NCBI RefSeq assembly: GCF_000317085.1
Contig: NC_019702.1
Span: 2,882,394 to 2,946,393, forward strand
Reading direction: 5' to 3'
DNA length: 64,000 bases
Origin: Synechococcus sp. PCC 7502
GTDB taxonomy: Bacteria > Cyanobacteriota > Cyanobacteriia > Pseudanabaenales > Pseudanabaenaceae
How positions within the stretch are numbered: position 1 is the stretch's first letter; every line of letters begins with the position of its first letter. The position numbers were made by a program, and so were the translations under genes. Of this stretch, positions 1-64,000 are shown piece after piece. The notes below the pieces were generated by a model. The model searched no databases, was not told the DNA's origin, and was given only the letters and a program-made list of their open reading frames with translations.

Positions 1-1
1 T

Positions 2-265
2 CATTGTGGCGATGTGGTCAAGGTTTTAGCTAAGCTTAGGGCTAGTAATTACGATCTAATTTATTTCGACCCCCCCTATCAAAGTCAGCTTTACCAACCA
101 GTTTTACAGGCGATCGCCCCCCTCATGTCTCAAGATGCGGTAATAGCTGTAGAACATGCCCGTGAGCGAAGTTTAGAGGAAATTTCTTATGAATTATTTA
201 ATCTCAAGTTAATTGATCAGCGTATGTATGGACAAACCTCTGTGAGCTTTTTTAACAAATTTTAG
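2..265 (+). CDS. rsmD: 16S rRNA (guanine966-N2)-methyltransferase, C-terminal part
   Basis: The reading frame is open from the window edge, so the start and most of the SAM-binding half lie outside. What remains carries the catalytic DPPY motif (in FDPPYQSQLY) typical of base-amino methyltransferases, followed by the RsmD-like end with a VEH-type strand and a closing YGQTSVSFF segment. RsmD methylates N2 of G966 of 16S rRNA in the small subunit. Its stop overlaps by four bases the end of the convergent gene on the minus strand. The family call is fairly safe from the motif and C-terminal pattern; function beyond that is family knowledge. Confidence 0.8.
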   Translation, partial: HCGDVVKVLAKLRASNYDLIYFDPPYQSQLYQPVLQAIAPLMSQDAVIAVEHARERSLEEISYELFNLKLIDQRMYGQTSVSFFNKF

Positions 266-1506
266 CTAACTTGTCTATATCCGCAGTGATTACAATAGGG
301 CAGAAATTTATAGGTGGCAGTTTGACAGTTTTCGCAGGTGACATGTTGTTCAAATCCACAGTAGGGGCAATGTAAATCTTGGGAACGAATTTTTTTGGCA
401 CAGCGAATACATTGGAATTTTTGCACTCTAGTTATGATTTTACCTTTTTGATTTCCAGTAACTTTCTGAAAGAACTTAATAATTAAAAATCCAACTAAGG
501 GAATTATAAAAATATAAACGTAGCTAATTAAAAATAGTAATTCTCCAAATAAAACTTGAATAACATCAGAAATAAATTTGAATATAATTCCAATTTGCAA
601 GAATTCAAAGATTTTTAGTAGTAAGGGAATTAAAAAGATTACTAATAAATGCCAACTGATTAAAGATACTAGTCCAAATCCTTTACGACTACTATAGTTA
701 TTGATTAATACAGCGATCGCAATTAAAGGTAGTAAAAATAATGATTGAAGCCCAATTTGAATACTGGGATACCAAAAATTAGCACGATCATAACCAGACT
801 CAAGGTCCTTAAATTTTGAAGAATCATTTAATAAGTTAATAAATTCGATGACTTCAGGTTTCGCAAGTAATTCGGTTTTCAAAATGGAAATTTGTTGATT
901 AAGCTTAGAGATTTGCTTTTGATTTTGCTCTAGCTGCTGTTTAGCTTTTTCAGCTGTAATTTGATTAATTGACTTGGTTTGAGGTTGTTGAGCAATTTTT
1001 TCTAAGAGACTGGAATCATATTGTGATTTGATAGTACGATTAAAGTCTTCTAGCTTATAAATATCTGCATATTTACCATTGATTTCAATAGTAATTTGTT
1101 TATTCTCAGAAGAATTTACCTGATCTTTAATATCAGCATAAATTAAACATTCTTCTGCTACTTGTCCTAAGTGATTTTCCTGCACATATAAATAGCTTTG
1201 TCGATATTGCTGTTGTTGCGAAGTATTAATAATTATTGCTTGATTAGCAAATTCATAATTTTTATTGCTGGCAGTTGAACCTTGATAATTTGCCCATTCT
1301 TGATGGCAGGGATAGGATTCTAAAGGACTTAGGTGCCACCGACTAATATCATATAATCCAGTAAAAACATTAACAAGGATAAAAATATCAACTAGAATTA
1401 TAACAATTAAACTAACTCTATTAACTGGCTCGTTATTAATGGTGCTGGAACGATTTAAGAATGAACTAAAAAACGAATTTAAAAATCGCAATATATTTCT
1501 AATCAT
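262..1506 (-). CDS. Membrane protein with C-terminal double zinc ribbon
   Basis: A 414-residue protein of unknown function. It has one N-terminal membrane segment (about residues 30-52), a soluble region with a glutamine-rich coiled coil (about 185-225), three further hydrophobic segments (about 245-350), and a C-terminal double zinc ribbon built from CxxC pairs (CIRC, CPYC, CENC, CNHC). This layout resembles cyanobacterial membrane proteins annotated only as zinc-ribbon domain-containing. The cysteines suggest structural zinc binding on the cytoplasmic side. It ends inside the last codons of rsmD and is convergent with it. No pathway can be assigned. Confidence 0.75.
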   Translation of the reverse strand: MIRNILRFLNSFFSSFLNRSSTINNEPVNRVSLIVIILVDIFILVNVFTGLYDISRWHLSPLESYPCHQEWANYQGSTASNKNYEFANQAIIINTSQQQQYRQSYLYVQENHLGQVAEECLIYADIKDQVNSSENKQITIEINGKYADIYKLEDFNRTIKSQYDSSLLEKIAQQPQTKSINQITAEKAKQQLEQNQKQISKLNQQISILKTELLAKPEVIEFINLLNDSSKFKDLESGYDRANFWYPSIQIGLQSLFLLPLIAIAVLINNYSSRKGFGLVSLISWHLLVIFLIPLLLKIFEFLQIGIIFKFISDVIQVLFGELLFLISYVYIFIIPLVGFLIIKFFQKVTGNQKGKIITRVQKFQCIRCAKKIRSQDLHCPYCGFEQHVTCENCQTATYKFLPYCNHCGYRQVS

Positions 1507-1990
1507 TTATCCACAAGTTATAAAGTTATAATTATTTTGGTAGATGCCATAATTATGCAACATAGCAATTAATTAATCTTAAATGCGATAATTTTATAAG
1601 AATAGTTATCAAATCTTAAAATACAGAAATTTAAATACAGAAGCGTTTTACTCTCATTGTCCACACAAACAAGTTTCCCATTACTTCTGATGATCATTTG
1701 TATAGGGAAATGGTTGCTAGAGGAATGAAACAGGTTTTGAGATAAATTAAAATCAGTACTTTTCGTCAAGGCTATATTAATCTTGGATAGATACTAATGT
1801 TTCTCAGTATAAGTACTTATTTAAGATATTCTTAATGTACAAATATTAAAAAGTTAAGATTGAATATTGTTGTGAATTTTACCCTTGTGGGACTCATTCA
1901 TGGTTATTTGGGATAAAATAATAGTCTAACCATTTAGTTTCTACCTTTAGTAAAAAGTTTAATTGGTTAAAGTCTACTAGGATTAGCAAT
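1507..1990. other. AT-rich intergenic region
   Basis: This 484 bp region separates a minus-strand membrane protein gene from a plus-strand hypothetical gene, so promoters for both should lie here. I see no RNA gene, repeat or convincing ORF. A 66-codon minus-strand frame at 1569-1769 has low-complexity composition and no recognisable motif. Confidence 0.4.
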
Positions 1991-2434
1991 ATGTCACAAT
2001 CTCACCAATTTCTTGATAATAGAAAAATTGTCGTTTATCATATTAATTCAAAAGTTCCTCTTAGACGTAGTAGTGACCTAGAAGGAACAAACATTAGTGT
2101 TATTAATGGGAATGGTGTACTCAACCAAGTTCTAAAAAGAATCAAAGAAGGTGACGTTGAAGTTCTAATTACGATTGACATTCCGCGCGAAACCGTCAAG
2201 TTAATTGAAGTAGCGATCGATAAAAGTCATCATTATATCCTTCTCATTCAGCATGAATTAAAAGGACACGAAACTAGGGAAAGTTTTCTAACAGAAATCG
2301 AATCGAAGGTATTGGTGGCAGAAGGGGGTACCTCTTATAGGATCAATTATTCTGACGAACCAGTGCTATCTTTAGACCCTGGTGAACTAGAAAGGAGAAA
2401 GTTAAAATTAGATCAGACTGATAATAACAACTAA
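1991..2434 (+). CDS. Hypothetical protein, 147 aa
   Basis: An isolated gene encoding a soluble, charged protein of 147 residues that I do not recognise. It has alternating strand and helix character, with a central segment rich in I, V and E (VEVLITIDIPRETVKLIEVA) and a polar C-terminal tail ending in DNNN. There is no signal peptide or membrane segment. Codon use, including a near-HIP1 gcgatcga, looks native. Upstream is a long AT-rich spacer and downstream lies the convergent end of secA, so it is probably monocistronic. Confidence 0.6.
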   Translation: MSQSHQFLDNRKIVVYHINSKVPLRRSSDLEGTNISVINGNGVLNQVLKRIKEGDVEVLITIDIPRETVKLIEVAIDKSHHYILLIQHELKGHETRESFLTEIESKVLVAEGGTSYRINYSDEPVLSLDPGELERRKLKLDQTDNNN

Positions 2435-2670
2435 TTATACAAACTAACTAGTCGAATTATTTATTGCTCAATTTTTCGTATTTTTTGTTCCGTGAGTTCA
2501 ATATTCTTATATTGTCAACTCTGAGGTGCAACTATTTTTTGCTACTACTTTGGTGTTCTTTGAGCTATCAAAAATTTAAACTCCTCATTAGTATAGCCTG
2601 AAAAATTAGGGCTTTCAGACTTTTAGTTGCACATGGGGTCTAGGAATCTATGTTAGTAAATTAAGGAACT

Positions 2671-5457
2671 CTAGACAAATTCTGCTTCTAACTTTGTGGG
2701 TTGCGGCTGAGGATTAAATTCAAACAAAGAATAAACCACATTGCGACGAATATCGGTCAGCATATCGAGGAATAACTCATAGCCTTCACTTTTATATTCA
2801 ATTAGGGGGTCTTTTTGTCCATAGCCTCTTAATCCCACAGATTCCCGCAATCCTTCCATTGCTTGTAAATGCTCTCGCCAGAGAGTATCAATTTGCTGCA
2901 AAATAAAAAATCTTTCTGCTTGGCGCATTAATCCAGGTTGGAAACTATCAACTTGCTGCTCCTTAATTTCATAAGCACGGCGTACTTCTTCTCGTAAAAA
3001 AGCTTGAATTTCGGGGAAAAACATTTGATCTAGATGCTCTACTTCAAGGTCTTGGAGCAAATTAATAAACTCTTTTACCTTTTTAACTACACTGGCTAAA
3101 TCCCATTCTTCGGAAGGCAAGTCTGGATTAACATACGCCTTAACAATGTCATCCATAGTCATTTCTGCATATTCAATTACCCGATTGCGTAAATCCTGTC
3201 CCTCCAGCACTCTAAATCTTTCCGAATAGATGGCGCGGCGTTGATTGTTCAAAACCTCATCATATTCAAATACCTGTTTACGGGTGTCGTAGTAAAAAGT
3301 CTCAACCTTCTTTTGCGCTCCTTCTAAGCTGCGAGTTAATAAACCTGAACTAATAGGCATATCCTCTTCAACTCTAAAGGCGTTCATCATCGCTGCCACG
3401 CGATCGCCCGCAAAAATTCGCATTAAATTATCTTCTAGGCTTAAAAAGAATCTTGTGGAACCGGGGTCTCCCTGTCTACCGCAACGTCCTCGCAACTGGT
3501 TATCAATACGTCGAGATTCATGGCGTTCTGTACCGATAACATGCAATCCGCCCAAGCCCGTAACTTCATTATGCTCAGTGGTTGTAAAGGCTTCATATTC
3601 TTGCTTAATGGCAATATAGGCGGCTCTGAGTTTTTGAATGACTAAATCATTTGTGGGTGCTTTCTCCGATGCTACCGCTAACATATCTTCAGCTTGAAGT
3701 TCTGGTAAGCTCTGGGCTCCTAGGGTTTCTACGGCATAATCGACAGCAGATTTGAGAATGGCTTTAGTGCTGGGGGAAAGGTCGGCGGGAAAAATACTAG
3801 GAGTAGCTTTCCATGTTTTTAACTTTTTAGGGGTACCAAAGCCTTGGGCGGGACTAGGACTATTGGGAAATAACAGTTGCCCCATTAAGTCATCATTATC
3901 AGTCCGTACAATTTTGGGCATAAAGAATTCCCGTACTTTCAGCCTTGCCATGTAGTCCACATTACCGCCGAGGATAATATCGGTACCTCTACCTGCCATG
4001 TTAGTAGCGATTGTAACGGCACCTTTTCGTCCCGCTTGGGCAATAATTTCTGACTCTCTTTCTACATTTTCAGGTTTAGCATTCAGTAAATTATGGGGAA
4101 TATTTTGTTCTGATAATAGCCGAGAGATAACTTCAGACTTCTCTACGCTAGTGGTACCAACTAGGACAGGACGACCTAATTCGTGCATTTCTTGGCACTC
4201 GATCGCCACAGCCCGCCATTTTGCTGCTTCAGTTTTGTAAACCACATCAGACAAGTCCTTTCTGCCACTAATGCGATTAGTCGGGATTGTTGTAACTTCA
4301 AGATTATAAATTTTACCGAACTCTGCCTCTTCGGTTTTTGCGGTACCCGTCATTCCTGCCAGTTTGGGATAGAGTAGGAAAAAGTTTTGATAGGTAATAG
4401 AAGCTAGAGTTTGGGTTTCATTTTCAATGGTGACTTGTTCTTTAGCTTCGATCGCCTGATGCAAACCATCACTCCAACGCCGACCGGGCATGACTCGACC
4501 TGTAAATTCATCCACAATAATTACTTGATCATCGCGAACAATGTAGTTAACATCCTTGAGGAACAATTCCTTTGCCTTAATGGCATTAAATACATAGTGA
4601 GCCCAAGGGTCTTGCTGATCAAATAGATCGGTTACGCCTAAAAGGTTTTCTGCTTCTTCAAATCCTTCATCAGTTAGGATGACTGTGCGTTGTTTCTCGT
4701 CAACTTCGTAATGTTTCTCTTTTTCTAATTTCCAAGCGATCGCCGAAGCTCCCATGTATTTTTCCGTAGGTCGCTCCAGTTGCCCTGAAATAATTAACGG
4801 TGTTCTAGCTTCATCAATTAAGACTGAGTCCACTTCATCAATTACACAATAGTTAAAAGGGCGCTGCACCACGTCCTGCATGGAGGTTGCCATGTTGTCC
4901 CGCAAATAATCAAAACCTAGTTCACTGTTAGTAGTGTAGGTAATATCACAGGCATAGTTGCGTTGCCGTTCCAATGGCTCCATCCCCTGCTGCACAATGC
5001 CCACGGTTAAGCCTAAAAATCGATGTACCTGCCCCATCCATTCAGCATCACGACGGGCAAGGTAGTCATTAACAGTGACAATATGGACACCTTTACCAGT
5101 CAGAGCATTTAAATAGCTGGGCAGAGTTGAAACAAGGGTTTTACCTTCACCTGTCTTCATTTCGGCGATTTGTCCTTTATGTAAAACCATCCCCCCTAAT
5201 AACTGTACATCGTAGTGGCGTAGTCCTAAAACCCTAATCGCTGCTTCTCGAACTACAGCAAAAGCTTCAGGCAGAATATCATCTAAATCTTCGTCTTTTT
5301 CTAGTCGTTGTTTAAACTCTACGGTTTTACCTCGTAATTCATCATCACTTAGAGCTTTAATCTCGTCTTCCAGGGAGTTAATTAAGGCGACATCGGGACG
5401 AAACTTGTCCAGTTTGCGCTTATTTGGATCACCAATTAAAGATTGCAGATTAAACAT
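2671..5457 (-). CDS. secA: Preprotein translocase ATPase SecA
   Basis: SecA drives post-translational protein export through SecYEG, here to both plasma and thylakoid membranes. The 928 residues show the Walker A motif GEGKT (103-107), the nucleotide-binding [14 protein letters not shown] segment (about 206-219), the GTTSVEKSE and [10 protein letters not shown] motifs of the second motor domain, and the helical scaffold and wing domains. As is usual in cyanobacterial and chloroplast SecA, it ends in a short PQPQP tail without the C-terminal CxCxSG zinc motif. The start is an ATG with a 305 bp upstream spacer. It is monocistronic as far as can be seen. Confidence 0.97.
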
Positions 5458-5762
5458 GATTAGCTAGAAATACGGGAGTTTATATAAGTTATATTAGCTG
5501 AGAAATAGTGCCTAAATATTAGAGTTAACCCTAATTGTTTAAATTGATTGATTACTATTTTAGAAAATTTTAGGAAATTATCATCTTTGTATAGCAGGAT
5601 AAGAGGGAGAAAAAACTAAGTTAGGATGATTGAATCTAAATTATTCATGGAATTTTGGCAAATTTTGATCTTTCTTAGGCTTTTTAAACAAAAATTCCCA
5701 TTATCCTTAAAGTGCGTACAACAAAAATAAGGATTTTGGGATTAGAGAATATAAATAATAAT
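5458..5762. other. Intergenic region upstream of secA, downstream of desD
   Basis: This 305 bp spacer lies between the secA start and the desD stop (both minus strand). It should hold the secA promoter and the end of the desaturase operon transcript. It is AT-rich, and I find no clear hairpin terminator, RNA gene or ORF. Confidence 0.35.
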
Positions 5763-6881
5763 TTATTTAGCTGGTGCCATCGCCATTTGTTTTAGCCATT
5801 GGTAATTAGCAGCGATCGCTGATCCGAAAGTGGGGTAGACATTATATTTAATCCCAAATTCTTCACAAACTTCAGCGACAATGCCAGCGATTTGCGGATA
5901 GTGGATATGGCAAACATGGGGAAAAAGGTGATGGATGGTTTGGTAGTTAAGTCCGCCAATGTACCAGTTCAAAAAGGCATTTTTAGGAGCAAAATCCACT
6001 GTGGTTTTCACCTGTAAGACTGCCCATTCATCATCAATATGATTAGAGGTAGCATTCACTTCCACAAATTCCGCAGGGACTAGGACATGAGCTAACATAA
6101 ATACTACACAGGTGACTAAGCCATAGGTCATGTAGGCAATGGAAAACCCAGCGATTGCCATTAACGGTGAATATCCCAAAGCGATCGGTAGTCCAATGAA
6201 AAATCCTAATCCTAAAGCCTTTAAGCCAAATAGAAAAGTTAAATCTAAAGGTTTGGGCATCGGCACCTTGTGATCAAAGTATTTGCGATCACCCAAAATA
6301 ATGGCAATATCGCTGTAAGACCAATAGAAAGGAATTACCAAATATACAAACCAAATAAATAGATGCTGATAGCGATGAAACCACTTATGTTCCATGTCTG
6401 GAGCCATTCTGACTAAGCCATCACCGTGAATTTCCACATCATGATTAGTAATGTTGGTATAGGTGTGGTGCAGAAAATTATGCCGATACCGCCACAGGTA
6501 GCTAGATAAGCCAATAAAGTCGTAGCACAGCCCGATCGTATAATTAATTTTAGGATTTTTAGAATAACCACCGTGATTAGCATCATGTCCCACACTCATC
6601 CCACAGGCAGCGATCGCCATCCCCAGAGAAATACAGCCTAAAACTTTAAAGCCAATGATTACAGGGGCAAAAACCACAAAAGCCCAAGAGCCAAACATCC
6701 AAGCGGTAATCGTGACAGTTTTGACATACATTGCCAAGTTATCCCGAGGCTTAATATTATTGGAGCTAAAGTAGGCATCAACTCTTTTATTTAATTCCTT
6801 CTTAAAACCAATACTTTTACCGAAGGTGACTCGGTCAGCTTTCAGGGATTTCTGATCCACAGTGTTTGCAGTCATTGTCAT
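5763..6881 (-). CDS. desD: Delta-6 acyl-lipid desaturase (DesD-like)
   Basis: This membrane di-iron desaturase inserts a cis double bond at delta-6 of C18 lipid-bound fatty acids. The 372 residues carry the three histidine boxes: HDANH, HNFLHH and QTIHH. Gln instead of His opening the third box is the mark of front-end desaturases. Long stretches such as SSYLWRYRHNFLHHTYTN and HDVEIHGDGLVRM agree with what I remember of cyanobacterial DesD. Four hydrophobic segments fit the family topology. It starts one base after the stop of the upstream desC gene, so the pair is co-transcribed. Confidence 0.9.
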   Translation of the reverse strand: MTMTANTVDQKSLKADRVTFGKSIGFKKELNKRVDAYFSSNNIKPRDNLAMYVKTVTITAWMFGSWAFVVFAPVIIGFKVLGCISLGMAIAACGMSVGHDANHGGYSKNPKINYTIGLCYDFIGLSSYLWRYRHNFLHHTYTNITNHDVEIHGDGLVRMAPDMEHKWFHRYQHLFIWFVYLVIPFYWSYSDIAIILGDRKYFDHKVPMPKPLDLTFLFGLKALGLGFFIGLPIALGYSPLMAIAGFSIAYMTYGLVTCVVFMLAHVLVPAEFVEVNATSNHIDDEWAVLQVKTTVDFAPKNAFLNWYIGGLNYQTIHHLFPHVCHIHYPQIAGIVAEVCEEFGIKYNVYPTFGSAIAANYQWLKQMAMAPAK

Positions 6882-6882
6882 C

Positions 6883-7779
6883 TTATTTAAGCCCCGCAGG
6901 TAGCCAAGGTGCAGGGATATAAACTTTTTTCGCTAATCCCACGGCTCGTAATAACCAGATCGCACCCCAAGTTGGATCAATTTCCCACCAATTTAAGCCA
7001 GCCCTTGCGGATTTCGGATAGGCATGGTGATTATTATGCCAGCCTTCACCGTAGGTTACTAATGCTGCCCACCAAAGATTGGTGGAATGATCGTCACTAT
7101 CACCAAAGTTACGGTAGCCCCATTTATGACAGGCGGAGTTAATAAACCAAGTGCTGTGAGAAACTAATACAGCCCTGACAAAAATGCCATAAATTACAAA
7201 GCCAATACCCTGTCCTTGGGTAGCTCCAATAAAATAGAGCAGGATGCCTAGGGGAATTTGTAAACTTAAAAAATATTTATCTAAAAAGCGATAGTAGGTG
7301 TCAGAACCTAGGTCTGGGGCAAAGCTATAGTAATTCTTAAAATCAAAATGTTCTTTTTTAGAATATAAAATCCAAGCTAAGTGACTCCACCAAAATCCTT
7401 TGCTGGCAGAATAGGGGTCTTTGTCATTATCTTCAGTAAACCCGTGATGCTGCCGATGTCCCCCCACCCAAAATACAGGACCACCTTGCAAAGCCAAAGC
7501 TCCAAGGGTGGCAAAAATATACTCTAGCCATTTGGGTACCTGAAAACTCCGATGACTCAAGAGCCGATGATAACCAAGACAAATACCGATGCTGCCCGTA
7601 AGCCAATGCAAAAATATTGTTAAACCTAGTGCTTGCCAAGAAAAATAGCCAAACCCTAAAAGAGCGATCGCATGCATGACAACATAGAAAATTGTAGTTG
7701 TCCAATTAAGTTGTAAAGACTCTTGATTATCTGGTTGGTTAGTCGGCTTTTGATTTGAATTTAAAGAGGTTGTGGTCAT
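6883..7779 (-). CDS. desC: Delta-9 acyl-lipid desaturase (DesC-like)
   Basis: This 298-residue membrane desaturase has the box HRLLSH, an HRQHH box and the third box HNNHH in GEGWHNNHHAYP. That set identifies the delta-9 family acting on stearoyl chains of membrane lipids. It supplies the monoenoic substrate for the delta-6 enzyme encoded immediately downstream, and the two reading frames are separated by a single base. The promoter should be in the 136 bp shared with the divergent TetR-like regulator, which makes that regulator a candidate controller of membrane desaturation. Confidence 0.92.
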   Translation of the reverse strand: MTTTSLNSNQKPTNQPDNQESLQLNWTTTIFYVVMHAIALLGFGYFSWQALGLTIFLHWLTGSIGICLGYHRLLSHRSFQVPKWLEYIFATLGALALQGGPVFWVGGHRQHHGFTEDNDKDPYSASKGFWWSHLAWILYSKKEHFDFKNYYSFAPDLGSDTYYRFLDKYFLSLQIPLGILLYFIGATQGQGIGFVIYGIFVRAVLVSHSTWFINSACHKWGYRNFGDSDDHSTNLWWAALVTYGEGWHNNHHAYPKSARAGLNWWEIDPTWGAIWLLRAVGLAKKVYIPAPWLPAGLK

Positions 7780-7915
7780 GAGGTACCCAAAAAGAAAGTA
7801 GGTAAAATTAGATTAATATAAGCCTCATATAAGTTAACATTGTTCAATTGAATTATGCAAGCAGCACTTGCAATTTTCAGAATTATTTAAGACTTGCATC
7901 CTACCCCCCAAAATC

Positions 7916-9094
7916 ATGGCTCTTGAGCGTATTCCCACTCGCCAAAAAATTGTTAATACTGCCTTAGAGTTATTTGCCCGCCAAGGGATTACGGAAACTA
8001 CTACCCGTCAAATTGCCGATCGCGCTGAAGTCAATGAAGTCACTTTATTTCGCCACTTTGGTAATAAACATGGATTACTACTAGCAGTACTTCAGGAGTT
8101 TCTACAGGAATATTTACTGGTTACCCAATTGGGAGAATCTTTAATTCCATCAGAATTTAAGAGTACGGTCGATTTGTCACAATTTTTGTACCACTATATG
8201 CAGAGTTCGTTGCACGCTTTAGAAAGTGTCCCTGAATTAATGCGATCGCTAGTGGGAGAAGCAGGACAATATCCCCAAGAAAGCCGTCATGCCCTAGCTC
8301 AGGGAATTACTGAAATTAATCGAGCGATCGCCAATGCTCTTCAAGAAGCTAAACCTCATCTAAATTCGACTTCAGAAACACTGAGTTTAGCCAAGATAAT
8401 GAATGCTTGTATTTTGGGTTATACAATTATGGTTTTAACCAGTGATGTGGAATTAATCTGGAGCAGCAAAGACGAGTTTATAGATAGTCTAGTTAAACTG
8501 CTGATACCAAAATCCTCTTCTCGCCTAGAAAATAATCCAGAAATTCAAGATATTCCAGAGGTTGAAGTTAGAAATATTCTGCTACAGGCAAAACGCCAAG
8601 GACTGAGAGACTATGCGATCGCCTATGTATTATTCGGAGCAGGGTTAAGTGCAGATGAGCTTGTTAATCTTAATCAAACTGATTATTCAATAGACTATTC
8701 CATTAATAAAGCGGGAATTCTCAAAATTCAAGAACGTTTAGTCCCTCTAAATCAAAAGATTTTTGGACATCGCTACGGCACCGCTAACAATAACCCGCTT
8801 ACCAATTACTTAAAAAGTCGTAAAGATAAGCATCCTCGCATGTTTTTATCCAATACAGCCCAACCTTTAAGCACATCAGAACTAGAACAACTATGGCGGA
8901 GTTGGCATAATTTAAGTTTTGAGATCGCCCAAACTCAACACACATGGCGGATTGAAATGTTAAGGCGGGGTATAGACCATGAAAATTTTCAAATTATTAG
9001 TGGTTTGCCTCAGTCAGAAATCTTAGCCTATGACCTCAAGGTCAAGGAATATCTAGCTCTTCAGCAGGCGATCGCTTTGGATAAATCAACATAG
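7916..9094 (+). CDS. TetR-family regulator fused to a degenerate tyrosine-recombinase-like domain
   Basis: The first ~55 residues form a TetR/AcrR helix-turn-helix (GITETTTRQIADRAEVNEVT, then LFRHFGNKHGLL), followed by a TetR-type ligand/dimer region to about residue 210. Residues ~225-393 look like the catalytic domain of a tyrosine recombinase: RDYAIAYVLFGAGLSADELV matches the RDxALxxLLxxTGLRxxEL block, and QHTWRIEMLRRGIDHENFQI matches the RHTFATxLLxxGxDxxxIQ block. The catalytic residues are lost (Arg I is Ser/Ala, Arg II is Gln, the LGH His is Leu), so strand cleavage is unlikely. I chose the ATG at 7916; an in-frame TTG 48 bp upstream is possible. It is divergent from desC. Confidence 0.75.
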   Translation: MALERIPTRQKIVNTALELFARQGITETTTRQIADRAEVNEVTLFRHFGNKHGLLLAVLQEFLQEYLLVTQLGESLIPSEFKSTVDLSQFLYHYMQSSLHALESVPELMRSLVGEAGQYPQESRHALAQGITEINRAIANALQEAKPHLNSTSETLSLAKIMNACILGYTIMVLTSDVELIWSSKDEFIDSLVKLLIPKSSSRLENNPEIQDIPEVEVRNILLQAKRQGLRDYAIAYVLFGAGLSADELVNLNQTDYSIDYSINKAGILKIQERLVPLNQKIFGHRYGTANNNPLTNYLKSRKDKHPRMFLSNTAQPLSTSELEQLWRSWHNLSFEIAQTQHTWRIEMLRRGIDHENFQIISGLPQSEILAYDLKVKEYLALQQAIALDKST

Positions 9095-9152
9095 CTTAAC
9101 TCTTGGCAGTCAATTTTTCCTTGAGTTTAATTCTACCTAACCTATGAGTTAT

Positions 9153-9232
9153 GCGGATGACTGGAATCGAACCAGCACGTCAAAGACACTAGAACCTAAA
9201 TCTAGCGCGTCTACCAATTCCGCCACATCCGC
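9153..9232 (-). tRNA. tRNA-Leu (anticodon UAG)
   Basis: On the minus strand the sequence folds as a class II tRNA. The acceptor GCGGATG pairs with CATCCGC, the anticodon stem is CTAGA/TCTAG with loop TTTAGGT (anticodon TAG, reading CUA codons), there is a long variable arm, and the T-loop is GGTTCGATTCC. No CCA is encoded. It lies between the TetR-like gene and tldD with no overlapping ORF. Confidence 0.93.
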
Positions 9233-9302
9233 TCAGGTTGACAATTATAGCCTAAGCCCACGGAAATATGTCAATTAATTTAGGCTAATTTGCACGGTAA
9301 TA

Positions 9303-10667
9303 CTATCTTCCACCTAAAACCACATTGCGAATCCGAATGTGAGGTCCACCCACACTTACGGGCAAGCCAGATTGTCCACCTTTGCCACAACCACCATTAC
9401 GATATACAGAATCCGAGGCGATCGCATCAATATCTTTAAGGGTTTGAAACACATTTCCACTCAAACTAATATCACTAACTGGCTCAGCTATTTGACCATC
9501 CCGAATCATGTAGCCCTCAGCCGCAGCAAAGGTAAACATTTCGCCGTTGGTCTGTCCCCCTAGCATACGCACCGCATAAACTCCTTCATCAATGCCACTA
9601 AGCATTTCCTCAAAACTATGGGAACCAGCTTCGATCGCCGTATTTGTCATCCGCACTAAGGGAGGATATTGTGCTGTCAAAGCCCTAGCATTACCCGTGG
9701 GAGTTTCATGGAGTTTACCTGCGGTTTCTAAGTTGTGCATACGCTGAGTCAGGATGCCATTTTTGATCAGATATTTTTTCTGGGCGGGTACGCCTTCATC
9801 GTCATAGACCATGCTACCTGGGAGGTTAGGAATGGTGGCATCATCAACCACATTTAATTCTGGAATCGCAATTTCTTTACCGAGGGTGAGTAATTCCTGC
9901 ATTCTGGGATTTTCATAGACAAAATCTGCTTCGGATAAATGCCCAAATGCTTCATGAATGAATACCCCTGCCAGATAGGGATCAAGAATTACCGTATATT
10001 GTCCACCTTTTACGGGTGAAGCTTCAAGTTGGCGCACGGCTCTTTTTGCAGTATCAACCACCAAGTCATCTAGGTTATCCATGATGTTAAAGCTGGTACG
10101 AGAGTTAACAGAGTCAAAGCCTTGCCGCACAGTACCCTCTTTACGGGCAATTACGCCAAATCTGCCTGATACATCTAAACGTTCTTGGGAAATACTGGTA
10201 CCACGGGAGTTGACATAATAGCTAGTGCCGAAGCGATCGCGGTATCCCGTCATGGTGGTTTGGATACGGGGATCGAATTCCAAGAGCATTTTGTTGTAGC
10301 GTTCTAAAATATCTCGCTTTTGATTTAAGGAAATACCACGGGGATCGTTTTCAATTTCCACTTTGACGATCGCCTGAATTGCGGGAACCTCAGCTAGTTG
10401 GGTAGTCTCGTTGCCGATTAGTTTTGCTTGAGAAATGGCAGTTTCAATGCGATCTTTCAGATTATTTAAATCATTAAATGTGACAAAACTCCAACCCCCT
10501 TTATGACAAGCACGAATGCCACCAGATAGACCAAAATTGCGATCAACTGAATTGAGTTGCGCTCCTTGAAAGGAAATACCTGTGGACTCACTTTGCTCTA
10601 AGCGGACTTCTAAAAAATCAACGGCTTGCAAATATGGGGCGATCGCTGACTGGAGTTGATCTTGCAT
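9303..10667 (-). CDS. tldD: TldD-type metalloprotease
   Basis: 454 residues of the TldD/PmbA (modulator of DNA gyrase) family. The zinc-binding HExxxH of TldD is present as HEAFGHLSEAD (about residues 239-249). The C-terminal GGCGKGGQSGLPVSVGGPH segment is typical of this subunit. In E. coli, TldD with TldE forms a protease that trims peptides such as microcin B17 and degrades CcdA. No tldE/pmbA partner is visible here. HExxxH makes this the catalytic TldD subunit rather than TldE. Confidence 0.9.
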   Translation of the reverse strand: MQDQLQSAIAPYLQAVDFLEVRLEQSESTGISFQGAQLNSVDRNFGLSGGIRACHKGGWSFVTFNDLNNLKDRIETAISQAKLIGNETTQLAEVPAIQAIVKVEIENDPRGISLNQKRDILERYNKMLLEFDPRIQTTMTGYRDRFGTSYYVNSRGTSISQERLDVSGRFGVIARKEGTVRQGFDSVNSRTSFNIMDNLDDLVVDTAKRAVRQLEASPVKGGQYTVILDPYLAGVFIHEAFGHLSEADFVYENPRMQELLTLGKEIAIPELNVVDDATIPNLPGSMVYDDEGVPAQKKYLIKNGILTQRMHNLETAGKLHETPTGNARALTAQYPPLVRMTNTAIEAGSHSFEEMLSGIDEGVYAVRMLGGQTNGEMFTFAAAEGYMIRDGQIAEPVSDISLSGNVFQTLKDIDAIASDSVYRNGGCGKGGQSGLPVSVGGPHIRIRNVVLGGR

Positions 10668-10844
10668 GGATATTCTAAATATTCTGAGATAGGTCTGTGG
10701 GTTCTATTCTAGCTAAATTCTCTCTTAAGCCATAATTAAATCAACTGGGTAAGCTCAAAAATGCAAAAAAGGTGCAACTCTACAACTTGATTACACCTCA
10801 ATTTATTCACTTACTCATTCATTTACTGAATTTAATAATCCAAC

Positions 10845-12461
10845 CTACTGAGTCACTACATAATTAGAGCGAATTGCTACGGCTTGACCACGGTTAACCA
10901 ATGTTTGATAGACAAAGGCAGCAACCTCAGCCCTAGTCGCATTCCGTTTTGGCTCTAGCATTTTATTGTTGGGATAATTTAATACCAGTTTATTAACAGT
11001 GGCAGCAGCAATCGCATTAATGGCATAGTCGGGAATTTGGGATACATCGTCGAAAATTTTATCCAACTTATCTGGACTTCCACCCTTTAGTCCCCAGCCA
11101 CTGACCAAAGCAACCAGCACTTGCACGCGGGGGATATTTTCTGAGGGTAAAAATACCTCATTTTTAAATCCAGACATAAACCCTTTGGTTTGCACATCTT
11201 CGATCGCTTTAAATGCCCAGAAATTCTCAGGTACATCCTTAAAAGTGGTACTAGGTTTAACGGTAGCTTTAGAGGCAAATGCCTTACTTAAAATTGCGGC
11301 AAACTGCGCTCTAGTTACGGGATCATCGGGTTTGAAGGTGCCATCATTAAATCCACCAATTACCCCTTGCTTAGCTAAAGCGACAATATAAGCTTCTGCC
11401 CAATGTCCTTTAATATCGGTTAAGCCGTCCGCAGCAGGACTGTCTACAGCAATTAATTCTACTAAGCCCGTCACATTTTTGGCATCAACTTTATTCCCCA
11501 CAGCAATCATATTTGCCCCAGTAGCATTGTTAATATCTTTAAGCTTATTACCCTCGAAAATATTGCCCCCCGGACTATCCACCGTACCTAAATTGGGAGA
11601 AGGCTGTCCATTCCGATCTTTGAGAATTACTAAACCATTGCGATTGTTATTAGCAATAAAATTACCTCTAAGAGTAGGAATGGTGGCATTTGTTAAGACA
11701 ATTCCATCTACATTATTCACAATGCGATTATTGATCACATTCACGCTGGATTTCTGCCCAATAGATAGCCCAAATCCAGTGTCATCAAAGGTATTGTTGC
11801 TGATTTCCCCCGAACTTAAACCAACAGCAGAGATACCGCTAGCTCTGTTTTTAGTGAATAAATTATTAGTAATTGTGGCATTGGCATCCCCAGTTAAAAA
11901 TATGCCATCGTGGGTACTGCCTGTAAAAGTATTGTTGGTAATAGTGACATTTTTGGCGGATTCTAACCATAGCCCATAGCCTCTAGGATTACTGTTAGTA
12001 AGGGTGATCCCAGAAATTTGGGTGTTACTCTCAGCTACCATTGCTACGTTCTGCCCTGTAAACGTAGCACTAAAAAACGAGCCGCCCCCAGCAATAATCA
12101 CGCCGTCAGTTCCTTGCAGTCTAACTCCAGATGGTATTTTAAGTGGAAAGGTTTCCCCTGAATCTTTGGTGTAGCTACCCGCCGCAATCTGCACCATAAC
12201 TCCTGGTTGAGCTTGTGCCAAAGCAGCAGTAATCGAGCGAAAAGGAGCTAACTGGGTACCATTATTAGCACTGTCACTACCCGTAGGAGCAACATAGAGA
12301 ATAGTTTGGGCGGCTGCGACTTTGGCTGATAAATTAGTTGGTGAATTACTGGATGAATTATTCGAGAACCGATCAGAGGCAGCGTAGGCTGAGGTTAGGA
12401 AAAATAGAGATGGACTAGCTAAGGTTAATACAGCTATGAGGTTGAGCGATCGCTTATACAT
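10845..12461 (-). CDS. Secreted beta-helix protein with SLH domains
   Basis: A 538-residue exported protein. Residues 1-28 are a signal peptide (hydrophobic core ending TSAYAAS). Residues ~53-320 begin with a DUF1565-type segment (YVAPTGSDSANNGTQLAPFR) and continue as parallel beta-helix repeats with many ITNNTF/ISNNTF turns. From ~345 there are SLH domains (DIKGHWAEAYIVALAKQGVI and FKDVPENFWAFKAIEDV), which anchor proteins to peptidoglycan-linked polymers of the cell wall. It is probably a surface protein, but no enzymatic residue can be assigned. It is divergent from the GST gene. Confidence 0.85.
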   Translation of the reverse strand: MYKRSLNLIAVLTLASPSLFFLTSAYAASDRFSNNSSSNSPTNLSAKVAAAQTILYVAPTGSDSANNGTQLAPFRSITAALAQAQPGVMVQIAAGSYTKDSGETFPLKIPSGVRLQGTDGVIIAGGGSFFSATFTGQNVAMVAESNTQISGITLTNSNPRGYGLWLESAKNVTITNNTFTGSTHDGIFLTGDANATITNNLFTKNRASGISAVGLSSGEISNNTFDDTGFGLSIGQKSSVNVINNRIVNNVDGIVLTNATIPTLRGNFIANNNRNGLVILKDRNGQPSPNLGTVDSPGGNIFEGNKLKDINNATGANMIAVGNKVDAKNVTGLVELIAVDSPAADGLTDIKGHWAEAYIVALAKQGVIGGFNDGTFKPDDPVTRAQFAAILSKAFASKATVKPSTTFKDVPENFWAFKAIEDVQTKGFMSGFKNEVFLPSENIPRVQVLVALVSGWGLKGGSPDKLDKIFDDVSQIPDYAINAIAAATVNKLVLNYPNNKMLEPKRNATRAEVAAFVYQTLVNRGQAVAIRSNYVVTQ

Positions 12462-12577
12462 ACATTTTGGCTGGGTAATGCTTGAATTGAATAATAGAAT
12501 AATGAGGTTAGATTCAAACGGGCAGACGTAAATAGATTGAACTTGTTTCCTCGATCAACTAAAGCAAGGATAGAACC

Positions 12578-13279
12578 ATGATTGAACTGTACTACTGGAC
12601 TACACCAAACGGGCATAAGGTTACGATTTTCTTAGAAGAAGCTAAATTAGAATATAAAATTTTTCCCGTAGATATTAGAACAGGAGAACAATTTAAGGCG
12701 GAGTTTCTGGAAATTTCTCCTAATAATCGGATTCCTGCCATTATTGACCGATCACCTAACCAGGGGGCGGAGCCAATATCCATATTTGAATCTGGGGCAA
12801 TATTACTATACTTAGCCGAAAAGACAAGAAAATTTTTACCAACGACTCTGGGCGATCGCACTAAGGTTTTAGAGTGGCTATTTTGGCAAATGGGCGGATT
12901 GGGACCAATGGCGGGACAAAATCATCATTTTAGTCAGTACGCCCCAGAAAAAATTCCCTATGCAATTACCCGTTATGTCAACGAAACTAATCGTTTATAT
13001 GGGGTTTTAAATCGGCAGTTAGAAAATCGGGAATATATAGCAGGTTCCTACTCTATTGCTGATATGGCTTGCTATCCGTGGATTGTCCCCTATGAACGTC
13101 AACAACAAAACCTGGATGACTTTCCCAACTTAAAGCGGTGGTTTGAAACTATGGCAGGGCGATCGGCTGTAATTAAGGCTTATCAGGTGGCAGAAAAATA
13201 TAAAACCACAACCGTAACTGAAGACAGCAAAAACATTTTATTTGGGCAAACGGCTGAATCAATTAAACCTAGAAAATAA
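12578..13279 (+). CDS. Glutathione S-transferase family protein (YfcG/YghU-like)
   Basis: 233 residues with an N-terminal thioredoxin fold (IELYYWTTPNGHKVTIFLEE) and an all-alpha GST C-terminal domain. The TPNG turn, the NNRIPAI loop and the ESGAILLYLAEK glutathione-binding segment are typical of the Nu-class disulfide-bond reductases YfcG and YghU, which use glutathione without a catalytic cysteine. The natural substrate is unknown. The gene is transcribed away from the SLH protein gene and is followed by cysS after 153 bp. Confidence 0.85.
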   Translation: MIELYYWTTPNGHKVTIFLEEAKLEYKIFPVDIRTGEQFKAEFLEISPNNRIPAIIDRSPNQGAEPISIFESGAILLYLAEKTRKFLPTTLGDRTKVLEWLFWQMGGLGPMAGQNHHFSQYAPEKIPYAITRYVNETNRLYGVLNRQLENREYIAGSYSIADMACYPWIVPYERQQQNLDDFPNLKRWFETMAGRSAVIKAYQVAEKYKTTTVTEDSKNILFGQTAESIKPRK

Positions 13280-13432
13280 ACCTACAAAATATAATTACCT
13301 GCCATTTGATCTTTTGGTGCAATGAACTAGTAGTGGTAACGGAAACTATGGATAGAGCCAAGTTTTGACCTATTAGCTTTGCTATAACTGGGTCAATCAT
13401 AGATAATGAATAACACCCAGATATTTTGATCC

Positions 13433-14959
13433 ATGCTTCGTATCTACAACTCCCTCACGCGATCTAAACAAGAATTCACGCCCCTAGAACCTGATGCAGT
13501 AAAGATGTATGTGTGTGGAGTAACTGTTTATGATTATTGTCATTTAGGTCATGCCCGTGCGTATGTGGTCTGGGATATGGTGCGGCGGTATTTACAGTAT
13601 GCAGGTTACAACGTTAGGTATGTACAGAATATTACGGATATAGACGACAAAATCCTCAACAGGGCGAAAACAGAAGGTGTGACGATGGCTGAAATTAGCG
13701 ATCGCTTTATCAAGGCGTACCAAGAAGATATGGCAAGGTTAAATATTCTCCCTGCGGACAAATACCCTAGAGCTACAACTTCAATTCCTGTAATTATTAA
13801 TTTAATTCAAGCTCTAATCGATCAAGGCTATGCCTATGCTGCGGGGGGTGATGTCTATTATGCCGTGCAGAAATTTCCTAGCTATGGCAAACTCTCTGGT
13901 CGTAAGTTCGAGGATATGCAGGCAGGGGCAAGCGGTCGAGTTGATCCAAAAATTGACCAAACTGAGCCTCTAAAGCATTATCCCTTTGATTTTGCCCTAT
14001 GGAAATCAGCTAAACCTAATGAAACTTTTTGGGAATCACCGTGGGGTCATGGTCGCCCCGGTTGGCACATTGAATGTTCGGCTATGGTTAAGTCTGAATT
14101 TGGCGATCGCCTAGATATTCATGCAGGAGGTGCAGATTTACAGTTTCCCCACCATGAAAACGAAATTGCCCAGTCTGAAGCAGTAACAAAAACTCCCTTG
14201 GCAAATTACTGGATGCACAATGGCTTTGTGAATATTGACGGGGAGAAGATGTCTAAATCCCTTGGTAATTTTAAAACAATCCGAGGGTTACTGGAAACCT
14301 ATAATCCGATGGCAGTGAGGCTATTTATTCTGCAATCCCACTATCGTACGCCCATAGATTTTACGGAAGAGGCAATTAATGCTGCAACTAAAGGATGGAT
14401 TAGTATTCAAGAGGCTTTGAGATTTGAGCCAGATTTTGGGACTCAATTAAATTGGCAAAAGTTCGCTTCTACCCGTGAGTTTTCAGGTGCCATAGACGTA
14501 TTTCCGTTTGACGTGAATTGGGGTATTAATTTAACTTTTAATCGCGATGAATTACTAGATGAAGTGATTACTAGATTTAATGAGGCAATGGATGATGACT
14601 TTAATACGGCGATCGCCATTTCCATAATTTATGAATTAGCAAAAACTCTAACCACGGAACGTAATAATTTAATCCATGCGGGCAAGATCCAAGGCTCATC
14701 TTTAACCCTATGGAAAACTGGGCAGACTCTTAAATACTTAACTGCCATATTAGGATTTGTAATTGACTTTAATCTTGATGCCCCAGAAGACCCCTCTGCT
14801 ATTTCTGATCAAGCGATCAAGGCTATGATTGAACAAAGAAAACTAGCAAAGAAACATAAAAATTGGGCAGAAGGCGATCGCATTCGAGATGAATTGAAAG
14901 CTTTAGGTATAACCCTAATCGATCAAGTGGGTGGCGAAGTTAGGTGGCATCGTAATTAG
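13433..14959 (+). CDS. cysS: Cysteinyl-tRNA synthetase
   Basis: 508 residues of a class I synthetase. Cys28 (MYVCGVTVYDYCHLGHARAY) is the first zinc ligand and His37-Leu-Gly-His40 is the HIGH motif. HIECSAM and HHENEIAQSE supply the remaining zinc ligands, and GEKMSKSLGNF is the KMSKS loop. It is longer than the E. coli enzyme (461 residues) because of an insert around residues 325-360 before the anticodon-binding helices. It stops nine bases before sdhB, so the two may be co-transcribed. Confidence 0.97.
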   Translation: MLRIYNSLTRSKQEFTPLEPDAVKMYVCGVTVYDYCHLGHARAYVVWDMVRRYLQYAGYNVRYVQNITDIDDKILNRAKTEGVTMAEISDRFIKAYQEDMARLNILPADKYPRATTSIPVIINLIQALIDQGYAYAAGGDVYYAVQKFPSYGKLSGRKFEDMQAGASGRVDPKIDQTEPLKHYPFDFALWKSAKPNETFWESPWGHGRPGWHIECSAMVKSEFGDRLDIHAGGADLQFPHHENEIAQSEAVTKTPLANYWMHNGFVNIDGEKMSKSLGNFKTIRGLLETYNPMAVRLFILQSHYRTPIDFTEEAINAATKGWISIQEALRFEPDFGTQLNWQKFASTREFSGAIDVFPFDVNWGINLTFNRDELLDEVITRFNEAMDDDFNTAIAISIIYELAKTLTTERNNLIHAGKIQGSSLTLWKTGQTLKYLTAILGFVIDFNLDAPEDPSAISDQAIKAMIEQRKLAKKHKNWAEGDRIRDELKALGITLIDQVGGEVRWHRN

Positions 14960-14968
14960 GAGTAAATC

Positions 14969-16000
14969 ATGGAAATTTCCGTAAAAGTACGGCGGCAAGC
15001 ATCAAGAGGTAGTTCACCCAACTATCACACCTATAAAGTCGCAATTAATCCTGATACCAGTACTGTCTTGGATGTATTGCAAAAAATTCAATGGGAGCAG
15101 GATGGTTCTCTAGTATTTCGGCGGAATTGTCGCAATGTGATCTGTGGTTCCTGTGGCATGAGAATTAATGGCAAAGCAGGACTTGCCTGTCAAAAGCTCC
15201 TAAGTGAAGTTTTAGATTTAGTTTCAGATGCAAAAGCAGAACTAACTATTGAACCGATGGGTAATCTACCTGTAATTAAAGATTTAGTGGTCGATATGAC
15301 TAAGTTTTGGCAAAATTTGGCAAAGGTTGATCCCTATGTTTTTACTGCTTCTAGGCAAATTAGTAAATCTGAAGAATTTTTACAAACTCCTGCCCAACGC
15401 CATAAGCTCCAAGCTGCTGCCAACTGTATTCTCTGTGGTTCTTGCTATTCCGAATGTAATGCTGCCACCGTGAATGAAAACTTTGTGGGTCCCCATGCTT
15501 TAGCCAAGGCATATAGAGTTTTGGCAGATAACCGAGACGATCGCACCGATGATCGAATTAATAAATATAATGATACGGATTTTGTCTGGGGCTGTACCCG
15601 TTGCTATAACTGTAATGAAGTTTGTCCCGTGGAAGTGGAACCCTTAGATCGCATTTCCCAAATTAAACATGAGATTTTAGAAGATTCCAATTTACCTGAA
15701 TCCACTGCCCAAAGACATCGCCATGTGATGGTGGAATTAGTAAAGGCTGATGGCTGGATTGATGAAAGTAAGTTTGGCGTTAAGGTAGTTGGGAATAATT
15801 TCAAGGATATAAAAGGATTACTGAGTATTGTTCCCTTAGGATTACGCATGATTGCCTCTGGGAAAATGCCCTACCCTTGGTTCTTTCAGGCTTCGGAAGG
15901 AATAAAAGAGATTACAGCTTTGATTACAGCCCTTCAAAATCGAGATAAGGATCAAGATCAAACGGAAGTAATTGAGGAGACCATAAGCCGAGGTGGTTAG
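14969..16000 (+). CDS. sdhB: Succinate dehydrogenase/fumarate reductase iron-sulfur subunit
   Basis: A 343-residue SdhB/FrdB-type protein that passes electrons from the flavoprotein to quinone. The N-terminal plant-type ferredoxin domain has the 2Fe-2S cysteines in CRNVICGSCGMRING and a later LACQ. The C-terminal domain has CILCGSCYSECN and CTRCYNCNEVCPVEVE, the two further cluster-binding motifs. About 80 residues beyond the last motif make it longer than the E. coli subunit, as in many cyanobacteria. AGGAG sits well placed before the ATG. ldpA follows after four bases. Confidence 0.93.
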   Translation: MEISVKVRRQASRGSSPNYHTYKVAINPDTSTVLDVLQKIQWEQDGSLVFRRNCRNVICGSCGMRINGKAGLACQKLLSEVLDLVSDAKAELTIEPMGNLPVIKDLVVDMTKFWQNLAKVDPYVFTASRQISKSEEFLQTPAQRHKLQAAANCILCGSCYSECNAATVNENFVGPHALAKAYRVLADNRDDRTDDRINKYNDTDFVWGCTRCYNCNEVCPVEVEPLDRISQIKHEILEDSNLPESTAQRHRHVMVELVKADGWIDESKFGVKVVGNNFKDIKGLLSIVPLGLRMIASGKMPYPWFFQASEGIKEITALITALQNRDKDQDQTEVIEETISRGG

Positions 16001-16004
16001 TTAA

Positions 16005-16976
16005 ATGAATTATGTTGCTTCTCCCTTGGATTCGTTACGATCGCATCAATGGTTCAAGTTAATATGTGGTGCTAGTTTTCAGCATTTACCTGCAATTCGG
16101 AATTTGGCATTAGTTTATACCCTAGCGGGGAATGACTGTATTGATATGGCTCCCGATCCCGCCGTAATTAGAGCTGCAAAAGAAGGGATTAAGGTGGCAC
16201 AGAAATTAGATAAAAGAGCCAGTTCTCCTTTAATTATGGTGAGTTTTAATGCGGGAGAAGACCCTCACTTTCGTAAAGCTAAATTTAGTTCTGATTTTTG
16301 TCCTTCTGGTTGCGATCGCCCCTGTATTAATATTTGTCCTACTAATGCCATTAATCTAAATGGAGTGATTGAGAATCTGTGCTATGGCTGTGGAAGATGC
16401 CTGCCCGTATGTCCACCCCAGATTATTTATACCCAAGAACAGGTTTACGCACCTGAATTAATTAAATATGAAGAGATTAATGCGATCGAAATTCATACTC
16501 ATATTGGATGCACTTCTGAATTTAAAGATCTATGGGAGAAACTAAGAGACTTAATTCCCCAACTTCAAGTAGTAGCAGTGAGCTTTCCTGATGGCGAAAA
16601 TTTAAAAGAATATCTTTTAGAACTTCTGGAAATTATGCAGCCCGCACCTGCTCATTTAATTTGGCAAACCGATGGCAGACCGATGAGTGGGGATATTGGC
16701 GATGGAACAACTCGTGCGGCTCTGCTTTTAGCGCAAAAAGTTCTGAATTTTAATTTACCTAGAGGTTTTGTGCAGTTAGCGGGGGGAACAAATGCCAGCA
16801 CAGTTAGTAAAGTTAAATTCTTAAACATTCCGATTTCTGGTATTGCCTATGGGAGTTATGCGCGAAAGTTAATAGCTGATTTATTAGAGTTGGGTGGCGA
16901 TCGCCTTGAAGAATACCCAGAACTTCTTAAACTTGCTCTAGAAAGAGCTAAAAGCCTAGTTTCTGAAATTAAATAA
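16005..16976 (+). CDS. ldpA: Light-dependent period protein LdpA, Fe-S redox input to the clock
   Basis: 323 residues matching my memory of cyanobacterial LdpA, with the N-terminal block WFKLICGASFQHLPAIRNLA and DCIDMAPDPAVI. Two ferredoxin-like cluster motifs follow (CDRPCINICP and CYGCGRCLPVCPP). In Synechococcus elongatus LdpA binds Fe-S clusters and conveys redox/light information to the Kai clock. The C-terminal half (DGRPMSGDIGDGTTRAALLL) is the LdpA-specific domain. The start follows sdhB by four bases, suggesting translational coupling with a respiratory/photosynthetic electron-transfer subunit. Confidence 0.85.
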   Translation: MNYVASPLDSLRSHQWFKLICGASFQHLPAIRNLALVYTLAGNDCIDMAPDPAVIRAAKEGIKVAQKLDKRASSPLIMVSFNAGEDPHFRKAKFSSDFCPSGCDRPCINICPTNAINLNGVIENLCYGCGRCLPVCPPQIIYTQEQVYAPELIKYEEINAIEIHTHIGCTSEFKDLWEKLRDLIPQLQVVAVSFPDGENLKEYLLELLEIMQPAPAHLIWQTDGRPMSGDIGDGTTRAALLLAQKVLNFNLPRGFVQLAGGTNASTVSKVKFLNIPISGIAYGSYARKLIADLLELGGDRLEEYPELLKLALERAKSLVSEIK

Positions 16977-17018
16977 AAACTCAGGTAATTATCCAAAAAT
17001 TTTCTACCTCCACATCAG

Positions 17019-17720
17019 TTACCTACCAAGAAATTCTCGTAAATTATCGAATGAAGTTACCCAGCCGATCGCCCCATTTTCAGTCAGAATTACATCTATG
17101 GCAGCTTGATGCTCCACAGGACTCATAGCTCCACAACAATCTTCTAGGAGAAGAGTATAAAATCCCAAATCGCTGGCTTGACGATAGCTTGCCAATACGC
17201 AACATGCAGTTGTAACTCCAGTAAATAGGAGGTGGGTGATATTTCTCTGCGCTAAAATCTTATCTAGTTCGGTGCCTATAAATATGGATTGCGCAGGTTT
17301 ATCTATTTGCAACTCTGAATCAAGGGGCTGGATTTCCGCAATTAAATTAGTACCCAATTCCCCTTGGATTAAAAAGCGTCCCATTTTTCCTAAACTGCCG
17401 ATGGGGTAGCCCGCATTAATATAGCGTTGGGCTTTACTAGGTGTAACATCAGATAGATCAGGAAGATGACTTTCCCTTGTATAAATAATTAATAGCCCTT
17501 GTTCCCTTGCCCAAGCGATCGCTGCTTGAATATTAGGAATAATCTGACGCACTGCCGAGAGATCAGCACCTAATTCATGACCACAGAAACCCTCTGGATG
17601 GCAAAAGCCGTTCTGCATATCAATTACCAAAAGCGCAGTTTTCCCTAAAACAAGGGGAAAATCATGTTGACGAGTTGGAACTAAAATTAATTCTTGGGCA
17701 GGTCGGGAAGATTTGAGCAT
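17019..17720 (-). CDS. Isochorismatase-like cysteine hydrolase
   Basis: 233 residues of the isochorismatase superfamily. LLVIDMQNGFC carries the catalytic Asp, and GVTTACCVLAS the nucleophilic Cys after the cis-peptide Val-Thr pair. Members hydrolyse nicotinamide, ureidoacrylate or related amides, and the exact substrate cannot be read here. The GFCGHELGADL segment resembles RutB-like amidohydrolases but is not decisive. It is convergent with ldpA, with 42 bp between stops. Confidence 0.82.
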   Translation of the reverse strand: MLKSSRPAQELILVPTRQHDFPLVLGKTALLVIDMQNGFCHPEGFCGHELGADLSAVRQIIPNIQAAIAWAREQGLLIIYTRESHLPDLSDVTPSKAQRYINAGYPIGSLGKMGRFLIQGELGTNLIAEIQPLDSELQIDKPAQSIFIGTELDKILAQRNITHLLFTGVTTACCVLASYRQASDLGFYTLLLEDCCGAMSPVEHQAAIDVILTENGAIGWVTSFDNLREFLGR

Positions 17721-17771
17721 GTCTGTAGGCTATTGAATAGCCAAAATTAAGTTTAGATTTGGAGGATAAGC

Positions 17772-18755
17772 TCACTGAGAAATAGTTTCAGAAGGCACAG
17801 ATTGAGAGCTAAGTTGAGTTGAATCATCGGCTTTTTCCACGGCATTACTATTCCTAATACTGACCAGATAAATGCTAGTTAGGGTTAAGACAACTCCTAG
17901 CCATTGCACTTGAGTAAGAGTTTCACTGAGAAAAATTCGACCAAAGATGATCGCAAATACTGGAGTGGAAAAAGTTAAAGCACTTAGTTTAGTGAGATTA
18001 CCCGATGATGCTAAATAGAAAAATAAACCATAGGCGATCGCTCCCCCCATTAAACTAATGTAGCCCATGCCCAACCACCCCCACGCATCTAATTCTTGCC
18101 ATGCAGATGTTTCAAGCTGCCGTGATAAAAAAAGTAGGGGTAAGCCTCCAATGATCATGTGCCAACCAGTTGCTGCCACTGGATCAGCATTTTTAACAAC
18201 TGGACGGATGAGAATTGTACCTATAGCCATAGATAGGGATGCACCTAACATCAGCCACTCACCCAGATTAAAAATTCCTGCCTCCCAGATTTTAGAAAGA
18301 TCGCCACTGAACACAAACTGCCACAGTTCATGGGGTAGCCCAATTAAACCAATGCCAATAAAGCCAATGCCTAAACCAAAAATTGCCAGTTTACCAATAT
18401 ATTCCTGATAAAACAAAGCTGCCATAACTGCCACTGCTAGGGGTTGAGAATCAATTAACAAGGAACCTAATCCTGCATTGGTACGCACTAGCCCAAAGGC
18501 TAAAAATCCCTGAAATAAGGCACCGTCAACTAATCCAAATAAGATAATCCACAACCAAGCTTTCCACCCATTTGGTTGCGATCGCCCTAAAAAACTAGCT
18601 AAGCCCACTAATAGTACGCCCGATGGAATTAATCTAAATGCGGCTAGAAATAAAGGCTCGGTTTGCGGCATGATTGCTTTCATCACTACCATAGCGGTTC
18701 CCCATAGCAAAAATGGCAGGATCACAAATATTGACTGACGGGAAATCTGGATCAT
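17772..18755 (-). CDS. EamA/DMT-family transporter
   Basis: 327 residues with ten hydrophobic segments arranged as two EamA repeats (LLWGTAMVVMKAIMPQTEPL near the N-terminus; a second repeat from about residue 165), followed by a polar tail rich in Ser. Proteins of this drug/metabolite superfamily export amino acids or other metabolites, and the substrate is unknown. The downstream isochorismatase-like gene is on the same strand after 51 bp, so they might share a transcript. Confidence 0.85.
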   Translation of the reverse strand: MIQISRQSIFVILPFLLWGTAMVVMKAIMPQTEPLFLAAFRLIPSGVLLVGLASFLGRSQPNGWKAWLWIILFGLVDGALFQGFLAFGLVRTNAGLGSLLIDSQPLAVAVMAALFYQEYIGKLAIFGLGIGFIGIGLIGLPHELWQFVFSGDLSKIWEAGIFNLGEWLMLGASLSMAIGTILIRPVVKNADPVAATGWHMIIGGLPLLFLSRQLETSAWQELDAWGWLGMGYISLMGGAIAYGLFFYLASSGNLTKLSALTFSTPVFAIIFGRIFLSETLTQVQWLGVVLTLTSIYLVSIRNSNAVEKADDSTQLSSQSVPSETISQ

Positions 18756-18882
18756 GGTTGTTAAAAGTTCTCAATTAACAGTTCTTAATATTTAGGAGAT
18801 TGTACTAGAAATTTCAGAAAGGTTAGCAGATTGCTAGATTTAGTGATGTTACATACAAGACTTGACGGCAGAATTACCTCAA

Positions 18883-19491
18883 TCAATGGGATTTTTCTAT
18901 GACCCGCAAAAATAATTGACTGGATTTATAAAAGTTTAGCCACCTCACCAATGCCTGATAAGCAGAATGCTCAAACCATGCTAAATCCACATGTGCTAAC
19001 TGCCGAATAAATGGAAATATGGCGATATCAGCCAGAGAGGTGCGATCGCCCAACAGAAAATTATGATTTTGTAGTAATTGCTCTAGGGTTTGCAAAAAGG
19101 TTTCTGCTTGTTGCCTATAGACAATCTGTGGCTCCGTAAACCTTACATAATATTTGTAGCGATCGAGGTTTTGCTTAAATTCGTGATCATTTATCCTGAT
19201 TAAATTCTGTCCCAGTTCTAATAAGTCTGAGGGGAATCGCTGCCAACCTTCGGGATCATTTTGTGTCAATGCCCAGTGCATAATATCTAAACTTTCTTCC
19301 AAAACTCTACCATCTGGCAATTGCAAAACTGGAGTTGTCCCCTTTGGCGAAATTGCCAACATCTCAGCGGGTTTATTTTTTAAGGAGACTTCTATTAAGG
19401 CATAGGCAACCCCTGCATACTTTAATGCCATGCGTGCCCGAATTGCATAGGGACAACGGATAAAGGAATAAAGAATTGGCAATCTATCCAT
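18883..19491 (-). CDS. Glutathione S-transferase-like protein
   Basis: 202 residues. The N-terminal thioredoxin-fold domain has CPYAIRARMAL, a CPxxxR active-site turn seen in glutaredoxin-2-like and some bacterial GSTs. The PKGTTPVLQLPDGRVLEESL loop follows, then a helical GST C-terminal domain with FLLGDRTSLADIAIFPFIRQ. Presumably it uses glutathione in redox or conjugation chemistry; the substrate is unknown. A small hypothetical gene lies 26 bp downstream. Confidence 0.82.
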   Translation of the reverse strand: MDRLPILYSFIRCPYAIRARMALKYAGVAYALIEVSLKNKPAEMLAISPKGTTPVLQLPDGRVLEESLDIMHWALTQNDPEGWQRFPSDLLELGQNLIRINDHEFKQNLDRYKYYVRFTEPQIVYRQQAETFLQTLEQLLQNHNFLLGDRTSLADIAIFPFIRQLAHVDLAWFEHSAYQALVRWLNFYKSSQLFLRVIEKSH

Positions 19492-19517
19492 TATTAAGGA
19501 TTCTTAGGTACGAAGAG

Positions 19518-19760
19518 CTAGATTTTATAGGTGAGTATTGTAGCTATATCTGGCGATCGCATAAATGCCTCAACTTGAATGACAGTACTTGGTTCTAAGT
19601 CTTGATACTCAGATTGCAAGAAATCAATTACTTCTCTCGTTGACCATGCTCCAAGCGAAGTTTTGTAATTTACATATTCAGCTTGAATCTCATGCCACGA
19701 AGCATAATATTTCTTGGATATAATTACGTCTGTATCGGTAAATATGATGTGTATATCCAT
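19518..19760 (-). CDS. Small hypothetical protein, 80 aa
   Basis: A soluble 80-residue protein I do not recognise, with an N-terminal strand (DIHIIFTDTDVIIS) and a helical middle rich in aromatic residues. It lies on the same strand between an rRNA-methyltransferase-like gene upstream (15 bp) and a GST-like gene downstream (26 bp), so it is probably part of one transcript. The tight spacing and ATG start favour a real gene. Confidence 0.55.
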   Translation of the reverse strand: MDIHIIFTDTDVIISKKYYASWHEIQAEYVNYKTSLGAWSTREVIDFLQSEYQDLEPSTVIQVEAFMRSPDIATILTYKI

Positions 19761-19775
19761 ATTAATTTTGAAGCA

Positions 19776-20558
19776 TTAGGATAGCGATCTCCTCTGGCGT
19801 TTTGCCTCATATATTAGTAGGGCAGCAGTCACAGCCAAGTTCAAAGATTCTACGCCATTACTTAATGGCACCTGCACCGCTTCATCAGCCAGATTAATCA
19901 GTTCAGAGGATAACCCATTCCCTTCATTGCCTAGCAAAATTAGACTTGGTTGGCTAAAATCTAAATCCCAGTAGGTGAGTTTGGCATTGGGTAAGGTGGC
20001 GATCGCCTGAATGCCTTGAGTTTGTAGTTGCTTAATTTCTGATTCTAAATTTCCCACAGATTGCATAGGACAGCGAAACCATTGTCCAGCCGTGGCTCTA
20101 AGAATTTTAGGATGGGTTAAGTCCACACTATCACTACTTACCAGTAATCCATCTATACCTGCGGCGACGGCAGAACGGATAATGGCACCGAGGTTCCCGG
20201 GGTCTTGAACTGACTCGATCGCTAAGCCTAAATTATGGATAGTCACAGGTTGATCAGAACAGATCGGAGCCACAGCCACCACGCCATCGGGATGCACGGT
20301 CGTAGTGATCGCCCCCAACACTTCGGGACTAACTAACTGCAATTCGCCTACGGATAAACATTGATCATATAAGTCGGCATGGGTATCTCGCCAAGCCTCT
20401 GTACAGCAAATCAGATTTAACGGATGATCCGTAGCGATCGCCTCGATCAGAGCATGGGTACCTTCAATTAAAAATAACTGTTGTTGCCTACGAGCTTTTG
20501 TACTTAATCCAAGTTGCCGTAGATTTTTGATCAAGGGATTACGGGTACTGGTAAGCAT
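19776..20558 (-). CDS. SpoU/TrmH-family RNA 2'-O-methyltransferase
   Basis: 260 residues. The SPOUT trefoil-knot motifs are clear: ESVQDPGNLGAIIRSA (motif 1), LLGNEGNGLSSELI (motif 2) and VPLSNGVESLNLAVTAALL (motif 3). The N-terminal ~95 residues (LTSTRNPLIKNLRQLG) form the substrate-binding domain typical of RlmB/TsnR-like proteins. It methylates ribose 2'-OH in rRNA or tRNA using SAM; the target nucleotide is not deducible. Confidence 0.9.
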   Translation of the reverse strand: MLTSTRNPLIKNLRQLGLSTKARRQQQLFLIEGTHALIEAIATDHPLNLICCTEAWRDTHADLYDQCLSVGELQLVSPEVLGAITTTVHPDGVVAVAPICSDQPVTIHNLGLAIESVQDPGNLGAIIRSAVAAGIDGLLVSSDSVDLTHPKILRATAGQWFRCPMQSVGNLESEIKQLQTQGIQAIATLPNAKLTYWDLDFSQPSLILLGNEGNGLSSELINLADEAVQVPLSNGVESLNLAVTAALLIYEAKRQRRSLS

Positions 20559-20642
20559 AGATTATTGTGGTAAATGTTTGGGAATACCTGTAATAACAAC
20601 AATTAGAAGTATGCTATCAGTAAGTTCTCACTATACAAAATT

Positions 20643-21368
20643 ATGGCAGATCGGCAGTTAAATGATTATCGGGACATGGCGTTGGGCTTAGTATCGACTC
20701 GGAGTTTTCCCGCGATCGTTGGCACGGCGGATATGATGCTCAAATCTGCTAATGTTAGCCTTGTGGGTTATGAAAAAATTGGCAGTGGCTATTGTACGGC
20801 GATTGTACGGGGAGGGATTTCCGATGTGCGCCTTGCCGTTGATGCTGGGACTGAAAGTGCAGAACAATTTGGGCAACTGATCTGCAGTCTTGTGATTCCT
20901 CGACCTTTAGCAAACCTAGAGGCAGTTTTACCCATAAATAGTCGGTTAATGCAAATTGCGCGCGGGGATGGAATTAGTCGTCTTAGTAATATGGCGATCG
21001 GGCTTTTAGAAACTCGGGGCTTTCCAGCGATGGTGGGGGCGGCGGATACCATGCTGAAAACGGCTGAAGTTCAAGTATCTGCTTACGAGAAAATTGGGAA
21101 TGGACTTTGTACGGTAATTATTCGTGGCTCCGTGGCTGATGTGGCAATGGCAGTGGAGGCAGGTATGCAGGAAGCGGAACGGATTGGTGAACTAAATGCT
21201 GTGATGGTAATTCCTCGACCTCTAGATGACTTGGAACAAACTCTTCCCCTTGCCAGTTGTTGGATTGAGCAGCCCCTCAGATTACCGCTTACTGCCCTAA
21301 AAGTGCCAGAGAAAGAACTAGTGGAGCTACCTGACCTCAGAAGATTACAAATTTCGGGAGATGAATAG
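20643..21368 (+). CDS. ccmO: Carboxysome shell protein CcmO (tandem BMC domains)
   Basis: 241 residues with two BMC domains in tandem. Residues ~12-100 begin MALGLVSTRSFPAIVGTADM and ~115-205 begin MAIGLLETRGFPAMVGAADT; each has an AYEKIG/GYEKIG strand and a VIPRPL end. This two-domain trimer arrangement and sequence match CcmO of the beta-carboxysome, which is required for shell assembly. No other ccm gene is nearby; ccmO apart from the main ccmKLMN cluster is common in cyanobacteria. It is a single-gene unit between divergent rRNA methyltransferase and DnaJ-like genes. Confidence 0.92.
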   Translation: MADRQLNDYRDMALGLVSTRSFPAIVGTADMMLKSANVSLVGYEKIGSGYCTAIVRGGISDVRLAVDAGTESAEQFGQLICSLVIPRPLANLEAVLPINSRLMQIARGDGISRLSNMAIGLLETRGFPAMVGAADTMLKTAEVQVSAYEKIGNGLCTVIIRGSVADVAMAVEAGMQEAERIGELNAVMVIPRPLDDLEQTLPLASCWIEQPLRLPLTALKVPEKELVELPDLRRLQISGDE

Positions 21369-21516
21369 AGTACTCACATTACTTATATAAATAAACATTT
21401 CGTACTTGATCGGTAATGTAGTTTTTCGTTACTTATAATTGCTTTAGGTTTACAACTGCTCCAGTCCTAAATTTGAGTGAGTTAGGATAGCTCTCACTCT
21501 ATTGTGGGTAATGTGT

Positions 21517-21873
21517 ATGGGTATTACAGATGACTATAGAACTCTTGACCTAGAACCCGAAGAATCCCTTGACAATATTAAACAGGCATACAGAGACCTT
21601 GCGTTTGTTTGGCACCCAGATCGCCTAGTTAATAATGATCGGCTCAAGTCAAAGGCGGAAGTAAAAATCAAAGCCATTAATGAAGCATACCAACGCCTCA
21701 GATTTTATCAAGCTTTACAGAAAACTCCACCGGTGCCGCCCCGTTCTGAGCCAGTAAATGATTATTATTCTGAACCTGTGGTGGTCATGAAATCCCATGT
21801 TACCTATAAATCCACCAGCTATAGAACTGCAACAATGGAGCGATCACAAGATGCCTGTGTATGGTTAGACTAG
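21517..21873 (+). CDS. J-domain protein, possibly frameshifted near its end
   Basis: A short DnaJ-like protein (118 residues from the ATG at 21517; an ATG at 21511 and a GTG at 21502 are alternatives). DDYRTLDLEPEESLDNIKQA and the HPD loop (FVWHPDRLVNND) define the J domain that stimulates Hsp70 ATPase. A low-complexity tail follows and the frame ends at 21873. In the next frame, an open stretch at 21869-22006 reads as a sensible continuation (DYFGVPDTEDVGRLIELNHN to VWIEGKY). The gene may therefore have been about 165 residues and suffered an indel near 21870. Confidence 0.75.
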   Translation: MGITDDYRTLDLEPEESLDNIKQAYRDLAFVWHPDRLVNNDRLKSKAEVKIKAINEAYQRLRFYQALQKTPPVPPRSEPVNDYYSEPVVVMKSHVTYKSTSYRTATMERSQDACVWLD

Positions 21874-22002
21874 GAGTGACTACTTTGGAGTTCCTGATAC
21901 TGAGGATGTAGGCAGATTAATCGAGCTTAATCATAATCAAACTGCCTTAATTTTTAAACAGCCCCAAAATTCATCTACCCAAGTATGGATTGAAGGCAAA
22001 TA

Positions 22003-22458
22003 TTAGAACTTCTTTAGTACCGCTACTAACTGATCAAAATCTTTACGGGCTTGCTCATAGGCATCAAAGGCTTGATCAAAATCACGGCGATCGGCTGCCA
22101 CATCAATACTAATCAAATCATTGAAAAATTTGGTGCTTAGGGATTTAGCTTTAGTTGGGTCTTTCAGTAGCCTAGTTGCTGCTGCTATATCTTGACGCAC
22201 CTGTCCAAGGGGGCCATGGATATAGGTTTTAACTGTAATCCAATTATTAGCGTCAATATAGGTTTGGAGTTGATCAATGCGATCGCTAATAACCTCTAAT
22301 TTAGACTTGTTGGCAGCGATCGCTGGCAAATTAGACACAAATACACTAGAACTAAATAAAACTATAACCAAGCACAGTCCGATCATTACTTGTTTCAAGG
22401 TTTGATTAAATATTTGCCAATTAGACTGATCGAATACAAATTTAATTACAGATTTCAT
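22003..22458 (-). CDS. psbQ: Photosystem II protein PsbQ (CyanoQ)-like
   Basis: 151 residues from the ATG at 22458 (an ATG at 22485 would add nine). A hydrophobic signal region (VMIGLCLVIVLFSSSVFVSN) is followed by a small four-helix-bundle domain whose motif NWITVKTYIHGPLGQVRQDI is the PsbQ/CyanoQ hallmark. CyanoQ sits on the lumenal face of PSII and stabilises the oxygen-evolving complex. No clear lipobox cysteine is seen, whereas CyanoQ is a lipoprotein in Synechocystis. It follows secD-secF and a small membrane protein on the same strand. Confidence 0.82.
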   Translation of the reverse strand: MKSVIKFVFDQSNWQIFNQTLKQVMIGLCLVIVLFSSSVFVSNLPAIAANKSKLEVISDRIDQLQTYIDANNWITVKTYIHGPLGQVRQDIAAATRLLKDPTKAKSLSTKFFNDLISIDVAADRRDFDQAFDAYEQARKDFDQLVAVLKKF

Positions 22459-22553
22459 CACAAATTTTATCCTTTTATATTCCATATTTTTAGAACTTTT
22501 ATAACTGGCTTAAATTCTCTCATTAACTTGGTATGCTCGATCAAGTAATCACA

Positions 22554-22925
22554 CTACGCAATTACCCATTTCCACAGGATATGTTTGGCACCTTTTCTTT
22601 CAATTTCTTTAACCTGATGCCCCAAACTGTGGTATTCCCTAGGACTGATTCCATACAAAATATCCCAACTTTGACGCATTAATGTAGATAGAGTCATGGC
22701 AACACACACACCTAAGCCCATAAATGGTAATGGTTCATCCCTAATTGCGACTCTGACCGCTAGCCAAGTAAAGTATTCTAGCCATAGAACTATATCTGCT
22801 CGTAATGCCCATACAGACGTTATACCCACGGTCAACCATAGAAATATCACCAAAGCCCACCTGAGCCTAATTTGGACTAGGCGTAGTCTTTGAATTTTAA
22901 TATCTAAAAGCTCTTGATCGTCCAT
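22554..22925 (-). CDS. Hypothetical membrane protein, 123 aa
   Basis: 123 residues with two hydrophobic stretches (about 23-45 and 64-85) separated by a short aromatic segment and flanked by basic ends. I do not recognise a named family. It starts three bases after the secF stop, so translation is probably coupled to secF. psbQ follows 95 bp downstream. A role linked to protein translocation or thylakoid assembly is only a guess from context. Confidence 0.65.
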   Translation of the reverse strand: MDDQELLDIKIQRLRLVQIRLRWALVIFLWLTVGITSVWALRADIVLWLEYFTWLAVRVAIRDEPLPFMGLGVCVAMTLSTLMRQSWDILYGISPREYHSLGHQVKEIERKGAKHILWKWVIA

Positions 22926-22928
22926 TCT

Positions 22929-23870
22929 CTATGCCGATTTACGGTTCCGCCACCACGCCAATAATATACTGGCATTAAAGATACTAGAATAAGCTCCTGA
23001 GCTAAAGCCAATAATTAAAGCCAAGGCAAAAAACTTTAGAGTAACGCCACCAAATAGAAATATTGCCACCAGAGAGAGAAGGGCAGTCAGTGTAGTATTA
23101 ATTGAGCGGGCAAGGGTTTGGTTTACAGAAAGATTGACCAAATCACCAAAACTGTAGTCTTCACCCCAAATCTTCATGTTTTCACGAATGCGATCATAAA
23201 TAATCACTGTGTCATTAACGGAAAATCCAATAATAGTCAGCATTGCCACAATAAATAAGCTATCTACTTCCAGTCCGATGGTTAAGCCCAAGATCGCAAA
23301 TACCCCAGACGTGACCAATACATCGTGGAGTAAAGCTACGATCGCAAAAACGGCATAGTCCAGTTGAAACCTAAATCCCAAATATACAGCGATGCCCACA
23401 AAAGATAAAACTAAAGCTAACAGCCCTGAAGTTAAAAGTTGATTCCCAATAGTTGGACCTACCCGTTGGATTTGAGACTTAGACGGATCAATTTTGCCAA
23501 ACCTATCTAAAATACTTTCTAAATCACCCTGTAGCTGCGATCGCTCGTTTACCTCTAAATCTCCAGTTTGCAGAGATAGCCCTCGACCATCCTCCCCTAA
23601 TAGCTGAATCGTTGCCTTAGCATAACCCTTCTCGGCGATCGCTGACCGCACCAGTCCAATATCTATGGGTTGTCCACAACTTTTAATCTGGGTATTAGAA
23701 TCACAAACCAGTTCCATACTAAGTCGAGTACCACCCGTAAAATCAATGGCAGGACGTAGAGGAAATCCCAAAGTCTGCCAAGAAATTAGCATTGCCACAA
23801 TTCCTATCAAAATTGCCGACACAGAAGCCGCAACATAAACTTTTCCGTACTTAATTACATCTAGCTTCAT
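22929..23870 (-). CDS. secF: Protein translocase subunit SecF
   Basis: 313 residues with six membrane segments, the conserved DFTGGTRL periplasmic start and the transmembrane-4/5 block GFSVNDTVIIYDRIREN shared by RND-type SecD/SecF. SecDF uses the proton gradient to pull preproteins through SecYEG. The start codon overlaps the secD stop by four bases, the classic coupled arrangement. Confidence 0.96.
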   Translation of the reverse strand: MKLDVIKYGKVYVAASVSAILIGIVAMLISWQTLGFPLRPAIDFTGGTRLSMELVCDSNTQIKSCGQPIDIGLVRSAIAEKGYAKATIQLLGEDGRGLSLQTGDLEVNERSQLQGDLESILDRFGKIDPSKSQIQRVGPTIGNQLLTSGLLALVLSFVGIAVYLGFRFQLDYAVFAIVALLHDVLVTSGVFAILGLTIGLEVDSLFIVAMLTIIGFSVNDTVIIYDRIRENMKIWGEDYSFGDLVNLSVNQTLARSINTTLTALLSLVAIFLFGGVTLKFFALALIIGFSSGAYSSIFNASILLAWWRNRKSA

Positions 23871-25333
23871 AAAATAGTACCTGTAGGTTGATCAGTAGAT
23901 TTGTCGTTATTGGAGCCATTGGTACCAGAGTTACTTACCTTACCAAAGGTTTTGACTCCATATAAGGATGGCTGGCGCAGATTCGGATAGCTGATCAAAG
24001 CCAATAACAAAGCATGACTACAGGTAATTGCCGTAAACATACTCACTACAACCCCAACTCCCAAGGTCAGAGCAAAACCCTTAACCAACCCAGAACCCAA
24101 CCAAAATAATGCCCCACAGCTAATCAAAGTTGTGACATTACTATCTAAAATACTTGTCCAAGCACGATTAAATCCTGCATCCACAGACTTATACAAAGTT
24201 TTACCTGCAAGTAGTTCCTCCTTTGTACGTTCAAAGATTAAAACGTTTGCATCCACGGCAATACCAATACTCAGAATAAACCCAGCAATTCCAGGTAAGG
24301 TCAAAGTTACACCCAATAAGCTAAACAAGGCAAAAGTAATAACTGCATAAACCAAAAGGGCAATATCCGCCACCAGTCCTAATAGGCGATAGTAGAAAAT
24401 CATAAATGCCAGCACTAGGATCAAACCACTGACTCCAGCAATAATGCTACTTTGCACACTATCAGCACCTAGGGTTGCTCCTACAGTTCGATTTTCAACA
24501 ATTTTAATTGGTACTGGTAAAGCTCCCGCCCGCAGTTGTAAAGATAAATCCGTCGCTTGCTGGAGGGTAAAATTGCCAGTGATCACTGCCCTTCCTCCCG
24601 TAATACCCCTGCCTTGAAATTCGGGACCAACACTAGGAGAGCTAAATAGTTGATTGTCTAAAAATATACCAATGCTTCTGCCTGTACCGCCCAATTCACC
24701 TGTAATTTTGGCAAATAAATCACCGCCCTTATCATTAAAGGTTAAAGCTACCTGCCAGTTAGATTGTCCTGCATCCAAGGGTTGAGCCACCGCATCTTTT
24801 AGTAAATCTCCTGTTAAACCAGTCGTTTCAAATAGGTCAGCGATCGCCTCTTGGCTTTTGAGAATATCCTCTTTATTTTTACTAATTTCTTCACTATTGC
24901 CCCCTAATTCCAGTTGGCGTTGTTTAACTTCCTTTTCCAATAAAACTTGACGCTCTACACCTAATCTCGCTTCACTGCCTACTTTTTGCTTACGAAACTC
25001 TAATTGGGCAGTATTACCTAAAACCCTTTCCGCTTGAGCAGGATCGCTTACTCCTGGTAGCTGCACAATTAATTGATTTTCACCACTAATTTGCACTGCC
25101 GCTTCTCCCACCCCCAAACCATTGATCCGTTGTTCCACCACAAATTTGGCAGTCTCCATAATCCTAGGCGTAATTTTATCAATGCCCTGTCTGGGATTGG
25201 TTTGAGCTTGTAAAGTCAGTTGTGCACCACCACGGAGGTCTAAACCAAGACGAGGCGGAGATTTATAAATCCAAAAAATCGCACTCAAAACAACTATAAA
25301 AATTACAACTAGTAAACGACTCTGTTTGGGCAT
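23867..25333 (-). CDS. secD: Protein translocase subunit SecD
   Basis: 488 residues. Features are the LGLDLRGGAQLTLQ start, a large lumenal/periplasmic domain (about 40-300), and the membrane half with LSIGIAVDANVLIFERTKEE. It forms a complex with SecF, encoded immediately downstream with a four-base overlap. The C-terminal tail is polar and low in complexity (SNSGTNGSNNDKST). The promoter is probably in the 524 bp upstream that is shared with divergent psaF. Confidence 0.96.
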   Translation of the reverse strand: MPKQSRLLVVIFIVVLSAIFWIYKSPPRLGLDLRGGAQLTLQAQTNPRQGIDKITPRIMETAKFVVEQRINGLGVGEAAVQISGENQLIVQLPGVSDPAQAERVLGNTAQLEFRKQKVGSEARLGVERQVLLEKEVKQRQLELGGNSEEISKNKEDILKSQEAIADLFETTGLTGDLLKDAVAQPLDAGQSNWQVALTFNDKGGDLFAKITGELGGTGRSIGIFLDNQLFSSPSVGPEFQGRGITGGRAVITGNFTLQQATDLSLQLRAGALPVPIKIVENRTVGATLGADSVQSSIIAGVSGLILVLAFMIFYYRLLGLVADIALLVYAVITFALFSLLGVTLTLPGIAGFILSIGIAVDANVLIFERTKEELLAGKTLYKSVDAGFNRAWTSILDSNVTTLISCGALFWLGSGLVKGFALTLGVGVVVSMFTAITCSHALLLALISYPNLRQPSLYGVKTFGKVSNSGTNGSNNDKSTDQPTGTIL

Positions 25334-25857
25334 TGTTTTTAAAATATTCCTAAAGCCAAAAATCTTGACAGCTTTACGATCATAACTTGTTTCAGGATTA
25401 ACGCCTTTATCATCTCAATTCTAGTAACTCTAACTTTGGAATTAACCTCCCAGATTATAGTGATTAACTGATTTATTAAGAAATATCAAAGTTTATTTAC
25501 CCAAGACTTTAAGAACTACTGATTTTTTAACTGATTTGGACAAACAAGATTAGGAGTTAAGAATTATTACTATTAAATCAATTCGATATGCCAAGAAGGT
25601 AGTTCAAAGATGAATCTTAATTGAAATCTATTGCAAATCTACTGTGAACAAAATTTACATCTTATGTACTTTGCTTTACCTCTGGGTATCAACAGATATA
25701 TGATCTGCAGCCATATTCAATAATTTGGATTATTCCAACTCACTTTAATTAGAGGTTGCTGTATTAAAGAAAAACACAGAGTTAAATCGGTGTTAATCCT
25801 AGGGTAATTCACTAATTAAAACCTTGAAATCTTTAGCCTATAAACAAAGGTAAATCT
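25334..25857. other. Divergent promoter region between secD and psaF
   Basis: This 524 bp AT-rich spacer separates the divergent secD and psaF genes. Long leaders are usual for photosystem I operons, so light-responsive control elements may lie here. An AAAGG Shine-Dalgarno-like stretch precedes the psaF ATG. I see no ORF, repeat or RNA gene. Confidence 0.45.
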
Positions 25858-26433
25858 ATGCAAAGATTGTTTGCTCTCATTTTAGTATTAAGTCTGTGGT
25901 TTGGGGTCAACCTCACCACTGCTCAGCCTGCCTATGCAGAATTCTCCTTTGATACTTTAACTCCCTGTGGCAGTTCCCAAGCCTTTAAGGATGTTATCGA
26001 CAAAGAAATCGATGGATACACATCTCGTCTTGCTAGCTTTGCTCCCAACAGCGCACCTGCTCAGTACCTAAAAGGTAAAATTACTGCGGCTCAAGAGCGT
26101 TATAGCAAATATTCCAGTTCTACTCTATTGTGTGGCTCCGATGGACTACCTCACATTATCTCTGATGGTCGTTTTGATCACGCTGGCGAGTTCCTAATTC
26201 CCGGTTTACTCTTCCTTTACATCACTGGGTGGATTGGTTGGGTCGGTCGAGATTACCTGCGAGCTGTGCGTAAAGACCCCTCTACTGCAACTCAAAAAGA
26301 AATTATCATTGATGTTCCCCTAGCTTTACGCTATGCGCTTACTGGCTTTACATGGCCCCTAGCCGCATTAAAAGAACTTGGCGATGGTTCATTAATTGCC
26401 TCCGAAAAAGAAGTTACTGTATCACCTCGTTAA
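25858..26433 (+). CDS. psaF: Photosystem I subunit III PsaF
   Basis: 191 residues. A signal peptide (residues 1-23, ending QPAYA) targets the mature protein to the lumen. LTPCGSSQAFKDVIDKEIDG and LLCGSDGLPHIISDGR carry the two conserved cysteines of the lumenal domain, and FLYITGWIGWVGRDYL is the membrane segment. PsaF is the plastocyanin/cytochrome c6-side subunit of PSI. The C-terminal extension beyond TWPLAALKELGDGSL is slightly longer than the usual ~165-residue form. psaJ follows after 12 bases. Confidence 0.96.
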   Translation: MQRLFALILVLSLWFGVNLTTAQPAYAEFSFDTLTPCGSSQAFKDVIDKEIDGYTSRLASFAPNSAPAQYLKGKITAAQERYSKYSSSTLLCGSDGLPHIISDGRFDHAGEFLIPGLLFLYITGWIGWVGRDYLRAVRKDPSTATQKEIIIDVPLALRYALTGFTWPLAALKELGDGSLIASEKEVTVSPR

Positions 26434-26445
26434 GGAAAATTATCT

Positions 26446-26571
26446 ATGCAAGACCTAACTAAATATCTATCCTCTGCACCTGTAATCGCAACGGCTTGGT
26501 TACTGTTTACCGCAGGAATTTTAATTGAATTTAATCGCTTTTTCCCTGACTTGTTGTTATTCCCTTTTTAA
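26446..26571 (+). CDS. psaJ: Photosystem I subunit IX PsaJ
   Basis: A 41-residue single-span protein. Its N-terminal [19 protein letters not shown] and the end [14 protein letters not shown] are the conserved PsaJ sequence. PsaJ packs against PsaF and binds chlorophyll. AAGGA lies ten bases upstream of the ATG. It is positioned directly between psaF and psaL, as one operon. Confidence 0.95.
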
Positions 26572-26589
26572 ATACTTTGGAGATGTATC

Positions 26590-27036
26590 ATGACTGATTT
26601 TGTTTCGGCTCCAGCCGCAGGACCGGAAGAGGGTAATCTTCTTACTCCTGTAAATAGTTCTAGTTTCAGCAAGTTTCTGATCGAAAATTTACCTGCTTAC
26701 CGTAAAGGCTTAGAACCTCAAACTAGAGGACTAGAAATTGGTATGGCTCATGGGTATTTATTGTTTGGACCTTTCGCAAAGCTTGGTCCTTTGAGAGATT
26801 CCACCACGATCGCCCCTGAACTAGCAGGATTAGTTGGTGCTGTGGGATTAGTATTGATTTTAACAATCACTCTTTCCCTATATGCGTACAGCCAGCCTCG
26901 TAAAGATGATTGGCTTGGCGGCGAAAATGGTTGGGCTCAGTTTGCCTCTGGCTTTATAGTCGGCGGTGGTGGTGGTGCTGCAACTGCCTACTTCTTGACC
27001 ACAAACCTGAGCTTATTAATGGCTGCTCATATATAA
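26590..27036 (+). CDS. psaL: Photosystem I subunit XI PsaL
   Basis: 148 residues with the PsaL pattern: a soluble N-terminus, NLPAYRKGLEPQTRGLEIGM and HGYLLFGPFAKLGPLRDS, then two membrane segments. PsaL sits at the monomer interface of PSI oligomers. It follows psaJ by 18 bases with GGAG ahead of the ATG. I looked for psaI directly downstream and found none; a terminator comes next. A psaF-psaJ-psaL order, rather than psaI-psaL, has been linked to tetrameric PSI in some cyanobacteria, from memory. Confidence 0.95.
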   Translation: MTDFVSAPAAGPEEGNLLTPVNSSSFSKFLIENLPAYRKGLEPQTRGLEIGMAHGYLLFGPFAKLGPLRDSTTIAPELAGLVGAVGLVLILTITLSLYAYSQPRKDDWLGGENGWAQFASGFIVGGGGGAATAYFLTTNLSLLMAAHI

Positions 27037-27085
27037 GCCGATTTAACTCGCTTAATTTAAGCTCAATTTAAGTAGTAAACTTTAG

Positions 27086-27112
27086 GGGTGGGTAATTCCA
27101 CCCTTTTATTTT
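27086..27112 (+). terminator. Rho-independent terminator of the psaFJL operon
   Basis: The six-base stem GGGTGG/CCACCC with a six-base loop is followed by TTTTATTTT. It lies 50 bp after the psaL stop and before the sigma factor gene. Confidence 0.75.
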
Positions 27113-27121
27113 GCAAATTTT

Positions 27122-28563
27122 GTGCGTATTCAGCCTGATATTGACGAGATAACTCTGGTGAACCAAATTGTAGAGCGAAATCAGACGGCACTGTCGCTCC
27201 TATACGATCGCTACGCTCGTATCATTTATAGAGCCTGTTTCATATTTATTATGAGCAAGATGTATGATGCTTAGAAAATGCTAAATCCATACTCAAGTAG
27301 CCTAACAGATAAAGAATGGGAAATTATAGAACCATTGCTCCCAAAGAAAAAGCAAACTAGACCGCCAACTTGGACAAAAAGACAAATTTTAGACGGCATA
27401 CTCTACCAACTCAAAAACGGCTGTAATTGGCGAGATATGCCCCGAGACTTACCACCATTCTCTACAGTGTATCGATACTACAAGGAGTGGAAAGATACAG
27501 GTACATTTACTGCGATTATGGAAGCTTTGCATTCAACAGCCCGTGAACAGTCAAAAAAAATCAAAATGGACAACTTTAATCATCATTGACTCACAAGCAG
27601 TGAAAAATACTTGTAATGCAAGTATAGAATCCAAGGGCTTCTGCTCCTACAAAGCAACTAACGGGATCAAAAGACATTTAGCCGTTGACACTCTGGGTAT
27701 TTAACAAGAGCAAATGTATCAGATGACCAAGGACTGATTGAGATGTTAACGTTTAACATTGATTACTTCAAATCGAAGCCAGATGACATTACGCTAACTA
27801 CGATATTGCTGGATAGTGGTTATCATATCGAAAAATTGACGACTGATTTACAGAAGGTTTATCCTGAGATTATGACTAAGATTAGGTTTGAAATTTCTCC
27901 TAAGGTATCAAAGCAACAGAAGGCAGAAAAAGGTCTGTCTGGGTTTGTAGTTGTGCCGACAAGGTGGGTAATTGGGTTGAAAGATGCAAAATCTTAGTTA
28001 AGAACTTTGAGAGAACTCTCGTTAATGCTACAGCTAAACTCAATCTTTGCTTTATTCGCTTGATGCTAAAAAGAATTGCTACTCATGAGATATGAAACAG
28101 GCTCTATACCATTGCCTATAAAGTTTTAGGTTCTCCAGAAGAATCCGAAGAGGTGGTGATTGACGTATTTAATCAAGTGTGGAAGTCAGCAGCATCCTAC
28201 AATCCCAGTAAGGCAAGAGTTGACACATGGATGTTTATGATCACCCGTAGTCGAGCCTTAGATCGCTTGCGTAGTTTAGGTAGAAAAAACAAAGTGAATT
28301 TAGCCTGTACCGATAACGTAGTTATATCACCTCCACCTGTTACGCCTGAGGAGAATTTATTAAATCAAGAACTCGGCGATCGGCTAAAATTTGCTCTTGA
28401 CCAGTTGCCTAATGCCCAAAGAGAGGTACTACAACTTGCTTATTATAAAGGGCTAACCCATGCCGAAATTGCCGTAGCCACTGATACATCCCTCGGTACG
28501 ACTAAAACTCGGATTCGCTTAGGATTGGCAAAGCTTAGGTCTATTTTAGAGCCTGAACTATAG
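27122..28563 (+). pseudogene. ECF-type sigma factor gene split by an insertion sequence
   Basis: Two pieces of one sigma-70-family gene flank an IS. 27122-27230 encodes the region 2 start (NQIVERNQTALSLLYDRYARIIY). From 28109 the same frame resumes with TIAYKVLGSPEESEEVVIDV, giving region 2 (VDTWMFMITRSRALDRLRS) and region 4 (LPNAQREVLQLAYYKGLTHA). Removing the IS and one target copy restores an uninterrupted ~170-residue protein. The start is GTG at 27122 or GTG at 27158. An internal start could express region 4 alone, but a working sigma is unlikely. The anti-sigma gene downstream is intact, and the pair recalls cyanobacterial SigG with its cupin anti-sigma partner. Confidence 0.88.
27231..28104 (+). 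mobile_element. IS5-family element, copy A (internally deleted)
   Basis: An 874 bp element ending in inverted repeats GAGCCTGTTTCATAT, flanked on each side by TATA (target TA or TATA duplication). It contains transposase ORF A (27278-27589, with LTDKEWEIIEPLLPKKK) and only part of ORF B. Relative to the intact copy at 51 kb it lacks two 16-base blocks, near 27700 and 27967, which destroy the ORF B frame. It is almost identical to the copy at 35.5 kb, including both deletions. Transposition must rely on transposase supplied in trans. Confidence 0.92.
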
Positions 28564-28613
28564 AAATTTTGATGATTAAAATATTTGATAAAAACTAAGA
28601 GCAACAAATAACC

Positions 28614-29213
28614 ATGACCCATGAAGATTTTATAGAGCTTGCCTCCCTGTATGTAATCGGAGCCTTAGATGAAAGAGATCGCTCCCTAGTGGAAAATTGT
28701 GCAGAGGACTCACGGGTATGGAAAACTGAATTAGATAAATTGCAAATGGCAGCTTTGGCTATTCCCTATGCTTCGGAGCCATACCCCCTACCAAGTGGGC
28801 TAAAGGAACGAGTATTGCAAAAAATTAATTCTGAACATCCGACGGAAAAGCCAATTGGTACTTCAGATATTGCCGCAGAGCAGTTATCTTTTCAAGTTAA
28901 AGCTAGCGATCTAAAATGGTATCCCCATCCAGATCAAGTCCCCGGCGTTAGTATTGCCTCTTTGCATGTAGATCAAACTCGCAGTCGGTTTTCAGGGCTA
29001 GTGCGATGTCAACCTGGAACTATATATCCTGCTCATAGACATGCAGAAGCAGAAGAAATATACATCTTAGAAGGAGATTTAATTATTGATGGTGATTGTT
29101 TTGCTGCAGGTGACTATATTTACTGTGCGCCCAACTCAATTCATACTCCTATCACCAATCGTAATGGCTGTCTATTTTGGGTAACAACTTCTTTAGATGA
29201 CCAATTTTTATAG
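28614..29213 (+). CDS. Anti-sigma factor with cupin domain (ChrR-like)
   Basis: 199 residues. The N-terminal ~75 residues (ELASLYVIGALDERDRSLVE) form an anti-sigma-type helical domain. Residues ~95-190 are a ChrR-type cupin with metal ligands in PAHRHAEAEEIYILEGDL and a later His in NSIHTP. In this family the anti-sigma holds its ECF sigma factor inactive until an oxidative or metal signal acts on the cupin. It lies 50 bp after the sigma factor gene, which is disrupted by an IS here, leaving this regulator without its partner. Confidence 0.82.
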   Translation: MTHEDFIELASLYVIGALDERDRSLVENCAEDSRVWKTELDKLQMAALAIPYASEPYPLPSGLKERVLQKINSEHPTEKPIGTSDIAAEQLSFQVKASDLKWYPHPDQVPGVSIASLHVDQTRSRFSGLVRCQPGTIYPAHRHAEAEEIYILEGDLIIDGDCFAAGDYIYCAPNSIHTPITNRNGCLFWVTTSLDDQFL

Positions 29214-29366
29214 AGTCTATTTGAGGTCTAATTTTCTGCAAGCCTTATGAGCATTAGCCTTAGAAAAAGGATAAACTAAACTCAGAGATACACTTGGTAG
29301 ATAGTTCTCCTGATAACATAAATCGAATTCATATATTAGTTGGGAAACACCCTTGCCTGTATAAGT

Positions 29367-29524
29367 ATCATGATTTCGCCTTCATTTCCCCATTGCTTGT
29401 AGTGCCAGAATACGGTTGGTTGGTTGGTCAATTCTTTAGTTGATATAAAACACCGTTAAGGATTTCTCTTTTTGTCCAATTTGAAGGTCGGGTCTTCTTT
29501 TTCTGTGGCAACAGAGGCTCTATA
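29367..29524 (-). pseudogene. Relic of an IS5-family transposase
   Basis: In the gap between the anti-sigma gene and folP the minus strand reads IEPLLPQKKKTRPSNWTKRE then ILNGVLYQLKN. After a frame change it continues TVFWHYKQWGNEGEIM. This parallels ORF A of the local IS5-family element (IEPLLPKKKQTRPPTWTKRQ) but is clearly diverged, so it is an older, different member of the family. No inverted repeats remain visible. The rest of the 319 bp gap (29214-29532) shows nothing else. Confidence 0.7.
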
Positions 29525-29532
29525 AAAGAAAG

Positions 29533-30366
29533 CTAAAACCGATAAATCGTATCTGTTACGGCACAGACATCCTTAATTTCCTTAGCATCATGCACTCGTA
29601 AAATATCTGCCCCATTAGCGATCGCTACACTACAAGCTGCTGCCGTACCAAATAAGCGATCACTGGGATTGTCTTGATTACACAACTTACCAATAAAGCT
29701 TTTACGGGATGCGCCAACTAAAATTGGACATTTTAAGGTTTTGAGTTTTTTCAGTTCCCTTAGCAGTTGGAGATTATGTTCTAGGGTTTTCCCAAAGCCA
29801 AGCCCTGGATCAATGGCAATTAAATTTTGGGGGAGTCCGCAGGCGATCGCCATCGTAATGCCATTTTGTAAAAACTGTGTAACTTCTGCCACTACATTTT
29901 TATAACTAGGATACTTTTGCATTGTGCGTGGTTGTCCCTGCATGTGCATTAAGACGATTGGTACTTGATATTTGCCTACAAACGGGAGCATTTCTAGGTC
30001 AAATCTACCTGCGGACACATCATTAACAATATCTGAGCCTGCGGCGATCGCTGCCTCTGCTACGGCAACTTTAGTAGTATCAATAGAAATCGGTAGGTCT
30101 GGATAATTGGCACGAATTGCTTTAATTACTGGTACAACTCGATTAATTTCTTCAGCCCCATCTACAGGTTCTGCTCCAGGTCGGGTTGATTCACCGCCAA
30201 TGTCTAAAATATCAACGTAGGGAGCCAGTTGTTCTGCTTGGGCTAAAGCCGATGTCACTGATGTATATAAACCGCCATCGCTAAAGCTATCAGGAGTAAC
30301 GTTAATTACACCCATAATATAGGTGCGCTCTCCCCAAGCCAAAGTCCGATCGCGAATTTGCCACAT
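29533..30366 (-). CDS. folP: Dihydropteroate synthase
   Basis: 277 residues. MGVINVTPDSFSDGG and DILDIGGESTRPGAEPV are the two pterin/pyrophosphate-binding signatures, and SIDTTK and GLGFGKTLEHN complete the TIM-barrel active site. The enzyme condenses 6-hydroxymethyl-7,8-dihydropterin pyrophosphate with p-aminobenzoate in folate synthesis. It appears to be monocistronic. Confidence 0.95.
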   Translation of the reverse strand: MWQIRDRTLAWGERTYIMGVINVTPDSFSDGGLYTSVTSALAQAEQLAPYVDILDIGGESTRPGAEPVDGAEEINRVVPVIKAIRANYPDLPISIDTTKVAVAEAAIAAGSDIVNDVSAGRFDLEMLPFVGKYQVPIVLMHMQGQPRTMQKYPSYKNVVAEVTQFLQNGITMAIACGLPQNLIAIDPGLGFGKTLEHNLQLLRELKKLKTLKCPILVGASRKSFIGKLCNQDNPSDRLFGTAAACSVAIANGADILRVHDAKEIKDVCAVTDTIYRF

Positions 30367-30458
30367 AGTTATTATTGAATTATTGAGGTCCTACGAAATA
30401 TTTCTTAGCTTTGAATCTCCAAATAAGCATTTCAGGATTATCTGCAATTTTACTAGGT

Positions 30459-31016
30459 TTATATGATCTGATTAACCTCAATATCAATCCTAGGGAAAGA
30501 CTTTAAATAAATGGTTTGCCCAGCTTTAAACTGCTTTATGTATCTATAGTGATCGCCTATGGGTTCGGCATAAACTTCTATGATTTGGTAATTAAGATCT
30601 ACTAACCATAACTCAATAACGCCGCTACTTGCATAGAGTGGAACTTTAATTGTGCGATCAGTAGAGATCGTAGTATCTGCAACTTCTATCAGTAAAAAAA
30701 TATCCTGTGGCTGAGGATGAGCAGTTGCATAAAAGTGATCATGTTTGCGAAGTAAGGCTATATCAGGCTGTGGTTCTGAAGAGTTATTTAACTTAACGGG
30801 GTTCTGGGCATCAATGATCGCTAAATCCCCTAATTTTGCTGCTAATAGATTGATTATTCTTCTAACGCAACTTGCATGAAGCATCCCAATCGGTGATATT
30901 TCAATAATTTCTCCATTAATTAGCTCTAGGCGATCGCTTTGGGAAAGTATCCCATTTGCCGCCATTTGATGGTATTGCTCTACCGTAAATTTGTGTCTGA
31001 CTAATTGCATCACCAT
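30459..31016 (-). CDS. Uma2 family (DUF820) protein
   Basis: 185 residues of the Uma2/DUF820 restriction-endonuclease-like fold, a family greatly expanded in cyanobacteria. Visible are RLELINGEIIEISPIGMLHA, the nuclease-like core QPDIALLRKHD, FLLIEVADTTISTDR with the acidic and ExA-type positions, and GVIELWLVDL. Biological function is not established for the family. Two further family members lie in this window: a fragment at 46.2 kb and an intact gene at 47.9 kb. Confidence 0.85.
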   Translation of the reverse strand: MVMQLVRHKFTVEQYHQMAANGILSQSDRLELINGEIIEISPIGMLHASCVRRIINLLAAKLGDLAIIDAQNPVKLNNSSEPQPDIALLRKHDHFYATAHPQPQDIFLLIEVADTTISTDRTIKVPLYASSGVIELWLVDLNYQIIEVYAEPIGDHYRYIKQFKAGQTIYLKSFPRIDIEVNQII

Positions 31017-31069
31017 ATCTAATTACTAAGATATACGGTTAATATCAACAATGCTGAGTTTAGTTTTAC

Positions 31070-31249
31070 CTACTGCCCAAATTCTATTCTTGCTTGCTCC
31101 ACAATTTCGGCGGTGACAATATTGCTATCACTGGCATAGGTAAGTTCTTCAATACGCTGGCGGGCTTGCGATCGCACAAAGTAGGGAATATTTCGTAACT
31201 TGGCTTGAGCTTCAGGTGTCCAAATGAGAGTTTCAGGATCGTCTGACAT
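31070..31249 (-). CDS. Small PCP_red-domain protein, 59 aa
   Basis: A 59-residue protein beginning [18 protein letters not shown], then [20 protein letters not shown] and [16 protein letters not shown]. The W-TPEA-x-L-x-x-IP-x-FVR pattern matches the PCP_red domain found at the C-terminus of light-independent protochlorophyllide reductase subunit B and as small stand-alone proteins in cyanobacteria. It is too short to attract ORF-length filters. It lies between an Uma2 gene and a secreted protein gene on the same strand. The role of stand-alone copies is not known to me. Confidence 0.75.
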
Positions 31250-31380
31250 AGAAGGCTGAGTATTTGATTAGAGCTTTTTATAGAGTAATTTAATTAGAAG
31301 TTTATTCACCCTAGATTAAATAACTTGCAACATTTCAGCAGTTAAATACTGTTTGTCTGACCTATTGCTGGGAGTGAAGC

Positions 31381-31812
31381 TTATTTGAGCTTATTTTGTT
31401 CAATGATTTCCACTTGAATTCTTCTTTGCAACTGATTATTTTGCTGTTGAGCTTGGGTAATTTGATTAAAATCACGATTGGTAGAAAATCCATTACGGCG
31501 AATTTCCTGCTCGGAAAACTCAAATAGTTCACCACACAAACTTTGAATCACGGGTGGTTGTTCCGATTTTTTGAGTCCACACACAGTTACACCTTGGGTA
31601 TCAGCTTTACTTTTTAAGCTAGTCCAACCCTCATAGCTTCTAGCCCGTCGCCACACTTCTTCGCGCTTTTTTTCGATCGCCGAAGCCGCACCTGCATAAC
31701 GCCGAATTTGATCATCACTGAATTGAACTGCCTGAGCATGAACTGGCAAACTCGGTAATAAAGTCAAAATAAAGTAGCCTAACAACGTAAGCTGGGAAAA
31801 ATACTTAGTCAT
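31381..31812 (-). CDS. Secreted DUF4168-like protein
   Basis: 143 residues with a signal peptide (residues 1-26, ending PVHAQA). The mature part begins VQFSDDQIRRYAGAASAIEK. This FSDxQIRRYA-AxxxIE pattern is reminiscent of DUF4168 proteins, which are small exported helical proteins of unknown function. Two cysteines (VTVCGLKKS and QSLCGELF) could form a disulfide. The tail is glutamine-rich. The family assignment is tentative. Confidence 0.65.
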   Translation of the reverse strand: MTKYFSQLTLLGYFILTLLPSLPVHAQAVQFSDDQIRRYAGAASAIEKKREEVWRRARSYEGWTSLKSKADTQGVTVCGLKKSEQPPVIQSLCGELFEFSEQEIRRNGFSTNRDFNQITQAQQQNNQLQRRIQVEIIEQNKLK

Positions 31813-31855
31813 GATTTATTAAAGTTTTTTTCAGTATCTATCACTATTATTGACC

Positions 31856-32963
31856 TTAACTCAGTTGATTTTGTTGCCTTAAATACCCTTGAATAAAGAA
31901 ATCAATTTCCCCATTCATCACATCTTGAATATTAGTCGTTTCCAGCCCTGTGCGTAAATCTTTAACCATTTGGTAAGGATGAAATACATAATTACGAATT
32001 TGATTCCCCCAAGCTGCCTCGACTATATCGCCACGAATATCGGAAATTTCCTTTGCCCGTTGCTCTTTAGCAATAATTAGTAGCTTTGCCTTTAACAGTT
32101 GTAAGCCTATGGTTTTATTTTGTAATTGCGATCGCTCCTGACTACAACGCACGGAAATACCCGTGGGAATATGGGTAATCCTTACCGCCGTTTCTACTTT
32201 ATTTACGTTTTGTCCACCTTTACCACCCGCCCGCGTGGTAGTAATTTCTAGGTCTTTTGGATCAATTTCTAGATTCACCTCTTGATTCAGGAGGGGCATA
32301 ACCTCGACTCCTGCAAAACTGGTTTGGCGTTTATCGTTGGCATTAAAAGGCGAAATTCGTACCAGTCGATGGGTACCCTTCTCGGCAATTAAGTAACCAT
32401 AGGCATAGCGACCATGCACCACAATCGTTACGGACTTTATCCCCGCTTCTTCACCTTCAGATAGATCGGATAATTCGACTTTATAACCCTTAAATTCACA
32501 AAATCTGGTGTACATCCGCAATAGCATTTCTACCCAGTCCTGAGCATCGGTGCCGCCTGCACCCGCATTAATGGTTAATACAGCATCGTTATGATCGTAT
32601 TCACCCGACAAAAGCTGCTCTAGTTCCCAGCGATCAAGGTCTTGCTCTAGTTGATGAATATTAGTTTCGGCTTCGGTAATTAAACCTTGATCGGGTTCTA
32701 GTTCTAAAAGCTCAGCGATCGCCTGTAAATTTTCAATACCCTTTTCCCAGTTCTTAAATTGCTCAATATATGCCTTAGTCTCGGCAAGTTCTTGCATCGT
32801 TTTTTGGGCGGTGCCAGCATCATTCCAGAATTCTGGTTGGGACGAGAGTTGCTCTAGGTCTTGAATTTTGGCATCTAAAGCAGCAAAGTCAAAGATACTC
32901 CTGAGTTTTACCCAGGCGCTGAGATAGGCTTTCAGTATTAATCTTGATTTCGCTTAAATCCAT
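31856..32963 (-). CDS. prfB: Peptide chain release factor 2, with programmed +1 frameshift
   Basis: RF2 recognises UGA/UAA stop codons. The gene is in two frames: ATG at 32963 with 24 codons ending in TGA (32889-32891), then the main frame continuing to 31856. Skipping one base at 32891 gives 368 residues, close to E. coli RF2 (365). The main frame has the SPF anticodon-like tripeptide ([10 protein letters not shown]) and the GGQ catalytic motif ([14 protein letters not shown]). A minimal call starting at the ATG at 32797 would miss the N-terminal ~55 residues. Confidence 0.95.
32886..32903 (-). promoter_or_regulatory. Autoregulatory +1 frameshift site of prfB
   Basis: Minus-strand sequence CAGGAGTATCTTTGAC. 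An internal Shine-Dalgarno-like AGGAG lies three bases before CTT, followed by the slippery CTT-T and the in-frame TGA-C. This matches the canonical RF2 arrangement (AGGGGG-TAT-CTT-TGAC in E. coli), in which low RF2 lets ribosomes slip +1 past the UGA. Confidence 0.93.
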
Positions 32964-33068
32964 GTTTTTTGTATTTCTTTATTAATCTCCAGTATTAATT
33001 TTAGTCTTTATTATTGATTTAGTTATTAACCAGCCCAAAACTTGATCAATTATCTTTAACGACTAAGT

Positions 33069-33296
33069 TCAGGGGCGGCTAGTATTCGGTGCATTCTCAC
33101 CTAGATATCTATTCCGTCCGCTCCAACGTGAAGTTAAACTAGGCTTTCGAGATAAGCTCACAACTTGTCTGCCGCTTTCAGCTTGCTGCTTTTGCAAATC
33201 AGTAAAGATAGCTTTTAAGTCATGATTGAATGAACGTGAATACTCTTCACGAATTCTGTGGATCTCCTCGACAATCTCATCCTGAAACATAATCAA
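33069..33296 (-). CDS. Putative antitoxin of a PIN-type toxin-antitoxin pair
   Basis: 75 residues. The N-terminal half (DEIVEEIHRIREEYSRSFNH, DLKAIFTDLQKQQAESGR) resembles small proteins encoded next to PIN-domain toxins in cyanobacteria, and is probably the antitoxin. The last ~25 residues are basic and may be an altered C-terminus. It overlaps the 3' end of the toxin-like gene by four bases. Function is inferred from context and the general pattern only. Confidence 0.55.
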   Translation of the reverse strand: MIMFQDEIVEEIHRIREEYSRSFNHDLKAIFTDLQKQQAESGRQVVSLSRKPSLTSRWSGRNRYLGENAPNTSRP

Positions 33297-33730
33297 CCTC
33301 CAAGAAGTTCATAGGGTGTACAAAGAATCGGCAACTCGTATCCAAAATCAAGACTGATTTGTGCTAATTTACTCTGAATTTGAGCATTTGCAATGTGCTT
33401 GCAGTTCCATGTGAGCAAGTAATCCATGCCATGAACGGTAGCAGCAGCAATGTGAACAGCATCAACATCAGCTTTTGCAGGAAGGTTACTGCGTTCCAAA
33501 AACTGCACTGCTAAACCAAACACGGATTGGTTCAAGTCTAGTAGCAAAAAATTACGAAGGATTTCTAGTCTTTGAGATGCGATCATAGTATCACCTTGGG
33601 AAGTTTCTCTTACGACTGCCTGAGATGAGTATAGTTGGAAGTCACTGCGGCGTGTATCCCAGTGTCGTCAAACAGTATGTACATATACTCGGCTTCGTCT
33701 GACACAATTATTAATTTCCCATTCTGCCAT
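33293..33730 (-). pseudogene. PIN-domain (VapC-like) toxin, broken N-terminus
   Basis: The 97-codon open part (33293-33586) carries the PIN C-terminal half: AKADVDAVHIAAATVHGMDY and LLTWNCKHIANA. The same frame extends upstream to a TGA at 33668, encoding RHWDTRRSDFQLYSSQAVV. Beyond that stop it encodes a PIN-like start RSRVYVHTV. Relative to the family about 20 codons are missing between these pieces. The gene therefore looks inactivated by an internal deletion with a stop, while its partner downstream remains open. Confidence 0.65.
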
Positions 33731-33785
33731 AGCAATCTCGGTGTTAATCTCTGGAATGCCAAATATCGGTTGATCTTGTCATGGC

Positions 33786-33877
33786 TATGTCCTTCTTGCT
33801 AAATTCGTGATTGTGTAGTTTATCTGACTACTTAGCAAGTACTGACAATAATCTAGCGTATTAAACTTTTTTGACAT
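33786..33877 (-). pseudogene. N-terminal relic of a transposase
   Basis: Minus-strand ATG at 33877 followed by MSKKFNTLDYCQYLLSSQIN and YTITNLA, a start typical of a group of cyanobacterial DDE transposases (the IS701/IS4-like group is my best guess). The frame stops after about 30 codons and the rest is missing. It sits directly upstream of the broken PIN gene. Confidence 0.45.
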
Positions 33878-33929
33878 TGCTCTCCCTCAAATCATTCTTC
33901 CTTTTTAACTCATTTCCTCTTTTGCGTAA

Positions 33930-34380
33930 GTCCTAGTTTTGTAGATGCAGTAGCCATAGGTAACCCAGAAATAGCATTGCTAAACTTTTATCATTATCCA
34001 TAGGGTCTTAATCTCCTAATGCCCATGCCAATATACCTTGACGAAAATAATTCACCGCAGTTCATAGCCAAATCACGTTTTTTAACCCAACAAAGGTCTC
34101 GAGTTGATCTAGTCCACCAACATCAGGAATAGTCTCTAGGGGGAATGTTATGGTAATTGGTGTGCTATGTTCTGATGACTAAGTTGTGACTAACATCAGT
34201 ACATCTCTCAATTTGTCTAAATCCCATGCCGTTGCAGTATATTTTTAGGCATATTTTTTTAGATCTTGGGAATATCCAAGCGCTGAATATGTATCAATGA
34301 ACTGATGACCGCAATCAGCGCAATTCTCCTCGTTTCGCATTCTTACGAATATGTGTTGATCCACACTTGGGGCATTTCAT
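33930..34380 (-). pseudogene. Decayed IS1-like transposase relic
   Basis: Minus strand from the ATG at 34380: MKCPKCGSTHIRKNAKRGE (IS1 InsA-type zinc finger), then after a deletion CGHQFIDTYSALGYSQD. Further along in changing frames come LDQLETFVGLKNVIWL, NYFRQGILAWALG and QCYFWVTYGYCIY, blocks I know from cyanobacterial IS1-family transposases. Several stops and frame changes show long decay. No ends can be defined. Confidence 0.6.
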
Positions 34381-34539
34381 TGTTTAAACTTGTTATCTTT
34401 ATATTTACTCACCCATCTTTATATTTGTGCAATGCCAAAAATTTAGTTTATAACCTACCTCTTGACACTCAGTTCTTAAAAATTTTTACAAGCCCTATAA
34501 GTACGACCTAGCTTAACTTATGTTATATTTTAAACCTAA

Positions 34540-34613
34540 GAACGCATAGCTCAGTTGGTTAGAGCATCACGTTGACATCGTGGGGGTCGGTGGTTCGAGT
34601 CCACTTGTGTTCA
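34540..34613 (+). tRNA. tRNA-Val (anticodon GAC)
   Basis: A 74-base cloverleaf. The acceptor GAACGCA pairs with TGTGTTC, the D-arm is GCTC..GAGC, the anticodon stem is TCACG/CGTGG with loop TTGACAT (GAC), and the T-arm is GGTGG-TTCGAGT-CCACT. No CCA is encoded. It stands directly upstream of a broken integrase gene, so its 3' end is a likely past attachment site. Confidence 0.93.
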
Positions 34614-34739
34614 TTGGCTGGGGAGCCATAACTGGTAAGGCTTTTGGGATTTCCAAGTAAATTCTAAAAGTGCATTCATTCTCAACATGAGATATAAATA
34701 TGGTCTTTTAAGGGTTATTTGGGTTGTAAAATTACCCCG

Positions 34740-35324
34740 ATGAAAATTACCATAGAAAATCACGATGGCAGATTAAGGCTACGTTGGATATACCAGGGCA
34801 AGCGTCTTTAGATGTATGTCTTGCGGTGTTAACGATGACCCAACTGGTAGGGCAGTCGCAAAGCAAAAAGCAGCCCAGATTGAGCTAGATATTCAAGCAG
34901 GATACTTTGATCCGACCTTACTAAAGTACAAGCCCTTAACAAGGGGTAAAAATGCCACGGAAATAAGTACGGTTGAGTTATTCCAGAAATTTACTCAATA
35001 TCAAAGTAAGCAGAAATGTTTATCACCCCGATCGCTTGAAGCAAGATATAAACCACTCGAAAGACATTTAGAAAAGTCACTAAATATTACTACCAGTAAG
35101 GTTACGGAAAACCTAGCGGGTAATTTTGTGGCATTGCAATTAGAACGGGTATCTAGTCGTACTGCTAAAGAACGTGTGTGGTTACTACAAAGCTGTTGGG
35201 AGTTTGCAAGGGGTAAATATCAGATTGCCGATGCTAACCCTTGGACTGTCCATATACCCAAGATTAAAACTACTGAGACAAAGCGGGTTAAACCTTTCTC
35301 TACTACTGAGATTCAATTAATTTT
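34740..35324 (+). pseudogene. Tyrosine recombinase (integrase), frameshifted and truncated
   Basis: The ATG at 34740 opens with MKITIENHDGRLRLRWIYQG, the N-terminal arm-binding part of cyanobacterial phage-type integrases. A frameshift around 34811-34818 moves to the frame reading MSCGVNDDPTGRAVAKQKAA, IELDIQAGYFDPTLLKYKP and the core-binding SAM-like domain. It breaks at EIQLILG, where the MITE begins; the catalytic R-H-R-Y domain is entirely missing. The position 126 bp downstream of tRNA-Val suggests the relic of a tRNA-targeted island. Confidence 0.82.
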
Positions 35325-35436
35325 GGGCGTTGCAGAGTTTAGTATGAACCAAATATTGTTTAAAGGCTAGGAATAATATCCAGCATAAGCTTTAATTTCT
35401 AAGGTTTGTATATTTCATACCTATATCTGCAACGCC
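35325..35436 (+). mobile_element. MITE-like element, copy 1 (112 bp)
   Basis: Begins GGGCGTTGCAGAGTTTAG and ends TATATCTGCAACGCC, i.e. terminal inverted repeats of at least 12 bases (GGGCGTTGCAGA) extending imperfectly to about 24. The interior is AT-rich with no coding capacity. It is the reverse complement of the element at 45252-45364, differing at only a few positions. It interrupts the integrase after its EIQLILG codons and abuts an IS630 relic. Confidence 0.85.
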
Positions 35437-36555
35437 AGCCTCTATCCATACAAGTCAAATGATTCAAGAGAAGTTGGAGGAGTGGAAGAACCAGCAAATC
35501 GAGATTTTCCAGTTACCCTCTTATAGAGCCTGTTTCATATCTATTATGAGCAAGATGTATGATGCTTAGAAAATGCTAAATCCATACTCAAGTAGCCTAA
35601 CAGATAAAGAATGGGAAATTATAGAACCATTGCTCCCAAAGAAAAAGCAAACTAGACCGCCAACTTGGACAAAAAGACAAATTTTAGACGGCATACTCTA
35701 CCAACTCAAAAACGGCTGTAATTGGCGAGATATGCCCCGAGACTTACCACCATTCTCTACAGTGTATCGATACTACAAGGAGTGGAAAGATACAGGTACA
35801 TTTACTGCGATTATGGAAGCTTTGCATTCAACAGCCCGTGAACAGTCAAAAAAAATACAAAATGGACAACTTTAATCATCATTGACTCACAAGCAGTGAA
35901 AAATACTTGTAATGCAAGTATAGAATCCAAGGGCTTCTGCTCCTACAAAGCAACTAACGGGATCAAAAGACATTTAGCCGTTGACACTCTGGGTATTTAA
36001 CAAGAGCAAATGTATCAGATGACCAAGGACTGATTGAGATGTTAACGTTTAACATTGATTACTTCAAATCGAAGCCAGATGACATTACGCTAACTACGAT
36101 ATTGCTGGATAGTGGTTATCATATCGAAAAATTGACGACTGATTTACAGAAGGTTTATCCTGAGATTATGACTAAGATTAGGTTTGAAATTTCTCCTAAG
36201 GTATCAAAGCAACAGAAGGCAGAAAAAGGTCTGTCTGGGTTTGTAGTTGTGCCGACAAGGTGGGTAATTGGGTTGAAAGATGCAAAATCTTAGTTAAGAA
36301 CTTTGAGAGAACTCTCGTTAATGCTACAGCTAAACTCAATCTTTGCTTTATTCGCTTGATGCTAAAAAGAATTGCTACTCATGAGATATGAAACAGGCTC
36401 TATAGCCCTCAGTTAAACTTGATTGAAATTTTATGGCGTTTTATGAAGTATGAATGGATTGAACTTAAAGTATATGAAAGTTGGGAAAACTTAGTCTCTT
36501 ATGTTGAAAAAATCCTTCGAGAATTTGGAAAGGAATATGTAATTAATTTTGCGTA
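35437..36555 (+). pseudogene. IS630-family transposase C-terminal relic, split by an IS
   Basis: 35440-35525 reads ASIHTSQMIQEKLEEWKNQQ and IEIFQLPSY. After the inserted IS the frame continues SPQLNLIEILWRFMKYEW to KEYVINFA, with a stop at 36553-36555. Together these make the DNASIHT...YSPxLNxIE end of an IS630 DDE domain, including the final catalytic Glu. The 5' two thirds are missing, cut at the MITE boundary. Confidence 0.78.
35526..36400 (+). mobile_element. IS5-family element, copy B (internally deleted)
   Basis: An 875 bp element with the same inverted repeats (GAGCCTGTTTCATAT) and TATA on both flanks. It is inserted in the Ser-Tyr-Ser codons of an IS630 relic. It carries the same two 16-base deletions as copy A at 27 kb. 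It also has one extra A after the poly-A stretch of ORF A (35573-35875), which changes that ORF's last codons. It is non-autonomous. Confidence 0.92.
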
Positions 36556-36689
36556 GCTACTTAAGATATTCAACTGATTGTTTTGAGAGATAGGTTCTAG
36601 GGGTAACTTTTTCTAAGCGATACCTAATTCTCACTAGAAATGTTTACAGTAGCGATCGCAAAATTTGCTAAATAAGAATGTCGATCGCT

Positions 36690-38039
36690 TTACACGTATT
36701 TACTTTTTACCCGCGCGCTTACACCTCCATTTGGTGCTAATGTTACCCCACGACGAACGGGCATAATTGGGAGTTTTCCAATTAGCTGTAATTGACAGTG
36801 AGATAGAATTTCAACTATGACTAATTTGAGTTCTAATTGCGCCAATGCCATGCCCACACAGCGCCGACTACCGCCACCAAAAGGCAAGTATTCATAGGGT
36901 GAAAACTGACGCTCTAAAAACCGTTCGGGCTTGAATAGATGTGGGTCGGGATAGGTATCTTCGCGGTGATGAGTGAGATAAATACAACCCATTACTACGG
37001 TATTTGGTTTGATTTCATAACCACGGATTGATATTGATTCATTAGTAATTCTTGGAAACGTTAGCATTCCCACGGGATAAATTCTTAAAGTTTCGGCACA
37101 TACTGCATTTAGGTATGGAAGTTTACTTAGGGATATGGCATCTGGTTCTGTCCCTAAAGTCGCAATTTCTGTCAGTAATTTTTGTTTAACTTCAGGCAGA
37201 TAATTAATCCAATATATTGCCCAAGCTAGAGCGGTTGCAGTAGTTTCATGCCCTGCAAATAAAAGAGTCATCAATTCATCGTGTAATTCTAGGTCGCTCA
37301 TCCTATTGCCATCGGAATCTTGGGAGCTAATCAACATACTTAAAATGTCAGATCGCTCTTCGTTACTATTTTGACGGTGATCGCTAATTTCATCATAGAT
37401 TAGCCGATCTAGCTCAGCGCGATCGCGGACGAAACGCCTCCAGGGACTCCAAGCACCTAAATCTTTTTGCATAAACGGAAGAAATAGAAAAGCAGCATTA
37501 ATTGGAGATTCAATTAGTGAGAGCATTTTGGATAATTTTTCCCGAATTTGATCGTATCTTTTATCTCGATCTAACCCAAAGACGGTTTGTAAAATGACTG
37601 AGAGTGTAATTTTTTCCATCTCTTTTCTGACATTAAGTTTCTCTCCTACTTGCCATCCTGCAATTAAGTTTCTAGTGATTTGTTGGATCGCATTGGTATA
37701 ATTCCGTACTTTATCACCATGAAATTGGGGCATCAGTAATTGTCGGCGTTGTCGATGCTCACGTCCATCTAAGAGGATAACCCCGCGATCGCCTAGAAAA
37801 GGCTTTAAGATTTGATTGATCGATCCAGGGGCTGAAAATTGTTTAGTATCGCTTGTTAATACTTGTTGAATTGCTTGAGGATGGCTGACAAATACAGCGC
37901 CGTTAAAGACGCTAGACATATTCACTGTAAAAATATCTCCACACTCGCGATCAAACTTATGCAAATAATCGAGTGGTTCAACAATCCATTTCCATAATTG
38001 CAGGACTTTAGGCGAATTAATGGTAGGCGGTATGGTCAT
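36690..38039 (-). CDS. Cytochrome P450 (CYP110-like)
   Basis: 449 residues with the diagnostic P450 motifs: oxygen-binding I-helix AGHETTATALAW, K-helix ETLRIYP, the PERF segment (FKPERFLERQ) and heme-binding FGGGSRRCVGMALAQLEL with the thiolate Cys. The overall pattern recalls CYP110 enzymes, widespread in cyanobacteria, which hydroxylate fatty acids or terpenoids. There is no membrane anchor, and no redox partner is encoded nearby. The upstream neighbour is a methyltransferase on the same strand; coupling is unclear. Confidence 0.93.
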   Translation of the reverse strand: MTIPPTINSPKVLQLWKWIVEPLDYLHKFDRECGDIFTVNMSSVFNGAVFVSHPQAIQQVLTSDTKQFSAPGSINQILKPFLGDRGVILLDGREHRQRRQLLMPQFHGDKVRNYTNAIQQITRNLIAGWQVGEKLNVRKEMEKITLSVILQTVFGLDRDKRYDQIREKLSKMLSLIESPINAAFLFLPFMQKDLGAWSPWRRFVRDRAELDRLIYDEISDHRQNSNEERSDILSMLISSQDSDGNRMSDLELHDELMTLLFAGHETTATALAWAIYWINYLPEVKQKLLTEIATLGTEPDAISLSKLPYLNAVCAETLRIYPVGMLTFPRITNESISIRGYEIKPNTVVMGCIYLTHHREDTYPDPHLFKPERFLERQFSPYEYLPFGGGSRRCVGMALAQLELKLVIVEILSHCQLQLIGKLPIMPVRRGVTLAPNGGVSARVKSKYV

Positions 38040-38162
38040 AAATATTTAGATAAGTGAATTCGGACATTAGCATCGACTTATGGATATTATCGAACTATTA
38101 CAAGGCGGCTGAAGTTTAGATACTCGTTTTAGGATATGAGTCTTAGTTATCTTCACATTTCA

Positions 38163-38777
38163 TCAACTTATCTTTCGAGCCACAATTACTAACCAAGGGC
38201 ATTCTGCAATTGGCACTCCTTGGGGGCGAAAGTAATGATGGAGTATTTGAAATTTTGCTGCTTTTAGCTTTGGTTTTAGGGTTTCATATTCCCAACCTGT
38301 GACGTAGCGATAACCTGTGGGACGCTCAGAAAAGCCCTCCTGATCGCCGCGAACCATTGACATTAATAAAACACCGTAATCGCTTAATGCCTGATTTAGA
38401 TGTTTAAGAACTCCTAGCATTTCTGCACTCGGTACATGGATTAGAGAAGCATTGGCAAAGATGCCATCAAAGCTATTATTGGGCAAATTGAGACTCAAAA
38501 AACTTTGCTGCCAGACTTCGCAACCTGCTGTTTGCTTTGCCATTTCCACAAAGGCTGGTGTTGCATCTAGTCCAGTGACTTCATAACCCATTTCTTGAAA
38601 TGCAATTAAGTCTCTACCCGGACCACAGCCAAGGTCGAGGATTTTACCTTTCTCTTTGGACATGGCGGCAATTAGGGCTTCACGATTTTGAGATACATCG
38701 TGGTTCCAAGTGCCGTTGCGGTAATCTTCGGCGGTGAGTTGGTATTCAGCGATCGTTATTTGTTCCTGCTGTTCCAT
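38163..38777 (-). CDS. Class I SAM-dependent methyltransferase
   Basis: 204 residues. ILDLGCGPGRDLIAFQEMGY is motif I with the SAM-binding GxGxG loop, and VTGLDATPAFVEMAKQ supplies the acidic ribose-binding residue. FDGIFANASLIHVP follows, with the usual seven-strand fold. The substrate is unknown. It is divergent from the peroxiredoxin-like gene, with only 12 bp between start codons, so promoters must overlap the coding ends. Confidence 0.85.
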   Translation of the reverse strand: MEQQEQITIAEYQLTAEDYRNGTWNHDVSQNREALIAAMSKEKGKILDLGCGPGRDLIAFQEMGYEVTGLDATPAFVEMAKQTAGCEVWQQSFLSLNLPNNSFDGIFANASLIHVPSAEMLGVLKHLNQALSDYGVLLMSMVRGDQEGFSERPTGYRYVTGWEYETLKPKLKAAKFQILHHYFRPQGVPIAECPWLVIVARKIS

Positions 38778-38789
38778 GACTTATTTTCT

Positions 38790-39635
38790 ATGACTGTAAA
38801 TAAAAGTATGCTTGATAAAGCGATCAATAAGAACCTGCTCATGGATACTGTGGAAATCTTAAGACATACCCAACGTCAGAGGGTCAGTGATGGTGAAATT
38901 ATGCCAATTCTGAGTGGCTGTGATGCTTATAAGCAAATACTGATGATAGTTTTACCTCAGTTGGGAGACTTTGACAGCATGGAGTATGCTTGGTGGCTTC
39001 AGCGTGAGACTCTACCTTCCACTATGGCTGTTCGGGTGGTTGGCATTGGCGATCGCTCTTCTGGCAAGAGATTTTGTGAATTTACGGGTTTTAATCCTGA
39101 GTGGTTATTTGTCGATCCAAATGCTGAACTACATAAGGAATTGGGTTTGTATGCAGGTTTATCTTTGAAGTTGCCTTTGTTTTCTAATGCTCAAAATGCA
39201 TGGCTGAATCTAATGCTGATGTGCGCGGGTATTGGTAGCCCAGGAACTTTGGCTGAAGTGTTTCGTGGTTATACTGGCGATCGCTCTGCACCCCAATTAA
39301 TTGGCAGTGATGAAGAGATAAAAGCTTTTCCCCTACCTATGCTTAAAGGCTCATTTTTTAATTTGGTCGGGGGTAGTGGTTTTCAGCGTCCGATTGAGTT
39401 GGCGACTTTACGATTACGGAATATGTCTGAGGTTCTAAGTCACTGGGGAACTTATGTGCCAAATGCTGATTTTCTTACCCAAAGGGGCGGCACGTTTCTA
39501 ATTGATAGTCAAGGACAAATTCTTTATGAACATCGCGATCGGGGTATTTTAGGATTTGCTGAGAATATGAGTCGTCCGCTTTCGTTTCTGGCGAATTATT
39601 CAAATATGGAACCAACAAATGTCACAAATAACTGA
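38790..39635 (+). CDS. Peroxiredoxin-like (AhpC/TSA family) protein
   Basis: 281 residues from the ATG at 38790; the frame is open further upstream, but that would overlap the divergent gene. Thioredoxin-fold pieces are visible: QILMIVLPQLGDFDSMEYAW, MAVRVVGIGDRSSGKRFCEF, FVDPNAELHKELGLY and GGTFLIDSQGQILYEHRDRG. This matches cyanobacterial AhpC/TSA-like (PRXL2-type) proteins. The canonical peroxidatic CxxC/TxxC site is not obvious. Its end overlaps the next gene by 17 bases. Confidence 0.7.
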   Translation: MTVNKSMLDKAINKNLLMDTVEILRHTQRQRVSDGEIMPILSGCDAYKQILMIVLPQLGDFDSMEYAWWLQRETLPSTMAVRVVGIGDRSSGKRFCEFTGFNPEWLFVDPNAELHKELGLYAGLSLKLPLFSNAQNAWLNLMLMCAGIGSPGTLAEVFRGYTGDRSAPQLIGSDEEIKAFPLPMLKGSFFNLVGGSGFQRPIELATLRLRNMSEVLSHWGTYVPNADFLTQRGGTFLIDSQGQILYEHRDRGILGFAENMSRPLSFLANYSNMEPTNVTNN

Positions 39636-40233
39636 TTCTAATTATTGGGAACAACGCTATCAGGAGAAGTCTGATAAATGGGATATTGGACAAGCAGGCC
39701 CACCATTTATCAATTTACTGGAATCATCTGTACTAACCTTGGGCAAAGTTGCGGTGATTGGCTGTGGGCGGGGACATGATGCTTTGTTATTTGCTAAGTA
39801 TGGATTTGATGTAACTGGTTTTGACTTTTCCCCTAGTGCGATCGCTGATGCTAAAAGCCTTACAGATTCTATGGGTTTAACTGCTAAATTTCTGCGACGG
39901 GATATTTTTGACTTAGATCGGGAATTCCTGGGTGCATTTGATTATGTGGTAGAGCATACTTGCTTTTGTGCGATCGCTCCTTCTCAGAGAGAAGATTATG
40001 TAAAACTGGTACATTCAATCTTAAAACCACAAGGAGAGCTTATTGCTCTGTTCTGGGCACATAATCGAATAGGTGGTCCACCGTTTGGCAGCAATTTAGA
40101 AGAGATTGATAAACTATTTTCTCCCAGATTTAATACTTCGGTAATTAGTCCTGCAATAAATTCTATAGAGTCTCGGCAAGGAGAGGAATATTTGGCACGT
40201 TTTCAAAGATTAATTAGAAATGATAAAAAGTAA
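39619..40233 (+). CDS. TPMT-family SAM-dependent methyltransferase
   Basis: 204 residues of the thiopurine-methyltransferase family. The N-terminal YWEQRYQEKSDKWDIGQAGP is the family signature. KVAVIGCGRGHDALLFAKYG is motif I, then VTGFDFSPSAIADAK and VEHTCFCAIAPSQREDYVKL. Bacterial members methylate thiols, selenium or tellurium compounds or halides. It overlaps the peroxiredoxin-like gene upstream (17 bases) and the xseA remnant downstream (14 bases), an operon-like layout. Confidence 0.87.
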   Translation: MSQITDSNYWEQRYQEKSDKWDIGQAGPPFINLLESSVLTLGKVAVIGCGRGHDALLFAKYGFDVTGFDFSPSAIADAKSLTDSMGLTAKFLRRDIFDLDREFLGAFDYVVEHTCFCAIAPSQREDYVKLVHSILKPQGELIALFWAHNRIGGPPFGSNLEEIDKLFSPRFNTSVISPAINSIESRQGEEYLARFQRLIRNDKK

Positions 40234-40690
40234 CTCAGAAATTAGTGTTTTTGCCTTAACCCAAAAGATTATAAAGCTGCTCAGAGATGGGATTTGTGAA
40301 GTTAGAGTACTGGGTGAAATTTCGGGCTATAAAGCTAAAGCTGCGTCCTCTGGGCATACGTATTTCACACTCAAAGATGATGAGTCGCAAATAGATTGCG
40401 TCCTTTGGGGTAGCAAGCAAATCTCGTTTATGCCTAATGATGGAATGCGAGTAATTGCTATGGGTAAGCTGACGGTCTATGCCACGAGGGGTAAATATCA
40501 GATCGATTGCCAAAGTTTAATACCTGCTGGTCAACGTGAGCTATATCTGGCTTTTGAACGACTAAAACAGGATTTAGAATCTAGAGGATATTTTGACCAG
40601 AAGCGATCACATACCCTGTCTCTTCAGAATGAAAGGTCAGTCGTTCAATTACACCTTGGAGATAGTCGGTTTTGTCGGGCATTTGCCTAA
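40220..40690 (+). pseudogene. xseA: Exodeoxyribonuclease VII large subunit, N-terminal fragment
   Basis: Residues 1-128 match XseA: an OB-fold domain (ICEVRVLGEISGYKAKAASS, GHTYFTLKDDESQIDCVLWG, GKYQIDCQSLIPAGQRELYL) ending AFERLKQDLESRGYFDQKR. The full protein is near 400 residues; the catalytic and coiled-coil parts are absent. Homology ends near 40604, and the remaining ~28 codons read antisense through a recD2-like start. A fragment of the partner gene xseB lies 3.9 kb downstream in the same orientation, so the exonuclease VII operon has been split. Confidence 0.85.
40605..40682 (-). pseudogene. 5' fragment of a RecD2-like helicase gene
   Basis: The minus strand from the ATG at 40682 reads MPDKTDYLQGVIERLTFHSE then ETGYVIA, the typical start of RecD/TraA-type (RecD2) helicases (LQGVVERVTFHNEENGY pattern). 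It is cut after about 26 codons exactly where xseA homology ends on the other strand, marking a recombination junction. The call rests on a short match. Confidence 0.6.
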
Positions 40691-40743
40691 ATTTAGGGTT
40701 CTAGGATAAGCCTTAATTACAATTTGGATTTTTGTTATATTTA

Positions 40744-44382
<3,639 letters not shown>

Positions 44383-44460
44383 CCGATAATATTTGTCCCT
44401 GCACTGTTCATCATCGAAGTGTGGGGATATACATTTATGTATGTCAAGACGTAACCCCCT

Positions 44461-44577
44461 ATGCGTTCCGTCGCATTTTTACTGGAACTCTATGAAGAGG
44501 GTATGGGTTTAACTGGTAAATGCCGAGAATATCTTGAGGAACAAAGGGTAATATTAACCAATCAAGAATATGAGTAA
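44461..44577 (+). pseudogene. xseB: Exodeoxyribonuclease VII small subunit, C-terminal fragment
   Basis: 38 codons reading FLLELYEEGMGLTGKCREYL then EEQRVILTNQEYE. The LxLYEEGxxLxxxCxxxL pattern is the conserved second helix of XseB. The N-terminal half of the ~75-residue protein is missing. It starts 78 bp after katG and runs in the same orientation as the xseA fragment at 40.2 kb. Confidence 0.65.
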
Positions 44578-44582
44578 CTTAA

Positions 44583-45215
44583 ATGGGAATTAGTTATCAT
44601 TTTCAAGCATTTAACTTTTTGAAAAATAATCCGTCTCTATGGGGCTATATCACCATTCCAATTTTGATTAATGTTTTTGTCGGTATAGCTCTGTACTTTG
44701 GTTTACTAATTCCTGGGTTGCAGTGGATAGATACAGCGATCATAAATTTGCCCTGTTCTATCTGGTATCCTCCATTTTATCTTTGGCTTAAGCATATTGA
44801 TATTAGTTGGACTATTGATCGTGCAAATAGGTGTAATCATAGGCTCACATTGGTACGGTCAGCTAGCCGAACAAGTTGAAAAGCTGAAAGTTAATAATTT
44901 ACCCACAGAAGAGACTTTTAGTTTTGGCAGGACAATCTCCGATGTTTTTAGAGCCTTATTGTTTGAGGTAAAAAATTAGCTTTGATAGGGATATGTAGCT
45001 TATTAGCATTCTTATTTAGTATAGCGATCACTCCTATAGCGCCTGTAATAGCAGGAATAGTCGGCATAATTTTATCGACAATTTTAATGTGTTTAGATTT
45101 CCTCGATCCACCTTTGGAAAGAAGAAGACTTAGCTTTAGAGACAAATTAGGTTGGATAATTCGCTCTGCATTCTTTTGCGATCGCATTTGGGAAAGAATT
45201 GAACCTATTTCGTAA
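44583..45215 (+). pseudogene. EI24-domain (CysZ-like) membrane protein, frameshifted
   Basis: Three successive frames together spell an EI24-family protein. Part 1 is GISYHFQAFNFLKNNPSLWG with ITIPILINVFVGIALYFGLL. After a shift near 44790, part 2 is VGLLIVQIGVIIGSHWYGQL. After another in a run of A near 44975, part 3 is LALIGICSLLAFLFSIAITP with LDFLDPPLERRRLSFRDKL. The C-terminal ~40 residues are absent. Being six bases after the xseB remnant, it seems to belong to the same ruined operon. Confidence 0.8.
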
Positions 45216-45251
45216 ATATCAATGGCTTAAAAGTATCAGATTAACAAAAAA

Positions 45252-45364
45252 GGGCGTTGCAGATATAGGTATGAAATATACAAACCCTAGAAATTAAAGC
45301 TTATGCTGGATATTATTCCTAGCCTTTAAACAATATTTGGTTCATACTAAACTCTGCAACGCCC
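45252..45364 (-). mobile_element. MITE-like element, copy 2 (113 bp)
   Basis: Starts GGGCGTTGCAGATATAGG and ends AGTTTAGTATGAA-type sequence read back as CTCTGCAACGCCC. The terminal inverted repeats are GGGCGTTGCAGA plus an imperfect extension to TATGAA. It is the reverse complement of copy 1 at 35325-35436 with a few differences. It is flanked by AAAAAA on both sides, possibly a target duplication. Non-coding; this is the complete copy, including the final GCCC. Confidence 0.87.
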
Positions 45365-45657
45365 AAAAAAGAATCTGAGTCTATAGTTTGTTGGAGTGTT
45401 GTGATCGCAAAAAGCTATAAAGCACTCTAAGCATAAGCAGGCTTTACTTTCGATAGTAGCGATCGCTATGTTGTTAGGTTTTAGCTAATATAGTGCCAAT
45501 AACACTTCATATGTAATTTTAGGTCGATGCCCTTAGAGACGAGAAATTTTGCAAACTTAATATTTGTACTTCAGCAAAGAGTATTTCTGATGCTAAAGCT
45601 CGAATTATGGGGCTTGTTATCGTACTACTTGCATATCAACTGATACTGAGAATCTAA

Positions 45658-46164
45658 ATGGGAAATAATGAAGCTACAGCCAGAATCAAAATCAACAAAT
45701 TGTTTGAAATGGCAGGCTGGCGTTTTTTTGCGGAAGGGGGTAATTCAACGAATATATGCCTTGAGGCTGGTGTAAAGCGTACGTCATCGGATTTGGATGA
45801 GTTTGGGGAGAACTTTGAAAGGACGAGTAAGGACTTTATTAATTTTCTGCTCTTGAATGAAAAGGGATTTCCATTTATTGTTTTAGAAGCAAAGGCTGGA
45901 GACATTCATCCTCTTGTGGGGAAGGAACACGCGCGTCAATATGCCCAGTCTCAGAAATGCCGTTTTGTAATTCTTTCTAATGGTAATTTGCATTATTTTT
46001 GGGACTTGGAACGTGGTAATTCAGAAATCATTACACATTTTCCAACACCTAAATCTGTGATCGGTTATCAAAAAACCATGCCTGATCGCCAGAAACTTAT
46101 TGATGAAATTATTAATGATGATTATGTGGCGTTAACCCAGCTTCGCCAATATCATCATCACTAA
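45658..46164 (+). pseudogene. Type I restriction enzyme R subunit, N-terminal nuclease domain only
   Basis: 168 residues matching the HsdR N-terminal PD-(D/E)XK domain: ARIKINKLFEMAGWRFF, then INFLLLNEKGFPFIVLEAKA with the catalytic ExK, and KEHARQYAQSQKCRFVILSN. HsdR is normally 800-1100 residues, with helicase motors following. Here the frame ends right after the nuclease domain, and no hsdM/hsdS is nearby. It is probably a truncated relic; a stand-alone nuclease-domain protein is less likely. Confidence 0.75.
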
Positions 46165-46292
46165 TCATTTAGTCCAGACCTCACCTCAATAATTTCTCCA
46201 TTTACTAACTCATAGCGACCTTCATCAGAACATTGTTTAATAAATTTATCAAAATTCAGTTTTTGGGTGATGGGATCAGTAACAGTCAGCAT
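46161..46292 (-). pseudogene. Uma2-family fragment, 43 aa
   Basis: The minus strand encodes MLTVTDPITQKLNFDKFIKQ then CSDEGRYELVNGEIIEV and stops. The YELVNGEII motif is the conserved N-terminal part of Uma2/DUF820 proteins, which are normally ~190 residues. The rest is missing. The stop overlaps the end of the HsdR fragment. Confidence 0.65.
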
Positions 46293-46385
46293 AGACCACC
46301 TGATTAGGAATAATTGTTATTCTGATATTACTCCTATTTGGATTTCTGTAGTTTGTCTCAAATTTCTTTGAATTGCAAAAAACAA

Positions 46386-47891
46386 ATGTCAAAAAAAATA
46401 ATTGTGTGGTTTCGGAATGACTTGCGATCCCATGACCACGAAGCATTATATAGAGCGATTCAAACTAAGGCACAAATTATTCCGATTTATTGTATTGATC
46501 CAAGACACTTTGCCCAAACAAGCTTTGGATTTCCTAAAACAGGATCATTTAGAGCCAAATTTTTACTAGAAAGTTTAACGGATTTAAGAAATAAATTTAT
46601 ATCTCTAGGCAGTAATCTCATTATTCGTCAAGGTTTACCAGAGTTAGTAATCCCAGAATTAGCAGCCCAAATTCAAGCTACGGATGTTTATTTCCATGCA
46701 GAGGTAACTTCTGAAGAAATTAAGGTTGAGGCAAAGTTAATTGATAATCTCAAAAAAATCAGTATAAAGTCGGAATCCTTTTGGGGAAATACGCTTTATC
46801 ACCCAGATGCTCTACCTTTTGCCATTGACCGTTTGCCAGAACTATTTACCAGTTTTCGTAAAGAAGTTGAAAAATTTTGCACAGTTAACCCCTGCGTCCC
46901 GATTCCAACGTATTTACCATCACTGCAAGATTTAGAAATAGGCGAGATGCCAACTTTAGAGGAATTAGGTTTAGAGCCTGCGATCGCTGATCCAAGGGCG
47001 GTAATTAAATTTATAGGTGGGGAAACCCAAGCATTAGAGAGATTGGATTATTATTTTTGGCAAAGTGACCTTATCGCTACCTACAAAGAAACCCGCAATG
47101 CCATGCTAGGGGGTAATTATTCTTCTAAGTTTTCACCTTGGCTAGCTTTAGGCTGCATTAGTCCTCGTTATATCTATGCCCAAATCCAGAAGTATGAACA
47201 GGAGCGTATCAAGAATGATTCTACCTATTGGCTAGTTTTTGAACTGTTGTGGCGAGATTACTTTCGGTTTATAGCAACCAAGCATGGGAACAGAATATTC
47301 AAAGTTTCAGGTTTACAGGGTATAAATCTACCTTGGTCAGAGGATTTAGATAAATTTAAATTATGGCAGATGGGAAAAACTGGATTTCCGTTAATTGATG
47401 CCAATATGCAAGAGTTAGCAGCCACAGGGTTTATGTCCAACCGAGGACGACAAAATGTGGCGAGTTTTTTAACTAAAAATATGGGAATTAATTGGCAACT
47501 TGGCGCAGAATGGTTTGAGTCGATGCTGATTGATTATGATGTGTGTAGTAACTGGGGCAACTGGAACTATACGGCTGGGGTGGGAAATGATGCGAGGGGA
47601 TTTCGCTATTTCAATATTCTGAAGCAGTCCCAGGATTATGATCCCGAGGGTAAATATGTAAAGCATTGGCTGCCCGCATTGCAATCAGTGCCAACCGTTA
47701 AAGTTCATACACCGTGGAAATTATTAGAAATTGAACAAGAGCGATCGCAAATTCGGATTGGCAAAGATTATCCTGCCCCGATTCTAGATTTAGATCATTC
47801 CGTAAAAGTTAACCAAAAAGCTTACAACTCTGCCTGTGCGATCGGTCAGAATAGTAAGAGTAGTAACAAGAGATCAAATTTTAGGCGGTAA
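46386..47891 (+). CDS. Cryptochrome DASH / photolyase-family protein
   Basis: 501 residues from the ATG at 46386 (an upstream in-frame start at 46338 is less likely). The N-terminal DNA-photolyase Rossmann domain ([20 protein letters not shown]) and the FAD domain are present: [51 protein letters not shown], then [31 protein letters not shown] and WNYTAGVG are typical of the DASH class rather than CPD photolyases. DASH proteins repair CPDs in single-stranded DNA and may sense blue light. An Uma2 gene follows after five bases. Confidence 0.92.
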
Positions 47892-47896
47892 TTGTC

Positions 47897-48475
47897 ATGA
47901 TTCAAACTATCTCTACCCCAAAATATTTAACCCTAGAAGAATTCTATGCCTACGATGATGGAACCGATACTCGTTATGAATTAGTGGATGGAGAATTAGT
48001 AGCAATGCCGCCTGAATCCTATGAAAATTGCAGTTTTGCCATAAAAATTCTGATCCAATTAGCAAGATTTGTACCAGCAATCCAATTGGCCCATAAAGAT
48101 ATTATGCTGGAAGTCTCGGGATGGAGAGCAACAGTGAGAATACCCGATCTTATGATCCTAGGAGATGAATGCGTAAAAGCTTTAAGAGGTAAAAGTCAAG
48201 GCACCATAAGGCACGATATGCCCGCCCCCTTAGTTGCCATTGAAGTAGTATCACCAGGGAAAGAAAATAGCGATCGAGATTATCGGTATAAGCGATCAGA
48301 ATATGCGGCTAGGGGAATTTTAGAGTATTGGATTGTCGATCCCGAACTAAAAAAAGTAACTCTTTTAACACTAGTAGATGGATTTTACGAAGAACTAATT
48401 TTAACAGGTGAGGATAGGATCACTTCGGCAGTGGTGCCAGATTTAGAAATTAAACTCACCGATATTTTTGAATAG
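47897..48475 (+). CDS. Uma2 family (DUF820) protein
   Basis: 192 residues. Family features are [20 protein letters not shown] then [22 protein letters not shown] (nuclease-like Asp), [20 protein letters not shown] and [11 protein letters not shown] presumed PD-(D/E)XK fold, function unknown. It begins five bases after the cryptochrome gene and ends just before the ABC exporter gene, so the three are probably co-transcribed. Confidence 0.87.
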
Positions 48476-48491
48476 GATCAAGACTAAGCCA

Positions 48492-50309
48492 ATGGCAAAA
48501 ATGTTGGATATTTTAAATTATTTTCGCGCCTATCGAGGGGCGGCGATTTTTAGCATTACCGCCTCCAGTTTATTTGAAGTTATTGATCTTATCGTTCCCT
48601 ATACGATTGGACAAATCCTGAATGTCTTATCTGAGCAACCCCCAGATCAGTTAATCCAAAATATGGTGGTGACGGCATCTACAGTGACAGGATTAATTGA
48701 GGATAAACCTCTAGCGTTAGGTGTTTTATTAGGCATCATTTTTGTGGTATCCGTACTACGGGCACCGATTCAGCCTTGGATTGGAGCATGGTTTCACTGG
48801 GGAATTGCCCTAAGAGCGAGACGAGATGGAAGTCAAAAGGCTTTAGCAAAAGTTCTAACTTTACCCTTGGAATTTTATGATGAAAATAACCCAGGGCGAA
48901 TTGCGGGTAGAGTGGCTCGGGGCATATCTAATCTGACTTGGACATATCCAGAAATTGCAGGGCAAATGATTCCTAAGCTGTGCCGAGTTTTGGGGATCTT
49001 TGTGATGATTTTGTTGATTGATTGGCAGATTGCCATCTTCTTTTTGATTTCCTTTTTGTTTATTCTTAATTTCAGTTTTCGCAATCTCAAACGCTTAACC
49101 GATAAAGAAAAAATTTTAGACAAACATCAAGAGAATACGGAAAGTCGAACTTCAGAAATTATTACTAATATTAAAACCGTTAAAGCTTTTGCCAGTGAAG
49201 CCTCGGAAATGAAACGTCAAAGCGATCGCCTAGACCGAGAATTAAAGGTGGTTTTGTATGATATTCACCTTGGCTATGTTAGATTAGGCACACAACAGCG
49301 CACTTTTGTTCAGAGTTGCGTATTTTTAGTGTTGGCACTTAGTCTCATTGCTACGGTACAAGGACAAATATCTATCGGGCATTTCATTACCACCCTTACA
49401 GTTTCGAGCATGGCTTATTCGGAATTGGAACCGATTAGTAACTTAGGCGAAGTTTTTGCCCGCCGCTATGCTTCTATGTTGAGATTCCATGAGTTTATGC
49501 ATTTACCTGTGGGCAGAGAATCCGACAGTATTGGCATTGCGGGAATTGATCGTGCTAAAACCTATAACTTTACTGGCAAGGTGGAGTTTTCTAATATCAG
49601 CTTTAGTTATGATCCCAAAAATCCCGTTTTACAGAATATTCAACTATTAATTGAGCCTTATCAAACGGTGGCATTGGTGGGGCGATCGGGTTCAGGGAAA
49701 TCGACTTTAGTTAAACTTCTCTTCCGTTATTTTGAACCAAGTCATGGTCGGATTTTGATGGATGGCGAAGATATTCGGAACTTAAATATTTCAGGTTATC
49801 GTAAACGCTTGGCGATCGTGCATCAAGAAGTAGATGTTTTTAATGGTAGCCTCTATGAAAATCTTATCTATGGCAATCGTAACGCCAATTCCGAACAGAT
49901 AGAAGCAGCCTGCCGTATTGCTAAAGTAGATGAATTTATCCGTCTTCTGCCCCAAGGATATAACACCATAGTTGGCGAGAGAGGAGTTAGAATGTCGGGA
50001 GGACAAAGACAAAGACTAGGAATTGCTAGGGCTTTATTAGTGGAGCCAGATGTTTTGATCTTTGATGAGGCAACGTCAAGTTTAGATTATGAATCCGAAC
50101 GAGCAATTCAGCTAGCAATGAGCCAATTACAAGGGACAAGAACCATGATTATTATTGCCCATCGCCTGAGTACAGTGCGGGAGGCTGATAAAATTGTGGT
50201 ACTAGATCAGGGCAAAATTGCAGAAGTGGGAAGCCATCAGGCACTTCTAGCCCAAAATGGTATTTATCACCGCCTGCACTCTCTTCAGGAATCCCCAAGT
50301 TTTATCTAA
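48492..50309 (+). CDS. ABC exporter (MsbA/MDR type), fused TMD-NBD
   Basis: 605 residues from the ATG at 48492; a TTG at 48468 would overlap the Uma2 stop. Residues ~1-320 form a type I exporter membrane domain with six spans. The nucleotide-binding domain from ~360 has Walker A VGRSGSGKSTLVK, signature MSGGQRQRLGIARALL, Walker B DVLIFDEATSSLD and the switch His in IIIAHRLSTV. It works as a homodimer or heterodimer exporting lipid-like molecules, drugs or peptides. The substrate is unknown. Confidence 0.9.
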   Translation: MAKMLDILNYFRAYRGAAIFSITASSLFEVIDLIVPYTIGQILNVLSEQPPDQLIQNMVVTASTVTGLIEDKPLALGVLLGIIFVVSVLRAPIQPWIGAWFHWGIALRARRDGSQKALAKVLTLPLEFYDENNPGRIAGRVARGISNLTWTYPEIAGQMIPKLCRVLGIFVMILLIDWQIAIFFLISFLFILNFSFRNLKRLTDKEKILDKHQENTESRTSEIITNIKTVKAFASEASEMKRQSDRLDRELKVVLYDIHLGYVRLGTQQRTFVQSCVFLVLALSLIATVQGQISIGHFITTLTVSSMAYSELEPISNLGEVFARRYASMLRFHEFMHLPVGRESDSIGIAGIDRAKTYNFTGKVEFSNISFSYDPKNPVLQNIQLLIEPYQTVALVGRSGSGKSTLVKLLFRYFEPSHGRILMDGEDIRNLNISGYRKRLAIVHQEVDVFNGSLYENLIYGNRNANSEQIEAACRIAKVDEFIRLLPQGYNTIVGERGVRMSGGQRQRLGIARALLVEPDVLIFDEATSSLDYESERAIQLAMSQLQGTRTMIIIAHRLSTVREADKIVVLDQGKIAEVGSHQALLAQNGIYHRLHSLQESPSFI

Positions 50310-50385
50310 ATCTTTTAGAGCCTACTTAAGAACCCATTTAATAAAGCATATATACTTAGTAAAGAAAAAATATTAGTAATAAAAA

Positions 50386-51002
50386 ATGCGCCAAAGCTAC
50401 GACAGTGATTTAACAGATCAGGAATGGGAAATAATTGGAGGAATGCTACTAACCCCATCAAAGCTAGATAGACCAGTAATTGTAGATAAGCGAGAAGTCG
50501 TGAATGGTATTTTCTACATATTCAAAAATGGCTGTACATGGAAAAACTTACCGCATGATTAACCGTATATTTCTACTTCCGAAGATGGACATTCATCCGG
50601 TTAATGGTAGAGATAAATCAGAAATTAAGTGAACGAGTAAGGATAGAGGATGGAAGAGAAGCAACAGCAAGTTTGGCAAGTCTACATAGTCAAACGATGA
50701 AGACAACGGAAAGTGCAGGGAGCTGAGGTTTTGATGGAGGCAAAAAAATCAAGGGTAGAAAACGGCATATTATCGTAGATACTCTGGGATTATTAGTAGG
50801 AGTGGTTGTACACACTGCTGACATTGGAGAACGAGCCAGTGCAAAGTTACTATTAGAAAGCTTAAAATATCCATTGACAAGACTAAAAAAGATATTAGTA
50901 GATAAAGGATATTCTGGAGCAGAGATGACAGATTGGGTTAAAGAAAACTTTAATTGGGTCTGGGAAGTAAGTAAAAGTCCAGATAATCAGAAGGGATTTA
51001 TA
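50386..51002 (+). pseudogene. Decayed IS5-type transposase (second kind), 3' end lost
   Basis: The ATG at 50386 opens MRQSYDSDLTDQEWEIIGGM, then IFYIFKNGCTWKNLPHD before a stop. Later frames give HIIVDTLGLLVGVVVHTADI, DKGYSGAEMTDWVKENFNW and VWEVSKSPDNQKGF. This is the IS5-superfamily DDE transposase pattern, but a different element from the intact copy next to it. At QKGF the sequence runs into that copy's left end; the expected continuation (LPxRWVVERTF) is not found on the other side. Confidence 0.8.
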
Positions 51003-51049
51003 GAGCCTGTTTCATATCTATTATGAGCAAGATGTATGATACTTAGAAA

Positions 51050-51361
51050 ATGCTAAATCCATACTCAAGTAGCCTAACAGATAAAGAATGGGAAATTATA
51101 GAACCATTGCTCCCAAAGAAAAAGCAAACTAGACCGCCAACTTGGACAAAAAGACAAATTTTAGACGGCATACTCTACCAACTCAAAAACGGTTGTAATT
51201 GGCGAGATATGCCCCGAGACTTACCACCATTCTCTACAGTGTATCGATACTACAAGGAGTGGAAAGATACAGGTACATTTACTGCGATTATGGAAGCTTT
51301 GCATTCAACAGCCCGTGAACAGTCAAAAAAAATCAAAATGGACAACTTTAATCATCATTGA
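51050..51361 (+). CDS. IS5-family transposase ORF A
   Basis: 103 codons with the DNA-binding N-terminal part: MLNPYSSSLTDKEWEIIEPL, then ILDGILYQLKNGCNWRDMPR and YKEWKDTG. The frame runs on past the overlap, so ORF A alone ends in KMDNFNHH. An A8 run at 51325-51332 lies in the overlap with ORF B. A shift of +1 (or -2) there would join the frames into a ~280-residue transposase. Confidence 0.88.
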   Translation: MLNPYSSSLTDKEWEIIEPLLPKKKQTRPPTWTKRQILDGILYQLKNGCNWRDMPRDLPPFSTVYRYYKEWKDTGTFTAIMEALHSTAREQSKKIKMDNFNHH

Positions 51362-51899
51362 CTCACAAGCAGTGAAAAATACTTGTAATGCAAGTATAGA
51401 ATCCAAGGGCTTCTGCTCCTACAAAGCAACTAACGGGATCAAAAGACATTTAGCCGTTGACATACTGGGATTTCCTTTTTTCACCTATTTAACAAGAGCA
51501 AATGTATCAGATGACCAAGGACTGATTGAGATGTTAACGTTTAACATTGATTACTTCAAATCGAAGCCAGATGACATTACCCTAACTACGATATTGCTGG
51601 ATAGTGGTTATCATATCGAAAAATTGACGACTGATTTACAGAAGGTTTATCCTGAGATTATGACTAAGATTAGGTTTGAAATTTCTCCTAAGGTATCAAA
51701 GCAACAGAAGGCAGAAAAAGGTCTGTCTGGGTTTGTAGTTGTGCCGACAAGGTGGGTAATTGAAAGGTCAAATGCTTGGGTTGAAAGATGCAAAATCTTA
51801 GTTAAGAACTTTGAGAGAACTCTCGTTAATGCTACAGCTAAACTCAATCTTTGCTTTATTCGTTTGATGCTAAAAAGAATTGCTACTCATGAGATATGA
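51315..51899 (+). CDS. IS5-family transposase ORF B (DDE domain)
   Basis: 194 codons in the next frame, probably translated only as a fusion with ORF A. It holds the catalytic domain: LIIIDSQAVKNTCNAS (first Asp), LLDSGYHIEKL (second Asp) and WVIERSNAWVERCKILVKN (Glu of the YREK-like block), then LCFIRLMLKRIA. The WVIERSNAWV block is precisely what the deleted copies A and B have lost. Confidence 0.88.
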   Translation: MNSQKKSKWTTLIIIDSQAVKNTCNASIESKGFCSYKATNGIKRHLAVDILGFPFFTYLTRANVSDDQGLIEMLTFNIDYFKSKPDDITLTTILLDSGYHIEKLTTDLQKVYPEIMTKIRFEISPKVSKQQKAEKGLSGFVVVPTRWVIERSNAWVERCKILVKNFERTLVNATAKLNLCFIRLMLKRIATHEI

Positions 51900-51908
51900 A
51901 ACAGGCTC

Positions 51909-52482
51909 TATAAGCATGATTGTTTGGTTCGGCATTAATATAATCGGACTAAATGGCAAAGTGAGATTCTTTTGTCAAGATGAAACACGAATTGGGTTAA
52001 AGACAATTAGTGGAAGGAAGATCACAGCAAGAGGAGTCAAACCCAAAGGTAAAGTTCAGTGGCAGTTTAAGGCAACTTACCTCTATCGAATTGTAGAACC
52101 ATCAACAGGGGAAAGCTTTTTCTATGAATTTACTCACCTTAATAGTGAATGCTTCCAAGTATTTCTGAACTTAGTAAGCGCATATTTTCAAGGTGACATC
52201 ATCGTTATGCAAGTGGATCAAGCAGGAGCACACAGAGCAAAACGGTTAAAGATTCCTAAAAATATTATTTTGCTATTTCAGCCTGCCCATGCACCTGAGA
52301 CTAATCCCATTGAAAGAGTGTGGCAGCATTTCAAATTAGGGTTGAGGTGGAAACTGCCAAAAGATCTTGACCAGTTGCGTGCATTAATGCGGGAAAGGTT
52401 AGAAGTTATGACTCAGGAGGTAATTGCTTCGATTGTTGGGTGGGATTATATTTTAGAGGCTTTATCTGTAGCTCGTATTTAA
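51909..52482 (+). pseudogene. IS630-family transposase, C-terminal DDE half
   Basis: The frame entering from the IS right end encodes VRFFCQDETRIGLKTISGRK, IIVMQVDQAGAHRAKRLKIP and HAPETNPIERVWQHFKLGLR: the three catalytic acids (D, D, E) of IS630 transposases. The N-terminal helix-turn-helix half is missing. It is a different IS630 from the relic at 35.4-36.5 kb. Confidence 0.82.
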
Positions 52483-52793
52483 AGTTTGGTATTACTGCAT
52501 TGTTAGCGATCGCCCTAGCAACCATAATTCTAATTGACGGACTACAACTAATAGCCAATCTATTCCAATCTTTAACTGAAGAGAGGAAAGTTATTTTGAA
52601 AGATCAACTATTACTTAACCCAGTTATACCAATTAAATTCCCAAACTATAAACCCAAATGGATGATCGACCTATTACCACGAAAATACCTTACCATCAAA
52701 TACCTGAAAGCATGGGCAAAGCAACTCAAGATTAAAAACTATTCCAAACTCAGAAAATCCAACCTAGTCCTTGCCATCAGTCCTGCGGGTTAA
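52482..52793 (+). pseudogene. Fragment of a hypothetical protein with one membrane segment
   Basis: About 103 codons directly after the IS630 relic: a hydrophobic stretch (FGITALLAIALATIILIDGL), a linker, and a basic end KYLTIKYLKAWAKQLKIKNY with KLRKSNLVLAIS. The end resembles a SAP/Rho-N-like helix-loop motif seen in several cyanobacterial proteins. No plausible start codon precedes the membrane segment in its own right, so the 5' end is probably lost. Confidence 0.45.
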
Positions 52794-52814
52794 GCAAAGA
52801 TAAGGAGTAGCTAA

Positions 52815-52916
52815 ATGATTACCCAATCGGATTTGCAACAATTCTACGGCACAGAACAACATTACCGATACCTCAACATCTTAATCACCGATGGAGTCAA
52901 ATATCTGGCTGACTAA
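52815..52916 (+). pseudogene. Fragment of a DUF6876-like protein, 33 aa
   Basis: 33 codons reading MITQSDLQQFYGTEQHYRYL then NILITDGVKYLAD. This corresponds to the start of small cyanobacterial proteins with LxQFxGTExxYRH...TDGVxYLAE (DUF6876 as I recall). The stop truncates it; expected downstream residues (a WLLDAI-like block) are absent. It lies just beyond the convergent NRPS stop. Confidence 0.45.
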
Positions 52917-52933
52917 GGAAAATGCCATTGGAT

Positions 52934-55900
52934 CTATGTAGATTCATTGCATATTTCCATAATTTTTTGATCGAGAATAGGACTTAAATATTCAATATTG
53001 GGTTGAGAAATAATATCATGTCCACAGGGAATCTTAATAACTGTAACATCTCCTTTTAATAATCTTTCCCATCCGTAGTATGGAAATAGCCATGAAAAAT
53101 CGGAACAGAATAGCGGATTCTCTTTTACAATAAATCGAATTTTTCTTGTTCCCATAAATAATAGTACTCTGTCATTATAAGGTCTACGATTATAGATTTT
53201 TGAACCCATATCAGCTATTGATGGATTTGCTATAGTTGGTTTAGATTGAACTTTAGGATTTAGGTATTTATTAATCCTATCAATGAGATAGTGCCATTTA
53301 TCATCAATGGATAGAAGTAAAAGAAGTTTGATAATTGATATAAATTGATCAAGCCGCTCGCATAATTTATACAAAATTGAGGGTTTCGGATATGTTTCAA
53401 GAAGGACTAGGAGAGTTATTTCTTTTCTACGTTTTTTTAGTTGATTTGCCATTTCTATTGCGATTAATCCCTCAAAACAATAGCCCCCCAACATAAATGA
53501 ATCAGAGGTATGTACTGTCAGTAATTCATCTACTAAAAGTGAAGCAATTGCCTCAATCTCAATATATTCTTCTTGAGAATCTACAAGGGTTTGGTGACTA
53601 AAGGTTGGCATAACGTATATTGGTTGCTGAAGCCGCAAATTCTTGGCAACTTTTATATCCCCAATCCAAACAAAAGGTTGAGAGTTAGTCCCATAGGCAT
53701 TATCAATATTGGGCATTACTTCTACAATTAACCCTCTTCTACCTATATGATTTCCTTGGCGACCAGCACTGTGGGCAAGTAAATCTCGATAATATTTTAA
53801 AGTCAGTCCTGATGGAATTTCCATTGTCTCTTGTTCATGTCGACGGAGCCATAAAGCAAGTTCTTCTATGGTACTGAGTTTGAAAAATGACATTAATGGT
53901 AGAGTGCAGTTAAAAGCTTTTTCTATGTCTAATACCAAACGGATAGAAAGTAAAGAATGTCCACCTAAATCAAAGAAGTTATCGTTAATACTAATGGGAT
54001 GGTGATTTAAATGTTTCTCCCAGATTGTTGCTAATTGCTGTTCTGTGCGATCGCGAGGAGGAATAAAGTTATTGGTTGTCATAGATGACTGTGGATTGGG
54101 TAGCGCACTACGATCGACCTTGCCATTGGCATTTAGGGGGAATTGATCTAAGAACACAAAGGCAGATGGCGTCATGTATTCTGGTAGCTGACCTTTCAAA
54201 AAATTGCGTAATTTATTATTAGTTAACGTCACTTGCGACACAATATAAGCAACGATTCGTTTGTCTCCTGGAATATCTTCACGGGCGATCGCCACAGCAT
54301 TGATAATATCTGGATGTTTACTAAGAACTGCTTCAATCTCTCCTAGCTCAATTCTAAAACCTCGAATCTTTACTTGATTGTCTATACGTCCAATAAACTC
54401 AATATTACCATCGGGCAGGTAACGAGCTACATCTCCCGATTTATATAATTTCCCATTACCAAAAGGATTAGCAATAAACTTCTCAGCCGTTAATTCAGGT
54501 TGGTTAAGATAACTTCTAGCCAATCCATCACCGCCAATGTAGAGTTCACCTGACACTCCGATAGGAACTAGTTGCATATAGCGGTCAAGAATGTAAACTT
54601 GGGTGTTTGAAATTGGTCTTCCTATAGGTACAGAGCTTCTAAAATGGGTGGTTTCTGAAATTAGATGGGTACAGGTGAAAGTCGTGCCTTCTGTTGGACC
54701 ATAACCATTAATTAGATGACAGTTTTTTAAAGTTGATAAAGCTTTTTGAACATGGGGAATAGATAGAACATCACCGCCAGCTAAGAGTTGACGTATAGGC
54801 TTTAAATCCTCAATATGATTATCTACCATTAAATTAAATAGTCCAGATGTGAGCCAGAGGGTTGAAATTTGATGCTGCTGGATAACCTGTCCTAATTTCT
54901 GGAGGCTGGGAGCATGGGGTGGAAAAATAACTAACCGAGATCCATTAAGCAAGCTGCCCCAAATCTCAAATGTGGAGGCATCGAAAGCAAGTGGGGCAAG
55001 TTGCAGGAAGGTTTGTAATGAATTTAAATTTACATAATCAATACCCTTGACTAACCGAACAACGCTGCGATGGATTGTGCAGACTCCTTTGGGCTTGCCT
55101 GTGGAACCAGATGTGTAAATAATATAGGCTAGATCCGTAGGAATCGTGCCGCAATTAGGATTGTCTTGGTCTTCACCGTTGATTTCTTCTAGATCTGTAT
55201 CAAGATAAATAACCTGAAACTTATCTAAGGATAGATTCCCTAATAATGAATGTTGAGTGAGTAAAAATGGTGTTTGAATATCATCTAGAATAAATTGTAA
55301 CCGCTCCTTTGGATAATTTGGATCTAAGGGAACATAAGCACCACCAGCTTTTAATATGCCTAATAAACCTACGATCATTTCTATAGAGCGCTCCACACAA
55401 ATTCCCACCAATATTTCTGGTTTTACTCCTAAAGTTTGGAAATAGTGACCAAGCTGATTTACCCGATTATTTAGTTCTCTATAGGTAATTTGCTGATCTT
55501 CAAAAACTACGGCGATATTTTCAGGTGTTCTTTCTACCTGTTCCTCAAATAGCTGATGAATACATTTATCATGGGGATATTCCTTACTTGTATCATTCCA
55601 TTCAATTAATAATTGATGTTTTTCCTGTTCTGTGAGGATTGGCAACTTTTTAACTTGCAAATCTGGCTCAGCTATAATTCCAGCTAACAATACCTGAAAA
55701 TGACTGCTCATCCCTTCGATAGTAGTATCATCAAATAGATCTGTATTGTATTCCCACGTTCCCATTATTCCAGCACGAGATTCCGTTAAAGATAGAGATA
55801 TATCAAATTTGGAAGTTTGACTCTTTAACTCGATTGATTGCAATGTTAGGTCAGGTAATGTGAGAGTTTCTTGGGGAGTATTTTGTAAAATAAACATTAC

Positions 55901-58900
55901 TTGAAAAACAGGCGCATGACTTAGGCTTCTCTCTGGCTTTAGTTCCTCAACTAACTTCTCATAGGGTAAGTCTTGATGACTGTAAGCATCCAAACAAACT
56001 TCCTTTACGGATTTTAATAGTTCTTTAAAACTCGGATTATTTTTGATACTAATTTTCAATGCTAAAGTATTAGCAAAAAATCCTATTAACTTCTCAGTTT
56101 CCTGTCGATTACGATTGGCGATCGGCGAGCCGATTACTATATTTTCTTGATGACTGTAACGAGATAATAAGATTCCAAAAGCCGATAGTAATGTCATAAA
56201 TAAGGTCACGCCTGATTCTTGACTTAAGTCTCTTAGTCGTTGACTTACTTCTGCTGATAATTTGATTTTCTGGCTTTTTCCTCTATAGGTCTGGACATTC
56301 GGACGAGGTCTATCTGTAGGCAATTCTAAGATAGCAGGAATATTTGCTAATTGCTGTTTCCAATAGGATAGTTGCTGAGTTAAAACTTCCCCTTGCAACC
56401 AATTTTTTTGCCAATAGGAAAAGTCTGCGTATTGTATAGGTAAAGGAGCTAATGAGACAGATTCTCCATCAATAAAGTTTTGATAAAGAATTGATAACTC
56501 ACTTCTTAATATTCCCATTGACCAGCCATCGATAATGATGTGATGAAAGTTCATTAATAAAATATGGCTGTTTTCCTTGAGCTTTAATATTTTGGCTCTG
56601 AACAAAGGACTAACGGTTAACTTAAATGTATGATTTGATTCGGCGTGGGCTAACTCTTCCACTTGTTTTTGGACTGAGAGTTCAGCTAATTCTGTTAAAT
56701 CAATTACTGATAGAGTAACTTGTAAAGAAGGAGCAATAATTTGTACGGGTGAACCATCTATTGTGTTAAAACTTGTGCGAAAAATCTCGTGCCTGTCTAC
56801 AATGGTCTGAAAAGCTTTTTCAAGAGATTTTATATTTAGGTTACCTTCTAACTTTAAGACTAATGGTACGTTGTATGTTGCACTTTCTCCTTCTAATTGA
56901 TAGAGAAACCACATCCGAAATTGAGCAAAAGACAAGGGTAGGTTCTCTCGGTTTTTGAGAGGTTCAATGATAGTTAAAGTGGTTTCTAGATGATATTTCT
57001 GCTCGATCGCTTCAGCTAATTGGACTGGGGTAGGATGTTCAAACAAACTACGAATGCTAATTTCTTGTTTGAGAGCTATTTGTAATCGGGAAATCACCTG
57101 TGTCGCTAAAAGGGAATGTCCCCCAATTTCAAAGAAGTTATCTCTGCGATCTACTTCGGGGATTCCAAGTACTTCACTCCAAATTGAGGTGATGATTTCT
57201 TCTGTGCGGTTAGAGGGTGGACTAAATTCTGTTTCTCTCGATATTTCTGGTTTTGGTAAGGCTCGGCGATCAATCTTGCCACTGGGAGTCAAGGGCAACT
57301 GCTCTAGGATGACAAATGTGGAGGGAATCATGTATTCGGGTAGCTTTTGTTTTAGAAATTCGCGTAATTCCCTTTGACTTAATGTCACTTGTGACACTAC
57401 ATAAGCAACGATTCGTTTGTCTCCTGGAATATCTTCACGGGCGATCGCCACAGCATTGATAATATCTGGATGTTTACTAAGAACTGCTTCAATCTCTCCT
57501 AGTTCAATTCTAAAACCCCGAATCTTTACTTGATTGTCTATACGTCCAATAAACTCAATATTACCATCGGGCATATAACGAGCTAAGTCACCTGTTTTAT
57601 ATACTTTCCCTTCTCCAAACGGATTAGCAATAAACTTCTGATTGGTTAATTCAGGGCGATTCAAATAACCTCTTGCTAGTCCATGTCCACCAATATGTAA
57701 CTCTCCAAGCACACCGATGGGAACTGGCTGCAAGTAAGCATCGAGAATATAGGCTGTTACATTAGGAAGCGGACGACCTATTGGTGGACTTTTTGTACTT
57801 GATTTTACAAGGTAGAAAGATGACCAAATCGTAGTTTCGGTCGGTCCATATAGATTCCATAGTTCCTTGGTTTTGGGAAGGAGACGACTAGCCAATTCTT
57901 GGGATAAAGCTTCTCCCGTGACAATAACCTTAAGTTGATTGCTGCCTTGCCATCCGACAGTCAAAAGCATTTGCCAAGTAGCTGGGGTAGAAATCATAAA
58001 AGTTATCGGTGATCGCCGAATTACCTCAGCCAGTTGATAACCATCCTTAGCGACTTCCGAGCTAACTATACGAAGCCTAGCACCAATCATAAGAGTTAAA
58101 AATATTTCTGATACAGCAACATCAAAAGCAATGGTTGTTAATGTGCATACTGTGTCTTCGCAGGTCAAATTAAGTTTTGGGCAGATATTTGATAGAAGAT
58201 TGACTACATTACTATGTCGGATTTGTACCCCTTTAGGATTTCCAGTCGAACCTGAAGTATAGATAACATAGGCTAAATTTTCAGAGGTTATATCACTCTT
58301 TAAATTTTGGGTGCTTTGTTGAGCGATCATCTTTTGATCTCGTTCAAGATCAACAATGTTAGTACATGATGCAAACTTAAAAGTGAGATTGGTTTGACTA
58401 ACGATTGGATTATCTAGCTGTGCATCTTTAACTAAATAGTCTAATCGTTCCTGAGGATAAGCTGGATCTAATGGAACATAAGCGCCCCCAGCTTTTAATA
58501 TGCCTAATAAACCTACGATCATTTCTATAGAGCGCTCCACACAAATTCCCACTAATACCTCTGGTTTTACGCCTAAAGTTTGGAGGTGGCAAGCAAGTTG
58601 ATTTGCCCGATTATTTAGTTCTCTATAGGTGATTTCTTGATCTTCAAAAACTACAGCGATGTTTTTAGGTGTTCTTTCTACTTGTTCCTCAAATAGTTGA
58701 TGAATGCATTTATCGTGGGGATATTCCGCAAATGTATCATTCCATTGTTTGAGAATTTTGACTTGCTCAGAAAATGTCAGAAAGGGAATAGTGGAGATCG
58801 AGCGATCCGGATTATCAACTATAGATTGCAGAAGGTTCTCATAATGATTCTTCATGCCAGCAATAGTTATATCCTTAAATAAATCAGTGCTATATATAAA

Positions 58901-60211
58901 TGTTCCTACTAGCTCCGATTCAATTTCTCTTAAGGTTATGGCAAGATCAAATTCAGTAGTTCTAGAATCAAAAGTGCTGATGTTAAACCAAGATTGGGAA
59001 GCTTTCTGCTCTACTTTAGGTAAATTATGAAAATTAAAGAGAACTTGAAATAGGGGAGAATAACTCAAATCCCTTTCAATTTTCAACTCTTCTATGACTT
59101 TCTCAAAAGGAATTTCTTGGTGAGATTGCGCTTCTAAAACAGTAGCTCGAACTTGTGACAATAATTCTTTAAATGATAGCGTTTCTAATATTTTTGTGCG
59201 TAAAGGCAAAGTATTGAGAAAGCAACCAATTAAGTGTTCAGTTTCTAAATTATTTCTTCCAGAAATAGGAGTGCCAACAGTAATATCGGTTTGATGACTA
59301 TAGCGATACAGGAGAATCTTAAAAGCGGTCAGTAAGGTAATGAATAGGGTTACACCTGAACTTTGACTTAGAATTTTAAGGGCATTGGTTAGAGGTTTGG
59401 AGATAGTGATCGATATACTCTGCCCTTGATTACTACTAATATGGGGACGAGGATAATCCGTAGGTAGATTAATAGTTGATACTTGATCTTTAAGTTTTGC
59501 TTTCCAGTAATCTAGTTGTTTTTGAAATTTATTTTGACTAAATTGGGTTCTTTGCCATATTGAAAAATCAGCATATTGGATGCTTAAAGCGGGTAGAATA
59601 GAGGGTTGATCGGTCAGGAAAGTTTCATAGAAGTAATTTAGTTCCGTTAGGAAAATTTGCGAAGACCAGCGATCGCTAGCAATATGATGTATAACAATCA
59701 GAAGAGTATATTCTTCGCCATTTAACTTAAAGAGAATGTTACGAAGAGGGAAATCAAAAGATAGATTGAAGGGTTGATTAGTGTGTTTTCTTACTTCTGC
59801 TTCTAGATATTCATGGCGATCGCTTAGGTCAATTATGGGTATGGGTATATTAATTGCGTCTACGCTATGAATAATTTGATAAAGTTTGCCATCGTCTTCC
59901 ATCTTATAGGTAGTTCGCAATACTTCATGGCGATCAATTATTGCGTACAATGCCTTATTAATAGCCTTAATATTAGCTGGTTGAGTAAATTTTAGAGTTC
60001 TAGAATTATTGTAAACAGAACTCTGTGGGAAGAGTTGTTGAACAAACCAGAACCTTTGTTGAGCGAAAGATGCGAGGCAAGGAAAATCTATAGGTCTGGG
60101 TGCAATTAACCGTTTAGAAGTATTTGCTAATTTACTCAAGCGATCGCTTAAAATCTGTCTCTTCTTAGGTGATAGGTTAGCAAGTCGTTGATTAATTGAA
60201 TCTAGATGCAT
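52934..60211 (-). CDS. Non-ribosomal peptide synthetase, C-A-T-C-A-T-TE
   Basis: 2425 residues with the following layout:
- C1: ~47-460, with HHIASDR, where HHxxxDG has lost its Gly.
- A1: ~500-960, YTSGSTGNPKGV, LYGPTETT.
- T1: GGHSLLATQVI, ~1032.
- C2: ~1090-1500, HHIIIDGW.
- A2: ~1555-2010, YTSGSTGKPKGV, GYGPTEGT.
- T2: GGHSLLSIRL, ~2082.
- TE: ~2130-2425.
Pocket residues read by eye against GrsA are D-V-S-I-I-T-L-I-W-K for A1 (no confident substrate; glycine-like end) and D-A-F-W-L-G-G-T-F-K for A2 (valine signature). The TE nucleophile position is Cys2245 (GYCFEG), with His in CGHDII. The product is probably a short peptide with Val last, started by the upstream A-T protein. Confidence 0.92.
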   Translation of the reverse strand: MHLDSINQRLANLSPKKRQILSDRLSKLANTSKRLIAPRPIDFPCLASFAQQRFWFVQQLFPQSSVYNNSRTLKFTQPANIKAINKALYAIIDRHEVLRTTYKMEDDGKLYQIIHSVDAINIPIPIIDLSDRHEYLEAEVRKHTNQPFNLSFDFPLRNILFKLNGEEYTLLIVIHHIASDRWSSQIFLTELNYFYETFLTDQPSILPALSIQYADFSIWQRTQFSQNKFQKQLDYWKAKLKDQVSTINLPTDYPRPHISSNQGQSISITISKPLTNALKILSQSSGVTLFITLLTAFKILLYRYSHQTDITVGTPISGRNNLETEHLIGCFLNTLPLRTKILETLSFKELLSQVRATVLEAQSHQEIPFEKVIEELKIERDLSYSPLFQVLFNFHNLPKVEQKASQSWFNISTFDSRTTEFDLAITLREIESELVGTFIYSTDLFKDITIAGMKNHYENLLQSIVDNPDRSISTIPFLTFSEQVKILKQWNDTFAEYPHDKCIHQLFEEQVERTPKNIAVVFEDQEITYRELNNRANQLACHLQTLGVKPEVLVGICVERSIEMIVGLLGILKAGGAYVPLDPAYPQERLDYLVKDAQLDNPIVSQTNLTFKFASCTNIVDLERDQKMIAQQSTQNLKSDITSENLAYVIYTSGSTGNPKGVQIRHSNVVNLLSNICPKLNLTCEDTVCTLTTIAFDVAVSEIFLTLMIGARLRIVSSEVAKDGYQLAEVIRRSPITFMISTPATWQMLLTVGWQGSNQLKVIVTGEALSQELASRLLPKTKELWNLYGPTETTIWSSFYLVKSSTKSPPIGRPLPNVTAYILDAYLQPVPIGVLGELHIGGHGLARGYLNRPELTNQKFIANPFGEGKVYKTGDLARYMPDGNIEFIGRIDNQVKIRGFRIELGEIEAVLSKHPDIINAVAIAREDIPGDKRIVAYVVSQVTLSQRELREFLKQKLPEYMIPSTFVILEQLPLTPSGKIDRRALPKPEISRETEFSPPSNRTEEIITSIWSEVLGIPEVDRRDNFFEIGGHSLLATQVISRLQIALKQEISIRSLFEHPTPVQLAEAIEQKYHLETTLTIIEPLKNRENLPLSFAQFRMWFLYQLEGESATYNVPLVLKLEGNLNIKSLEKAFQTIVDRHEIFRTSFNTIDGSPVQIIAPSLQVTLSVIDLTELAELSVQKQVEELAHAESNHTFKLTVSPLFRAKILKLKENSHILLMNFHHIIIDGWSMGILRSELSILYQNFIDGESVSLAPLPIQYADFSYWQKNWLQGEVLTQQLSYWKQQLANIPAILELPTDRPRPNVQTYRGKSQKIKLSAEVSQRLRDLSQESGVTLFMTLLSAFGILLSRYSHQENIVIGSPIANRNRQETEKLIGFFANTLALKISIKNNPSFKELLKSVKEVCLDAYSHQDLPYEKLVEELKPERSLSHAPVFQVMFILQNTPQETLTLPDLTLQSIELKSQTSKFDISLSLTESRAGIMGTWEYNTDLFDDTTIEGMSSHFQVLLAGIIAEPDLQVKKLPILTEQEKHQLLIEWNDTSKEYPHDKCIHQLFEEQVERTPENIAVVFEDQQITYRELNNRVNQLGHYFQTLGVKPEILVGICVERSIEMIVGLLGILKAGGAYVPLDPNYPKERLQFILDDIQTPFLLTQHSLLGNLSLDKFQVIYLDTDLEEINGEDQDNPNCGTIPTDLAYIIYTSGSTGKPKGVCTIHRSVVRLVKGIDYVNLNSLQTFLQLAPLAFDASTFEIWGSLLNGSRLVIFPPHAPSLQKLGQVIQQHQISTLWLTSGLFNLMVDNHIEDLKPIRQLLAGGDVLSIPHVQKALSTLKNCHLINGYGPTEGTTFTCTHLISETTHFRSSVPIGRPISNTQVYILDRYMQLVPIGVSGELYIGGDGLARSYLNQPELTAEKFIANPFGNGKLYKSGDVARYLPDGNIEFIGRIDNQVKIRGFRIELGEIEAVLSKHPDIINAVAIAREDIPGDKRIVAYIVSQVTLTNNKLRNFLKGQLPEYMTPSAFVFLDQFPLNANGKVDRSALPNPQSSMTTNNFIPPRDRTEQQLATIWEKHLNHHPISINDNFFDLGGHSLLSIRLVLDIEKAFNCTLPLMSFFKLSTIEELALWLRRHEQETMEIPSGLTLKYYRDLLAHSAGRQGNHIGRRGLIVEVMPNIDNAYGTNSQPFVWIGDIKVAKNLRLQQPIYVMPTFSHQTLVDSQEEYIEIEAIASLLVDELLTVHTSDSFMLGGYCFEGLIAIEMANQLKKRRKEITLLVLLETYPKPSILYKLCERLDQFISIIKLLLLLSIDDKWHYLIDRINKYLNPKVQSKPTIANPSIADMGSKIYNRRPYNDRVLLFMGTRKIRFIVKENPLFCSDFSWLFPYYGWERLLKGDVTVIKIPCGHDIISQPNIEYLSPILDQKIMEICNEST
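54245..54417 (-). repeat. Near-identical A-domain tract, module 2 copy
   Basis: This 173 bp tract differs at only two positions from 57401-57573. It encodes the A8-A10 part of the adenylation domain (IDNQVKIRGFRIELGEIEAV and on to IPGDKRIVAY). Sequence on both sides is clearly more diverged, so this is a recent copy or conversion tract inside the NRPS gene. Confidence 0.9.
55344..55408 (-). repeat. Identical A-domain tract at A2 motif, module 2 copy
   Basis: 65 bp identical to 58488-58552, encoding the A2-motif region (CVERSIEMIVGLLGILKAGG). The surrounding ~300 bp are roughly 85-90% alike by eye. It marks the upstream border of the diverged substrate-pocket region. Confidence 0.88.
57401..57573 (-). 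repeat. Near-identical A-domain tract, module 1 copy
   Basis: Partner of 54245-54417 (two mismatches in 173 bp), downstream border of the diverged pocket-coding region of A1. Confidence 0.9.
58488..58552 (-). repeat. Identical A-domain tract at A2 motif, module 1 copy
   Basis: Partner of 55344-55408, identical over 65 bp, in the start of the A1 adenylation domain. Confidence 0.88.
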
Positions 60212-60234
60212 AATAAAGTAATTTCTCGAACTCT

Positions 60235-62097
60235 TTAAGGTAATTGCTCAATTTCATCTAACATTTTTTCTATATCTATCTCAGATGTTAATTGAATTTG
60301 ATATTGAATAATTTTATCTGCCATTGCTGCGACTGTTGCTGACTCTAGTAGAAGATTAGGTGAAAGATTGATATAAAATTTCTCTAGGACTCTAGACACA
60401 ATTTGCATTGCTTGGATGGAGCTACCTCCTAGCTCAATAAAATTATCATTTATGCTAATTCGAGAGAGTTGTAAAACAGACTCCCAAATTTCTAATATCT
60501 CTGTTTCCAGAGAATTACGCGGCGGCATAAAAGAGTTATCGACATCTGGAAGACTCCAGTCAATGGGAGGCAATTTACTCCGATCTATTTTACTATTTGT
60601 AGTAGTAGGAAGAGTCTCTAAAATCACAAACTTAGAGGGAATCATATAACTTGGCAATTTCTCTACTAGAGCTGCACGAATTAATTTAATTTCAGGGGTA
60701 AATCCTTGCTTAGGAACGATATAAGCAGCAAGACGAATTTCGCCTGATAAATCACTAACCCCTACTACCACAGCTTGCCTAATTCCCTCAATATCTAGCA
60801 ATGCACCTTCAATTTCTGAAGGCTCTACACGATAACCTCGAATTTTGAGCATGAAGTCTTTGCGTTGTATCCATTCTAAGCATCCATCGGGCTGCATTCG
60901 CCCTAAATCACCTGTTAAATAAATGCGTTCATCACTACCATCGGTCGTGGGCAAAAATTTTTTATTGGTTAACTCTGGGTTCCGCCAATAACCTTGAGAA
61001 ATATAGCGACTTTTGACGGTAATCTCACCGATTTGATTAAAGCCAAGTCTTTTTCCTGAATCATCTACTAAAAAGACATCCTTTCCTTCCTTCGCATAAC
61101 CCACAGGCACGTTATTGCCCTTAATTTCAGTAGGACTACTAATAACTAATCTAGTTATCAAACTTGTTTCAGAACTTGCTAATTTTTGAACTACATAACA
61201 TCTATCAGATATGTGCCTTTTAATCTTTTCTATATCTTTTTTATAAAATTTCCCTCCTGGTGAAATATAGCGTAAATCGGGAAATTGATCCTTTGCCGTC
61301 AATGTCTCAATCCATTGCTGAAATAGGCTTACGGGAAGACGTAAAATAGTAATTTTCTCATCAATTAGCCATTGAGTTAACCAATTCAAACCTCGTTCGA
61401 GAATACTGCCAACGCATAGGGTACCACCAGTGAGTAGAGCGTTAAAAATATCAGAGGTGGATGATGTAAAAGCACTGGACGTGAGCATAGTAAAGCGATC
61501 GCTAGCCTTAATCTGCAAATCATTTGTGTCAGTATACACCCGATGAAGAATCATTCGAGAGTCACGCATTACACCCTTAGGCTGACCAGTGGAACCAGAG
61601 GTATAAACAATATTACATAAACTATTAGGAGCGATCACTATATTCAAGTTCTCTTGAGGATAGCTTTGATCCATCTCATCCACATTCATAATACTTACTG
61701 AATGTTGAGCTAACTGTTTTACTAGAGTTAGATTCTGTTTATCAGTAATAATTAATTTGGCTTCTAGGTCTTTTAAAATATAATTTAGTCTTGTTAGTGG
61801 AGTATCAGGATTGAGAGAAACATATGCCTTGCCTGTCTTTAAAATTCCCATTATTCCAATAATTACGGCAACATCATGATCGCAGATTAAAATAATCGGC
61901 TCCTCTCCCCGTCCTCGCTTATCCAAAATTGCATGAGCTAGTTGATTTACTGATTGATTTAACTCTCGATAAGTAAGGATACTATTCTTCCCTTTTACAG
62001 CTTGGCGATCGCTATAATGGTTAACAATCTTTTCAAATCTCTCAGGAATAGATGCTTCAACTTCAACTTTGGAAAATCCTATAAAAGTATCTATCAT
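60235..62097 (-). CDS. Stand-alone adenylation-carrier protein (A-T didomain), atypical pocket
   Basis: 620 residues: an adenylation domain (~15-525) and a phosphopantetheine carrier domain (~540-610, NFIELGGSSIQAMQIV with the modified Ser). ATP motifs are intact (IVYTSGSTGQPKGVM, YLTGDLGRMQPDG, IRGYRVEPSEIE, final NSKIDR Lys). The pocket is not that of an amino-acid A domain. The Asp235 position is Thr (AFTSSTSDIF), and the usual YGPTE is KLASSET. The absent Asp argues against a free alpha-amino group in the substrate, so a carboxylic, hydroxy or keto acid starter is possible. It ends 23 bp before the NRPS start. Confidence 0.85.
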   Translation of the reverse strand: MIDTFIGFSKVEVEASIPERFEKIVNHYSDRQAVKGKNSILTYRELNQSVNQLAHAILDKRGRGEEPIILICDHDVAVIIGIMGILKTGKAYVSLNPDTPLTRLNYILKDLEAKLIITDKQNLTLVKQLAQHSVSIMNVDEMDQSYPQENLNIVIAPNSLCNIVYTSGSTGQPKGVMRDSRMILHRVYTDTNDLQIKASDRFTMLTSSAFTSSTSDIFNALLTGGTLCVGSILERGLNWLTQWLIDEKITILRLPVSLFQQWIETLTAKDQFPDLRYISPGGKFYKKDIEKIKRHISDRCYVVQKLASSETSLITRLVISSPTEIKGNNVPVGYAKEGKDVFLVDDSGKRLGFNQIGEITVKSRYISQGYWRNPELTNKKFLPTTDGSDERIYLTGDLGRMQPDGCLEWIQRKDFMLKIRGYRVEPSEIEGALLDIEGIRQAVVVGVSDLSGEIRLAAYIVPKQGFTPEIKLIRAALVEKLPSYMIPSKFVILETLPTTTNSKIDRSKLPPIDWSLPDVDNSFMPPRNSLETEILEIWESVLQLSRISINDNFIELGGSSIQAMQIVSRVLEKFYINLSPNLLLESATVAAMADKIIQYQIQLTSEIDIEKMLDEIEQLP

Positions 62098-62110
62098 AAT
62101 TTGTAAATAT

Positions 62111-62884
62111 TTAATTACTCATTTGTCCTAAATAAACACATGTGGCAGCAGAAATTATTATGCGATCGCCATCCACACTAAATCGATTAAAAACCTCTTT
62201 AGCTGCTTTCTCAAAATTTTTATACAAAGGATGATCTGGCTCAGGAGAAGGAGACTGAGAGCAAAGCCTACCAAAAAAATATTCCCACGTTTCTGATTGG
62301 ATAGTTGGAATATCAAACTTAAAAAATTTGTGACTATCATAATAAAAATCCAATGCCTCTTTAAGCTTATCTGGATAATTGTCATTAGATTTATCACCTG
62401 CAATATCCCAACCATTCTCAGGGATTTTGATTGATTGGCTCGCTGTCAAAATTTCTCGATCTAGATGAGGAGTATTGATAATTGCCAACCAGCCATGAGG
62501 TTTTAGGATTCTTTGAAATTCCGCTTTGGTACTATATTTGGGGAACCAGTGAATTGCTCTAGCCACGGTAATTAAATCAACTGAATTATCTATTAATCCA
62601 GTAGCATCTGATAGAGCATCAATACTAACAAAAGATGGATAGATTTTTAGGTTTTCCTCGGCTACGGCTCTCATCTGAGAGTTAGGCTCAATGGCAAAAA
62701 TCTGCTTGACTCGCTCCACAAAGGCTTGAGCTAACATCCCAGAACCAGAACCGATATCAGCAACGATCGCATCTGAGGTTAATTGCGTTATATCAAAAAT
62801 TCGATTGATTGCCTCAGGTGCAAAATTCCAACGATATTTTATGTAGTTTTCTACTTTAGGTAAAAATCTAATAACTGAGTCCAT
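62111..62884 (-). CDS. Class I SAM-dependent methyltransferase
   Basis: 257 residues. IVADIGSGSGMLAQAFVERV is motif I and IFAIEPNSQMRAVAEEN the acidic SAM-ribose contact; VDLITVARAIHWFPK and EFQRILKPHGWLAIINTPHL follow. This resembles small-molecule methyltransferases (methyltransferase type 11). It lies 13 bp upstream of the A-T gene and 3 bp downstream of the substrate-binding protein gene, so it is probably a tailoring enzyme of this cluster. The methylated atom is unknown. Confidence 0.85.
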   Translation of the reverse strand: MDSVIRFLPKVENYIKYRWNFAPEAINRIFDITQLTSDAIVADIGSGSGMLAQAFVERVKQIFAIEPNSQMRAVAEENLKIYPSFVSIDALSDATGLIDNSVDLITVARAIHWFPKYSTKAEFQRILKPHGWLAIINTPHLDREILTASQSIKIPENGWDIAGDKSNDNYPDKLKEALDFYYDSHKFFKFDIPTIQSETWEYFFGRLCSQSPSPEPDHPLYKNFEKAAKEVFNRFSVDGDRIIISAATCVYLGQMSN

Positions 62885-62887
62885 ATT

Positions 62888-63931
62888 TTATTTAGGTTTG
62901 TATAAATTATTTATAAAACCACTTTTTTCTAAATTCCGCAAAATCGAAATATCGACTGTATCTTCAGCTTTAAATTTAGATGCTTGGGGATTAGTAACTT
63001 TAACATCACCTAACATCTTTGTAATCCCCTTGAGAGTCGGATAAGGAACTTTGGCAATTTTCTTTTGGATCGTAGTATCGTACCATTCTTCCAAGATGGC
63101 AGCATCAGCTTTTGGATCGTATTTGTTAGCCCGCACAAGTGTAGCAATTGCCCCTTTTCTATCTTTCTTAATGGTGGCGATCGCTTCCACAATAGCTTTC
63201 ATAAAATTAACTGTAACTTGAGGATTTGCTTTGATATAGCTTCTGGTTGTGGCAATGACAGTATGTTGATAGGGTATGTCTAAAGTAGTCATATCCAGTA
63301 ATGTATGATACCCTTTGTTCTTTGCTTTAAGGCTTAGGGGAAAAGATAATACGGTGGCTGAAATTCGTCCAGCTTCCATAGCTTGTAGTCTTTCTCCTTC
63401 TCCCCCGACTGCCGCAATTTCCACATCTTTATCAGGATTTAATTTTAGATATTTCAAAGCGGCGCGTATGGCTGCATCTGTGGATGAACCAGATTTTGAA
63501 ATAGCAACTGCTTTCCCTTTTAATCCCTGTGGTGTTTTAATACTAGGTACAGATATAAAAGCATAGGGATATTGATTGAATATCCCAGCAATCATGACTA
63601 AATCTTCACCAGCGATCACGGCATTTATGACTGAACTACCAGCAATTTGGCAAAAATTCACACTCTTAGCGATCATTGCAACGGCTGCTTCTGTGCCACT
63701 TTCAATAGAAATAACCTCAACATTTAGCCCATACTTTTGAAAAATGCCCTTATTCTTGGCATATTGAACTAATAATTGATTACCAGAATTAGAACTTGTA
63801 CAAACCTTAACTGAGGTTAGGGCTTGAAATGTTGCAGCTACATTCTGAGCTTGATAAGAGGCTGTACAGAATACCCCTAAAATACATAGAAAAAAAGTCA
63901 AAAGGCTCAGGGATAGATGCTTTAGCTTCAT
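62888..63931 (-). CDS. ABC-type substrate-binding protein (NMT1/SsuA-like)
   Basis: 347 residues with a signal peptide (1-~24, hydrophobic with a CTASYQ end that could be a weak lipobox). The periplasmic binding fold resembles NMT1/THI5-SsuA-TauA: VCTSSNSGNQLLVQYAKNKG, GLNVEVISIESGTEAAVAMI, SVNFCQIAGSSVINAVIAGE and LKGKAVAISKSGSSTDAAIR. These proteins capture sulfonates, nitrate or pyrimidine-type ligands for an ABC importer. No permease or ATPase is seen within the window. It is the first visible gene of the tightly packed NRPS operon. Confidence 0.82.
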   Translation of the reverse strand: MKLKHLSLSLLTFFLCILGVFCTASYQAQNVAATFQALTSVKVCTSSNSGNQLLVQYAKNKGIFQKYGLNVEVISIESGTEAAVAMIAKSVNFCQIAGSSVINAVIAGEDLVMIAGIFNQYPYAFISVPSIKTPQGLKGKAVAISKSGSSTDAAIRAALKYLKLNPDKDVEIAAVGGEGERLQAMEAGRISATVLSFPLSLKAKNKGYHTLLDMTTLDIPYQHTVIATTRSYIKANPQVTVNFMKAIVEAIATIKKDRKGAIATLVRANKYDPKADAAILEEWYDTTIQKKIAKVPYPTLKGITKMLGDVKVTNPQASKFKAEDTVDISILRNLEKSGFINNLYKPK

Positions 63932-64000
63932 ATTTTTACATTTATAGCAATTTATATAGTAATGTTTTAGATCAATTCACACGATCGCTAGTCTTAGAAA
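63932..64000. other. Upstream region of the NRPS operon, cut by the window edge
   Basis: Only 69 bases precede the substrate-binding protein start. They are AT-rich and would contain at least part of the promoter or the end of another cluster gene; nothing specific can be recognised. Confidence 0.3.

Follow-up and report, generated by a model that had tools for sequence, protein, structure and literature searches.

TetR-family repressors of desaturase genes, represented by DesT, FabR and MadR, are a known functional class (PMC8872791). DesT of Pseudomonas aeruginosa and FabR of E. coli repress unsaturated fatty-acid genes, DesT controlling a desaturase operon and binding acyl-CoA, and MadR of Mycobacterium represses the desaturase genes desA1 and desA2 and is released by saturated acyl-CoA (PMC8872791). 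Among cyanobacterial TetR proteins are PfsR, PrqR and Sll1286 of Synechocystis 6803, of which PfsR autoregulates (PMC4092027).

Here, we describe a TetR regulator encoded in a 64,000-nucleotide stretch of Synechococcus sp. PCC 7502 (NC_019702.1, positions 2,882,394 to 2,946,393; hereafter the window, whose own numbering is used throughout). Like DesT, FabR and MadR, the family of this protein is linked to a desaturase gene (155 of 158 loci), and predicted promoter and operator geometry supports repression of the same type. It differs from DesT and FabR, which consist of a single TetR module, in carrying a recombinase-like domain. MadR also lacks an extra domain, and its targets are mycolate desaturases rather than the acyl-lipid desaturase DesC. 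We found no close sequence relationship between the window regulator and DesT or FabR. PfsR was considered as a known example of the architecture and rejected, as it is 203 aa long without an extra domain; it acts in iron homeostasis, whereas the window family is tied to desC. The open-access literature that we searched held no paper on a TetR–pseudo-recombinase architecture or on a TetR regulator of cyanobacterial desC. The fusion, its conservation beside desC and its operator thus appear undescribed in that literature.

A TetR regulator with a tyrosine-recombinase fold

The regulator gene (7916..9094, + strand) encodes 392 aa with matches to PF00440 and PF00589. Its bounds were upheld, with an ATG start at 7916 that fits the N-termini of homologues and a stop at 9094. 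A preliminary description had proposed an N-terminal TetR helix-turn-helix, and Pfam places TetR_N at residues 12-58 (7949..8089, + strand; PF00440, E 3.7e-15, 55.9 bits against a cutoff of 24). The same match was found in 49/49 aligned family members, and the helix-turn-helix sequence (TTTRQIA...VNEVTLFRHFG) is almost invariant among homologues. In AlphaFold2 model mf3ef5fccb60e, an all-helical ligand-binding and dimerisation region follows (residues 61-198; 8096..8509, + strand), and then a low-confidence linker (residues 199-211; 8510..8548, + strand) in which pLDDT falls below 50 at residues 200-206. Both domains are well predicted in the full-length model, which used 49 homologues (mean pLDDT 88.7, pTM 0.57), while their mutual placement is uncertain.

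Residues 2-202 of this model align with many TetR chains (Z 16-18), and matches by VIA-align include FadR with stearoyl-CoA (Z 17.1), DesT with palmitoyl-CoA (3lsj; Z 16.6) and FasR (Z 16.4). Given that drug-binding QacR scores as high as these acyl-CoA binders and that TetR folds are mutually alike, the ligand is not readable from the fold, and the acyl-CoA-binder matches are weak evidence. An ordinary TetR C-terminal domain is already present at residues 61-200, which align with DesT, FadR and FasR; the recombinase-like domain is additional to it, and the reading that it is itself such a C-terminus is excluded.

That domain (residues 212-391; 8549..9088, + strand) is, as modelled, a complete tyrosine-recombinase catalytic fold of the Xer type. 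PF00589 (Phage_integrase) covers residues 214-363 at 27.6 bits, just over the curated Pfam cutoff of 27.1, and is also matched in 42/49 aligned homologues, with a best E of 2.7e-12. The C-terminal 196 residues alone match the Pyrococcus abyssi Xer recombinase 4a8e by phmmer (E 2.3e-8), as does a profile of 49 homologues searched against PDB sequences (E 1.3e-12). Modelled alone, the domain reaches a pLDDT of 94.1 and a pTM of 0.89 and matches XerA in Foldseek (E 1.7e-8, TMq 0.70); VIA-align pairs it with XerA 101-283 over 168 residues at Z 18.9 and 24% identity. Further structural matches are archaeal Xer, XerH, the Tn1549 integrase, Cre and lambda integrase, so a lack of similarity to recombinases is excluded for this region.

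With XerA, XerC, XerD and XerH the domain shares the catalytic-domain fold and several motifs. It departs from them in its lost catalytic positions, in its fusion behind TetR, in the absence of the N-terminal core-binding (SAM-like) domain of active recombinases, in whose place residues 1-200 are TetR, and in a family-specific insert at residues 279-295 (8750..8800, + strand). The insert, NQ-x-I-x-G-x-R-Y-G-S-x-x-x-NPL, is absent from Xer recombinases and forms a gap in the 4a8e alignment. Few stretches of the domain are as well conserved, and N279, G284, G288 and P294 are invariant (alignment A1). R274, R302 and K303 are also invariant or almost so among homologues. The domain is weakly charged, with a family mean net charge of +2 (-1 in the window protein) and a family median pI of 8.6.

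Archaeal Xer scores 50.8 bits against the domain profile, and an intact Xer-like enzyme from a family whose regulator lacks the domain (f26) scores 33, suggesting that the domain likely originated within the Xer group. A local donor was considered and rejected, the other PF00589 proteins of the window genome scoring 10.8 bits or less against the same profile.

FtsK-gamma docks on XerD. One alternative for the domain's role is that it senses a signal or docks a partner (a lipid or redox signal, or a protein partner like FtsK-gamma) and has no part in DNA binding or operator pairing. The conserved insert that Xer enzymes lack and the weak charge fit such a role, against which stands the fact that neither partner nor ligand was identified computationally; we consider this alternative somewhat unlikely.

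Loss of the catalytic residues

Box I and box II of a tyrosine recombinase had been recognised in the sequence beforehand, and both hold: GAGL-S-ADEL corresponds to GAGL-R-VSEL of Xer, and AQT-Q-HTW..RRGID to HQL-R-HSF..ERGID. At the pentad positions, the window protein has S245 (box-I Arg), A338 (HxxR His), Q341 (box-II Arg), L364 (His/Trp of box III) and Y372 (nucleophile). The reported absence of both catalytic Arg residues and of the LGH His was therefore correct, and it extends to the HxxR His; retention of the Tyr had gone unremarked. Placement of the catalytic columns was confirmed by aligning the intact Xer-like enzyme of family f26 to the same profile, the box III column being least certain because its loop length differs from that of Xer.

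The same losses recur across 141 fused proteins. At the box-I Arg position, 79 have S, 27 have T and 6 have R; at the HxxR His position, the common letters are E, D and A, never His; at the box-II Arg position, 74 have Q and 47 have R; and no LGH His remains. At the nucleophile position, Tyr is kept in 123/141 and replaced by Phe in 9/141. No protein retains more than three of the five scored catalytic positions. Since catalytic positions are lost across the family, recombinase activity is not expected, and judged from these columns the domain is catalytically dead in the whole family. Together with the Pfam and structural matches, this bears out the proposal of a dead tyrosine-recombinase fold fused to a TetR regulator.

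Distribution and linkage to desC

The family is widespread in cyanobacteria. More than 80 full-length cyanobacterial homologues were found, and the best 80 loci are all cyanobacterial. The full fusion occurs in about 43 of 386 genomes of the phylum, all in the class of the window organism. A query with the TetR half found an orthologue or close relative in 194/388 genomes of the class, some without the extra domain. At six loci (L182, L183, L186, L188, L189 and L190), the two parts of the protein, TetR and recombinase-like, are encoded in different frames. These loci, mostly from fragmented genomes, were set aside; they are probably frameshifts in draft genomes, natural splitting being the alternative.

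In the window, the gene for a delta-9 acyl-lipid desaturase of the desC type (6883..7779, - strand) is divergent from the regulator gene and is its putative target; by tblastn, it adjoins essentially every fused homologue. It lies directly upstream and divergent in 109/109 fused loci first examined and is divergent in 155/158 of the wider set. Together with the intergenic palindromes described below, this supports the suggested tie to membrane desaturation. A second desaturase gene (5763..6881, - strand), which we take by its sequence to be of the DesD type, is separated from desC by a 1-bp gap and is possibly co-transcribed with it. The preliminary description had set the regulator against a desC-desD pair; desC is indeed the conserved partner, whereas having desD beside it is a peculiarity of the neighbourhood in this genome and is not conserved elsewhere.

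The window genome has another delta-9 desaturase gene (C3 426921-428606) in two parts about 0.9 kb apart, broken at residues 149-151. It may have been split as if by insertion, and the desC of the window may be the only intact copy. Elsewhere in the same genome, an lgt-like gene is flanked by a 90% identical copy of 197 nt that span the 3' end of the regulator gene and extend beyond its stop codon. There (L002 1366-1689; C3 ~2527334-2527657), the copy supplies the C-terminus of a 107-aa ORF whose N-terminus is unrelated.

Gloeothece citriformis PCC 7424 also has the desC-regulator module, with both operators, on a plasmid (pP742403), whose annotation describes the regulator only as TetR/AcrR. 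On this plasmid (NC_011730.1, L259, 1546-5724), the pair adjoins genes for an orange-carotenoid-protein N-terminal domain and a light-harvesting-like protein, and the region is possibly a mobile photoprotection and membrane module.

Operator-like palindromes in the predicted desC promoter

The intergenic regions between regulator and desC contain palindromes of the form TGCAAGT-N3-ACTTGCA, usually two. In 134/141 fused loci, two palindromes stand 43-60 bp apart, most commonly 46-48. In the window, the regulator-proximal palindrome O1 (7856..7872, TGCAAGCAGCACTTGCA; the same site as in relatives) has one mismatch, for which 0.02 occurrences are expected per 64 kb, and the window genome has no other site with one mismatch or none. 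The second site of relatives, O2, falls at 7804..7826, where no recognisable copy was found (nothing within 4 mismatches). The sampled genomes that have the regulator each contain a palindrome match adjoining it, and ten sampled genomes without it contain no match with at most one mismatch. A wider regulon in the window genome was rejected, as 9 two-mismatch sites were found versus 11 for a reversed-pattern control.

Read toward desC, O1 ends in a -35-like TTGCAT, and in most loci an extended -10-like TGNTA follows 12-16 nt past the palindrome at near-constant distance; the -10 predicted for desC in the window is poor. On this predicted promoter, the second palindrome sits just beyond the extended -10, at about +1 of desC in most species. 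Outside promoter-like elements, the spacer between the operators has no conservation beyond close relatives.

This geometry bears on whether the protein could instead activate desC through contact of its C-terminal domain with RNA polymerase. Activators, too, bind at the -35 position that O1 touches, and the -35-like element is imperfect; however, an operator at about +1 is in a repressing position, and TetR proteins mostly repress (PMC4092027), making activation very unlikely.

It bears equally on a reading in which the recombinase-like domain itself binds DNA: it would contact the promoter spacer between the operators, as the catalytic domain of Xer does its core site, and exclude RNA polymerase. 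The completeness of the catalytic fold, the family median pI and the near-invariant R274, R302 and K303 would suit such a function. Against it, the net charge of the domain is just about +2 (-1 in the window), the spacer is unconserved as described, and the palindrome persists where the domain is missing. The low charge and the lack of extra conserved inter-operator DNA argue against a strong second DNA-binding role, which we regard as distinctly unlikely.

Orthologues without the recombinase-like domain

Orthologues without the domain occur in family f26 (six genomes), in one genome of the window's own family (G036) and in two of family f5 (G048 and G548). Each of them is encoded divergently from desC and retains the palindrome, so the TetR half most likely recognises the operator, with the recombinase domain as an accessory. 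These orthologues are the strongest evidence that this division of labour, read from sequence comparison, is the most likely one. In a tree of the TetR half, G036 and the G048/G548 pair are nested in fused clades with good support, which implies at least two losses of the domain; the outgroup branch of this tree is very long and its bootstrap support not settled. Family f26 may be a domain-less ancestor or a third loss. Two genomes of this family have a second palindrome, TGCAAGCTTCACTTGCA, immediately upstream of a gene for a multi-pass membrane protein (L254 1501-1517, equal to G367 C7 94482-94498; G214 C1 1386247), which is possibly a second target there.

Repeated loss would also be expected if the domain were a decaying, functionless remnant of a recombinase, as would weaker constraint: its median dN/dS is 0.114 in Pseudanabaena and 0.154 in Nostocales (0.11-0.15), compared to 0.01-0.06 for the TetR half. 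These values are nevertheless well below 1, residues are invariant across 141 sequences, and the fold is clear and the length near-fixed in widely separated families. By the measure of dN/dS, the domain is under purifying selection, and we consider decay most improbable.

Double palindromes were found in 79/85 fused rows versus 3/9 domain-less rows. The link between domain and double operator is suggestive, with 3 independent contrasts and p 0.5. Both operators are kept in two domain-less relatives (L152 and L185), which shows that a double site does not depend on the domain.

A model for the control of desC

We propose that this protein is probably a local, dedicated regulator of desC, likely an autoregulating repressor in the manner of DesT and MadR, with an exapted Xer-type accessory domain. 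A TetR dimer would bind each TGCAAGT-N3-ACTTGCA site between the regulator gene and desC, and the bound dimers would block RNA polymerase, in most species with one site covering the -35 predicted for desC and the second site at about +1. By analogy with DesT and MadR, release would follow when the helical pocket binds an acyl species that reports the saturation of the lipid pool. The regulator would also control its own gene. The recombinase-like domain would not read the operator; as an accessory module for protein contacts, it would promote cooperation between two dimers bound to their operators. That the window has no second operator and a poor -10 weighs against this model.

Among roles for the domain, we favour protein contact, possibly bridging of the two operators, on the basis of its co-occurrence with double sites. 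The operator spacing may be a mere reflection of promoter geometry. A more specific version of protein contact draws on the active Xer tetramer, which holds two recombination sites: by analogy, the dead domain might act as a synapsis module that pairs two TetR dimers across the desC promoter, giving cooperative, switch-like repression. We offer this version tentatively and regard it as rather unlikely; the literature searched held no regulator in which a pseudo-recombinase is put to such use.

DesC catalyses the first step in the desaturation of cyanobacterial membrane lipids; no dedicated transcriptional regulator of desC was found in the literature searched. The family described here, which much of the class shares, provides a candidate regulator together with its putative binding site and makes control of membrane fluidity directly testable. 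It also presents a tyrosine-recombinase fold kept under selection inside a transcription factor after catalysis was lost, for which the natural domain-less relatives are ready-made controls.

Follow-up and report, generated by a model that had tools for sequence, protein, structure and literature searches.

The two adenylation (A) domains of an NRPS gene of Synechococcus sp. PCC 7502 are mosaics, in which closely similar flanks enclose divergent specificity cores. Flank and core trees conflict, the likeness of the flanks is specific to the sister module, and the alike tracts are of unequal age. We consider it probable, at roughly 63%, that gene conversion in short patches, recurring between the two modules, produced the pattern and halted at the divergent core of A1 and A2 domains of different origin. 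The exchange partner would be the sister module itself and the agent probably homologous recombination of the RecA type. What is demonstrably recent is conversion of the flanks, not exchange of the core.

Mosaic identity of the two A domains

The gene lies in a window of 64,000 nucleotides, the whole stretch of DNA that was analysed. Its Pfam stretches are two Condensation, two AMP-binding, two AMP-binding_C, two PP-binding and one Thioesterase (Table 1). Island edges and flanks are named by the motifs A2, A6, A7 and A8, and pocket positions are numbered as in GrsA (Stachelhaus).

Table 1. Parts of the NRPS gene, with positions in the window
Feature	Position	Strand	Content or basis
NRPS gene	52934..60211	(-)	2425 aa; C1-A1-PCP1-C2-A2-PCP2-TE; Pfam
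C1 domain, without homogenisation toward C2	58745..60082	(-)	DNA and protein identity
A1 N-terminal flank, homogenised, 303 bp	58442..58744	(-)	WNDT linker to just past motif A2; contains 65-bp repeat 58488-58552
A1 specificity core, code DVSIITLIW, divergent	57752..58441	(-)	segmentation, ranking, trees
A1 taper region, 72.8% to A2	57572..57751	(-)	segmentation
A1 C-terminal conversion tract, 171 bp, 98.8%	57401..57571	(-)	motif A8 and first part of small subdomain
C2 domain, by identity nearer other species' C domains than C1	55601..56941	(-)	
A2-domain N-terminal flank, partner of A1 flank	55298..55600	(-)	contains 55344-55408
A2 specificity core, code DAFWLGGTF	54596..55297	(-)	segmentation, ranking, trees
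A2 taper region	54416..54595	(-)	segmentation
A2 C-terminal conversion tract, partner copy	54245..54415	(-)	repeat match, segmentation

The preliminary description had reported two repeats shared by the modules, one of 65 bp without mismatch and one of 173 bp with two. Both were recovered with ends agreeing to the base: 55344-55408 equals 58488-58552, the longest exact match on its diagonal, and 54245-54417 equals 57401-57573, with the two mismatches and an exact run of 102 bp inside. The pocket residues it gave were read again as D-V-S-I-I-T-L-I-W in A1 and D-A-F-W-L-G-G-T-F in A2. From these codes A2 is predicted to activate valine and A1 some amino acid other than glycine.

Segmentation of the aligned DNA revealed that the N-terminal flanks are 88.4% identical over 303 bp, a stretch larger than the exact repeat, and the C-terminal tracts 98.8% identical over 171 bp, while the cores are 42.3% identical. 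A taper of 180 bp at 72.8% lies on the core side of the C-terminal tract, and identity drops to 54.6% past the tract. Three of the four tract boundaries are sharp (50.5 to 88.4% in the linker, 88.4 to 42.3% at motif A2 and 98.8 to 54.6% after A8); the remaining one, on the core side of the C-terminal tract, is gradual (72.8%). Uniform divergence across the A domains was not seen in sliding windows along the modules. Tracts lie on both sides of the core, and a core exchange would leave the same pattern.

Flanks and cores among other A domains

A search for A domains gave 233 non-overlapping matches, of which 190, three of them from the window, were kept after removal of short, stop- or N-bearing and identical matches and of own-genome copies. 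Among up to 189 A domains compared, the sister module ranked first for each flank (0.884 and 0.920), with the next best at no more than 0.733. The sister core ranked 125th to 128th of 189 (125th for the A1 core). Along the taper the rank of the sister changed from 78th near the core to first near the C-terminal tract (182–189 A domains), so the taper is only partly above background.

A tree of flank DNA from 56 of the 189 A domains joined A1 and A2 with support of 100, whereas the core data rejected their union (dlnL 114, p-AU about 1e-5). Congruent trees, which would have spoken against the preliminary description, were not obtained. The cores fall into different clades even though the flanks are sisters: 15 of the 17 other members of the A1 core clade have the code DILQLG[LMV][IV]W, and the smallest clade holding the A2 core has eight rows, in which all seven others share its code DAFWLGGTF. 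Ancestry tests of the flanks rejected their union with the relatives of the A1 core and with those of the A2 core as well.

Chance, conservation and silent sites

The two segments scored 181 and 160; when 1438 polymorphic sites were permuted 2000 times, the best null score was 39. In 2941 random between-locus pairs of A domains the longest exact run reached about 50 bp at the 99.9th percentile and 113 bp at most, so the 102-bp run by itself is rare but not unprecedented. What is exceptional is that two islands enclose a core at 0.456, rather than this run alone.

Third codon positions are identical between A1 and A2 at 82 of 101 sites in the N-terminal flank and 55 of 57 in the C-terminal tract, compared to 65 of 227 in the core. 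The signal is carried by silent sites, and protein constraint therefore does not explain it. Among shared residues, codons are identical in 69 of 87 cases in the N-terminal flank and 71 of 80 in a wider C-terminal flank of 264 bp; for other A domains the medians of this share are 0.385–0.432 and the maxima 0.588–0.660. That the flanks simply reflect conserved A-domain motifs or a bias in codon use has virtually no probability: conserved motifs (A2, A7, A8) do occur in both, but no other A domain exceeds 0.733 in the same stretches and their shares of identical codons are far lower, and the sister-specific identity of flanks and codons rules this explanation out. We conclude that the likeness of the flanks is due to recombination, not conservation. 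A1 and A2 flanks resemble each other more than they do any outside relative, silent sites included, as expected under concerted evolution.

Ages of the tracts

Mismatches number 35 in 303 bp of the N-terminal flank versus 2 in 171 bp of the C-terminal tract (p 1e-5). Inside the N-terminal flank, an exact run of 65 bp would have a probability of 0.004 if divergence were uniform. The tracts are of more than one age, and conversion was recurrent in this sense. Identical codons did not differ significantly between the N-terminal flank and the 264-bp C-terminal flank (p 0.14), so that a single older event with one recent patch is also allowed.

Condensation and PCP domains

The C1 and C2 domains are 50.5% identical in DNA and 41% in protein, and C2 shares 54–56% identity with C domains from other cyanobacteria. 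The PCP regions of the two modules reach 38–47% in windows of 20 codons. In a tree of 42 C domains, comprising the two of the window and others drawn from 187, C1 stands beside C2 with support of just 55.9 on a very long branch (1.71), and because of this support and branch length the join is no evidence either way.

These data bear on the possibility that the whole module was duplicated recently and its core diverged afterwards under selection. The modules are adjacent, share their A-domain flanks and have C1 placed next to C2, and yet such a duplication is very improbable given the identity of C1 and C2, the fall to 54.6% past the C-terminal tract and cores that belong to different clades; a recent event is ruled out, since C and PCP domains are far less alike than the A flanks. 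The preliminary description had proposed recent module duplication or gene conversion. Its second half, conversion around a divergent core, is upheld by the conflicting trees, and its first half fails on the divergence of the C and PCP domains.

Flanks and cores in other NRPS loci

Two sets of loci were measured. The first (219 stretches, 103 relatives, the best 80 kept) was selected by linker and N-flank motifs, and for this reason its counts lean toward alike N-terminal flanks. Among the 126 within-locus pairs of these motif-selected loci that have a core of 0.60 or less, the flanks were alike on the N-terminal side only in eight cases, on the C-terminal side only in three and on both sides in one. 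In one case the C-terminal flank is identical over 265 bp and the N-terminal flank reaches just 0.66. One-sided identity is commoner than two-sided identity, which is not what would be expected had a domain been duplicated and its core swapped.

The second set consisted of 40 hand-picked stretches, with multimodular genes favoured. Places from the C-domain search supplied 37 of them; the other three were L178 (from the matches listed for the A1 core), L184 (from those for the A2 core) and L185 (from those for A1). With these three left aside, 166 pairs at 35 loci included none with both flanks high, one with a high N-terminal flank and one with a high C-terminal flank, and the top contrast was 0.51. 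Genomes G015, G021 and G028 are in both sets, and further overlap of genomes is possible. The A1/A2 pair has the strongest contrast between flank and core in both sets. L184 has two A domains that do not differ over 1443 bp; with a third A domain, of different code, they have exact runs of 394 and 346 bp in common. Special mobility of the A1-type core was considered and rejected: many high-contrast pairs of the first set include a member of the A1 clade, but that set was selected by A1/A2 motifs, and the link is absent in the second set (Spearman 0.05, p 0.48, 184 pairs).

Possible sources of flanks and cores

Only two C-domain matches were found across the 3.58-Mb genome. The stand-alone A domain at 60235-62097, one of the 189 compared, is outside the top matches for either flank. 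An A domain about 108 kb past the end of the window is 0.584 (N-terminal) and 0.595 (C-terminal) identical to A1 and to A2. Another NRPS-type A domain of the same genome is therefore not supported as source of the flanks.

The closest core in 388 genomes was 60% identical in protein to that of A1 and 66% to that of A2, with up to six candidates scored per genome, so that a closer core in a module-rich genome could escape. GC3 is 0.29–0.30 in the cores and 0.28–0.29 in the C domains, and composition gives no signal of a recent foreign core. A first scan of named genomes found no relative, a second gave 79 loci with a best segment identity of 59%, and no orthologous cluster was found.

The most serious rival to conversion is that a whole A domain, from linker to A8, was copied between the modules and one core was then replaced from an outside module, the identical flanks serving as homology arms; this corresponds to the exchanged core of the preliminary description. 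Flank identity is two-sided with the core at background, whole-A copying occurs elsewhere (L184), and the core-proximal breakpoints, near A2 and after A6, coincide with natural exchange sites mapped in PMC7486941 and PMC8097286. We nevertheless regard this course as unlikely: no donor core was closer than the above values among the candidates scored, core composition matches the rest of the gene, the flanks differ in age, and the taper by the core stands at just 72.8%, where a recent junction would be expected to be near-identical.

Still less likely is a derivation of both flanks from a third module, in a since-lost cluster or another organism. The ancestry tests rejected both placements of the flanks and would leave room for it. 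Cluster GC3 is below that of most other window genes sampled and a strong match to the cluster is absent from one same-genus genome (85% complete), so the cluster may stem from elsewhere. Against this, A domains other than the sister did not exceed 0.733 in either flank, the other in-genome A domain is no closer than stated, and although 82 records matched in a plasmid search, in none did a single place cover 80% of the query.

Discussion

Under short-patch conversion, A1 and A2 would have started as adenylation domains of different origin, and their flanks would have been overwritten between two modules of one gene by short tracts. The parts affected would be, upstream, the stretch from the last part of the C-A linker to motif A2 and, downstream, that from motif A8 to where the small subdomain begins; at least two events, not of the same age, would be involved. 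Each tract would stop where homology ends, and core, C and PCP domains would therefore have stayed different; the outcome would be concerted evolution of the A-domain flanks.

A related process is described by Medema et al. (2014, PMC4256081), in which internal recombination makes NRPS/PKS domains of the same cluster more alike than their outside relatives, and divergent function can protect a domain from it. The present flanks resemble this concerted evolution in that domains within one cluster are homogenised internally; there, the A domains and the majority of C domains in calcium-dependent lipopeptide clusters are concerned, while here only A-domain flanks are and the core is spared. In the microcystin synthetase, Fewer et al. 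(2007, PMC2174460) describe recombination between mcyB1 and mcyC and name sequence homogenization. This recombination too took place between modules of one cyanobacterial cluster and involved the A domain with its surroundings without transfer of C domains; however, the specificity region was overwritten there (A1-10 into the thiolation domain, A2-A10 or A3-A8) and is spared here.

The pair also resembles Acore exchange (Baunach et al. 2021, PMC8097286), in whose mosaic A domains breakpoints flank the core and the C-A linker and Asub are mostly untouched: here, likewise, cores of different lineages sit between sister flanks. That work compares related cluster pairs with known products, whereas here no ortholog was found and the datable events are in the flanks. 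Calcott et al. (2020, PMC7486941) locate hotspots of recombination in three zones, namely the C-A linker, the part between A2 and A4, and the part from near A5 onward, and the present island edges (linker, motif A2) are in or beside the same zones; those are statistics over many Pseudomonas, Bacillus and Streptomyces clusters, compared to a single case with tract ages here.

The process is already known, and the A1/A2 pair is a clear example of short-patch conversion that left the pockets unlike. With its silent-site evidence and tracts that differ in age, it is a clean instance of recent overwriting of the flanks rather than of the pocket. A doubtful extension is that recurrent, mostly one-sided conversion keeps shared homology arms in register in the A flanks of cyanobacterial NRPS; the core would be shielded by its own divergence, and the flanks would be maintained docking sites enabling later core exchange. 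Identical flanks could be taken for a scar left by swapping of the core; conversion of flanks without a demonstrable swap explains them at least as well, both in this gene and among the motif-selected loci (11 one-sided versus one two-sided case in 126 pairs). Caution is therefore needed when the natural exchange units on which NRPS engineering draws are deduced from such identity.

Near-identical tracts on both sides of divergent A-domain cores

The NRPS gene encodes a pair each of C, A and PCP domains and one thioesterase. Its two modules were aligned codon by codon and compared by change-point segmentation. As the preliminary description had anticipated, identity between the modules is non-uniform, with near-identical islands beside a divergent core. 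The N flank extends from the WNDT linker to shortly past motif A2, and the C tract spans the region of motif A8 together with the initial portion of the small subdomain. Divergence is not limited to the core: both neighbours outside the islands, C domains and the stretch following the C tract, are divergent too (38–47% between the PCPs proper, in 20-codon windows). Recent module duplication, also proposed earlier, therefore does not fit and was rejected.

Features of the NRPS gene, the window and the further loci L121, L184, L044 and L122 (own coordinates)
Feature	Position	Strand	Length	Identity	Remark
NRPS gene	52934-60211	-	2425 aa		sole NRPS gene of the window
C1 vs C2			1326 nt	50.5%
N flank, A1 vs A2	58744-58442 vs 55600-55298		303 nt	88.4%
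Core, A1 vs A2			684 nt	42.3%
Taper, A1 vs A2			180 nt	72.8%
C tract, A1 vs A2	57571-57401 vs 54415-54245		171 nt	98.8%
Remainder through PCP			441 nt	54.6%
Repeat	58488-58552 and 55344-55408		65 bp		0 mismatches
Repeat	57401-57573 and 54245-54417		173 bp		2 mismatches
Other A domain of the genome	60235-62097				stand-alone protein; in compared set
C1	58745-60082
Thioesterase	52937-53791
Two transposase ORFs	51315-52482				DDE_Tnp_1, DDE_3
ORF	42208-44382				GC3 0.52
L121 cluster	11762-17788
L184 modules	1300-9446
L044 A-domain pair	5026-6543 / 8215-9726
L122 reading frame	5814-6794

Both repeats noted in the preliminary description were found as reported, the longer one including a 102-bp exact run, and the pocket codes of A1 (DVSIITLIW) and A2 (DAFWLGGTF) were read identically, with positions numbered after GrsA/Stachelhaus. 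Segment scores were 181 and 160, compared to a best null score of 39 (2000 permutations, 1438 polymorphic sites). The flank repeat pattern is real, correctly placed and far above chance.

Flank likeness is specific to the sister module

A1 and A2 were each compared with the 189 others in a set of 190 A domains from a scan of named genomes and from related genomes. The sister scored 0.884 in the N flank, ahead of a runner-up at 0.723 (for A1) or 0.733 (for A2). For the C flank, the wider 264-bp stretch holding the C tract, the sister's score was 0.920 and the runner-up's 0.700 or 0.716. The sister core (0.456) ranked 125th (A1) and 128th (A2) of 189. Identical codons specified 69 of 87 shared residues in the N flank and 71 of 80 in the C flank (other domains: medians 0.385–0.432, maxima 0.588–0.660). 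Third positions matched at 82/101 sites of the N flank and 55/57 of the C tract vs 65/227 of the core. The flank likeness is carried by silent sites.

Trees of 56 A domains revealed the conflict between core and flank phylogeny that the preliminary description had suggested looking for. Flank DNA united A1 and A2 (quick tree, SH-aLRT support 100), whereas core proteins placed A1 in an 18-row clade (support 99) and A2 in a separate one (support 100); forcing the two together cost 114 log units (p-AU 9.97e-06). Besides A1, which itself has DVSIITLIW, its clade contains 17 domains, and 15 of these show a DILQLG[LMV][IV]W code, presumably glycine-type. The DAFWLGGTF code, presumably valine-type, is shared by 7/7 other members of an 8-row clade around A2.

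Alternatively, the specificity core of A1 or A2 may have been exchanged, and the inner breakpoints of the flanks do lie where core exchanges are known. However, in 388 genomes (six or fewer candidates scored in each) the closest cores among those scored were 60% (A1) and 66% (A2) identical in amino acids, and core GC3 (0.29–0.30) resembles that of the C domains, so that neither donor search nor GC3 gave a sign of recent exchange. No ortholog of the NRPS cluster was found for comparison. Gene conversion beside a divergent core, as originally proposed, is supported by the sister-specific flanks, the silent sites and the tree conflict.

Partner, age and direction of the probable conversion

The A-domain flanks have probably been overwritten by short-patch gene conversion between modules 1 and 2. 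Only two C-domain matches were detected in the 3.58-Mb genome, both in the NRPS gene, and a further A domain, ~108 kb past the window end, shows an identity of only 0.584 in the N flank and 0.595 in the C flank to both A1 and A2. Since the C-domain matches are confined to this gene and other A domains of the genome are unlike its flanks, the sister module is the likely partner. Flank-relative placement tests picked neither module as donor.

Mismatch counts (35/303 in the N flank vs 2/171 in the C tract, p 1e-5) point to tracts of unequal age. A 65-bp exact run in the N flank has a probability of 0.004 under uniform divergence; together with the mismatch contrast it argues for at least two conversion events. 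Weighing against this, codon identity of the wider C flank and the N flank did not differ significantly (p 0.14), so one older event and one recent patch would suffice.

Frequency in other NRPS loci

The contrast between flank and core identity was calculated for A-domain pairs within loci. In a first set, chosen by linker and N-flank motifs and thereby biased toward alike N flanks, the window pair ranked highest among 123 pairs (0.89; next 0.70), and 1 of the 122 others combined flanks both ≥0.85 with a core ≤0.60. A second set, favouring multimodular genes (40 stretches, of which a C-domain search supplied 37; 38 loci with 184 same-strand pairs), contained no such pair (next highest contrast 0.64), nor did the 166 pairs left after removal of three stretches picked from A-domain listings (0.51). 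Between-locus contrast was at most 0.41 in 3916 random draws.

One-sided flank likeness is commoner than two-sided in both sets: the first gave 8 N-only, 3 C-only and 1 both (126 pairs, core ≤0.60), the second 3 N-high and 1 C-high of 184 (1 and 1 of 166 when trimmed). The best match lay in the same locus for 30/154 N flanks, 43/154 C flanks and 11/154 cores of the first set (label permutation mean ~1); within-locus likeness is more frequent for flanks than for cores.

The L044 pair, an example of one-sided conversion, has a 265-bp exact C-flank run, identity being 0.66 in the N flank and 0.55 in the core. In L184, which has three NRPS modules, two A domains are identical across 1443 bp; the third (DAWFFGNVV vs their DAFWLGGTF) matches them without mismatch over runs of 394 and 346 bp, its core being at 0.59.

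Neighbouring features and related loci

The canonical C-domain motif is HHxxxDG. By eye, C1 has HHIASDR where C2 has HHIIIDG. In the C-domain tree C1 also sits on a very long branch (1.71), and it may be an unusual acceptor for the stand-alone A-PCP protein. The thioesterase reads GYCFEG, with a Cys where GxSxG normally has Ser; that of L121, a smaller look-alike cluster from another family of the same class, also reads GYC (both by eye). In L121 a stand-alone A-PCP, 39% identical to that of the window, adjoins a one-module C-A-PCP-TE whose A core is 50% identical to A1 vs 38% to A2.

The transposase ORFs, perhaps remnants, lie directly downstream of the NRPS gene, and GC3 is 0.23–0.36 in this gene and its A-PCP neighbour vs 0.32–0.52 in seven other sampled window genes; on both grounds the cluster may be acquired. 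In L122, 3.4 kb past the window end, a shortened AMP-binding and PCP reading frame near importer genes (by eye), with a wider match crossing a TAG stop, is probably a decayed A-PCP gene. The ORF at 42208-44382, by eye presumably a catalase-peroxidase, has GC3 well above other sampled window genes, which suggests horizontal origin.

Relation to known systems

Recombination limited to the A domain, with homogenization, is described for mcyB1/mcyC inside a cyanobacterial cluster (PMC2174460). In mcyA2, gene conversion is reported to take in most of the specificity region (PMC3640908), and Baunach et al. (PMC8097286) describe exchanges of the core across phyla. Calcott et al. (PMC7486941) placed hotspots at the C-A linker and to either side of the pocket, and a 2025 cyanobacterial study (PMC12184294) again names the core as the hotspot. 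Concerted evolution of NRPS domains with protection of functionally diverged ones (PMC4256081) and duplications blurred by gene conversion (PMC9205934) are also reported. Among the titles and abstract openings listed by literature searches, no study was devoted to A-domain flank conversion round an unchanged core. The A1/A2 pair is a good natural example of an already known process.
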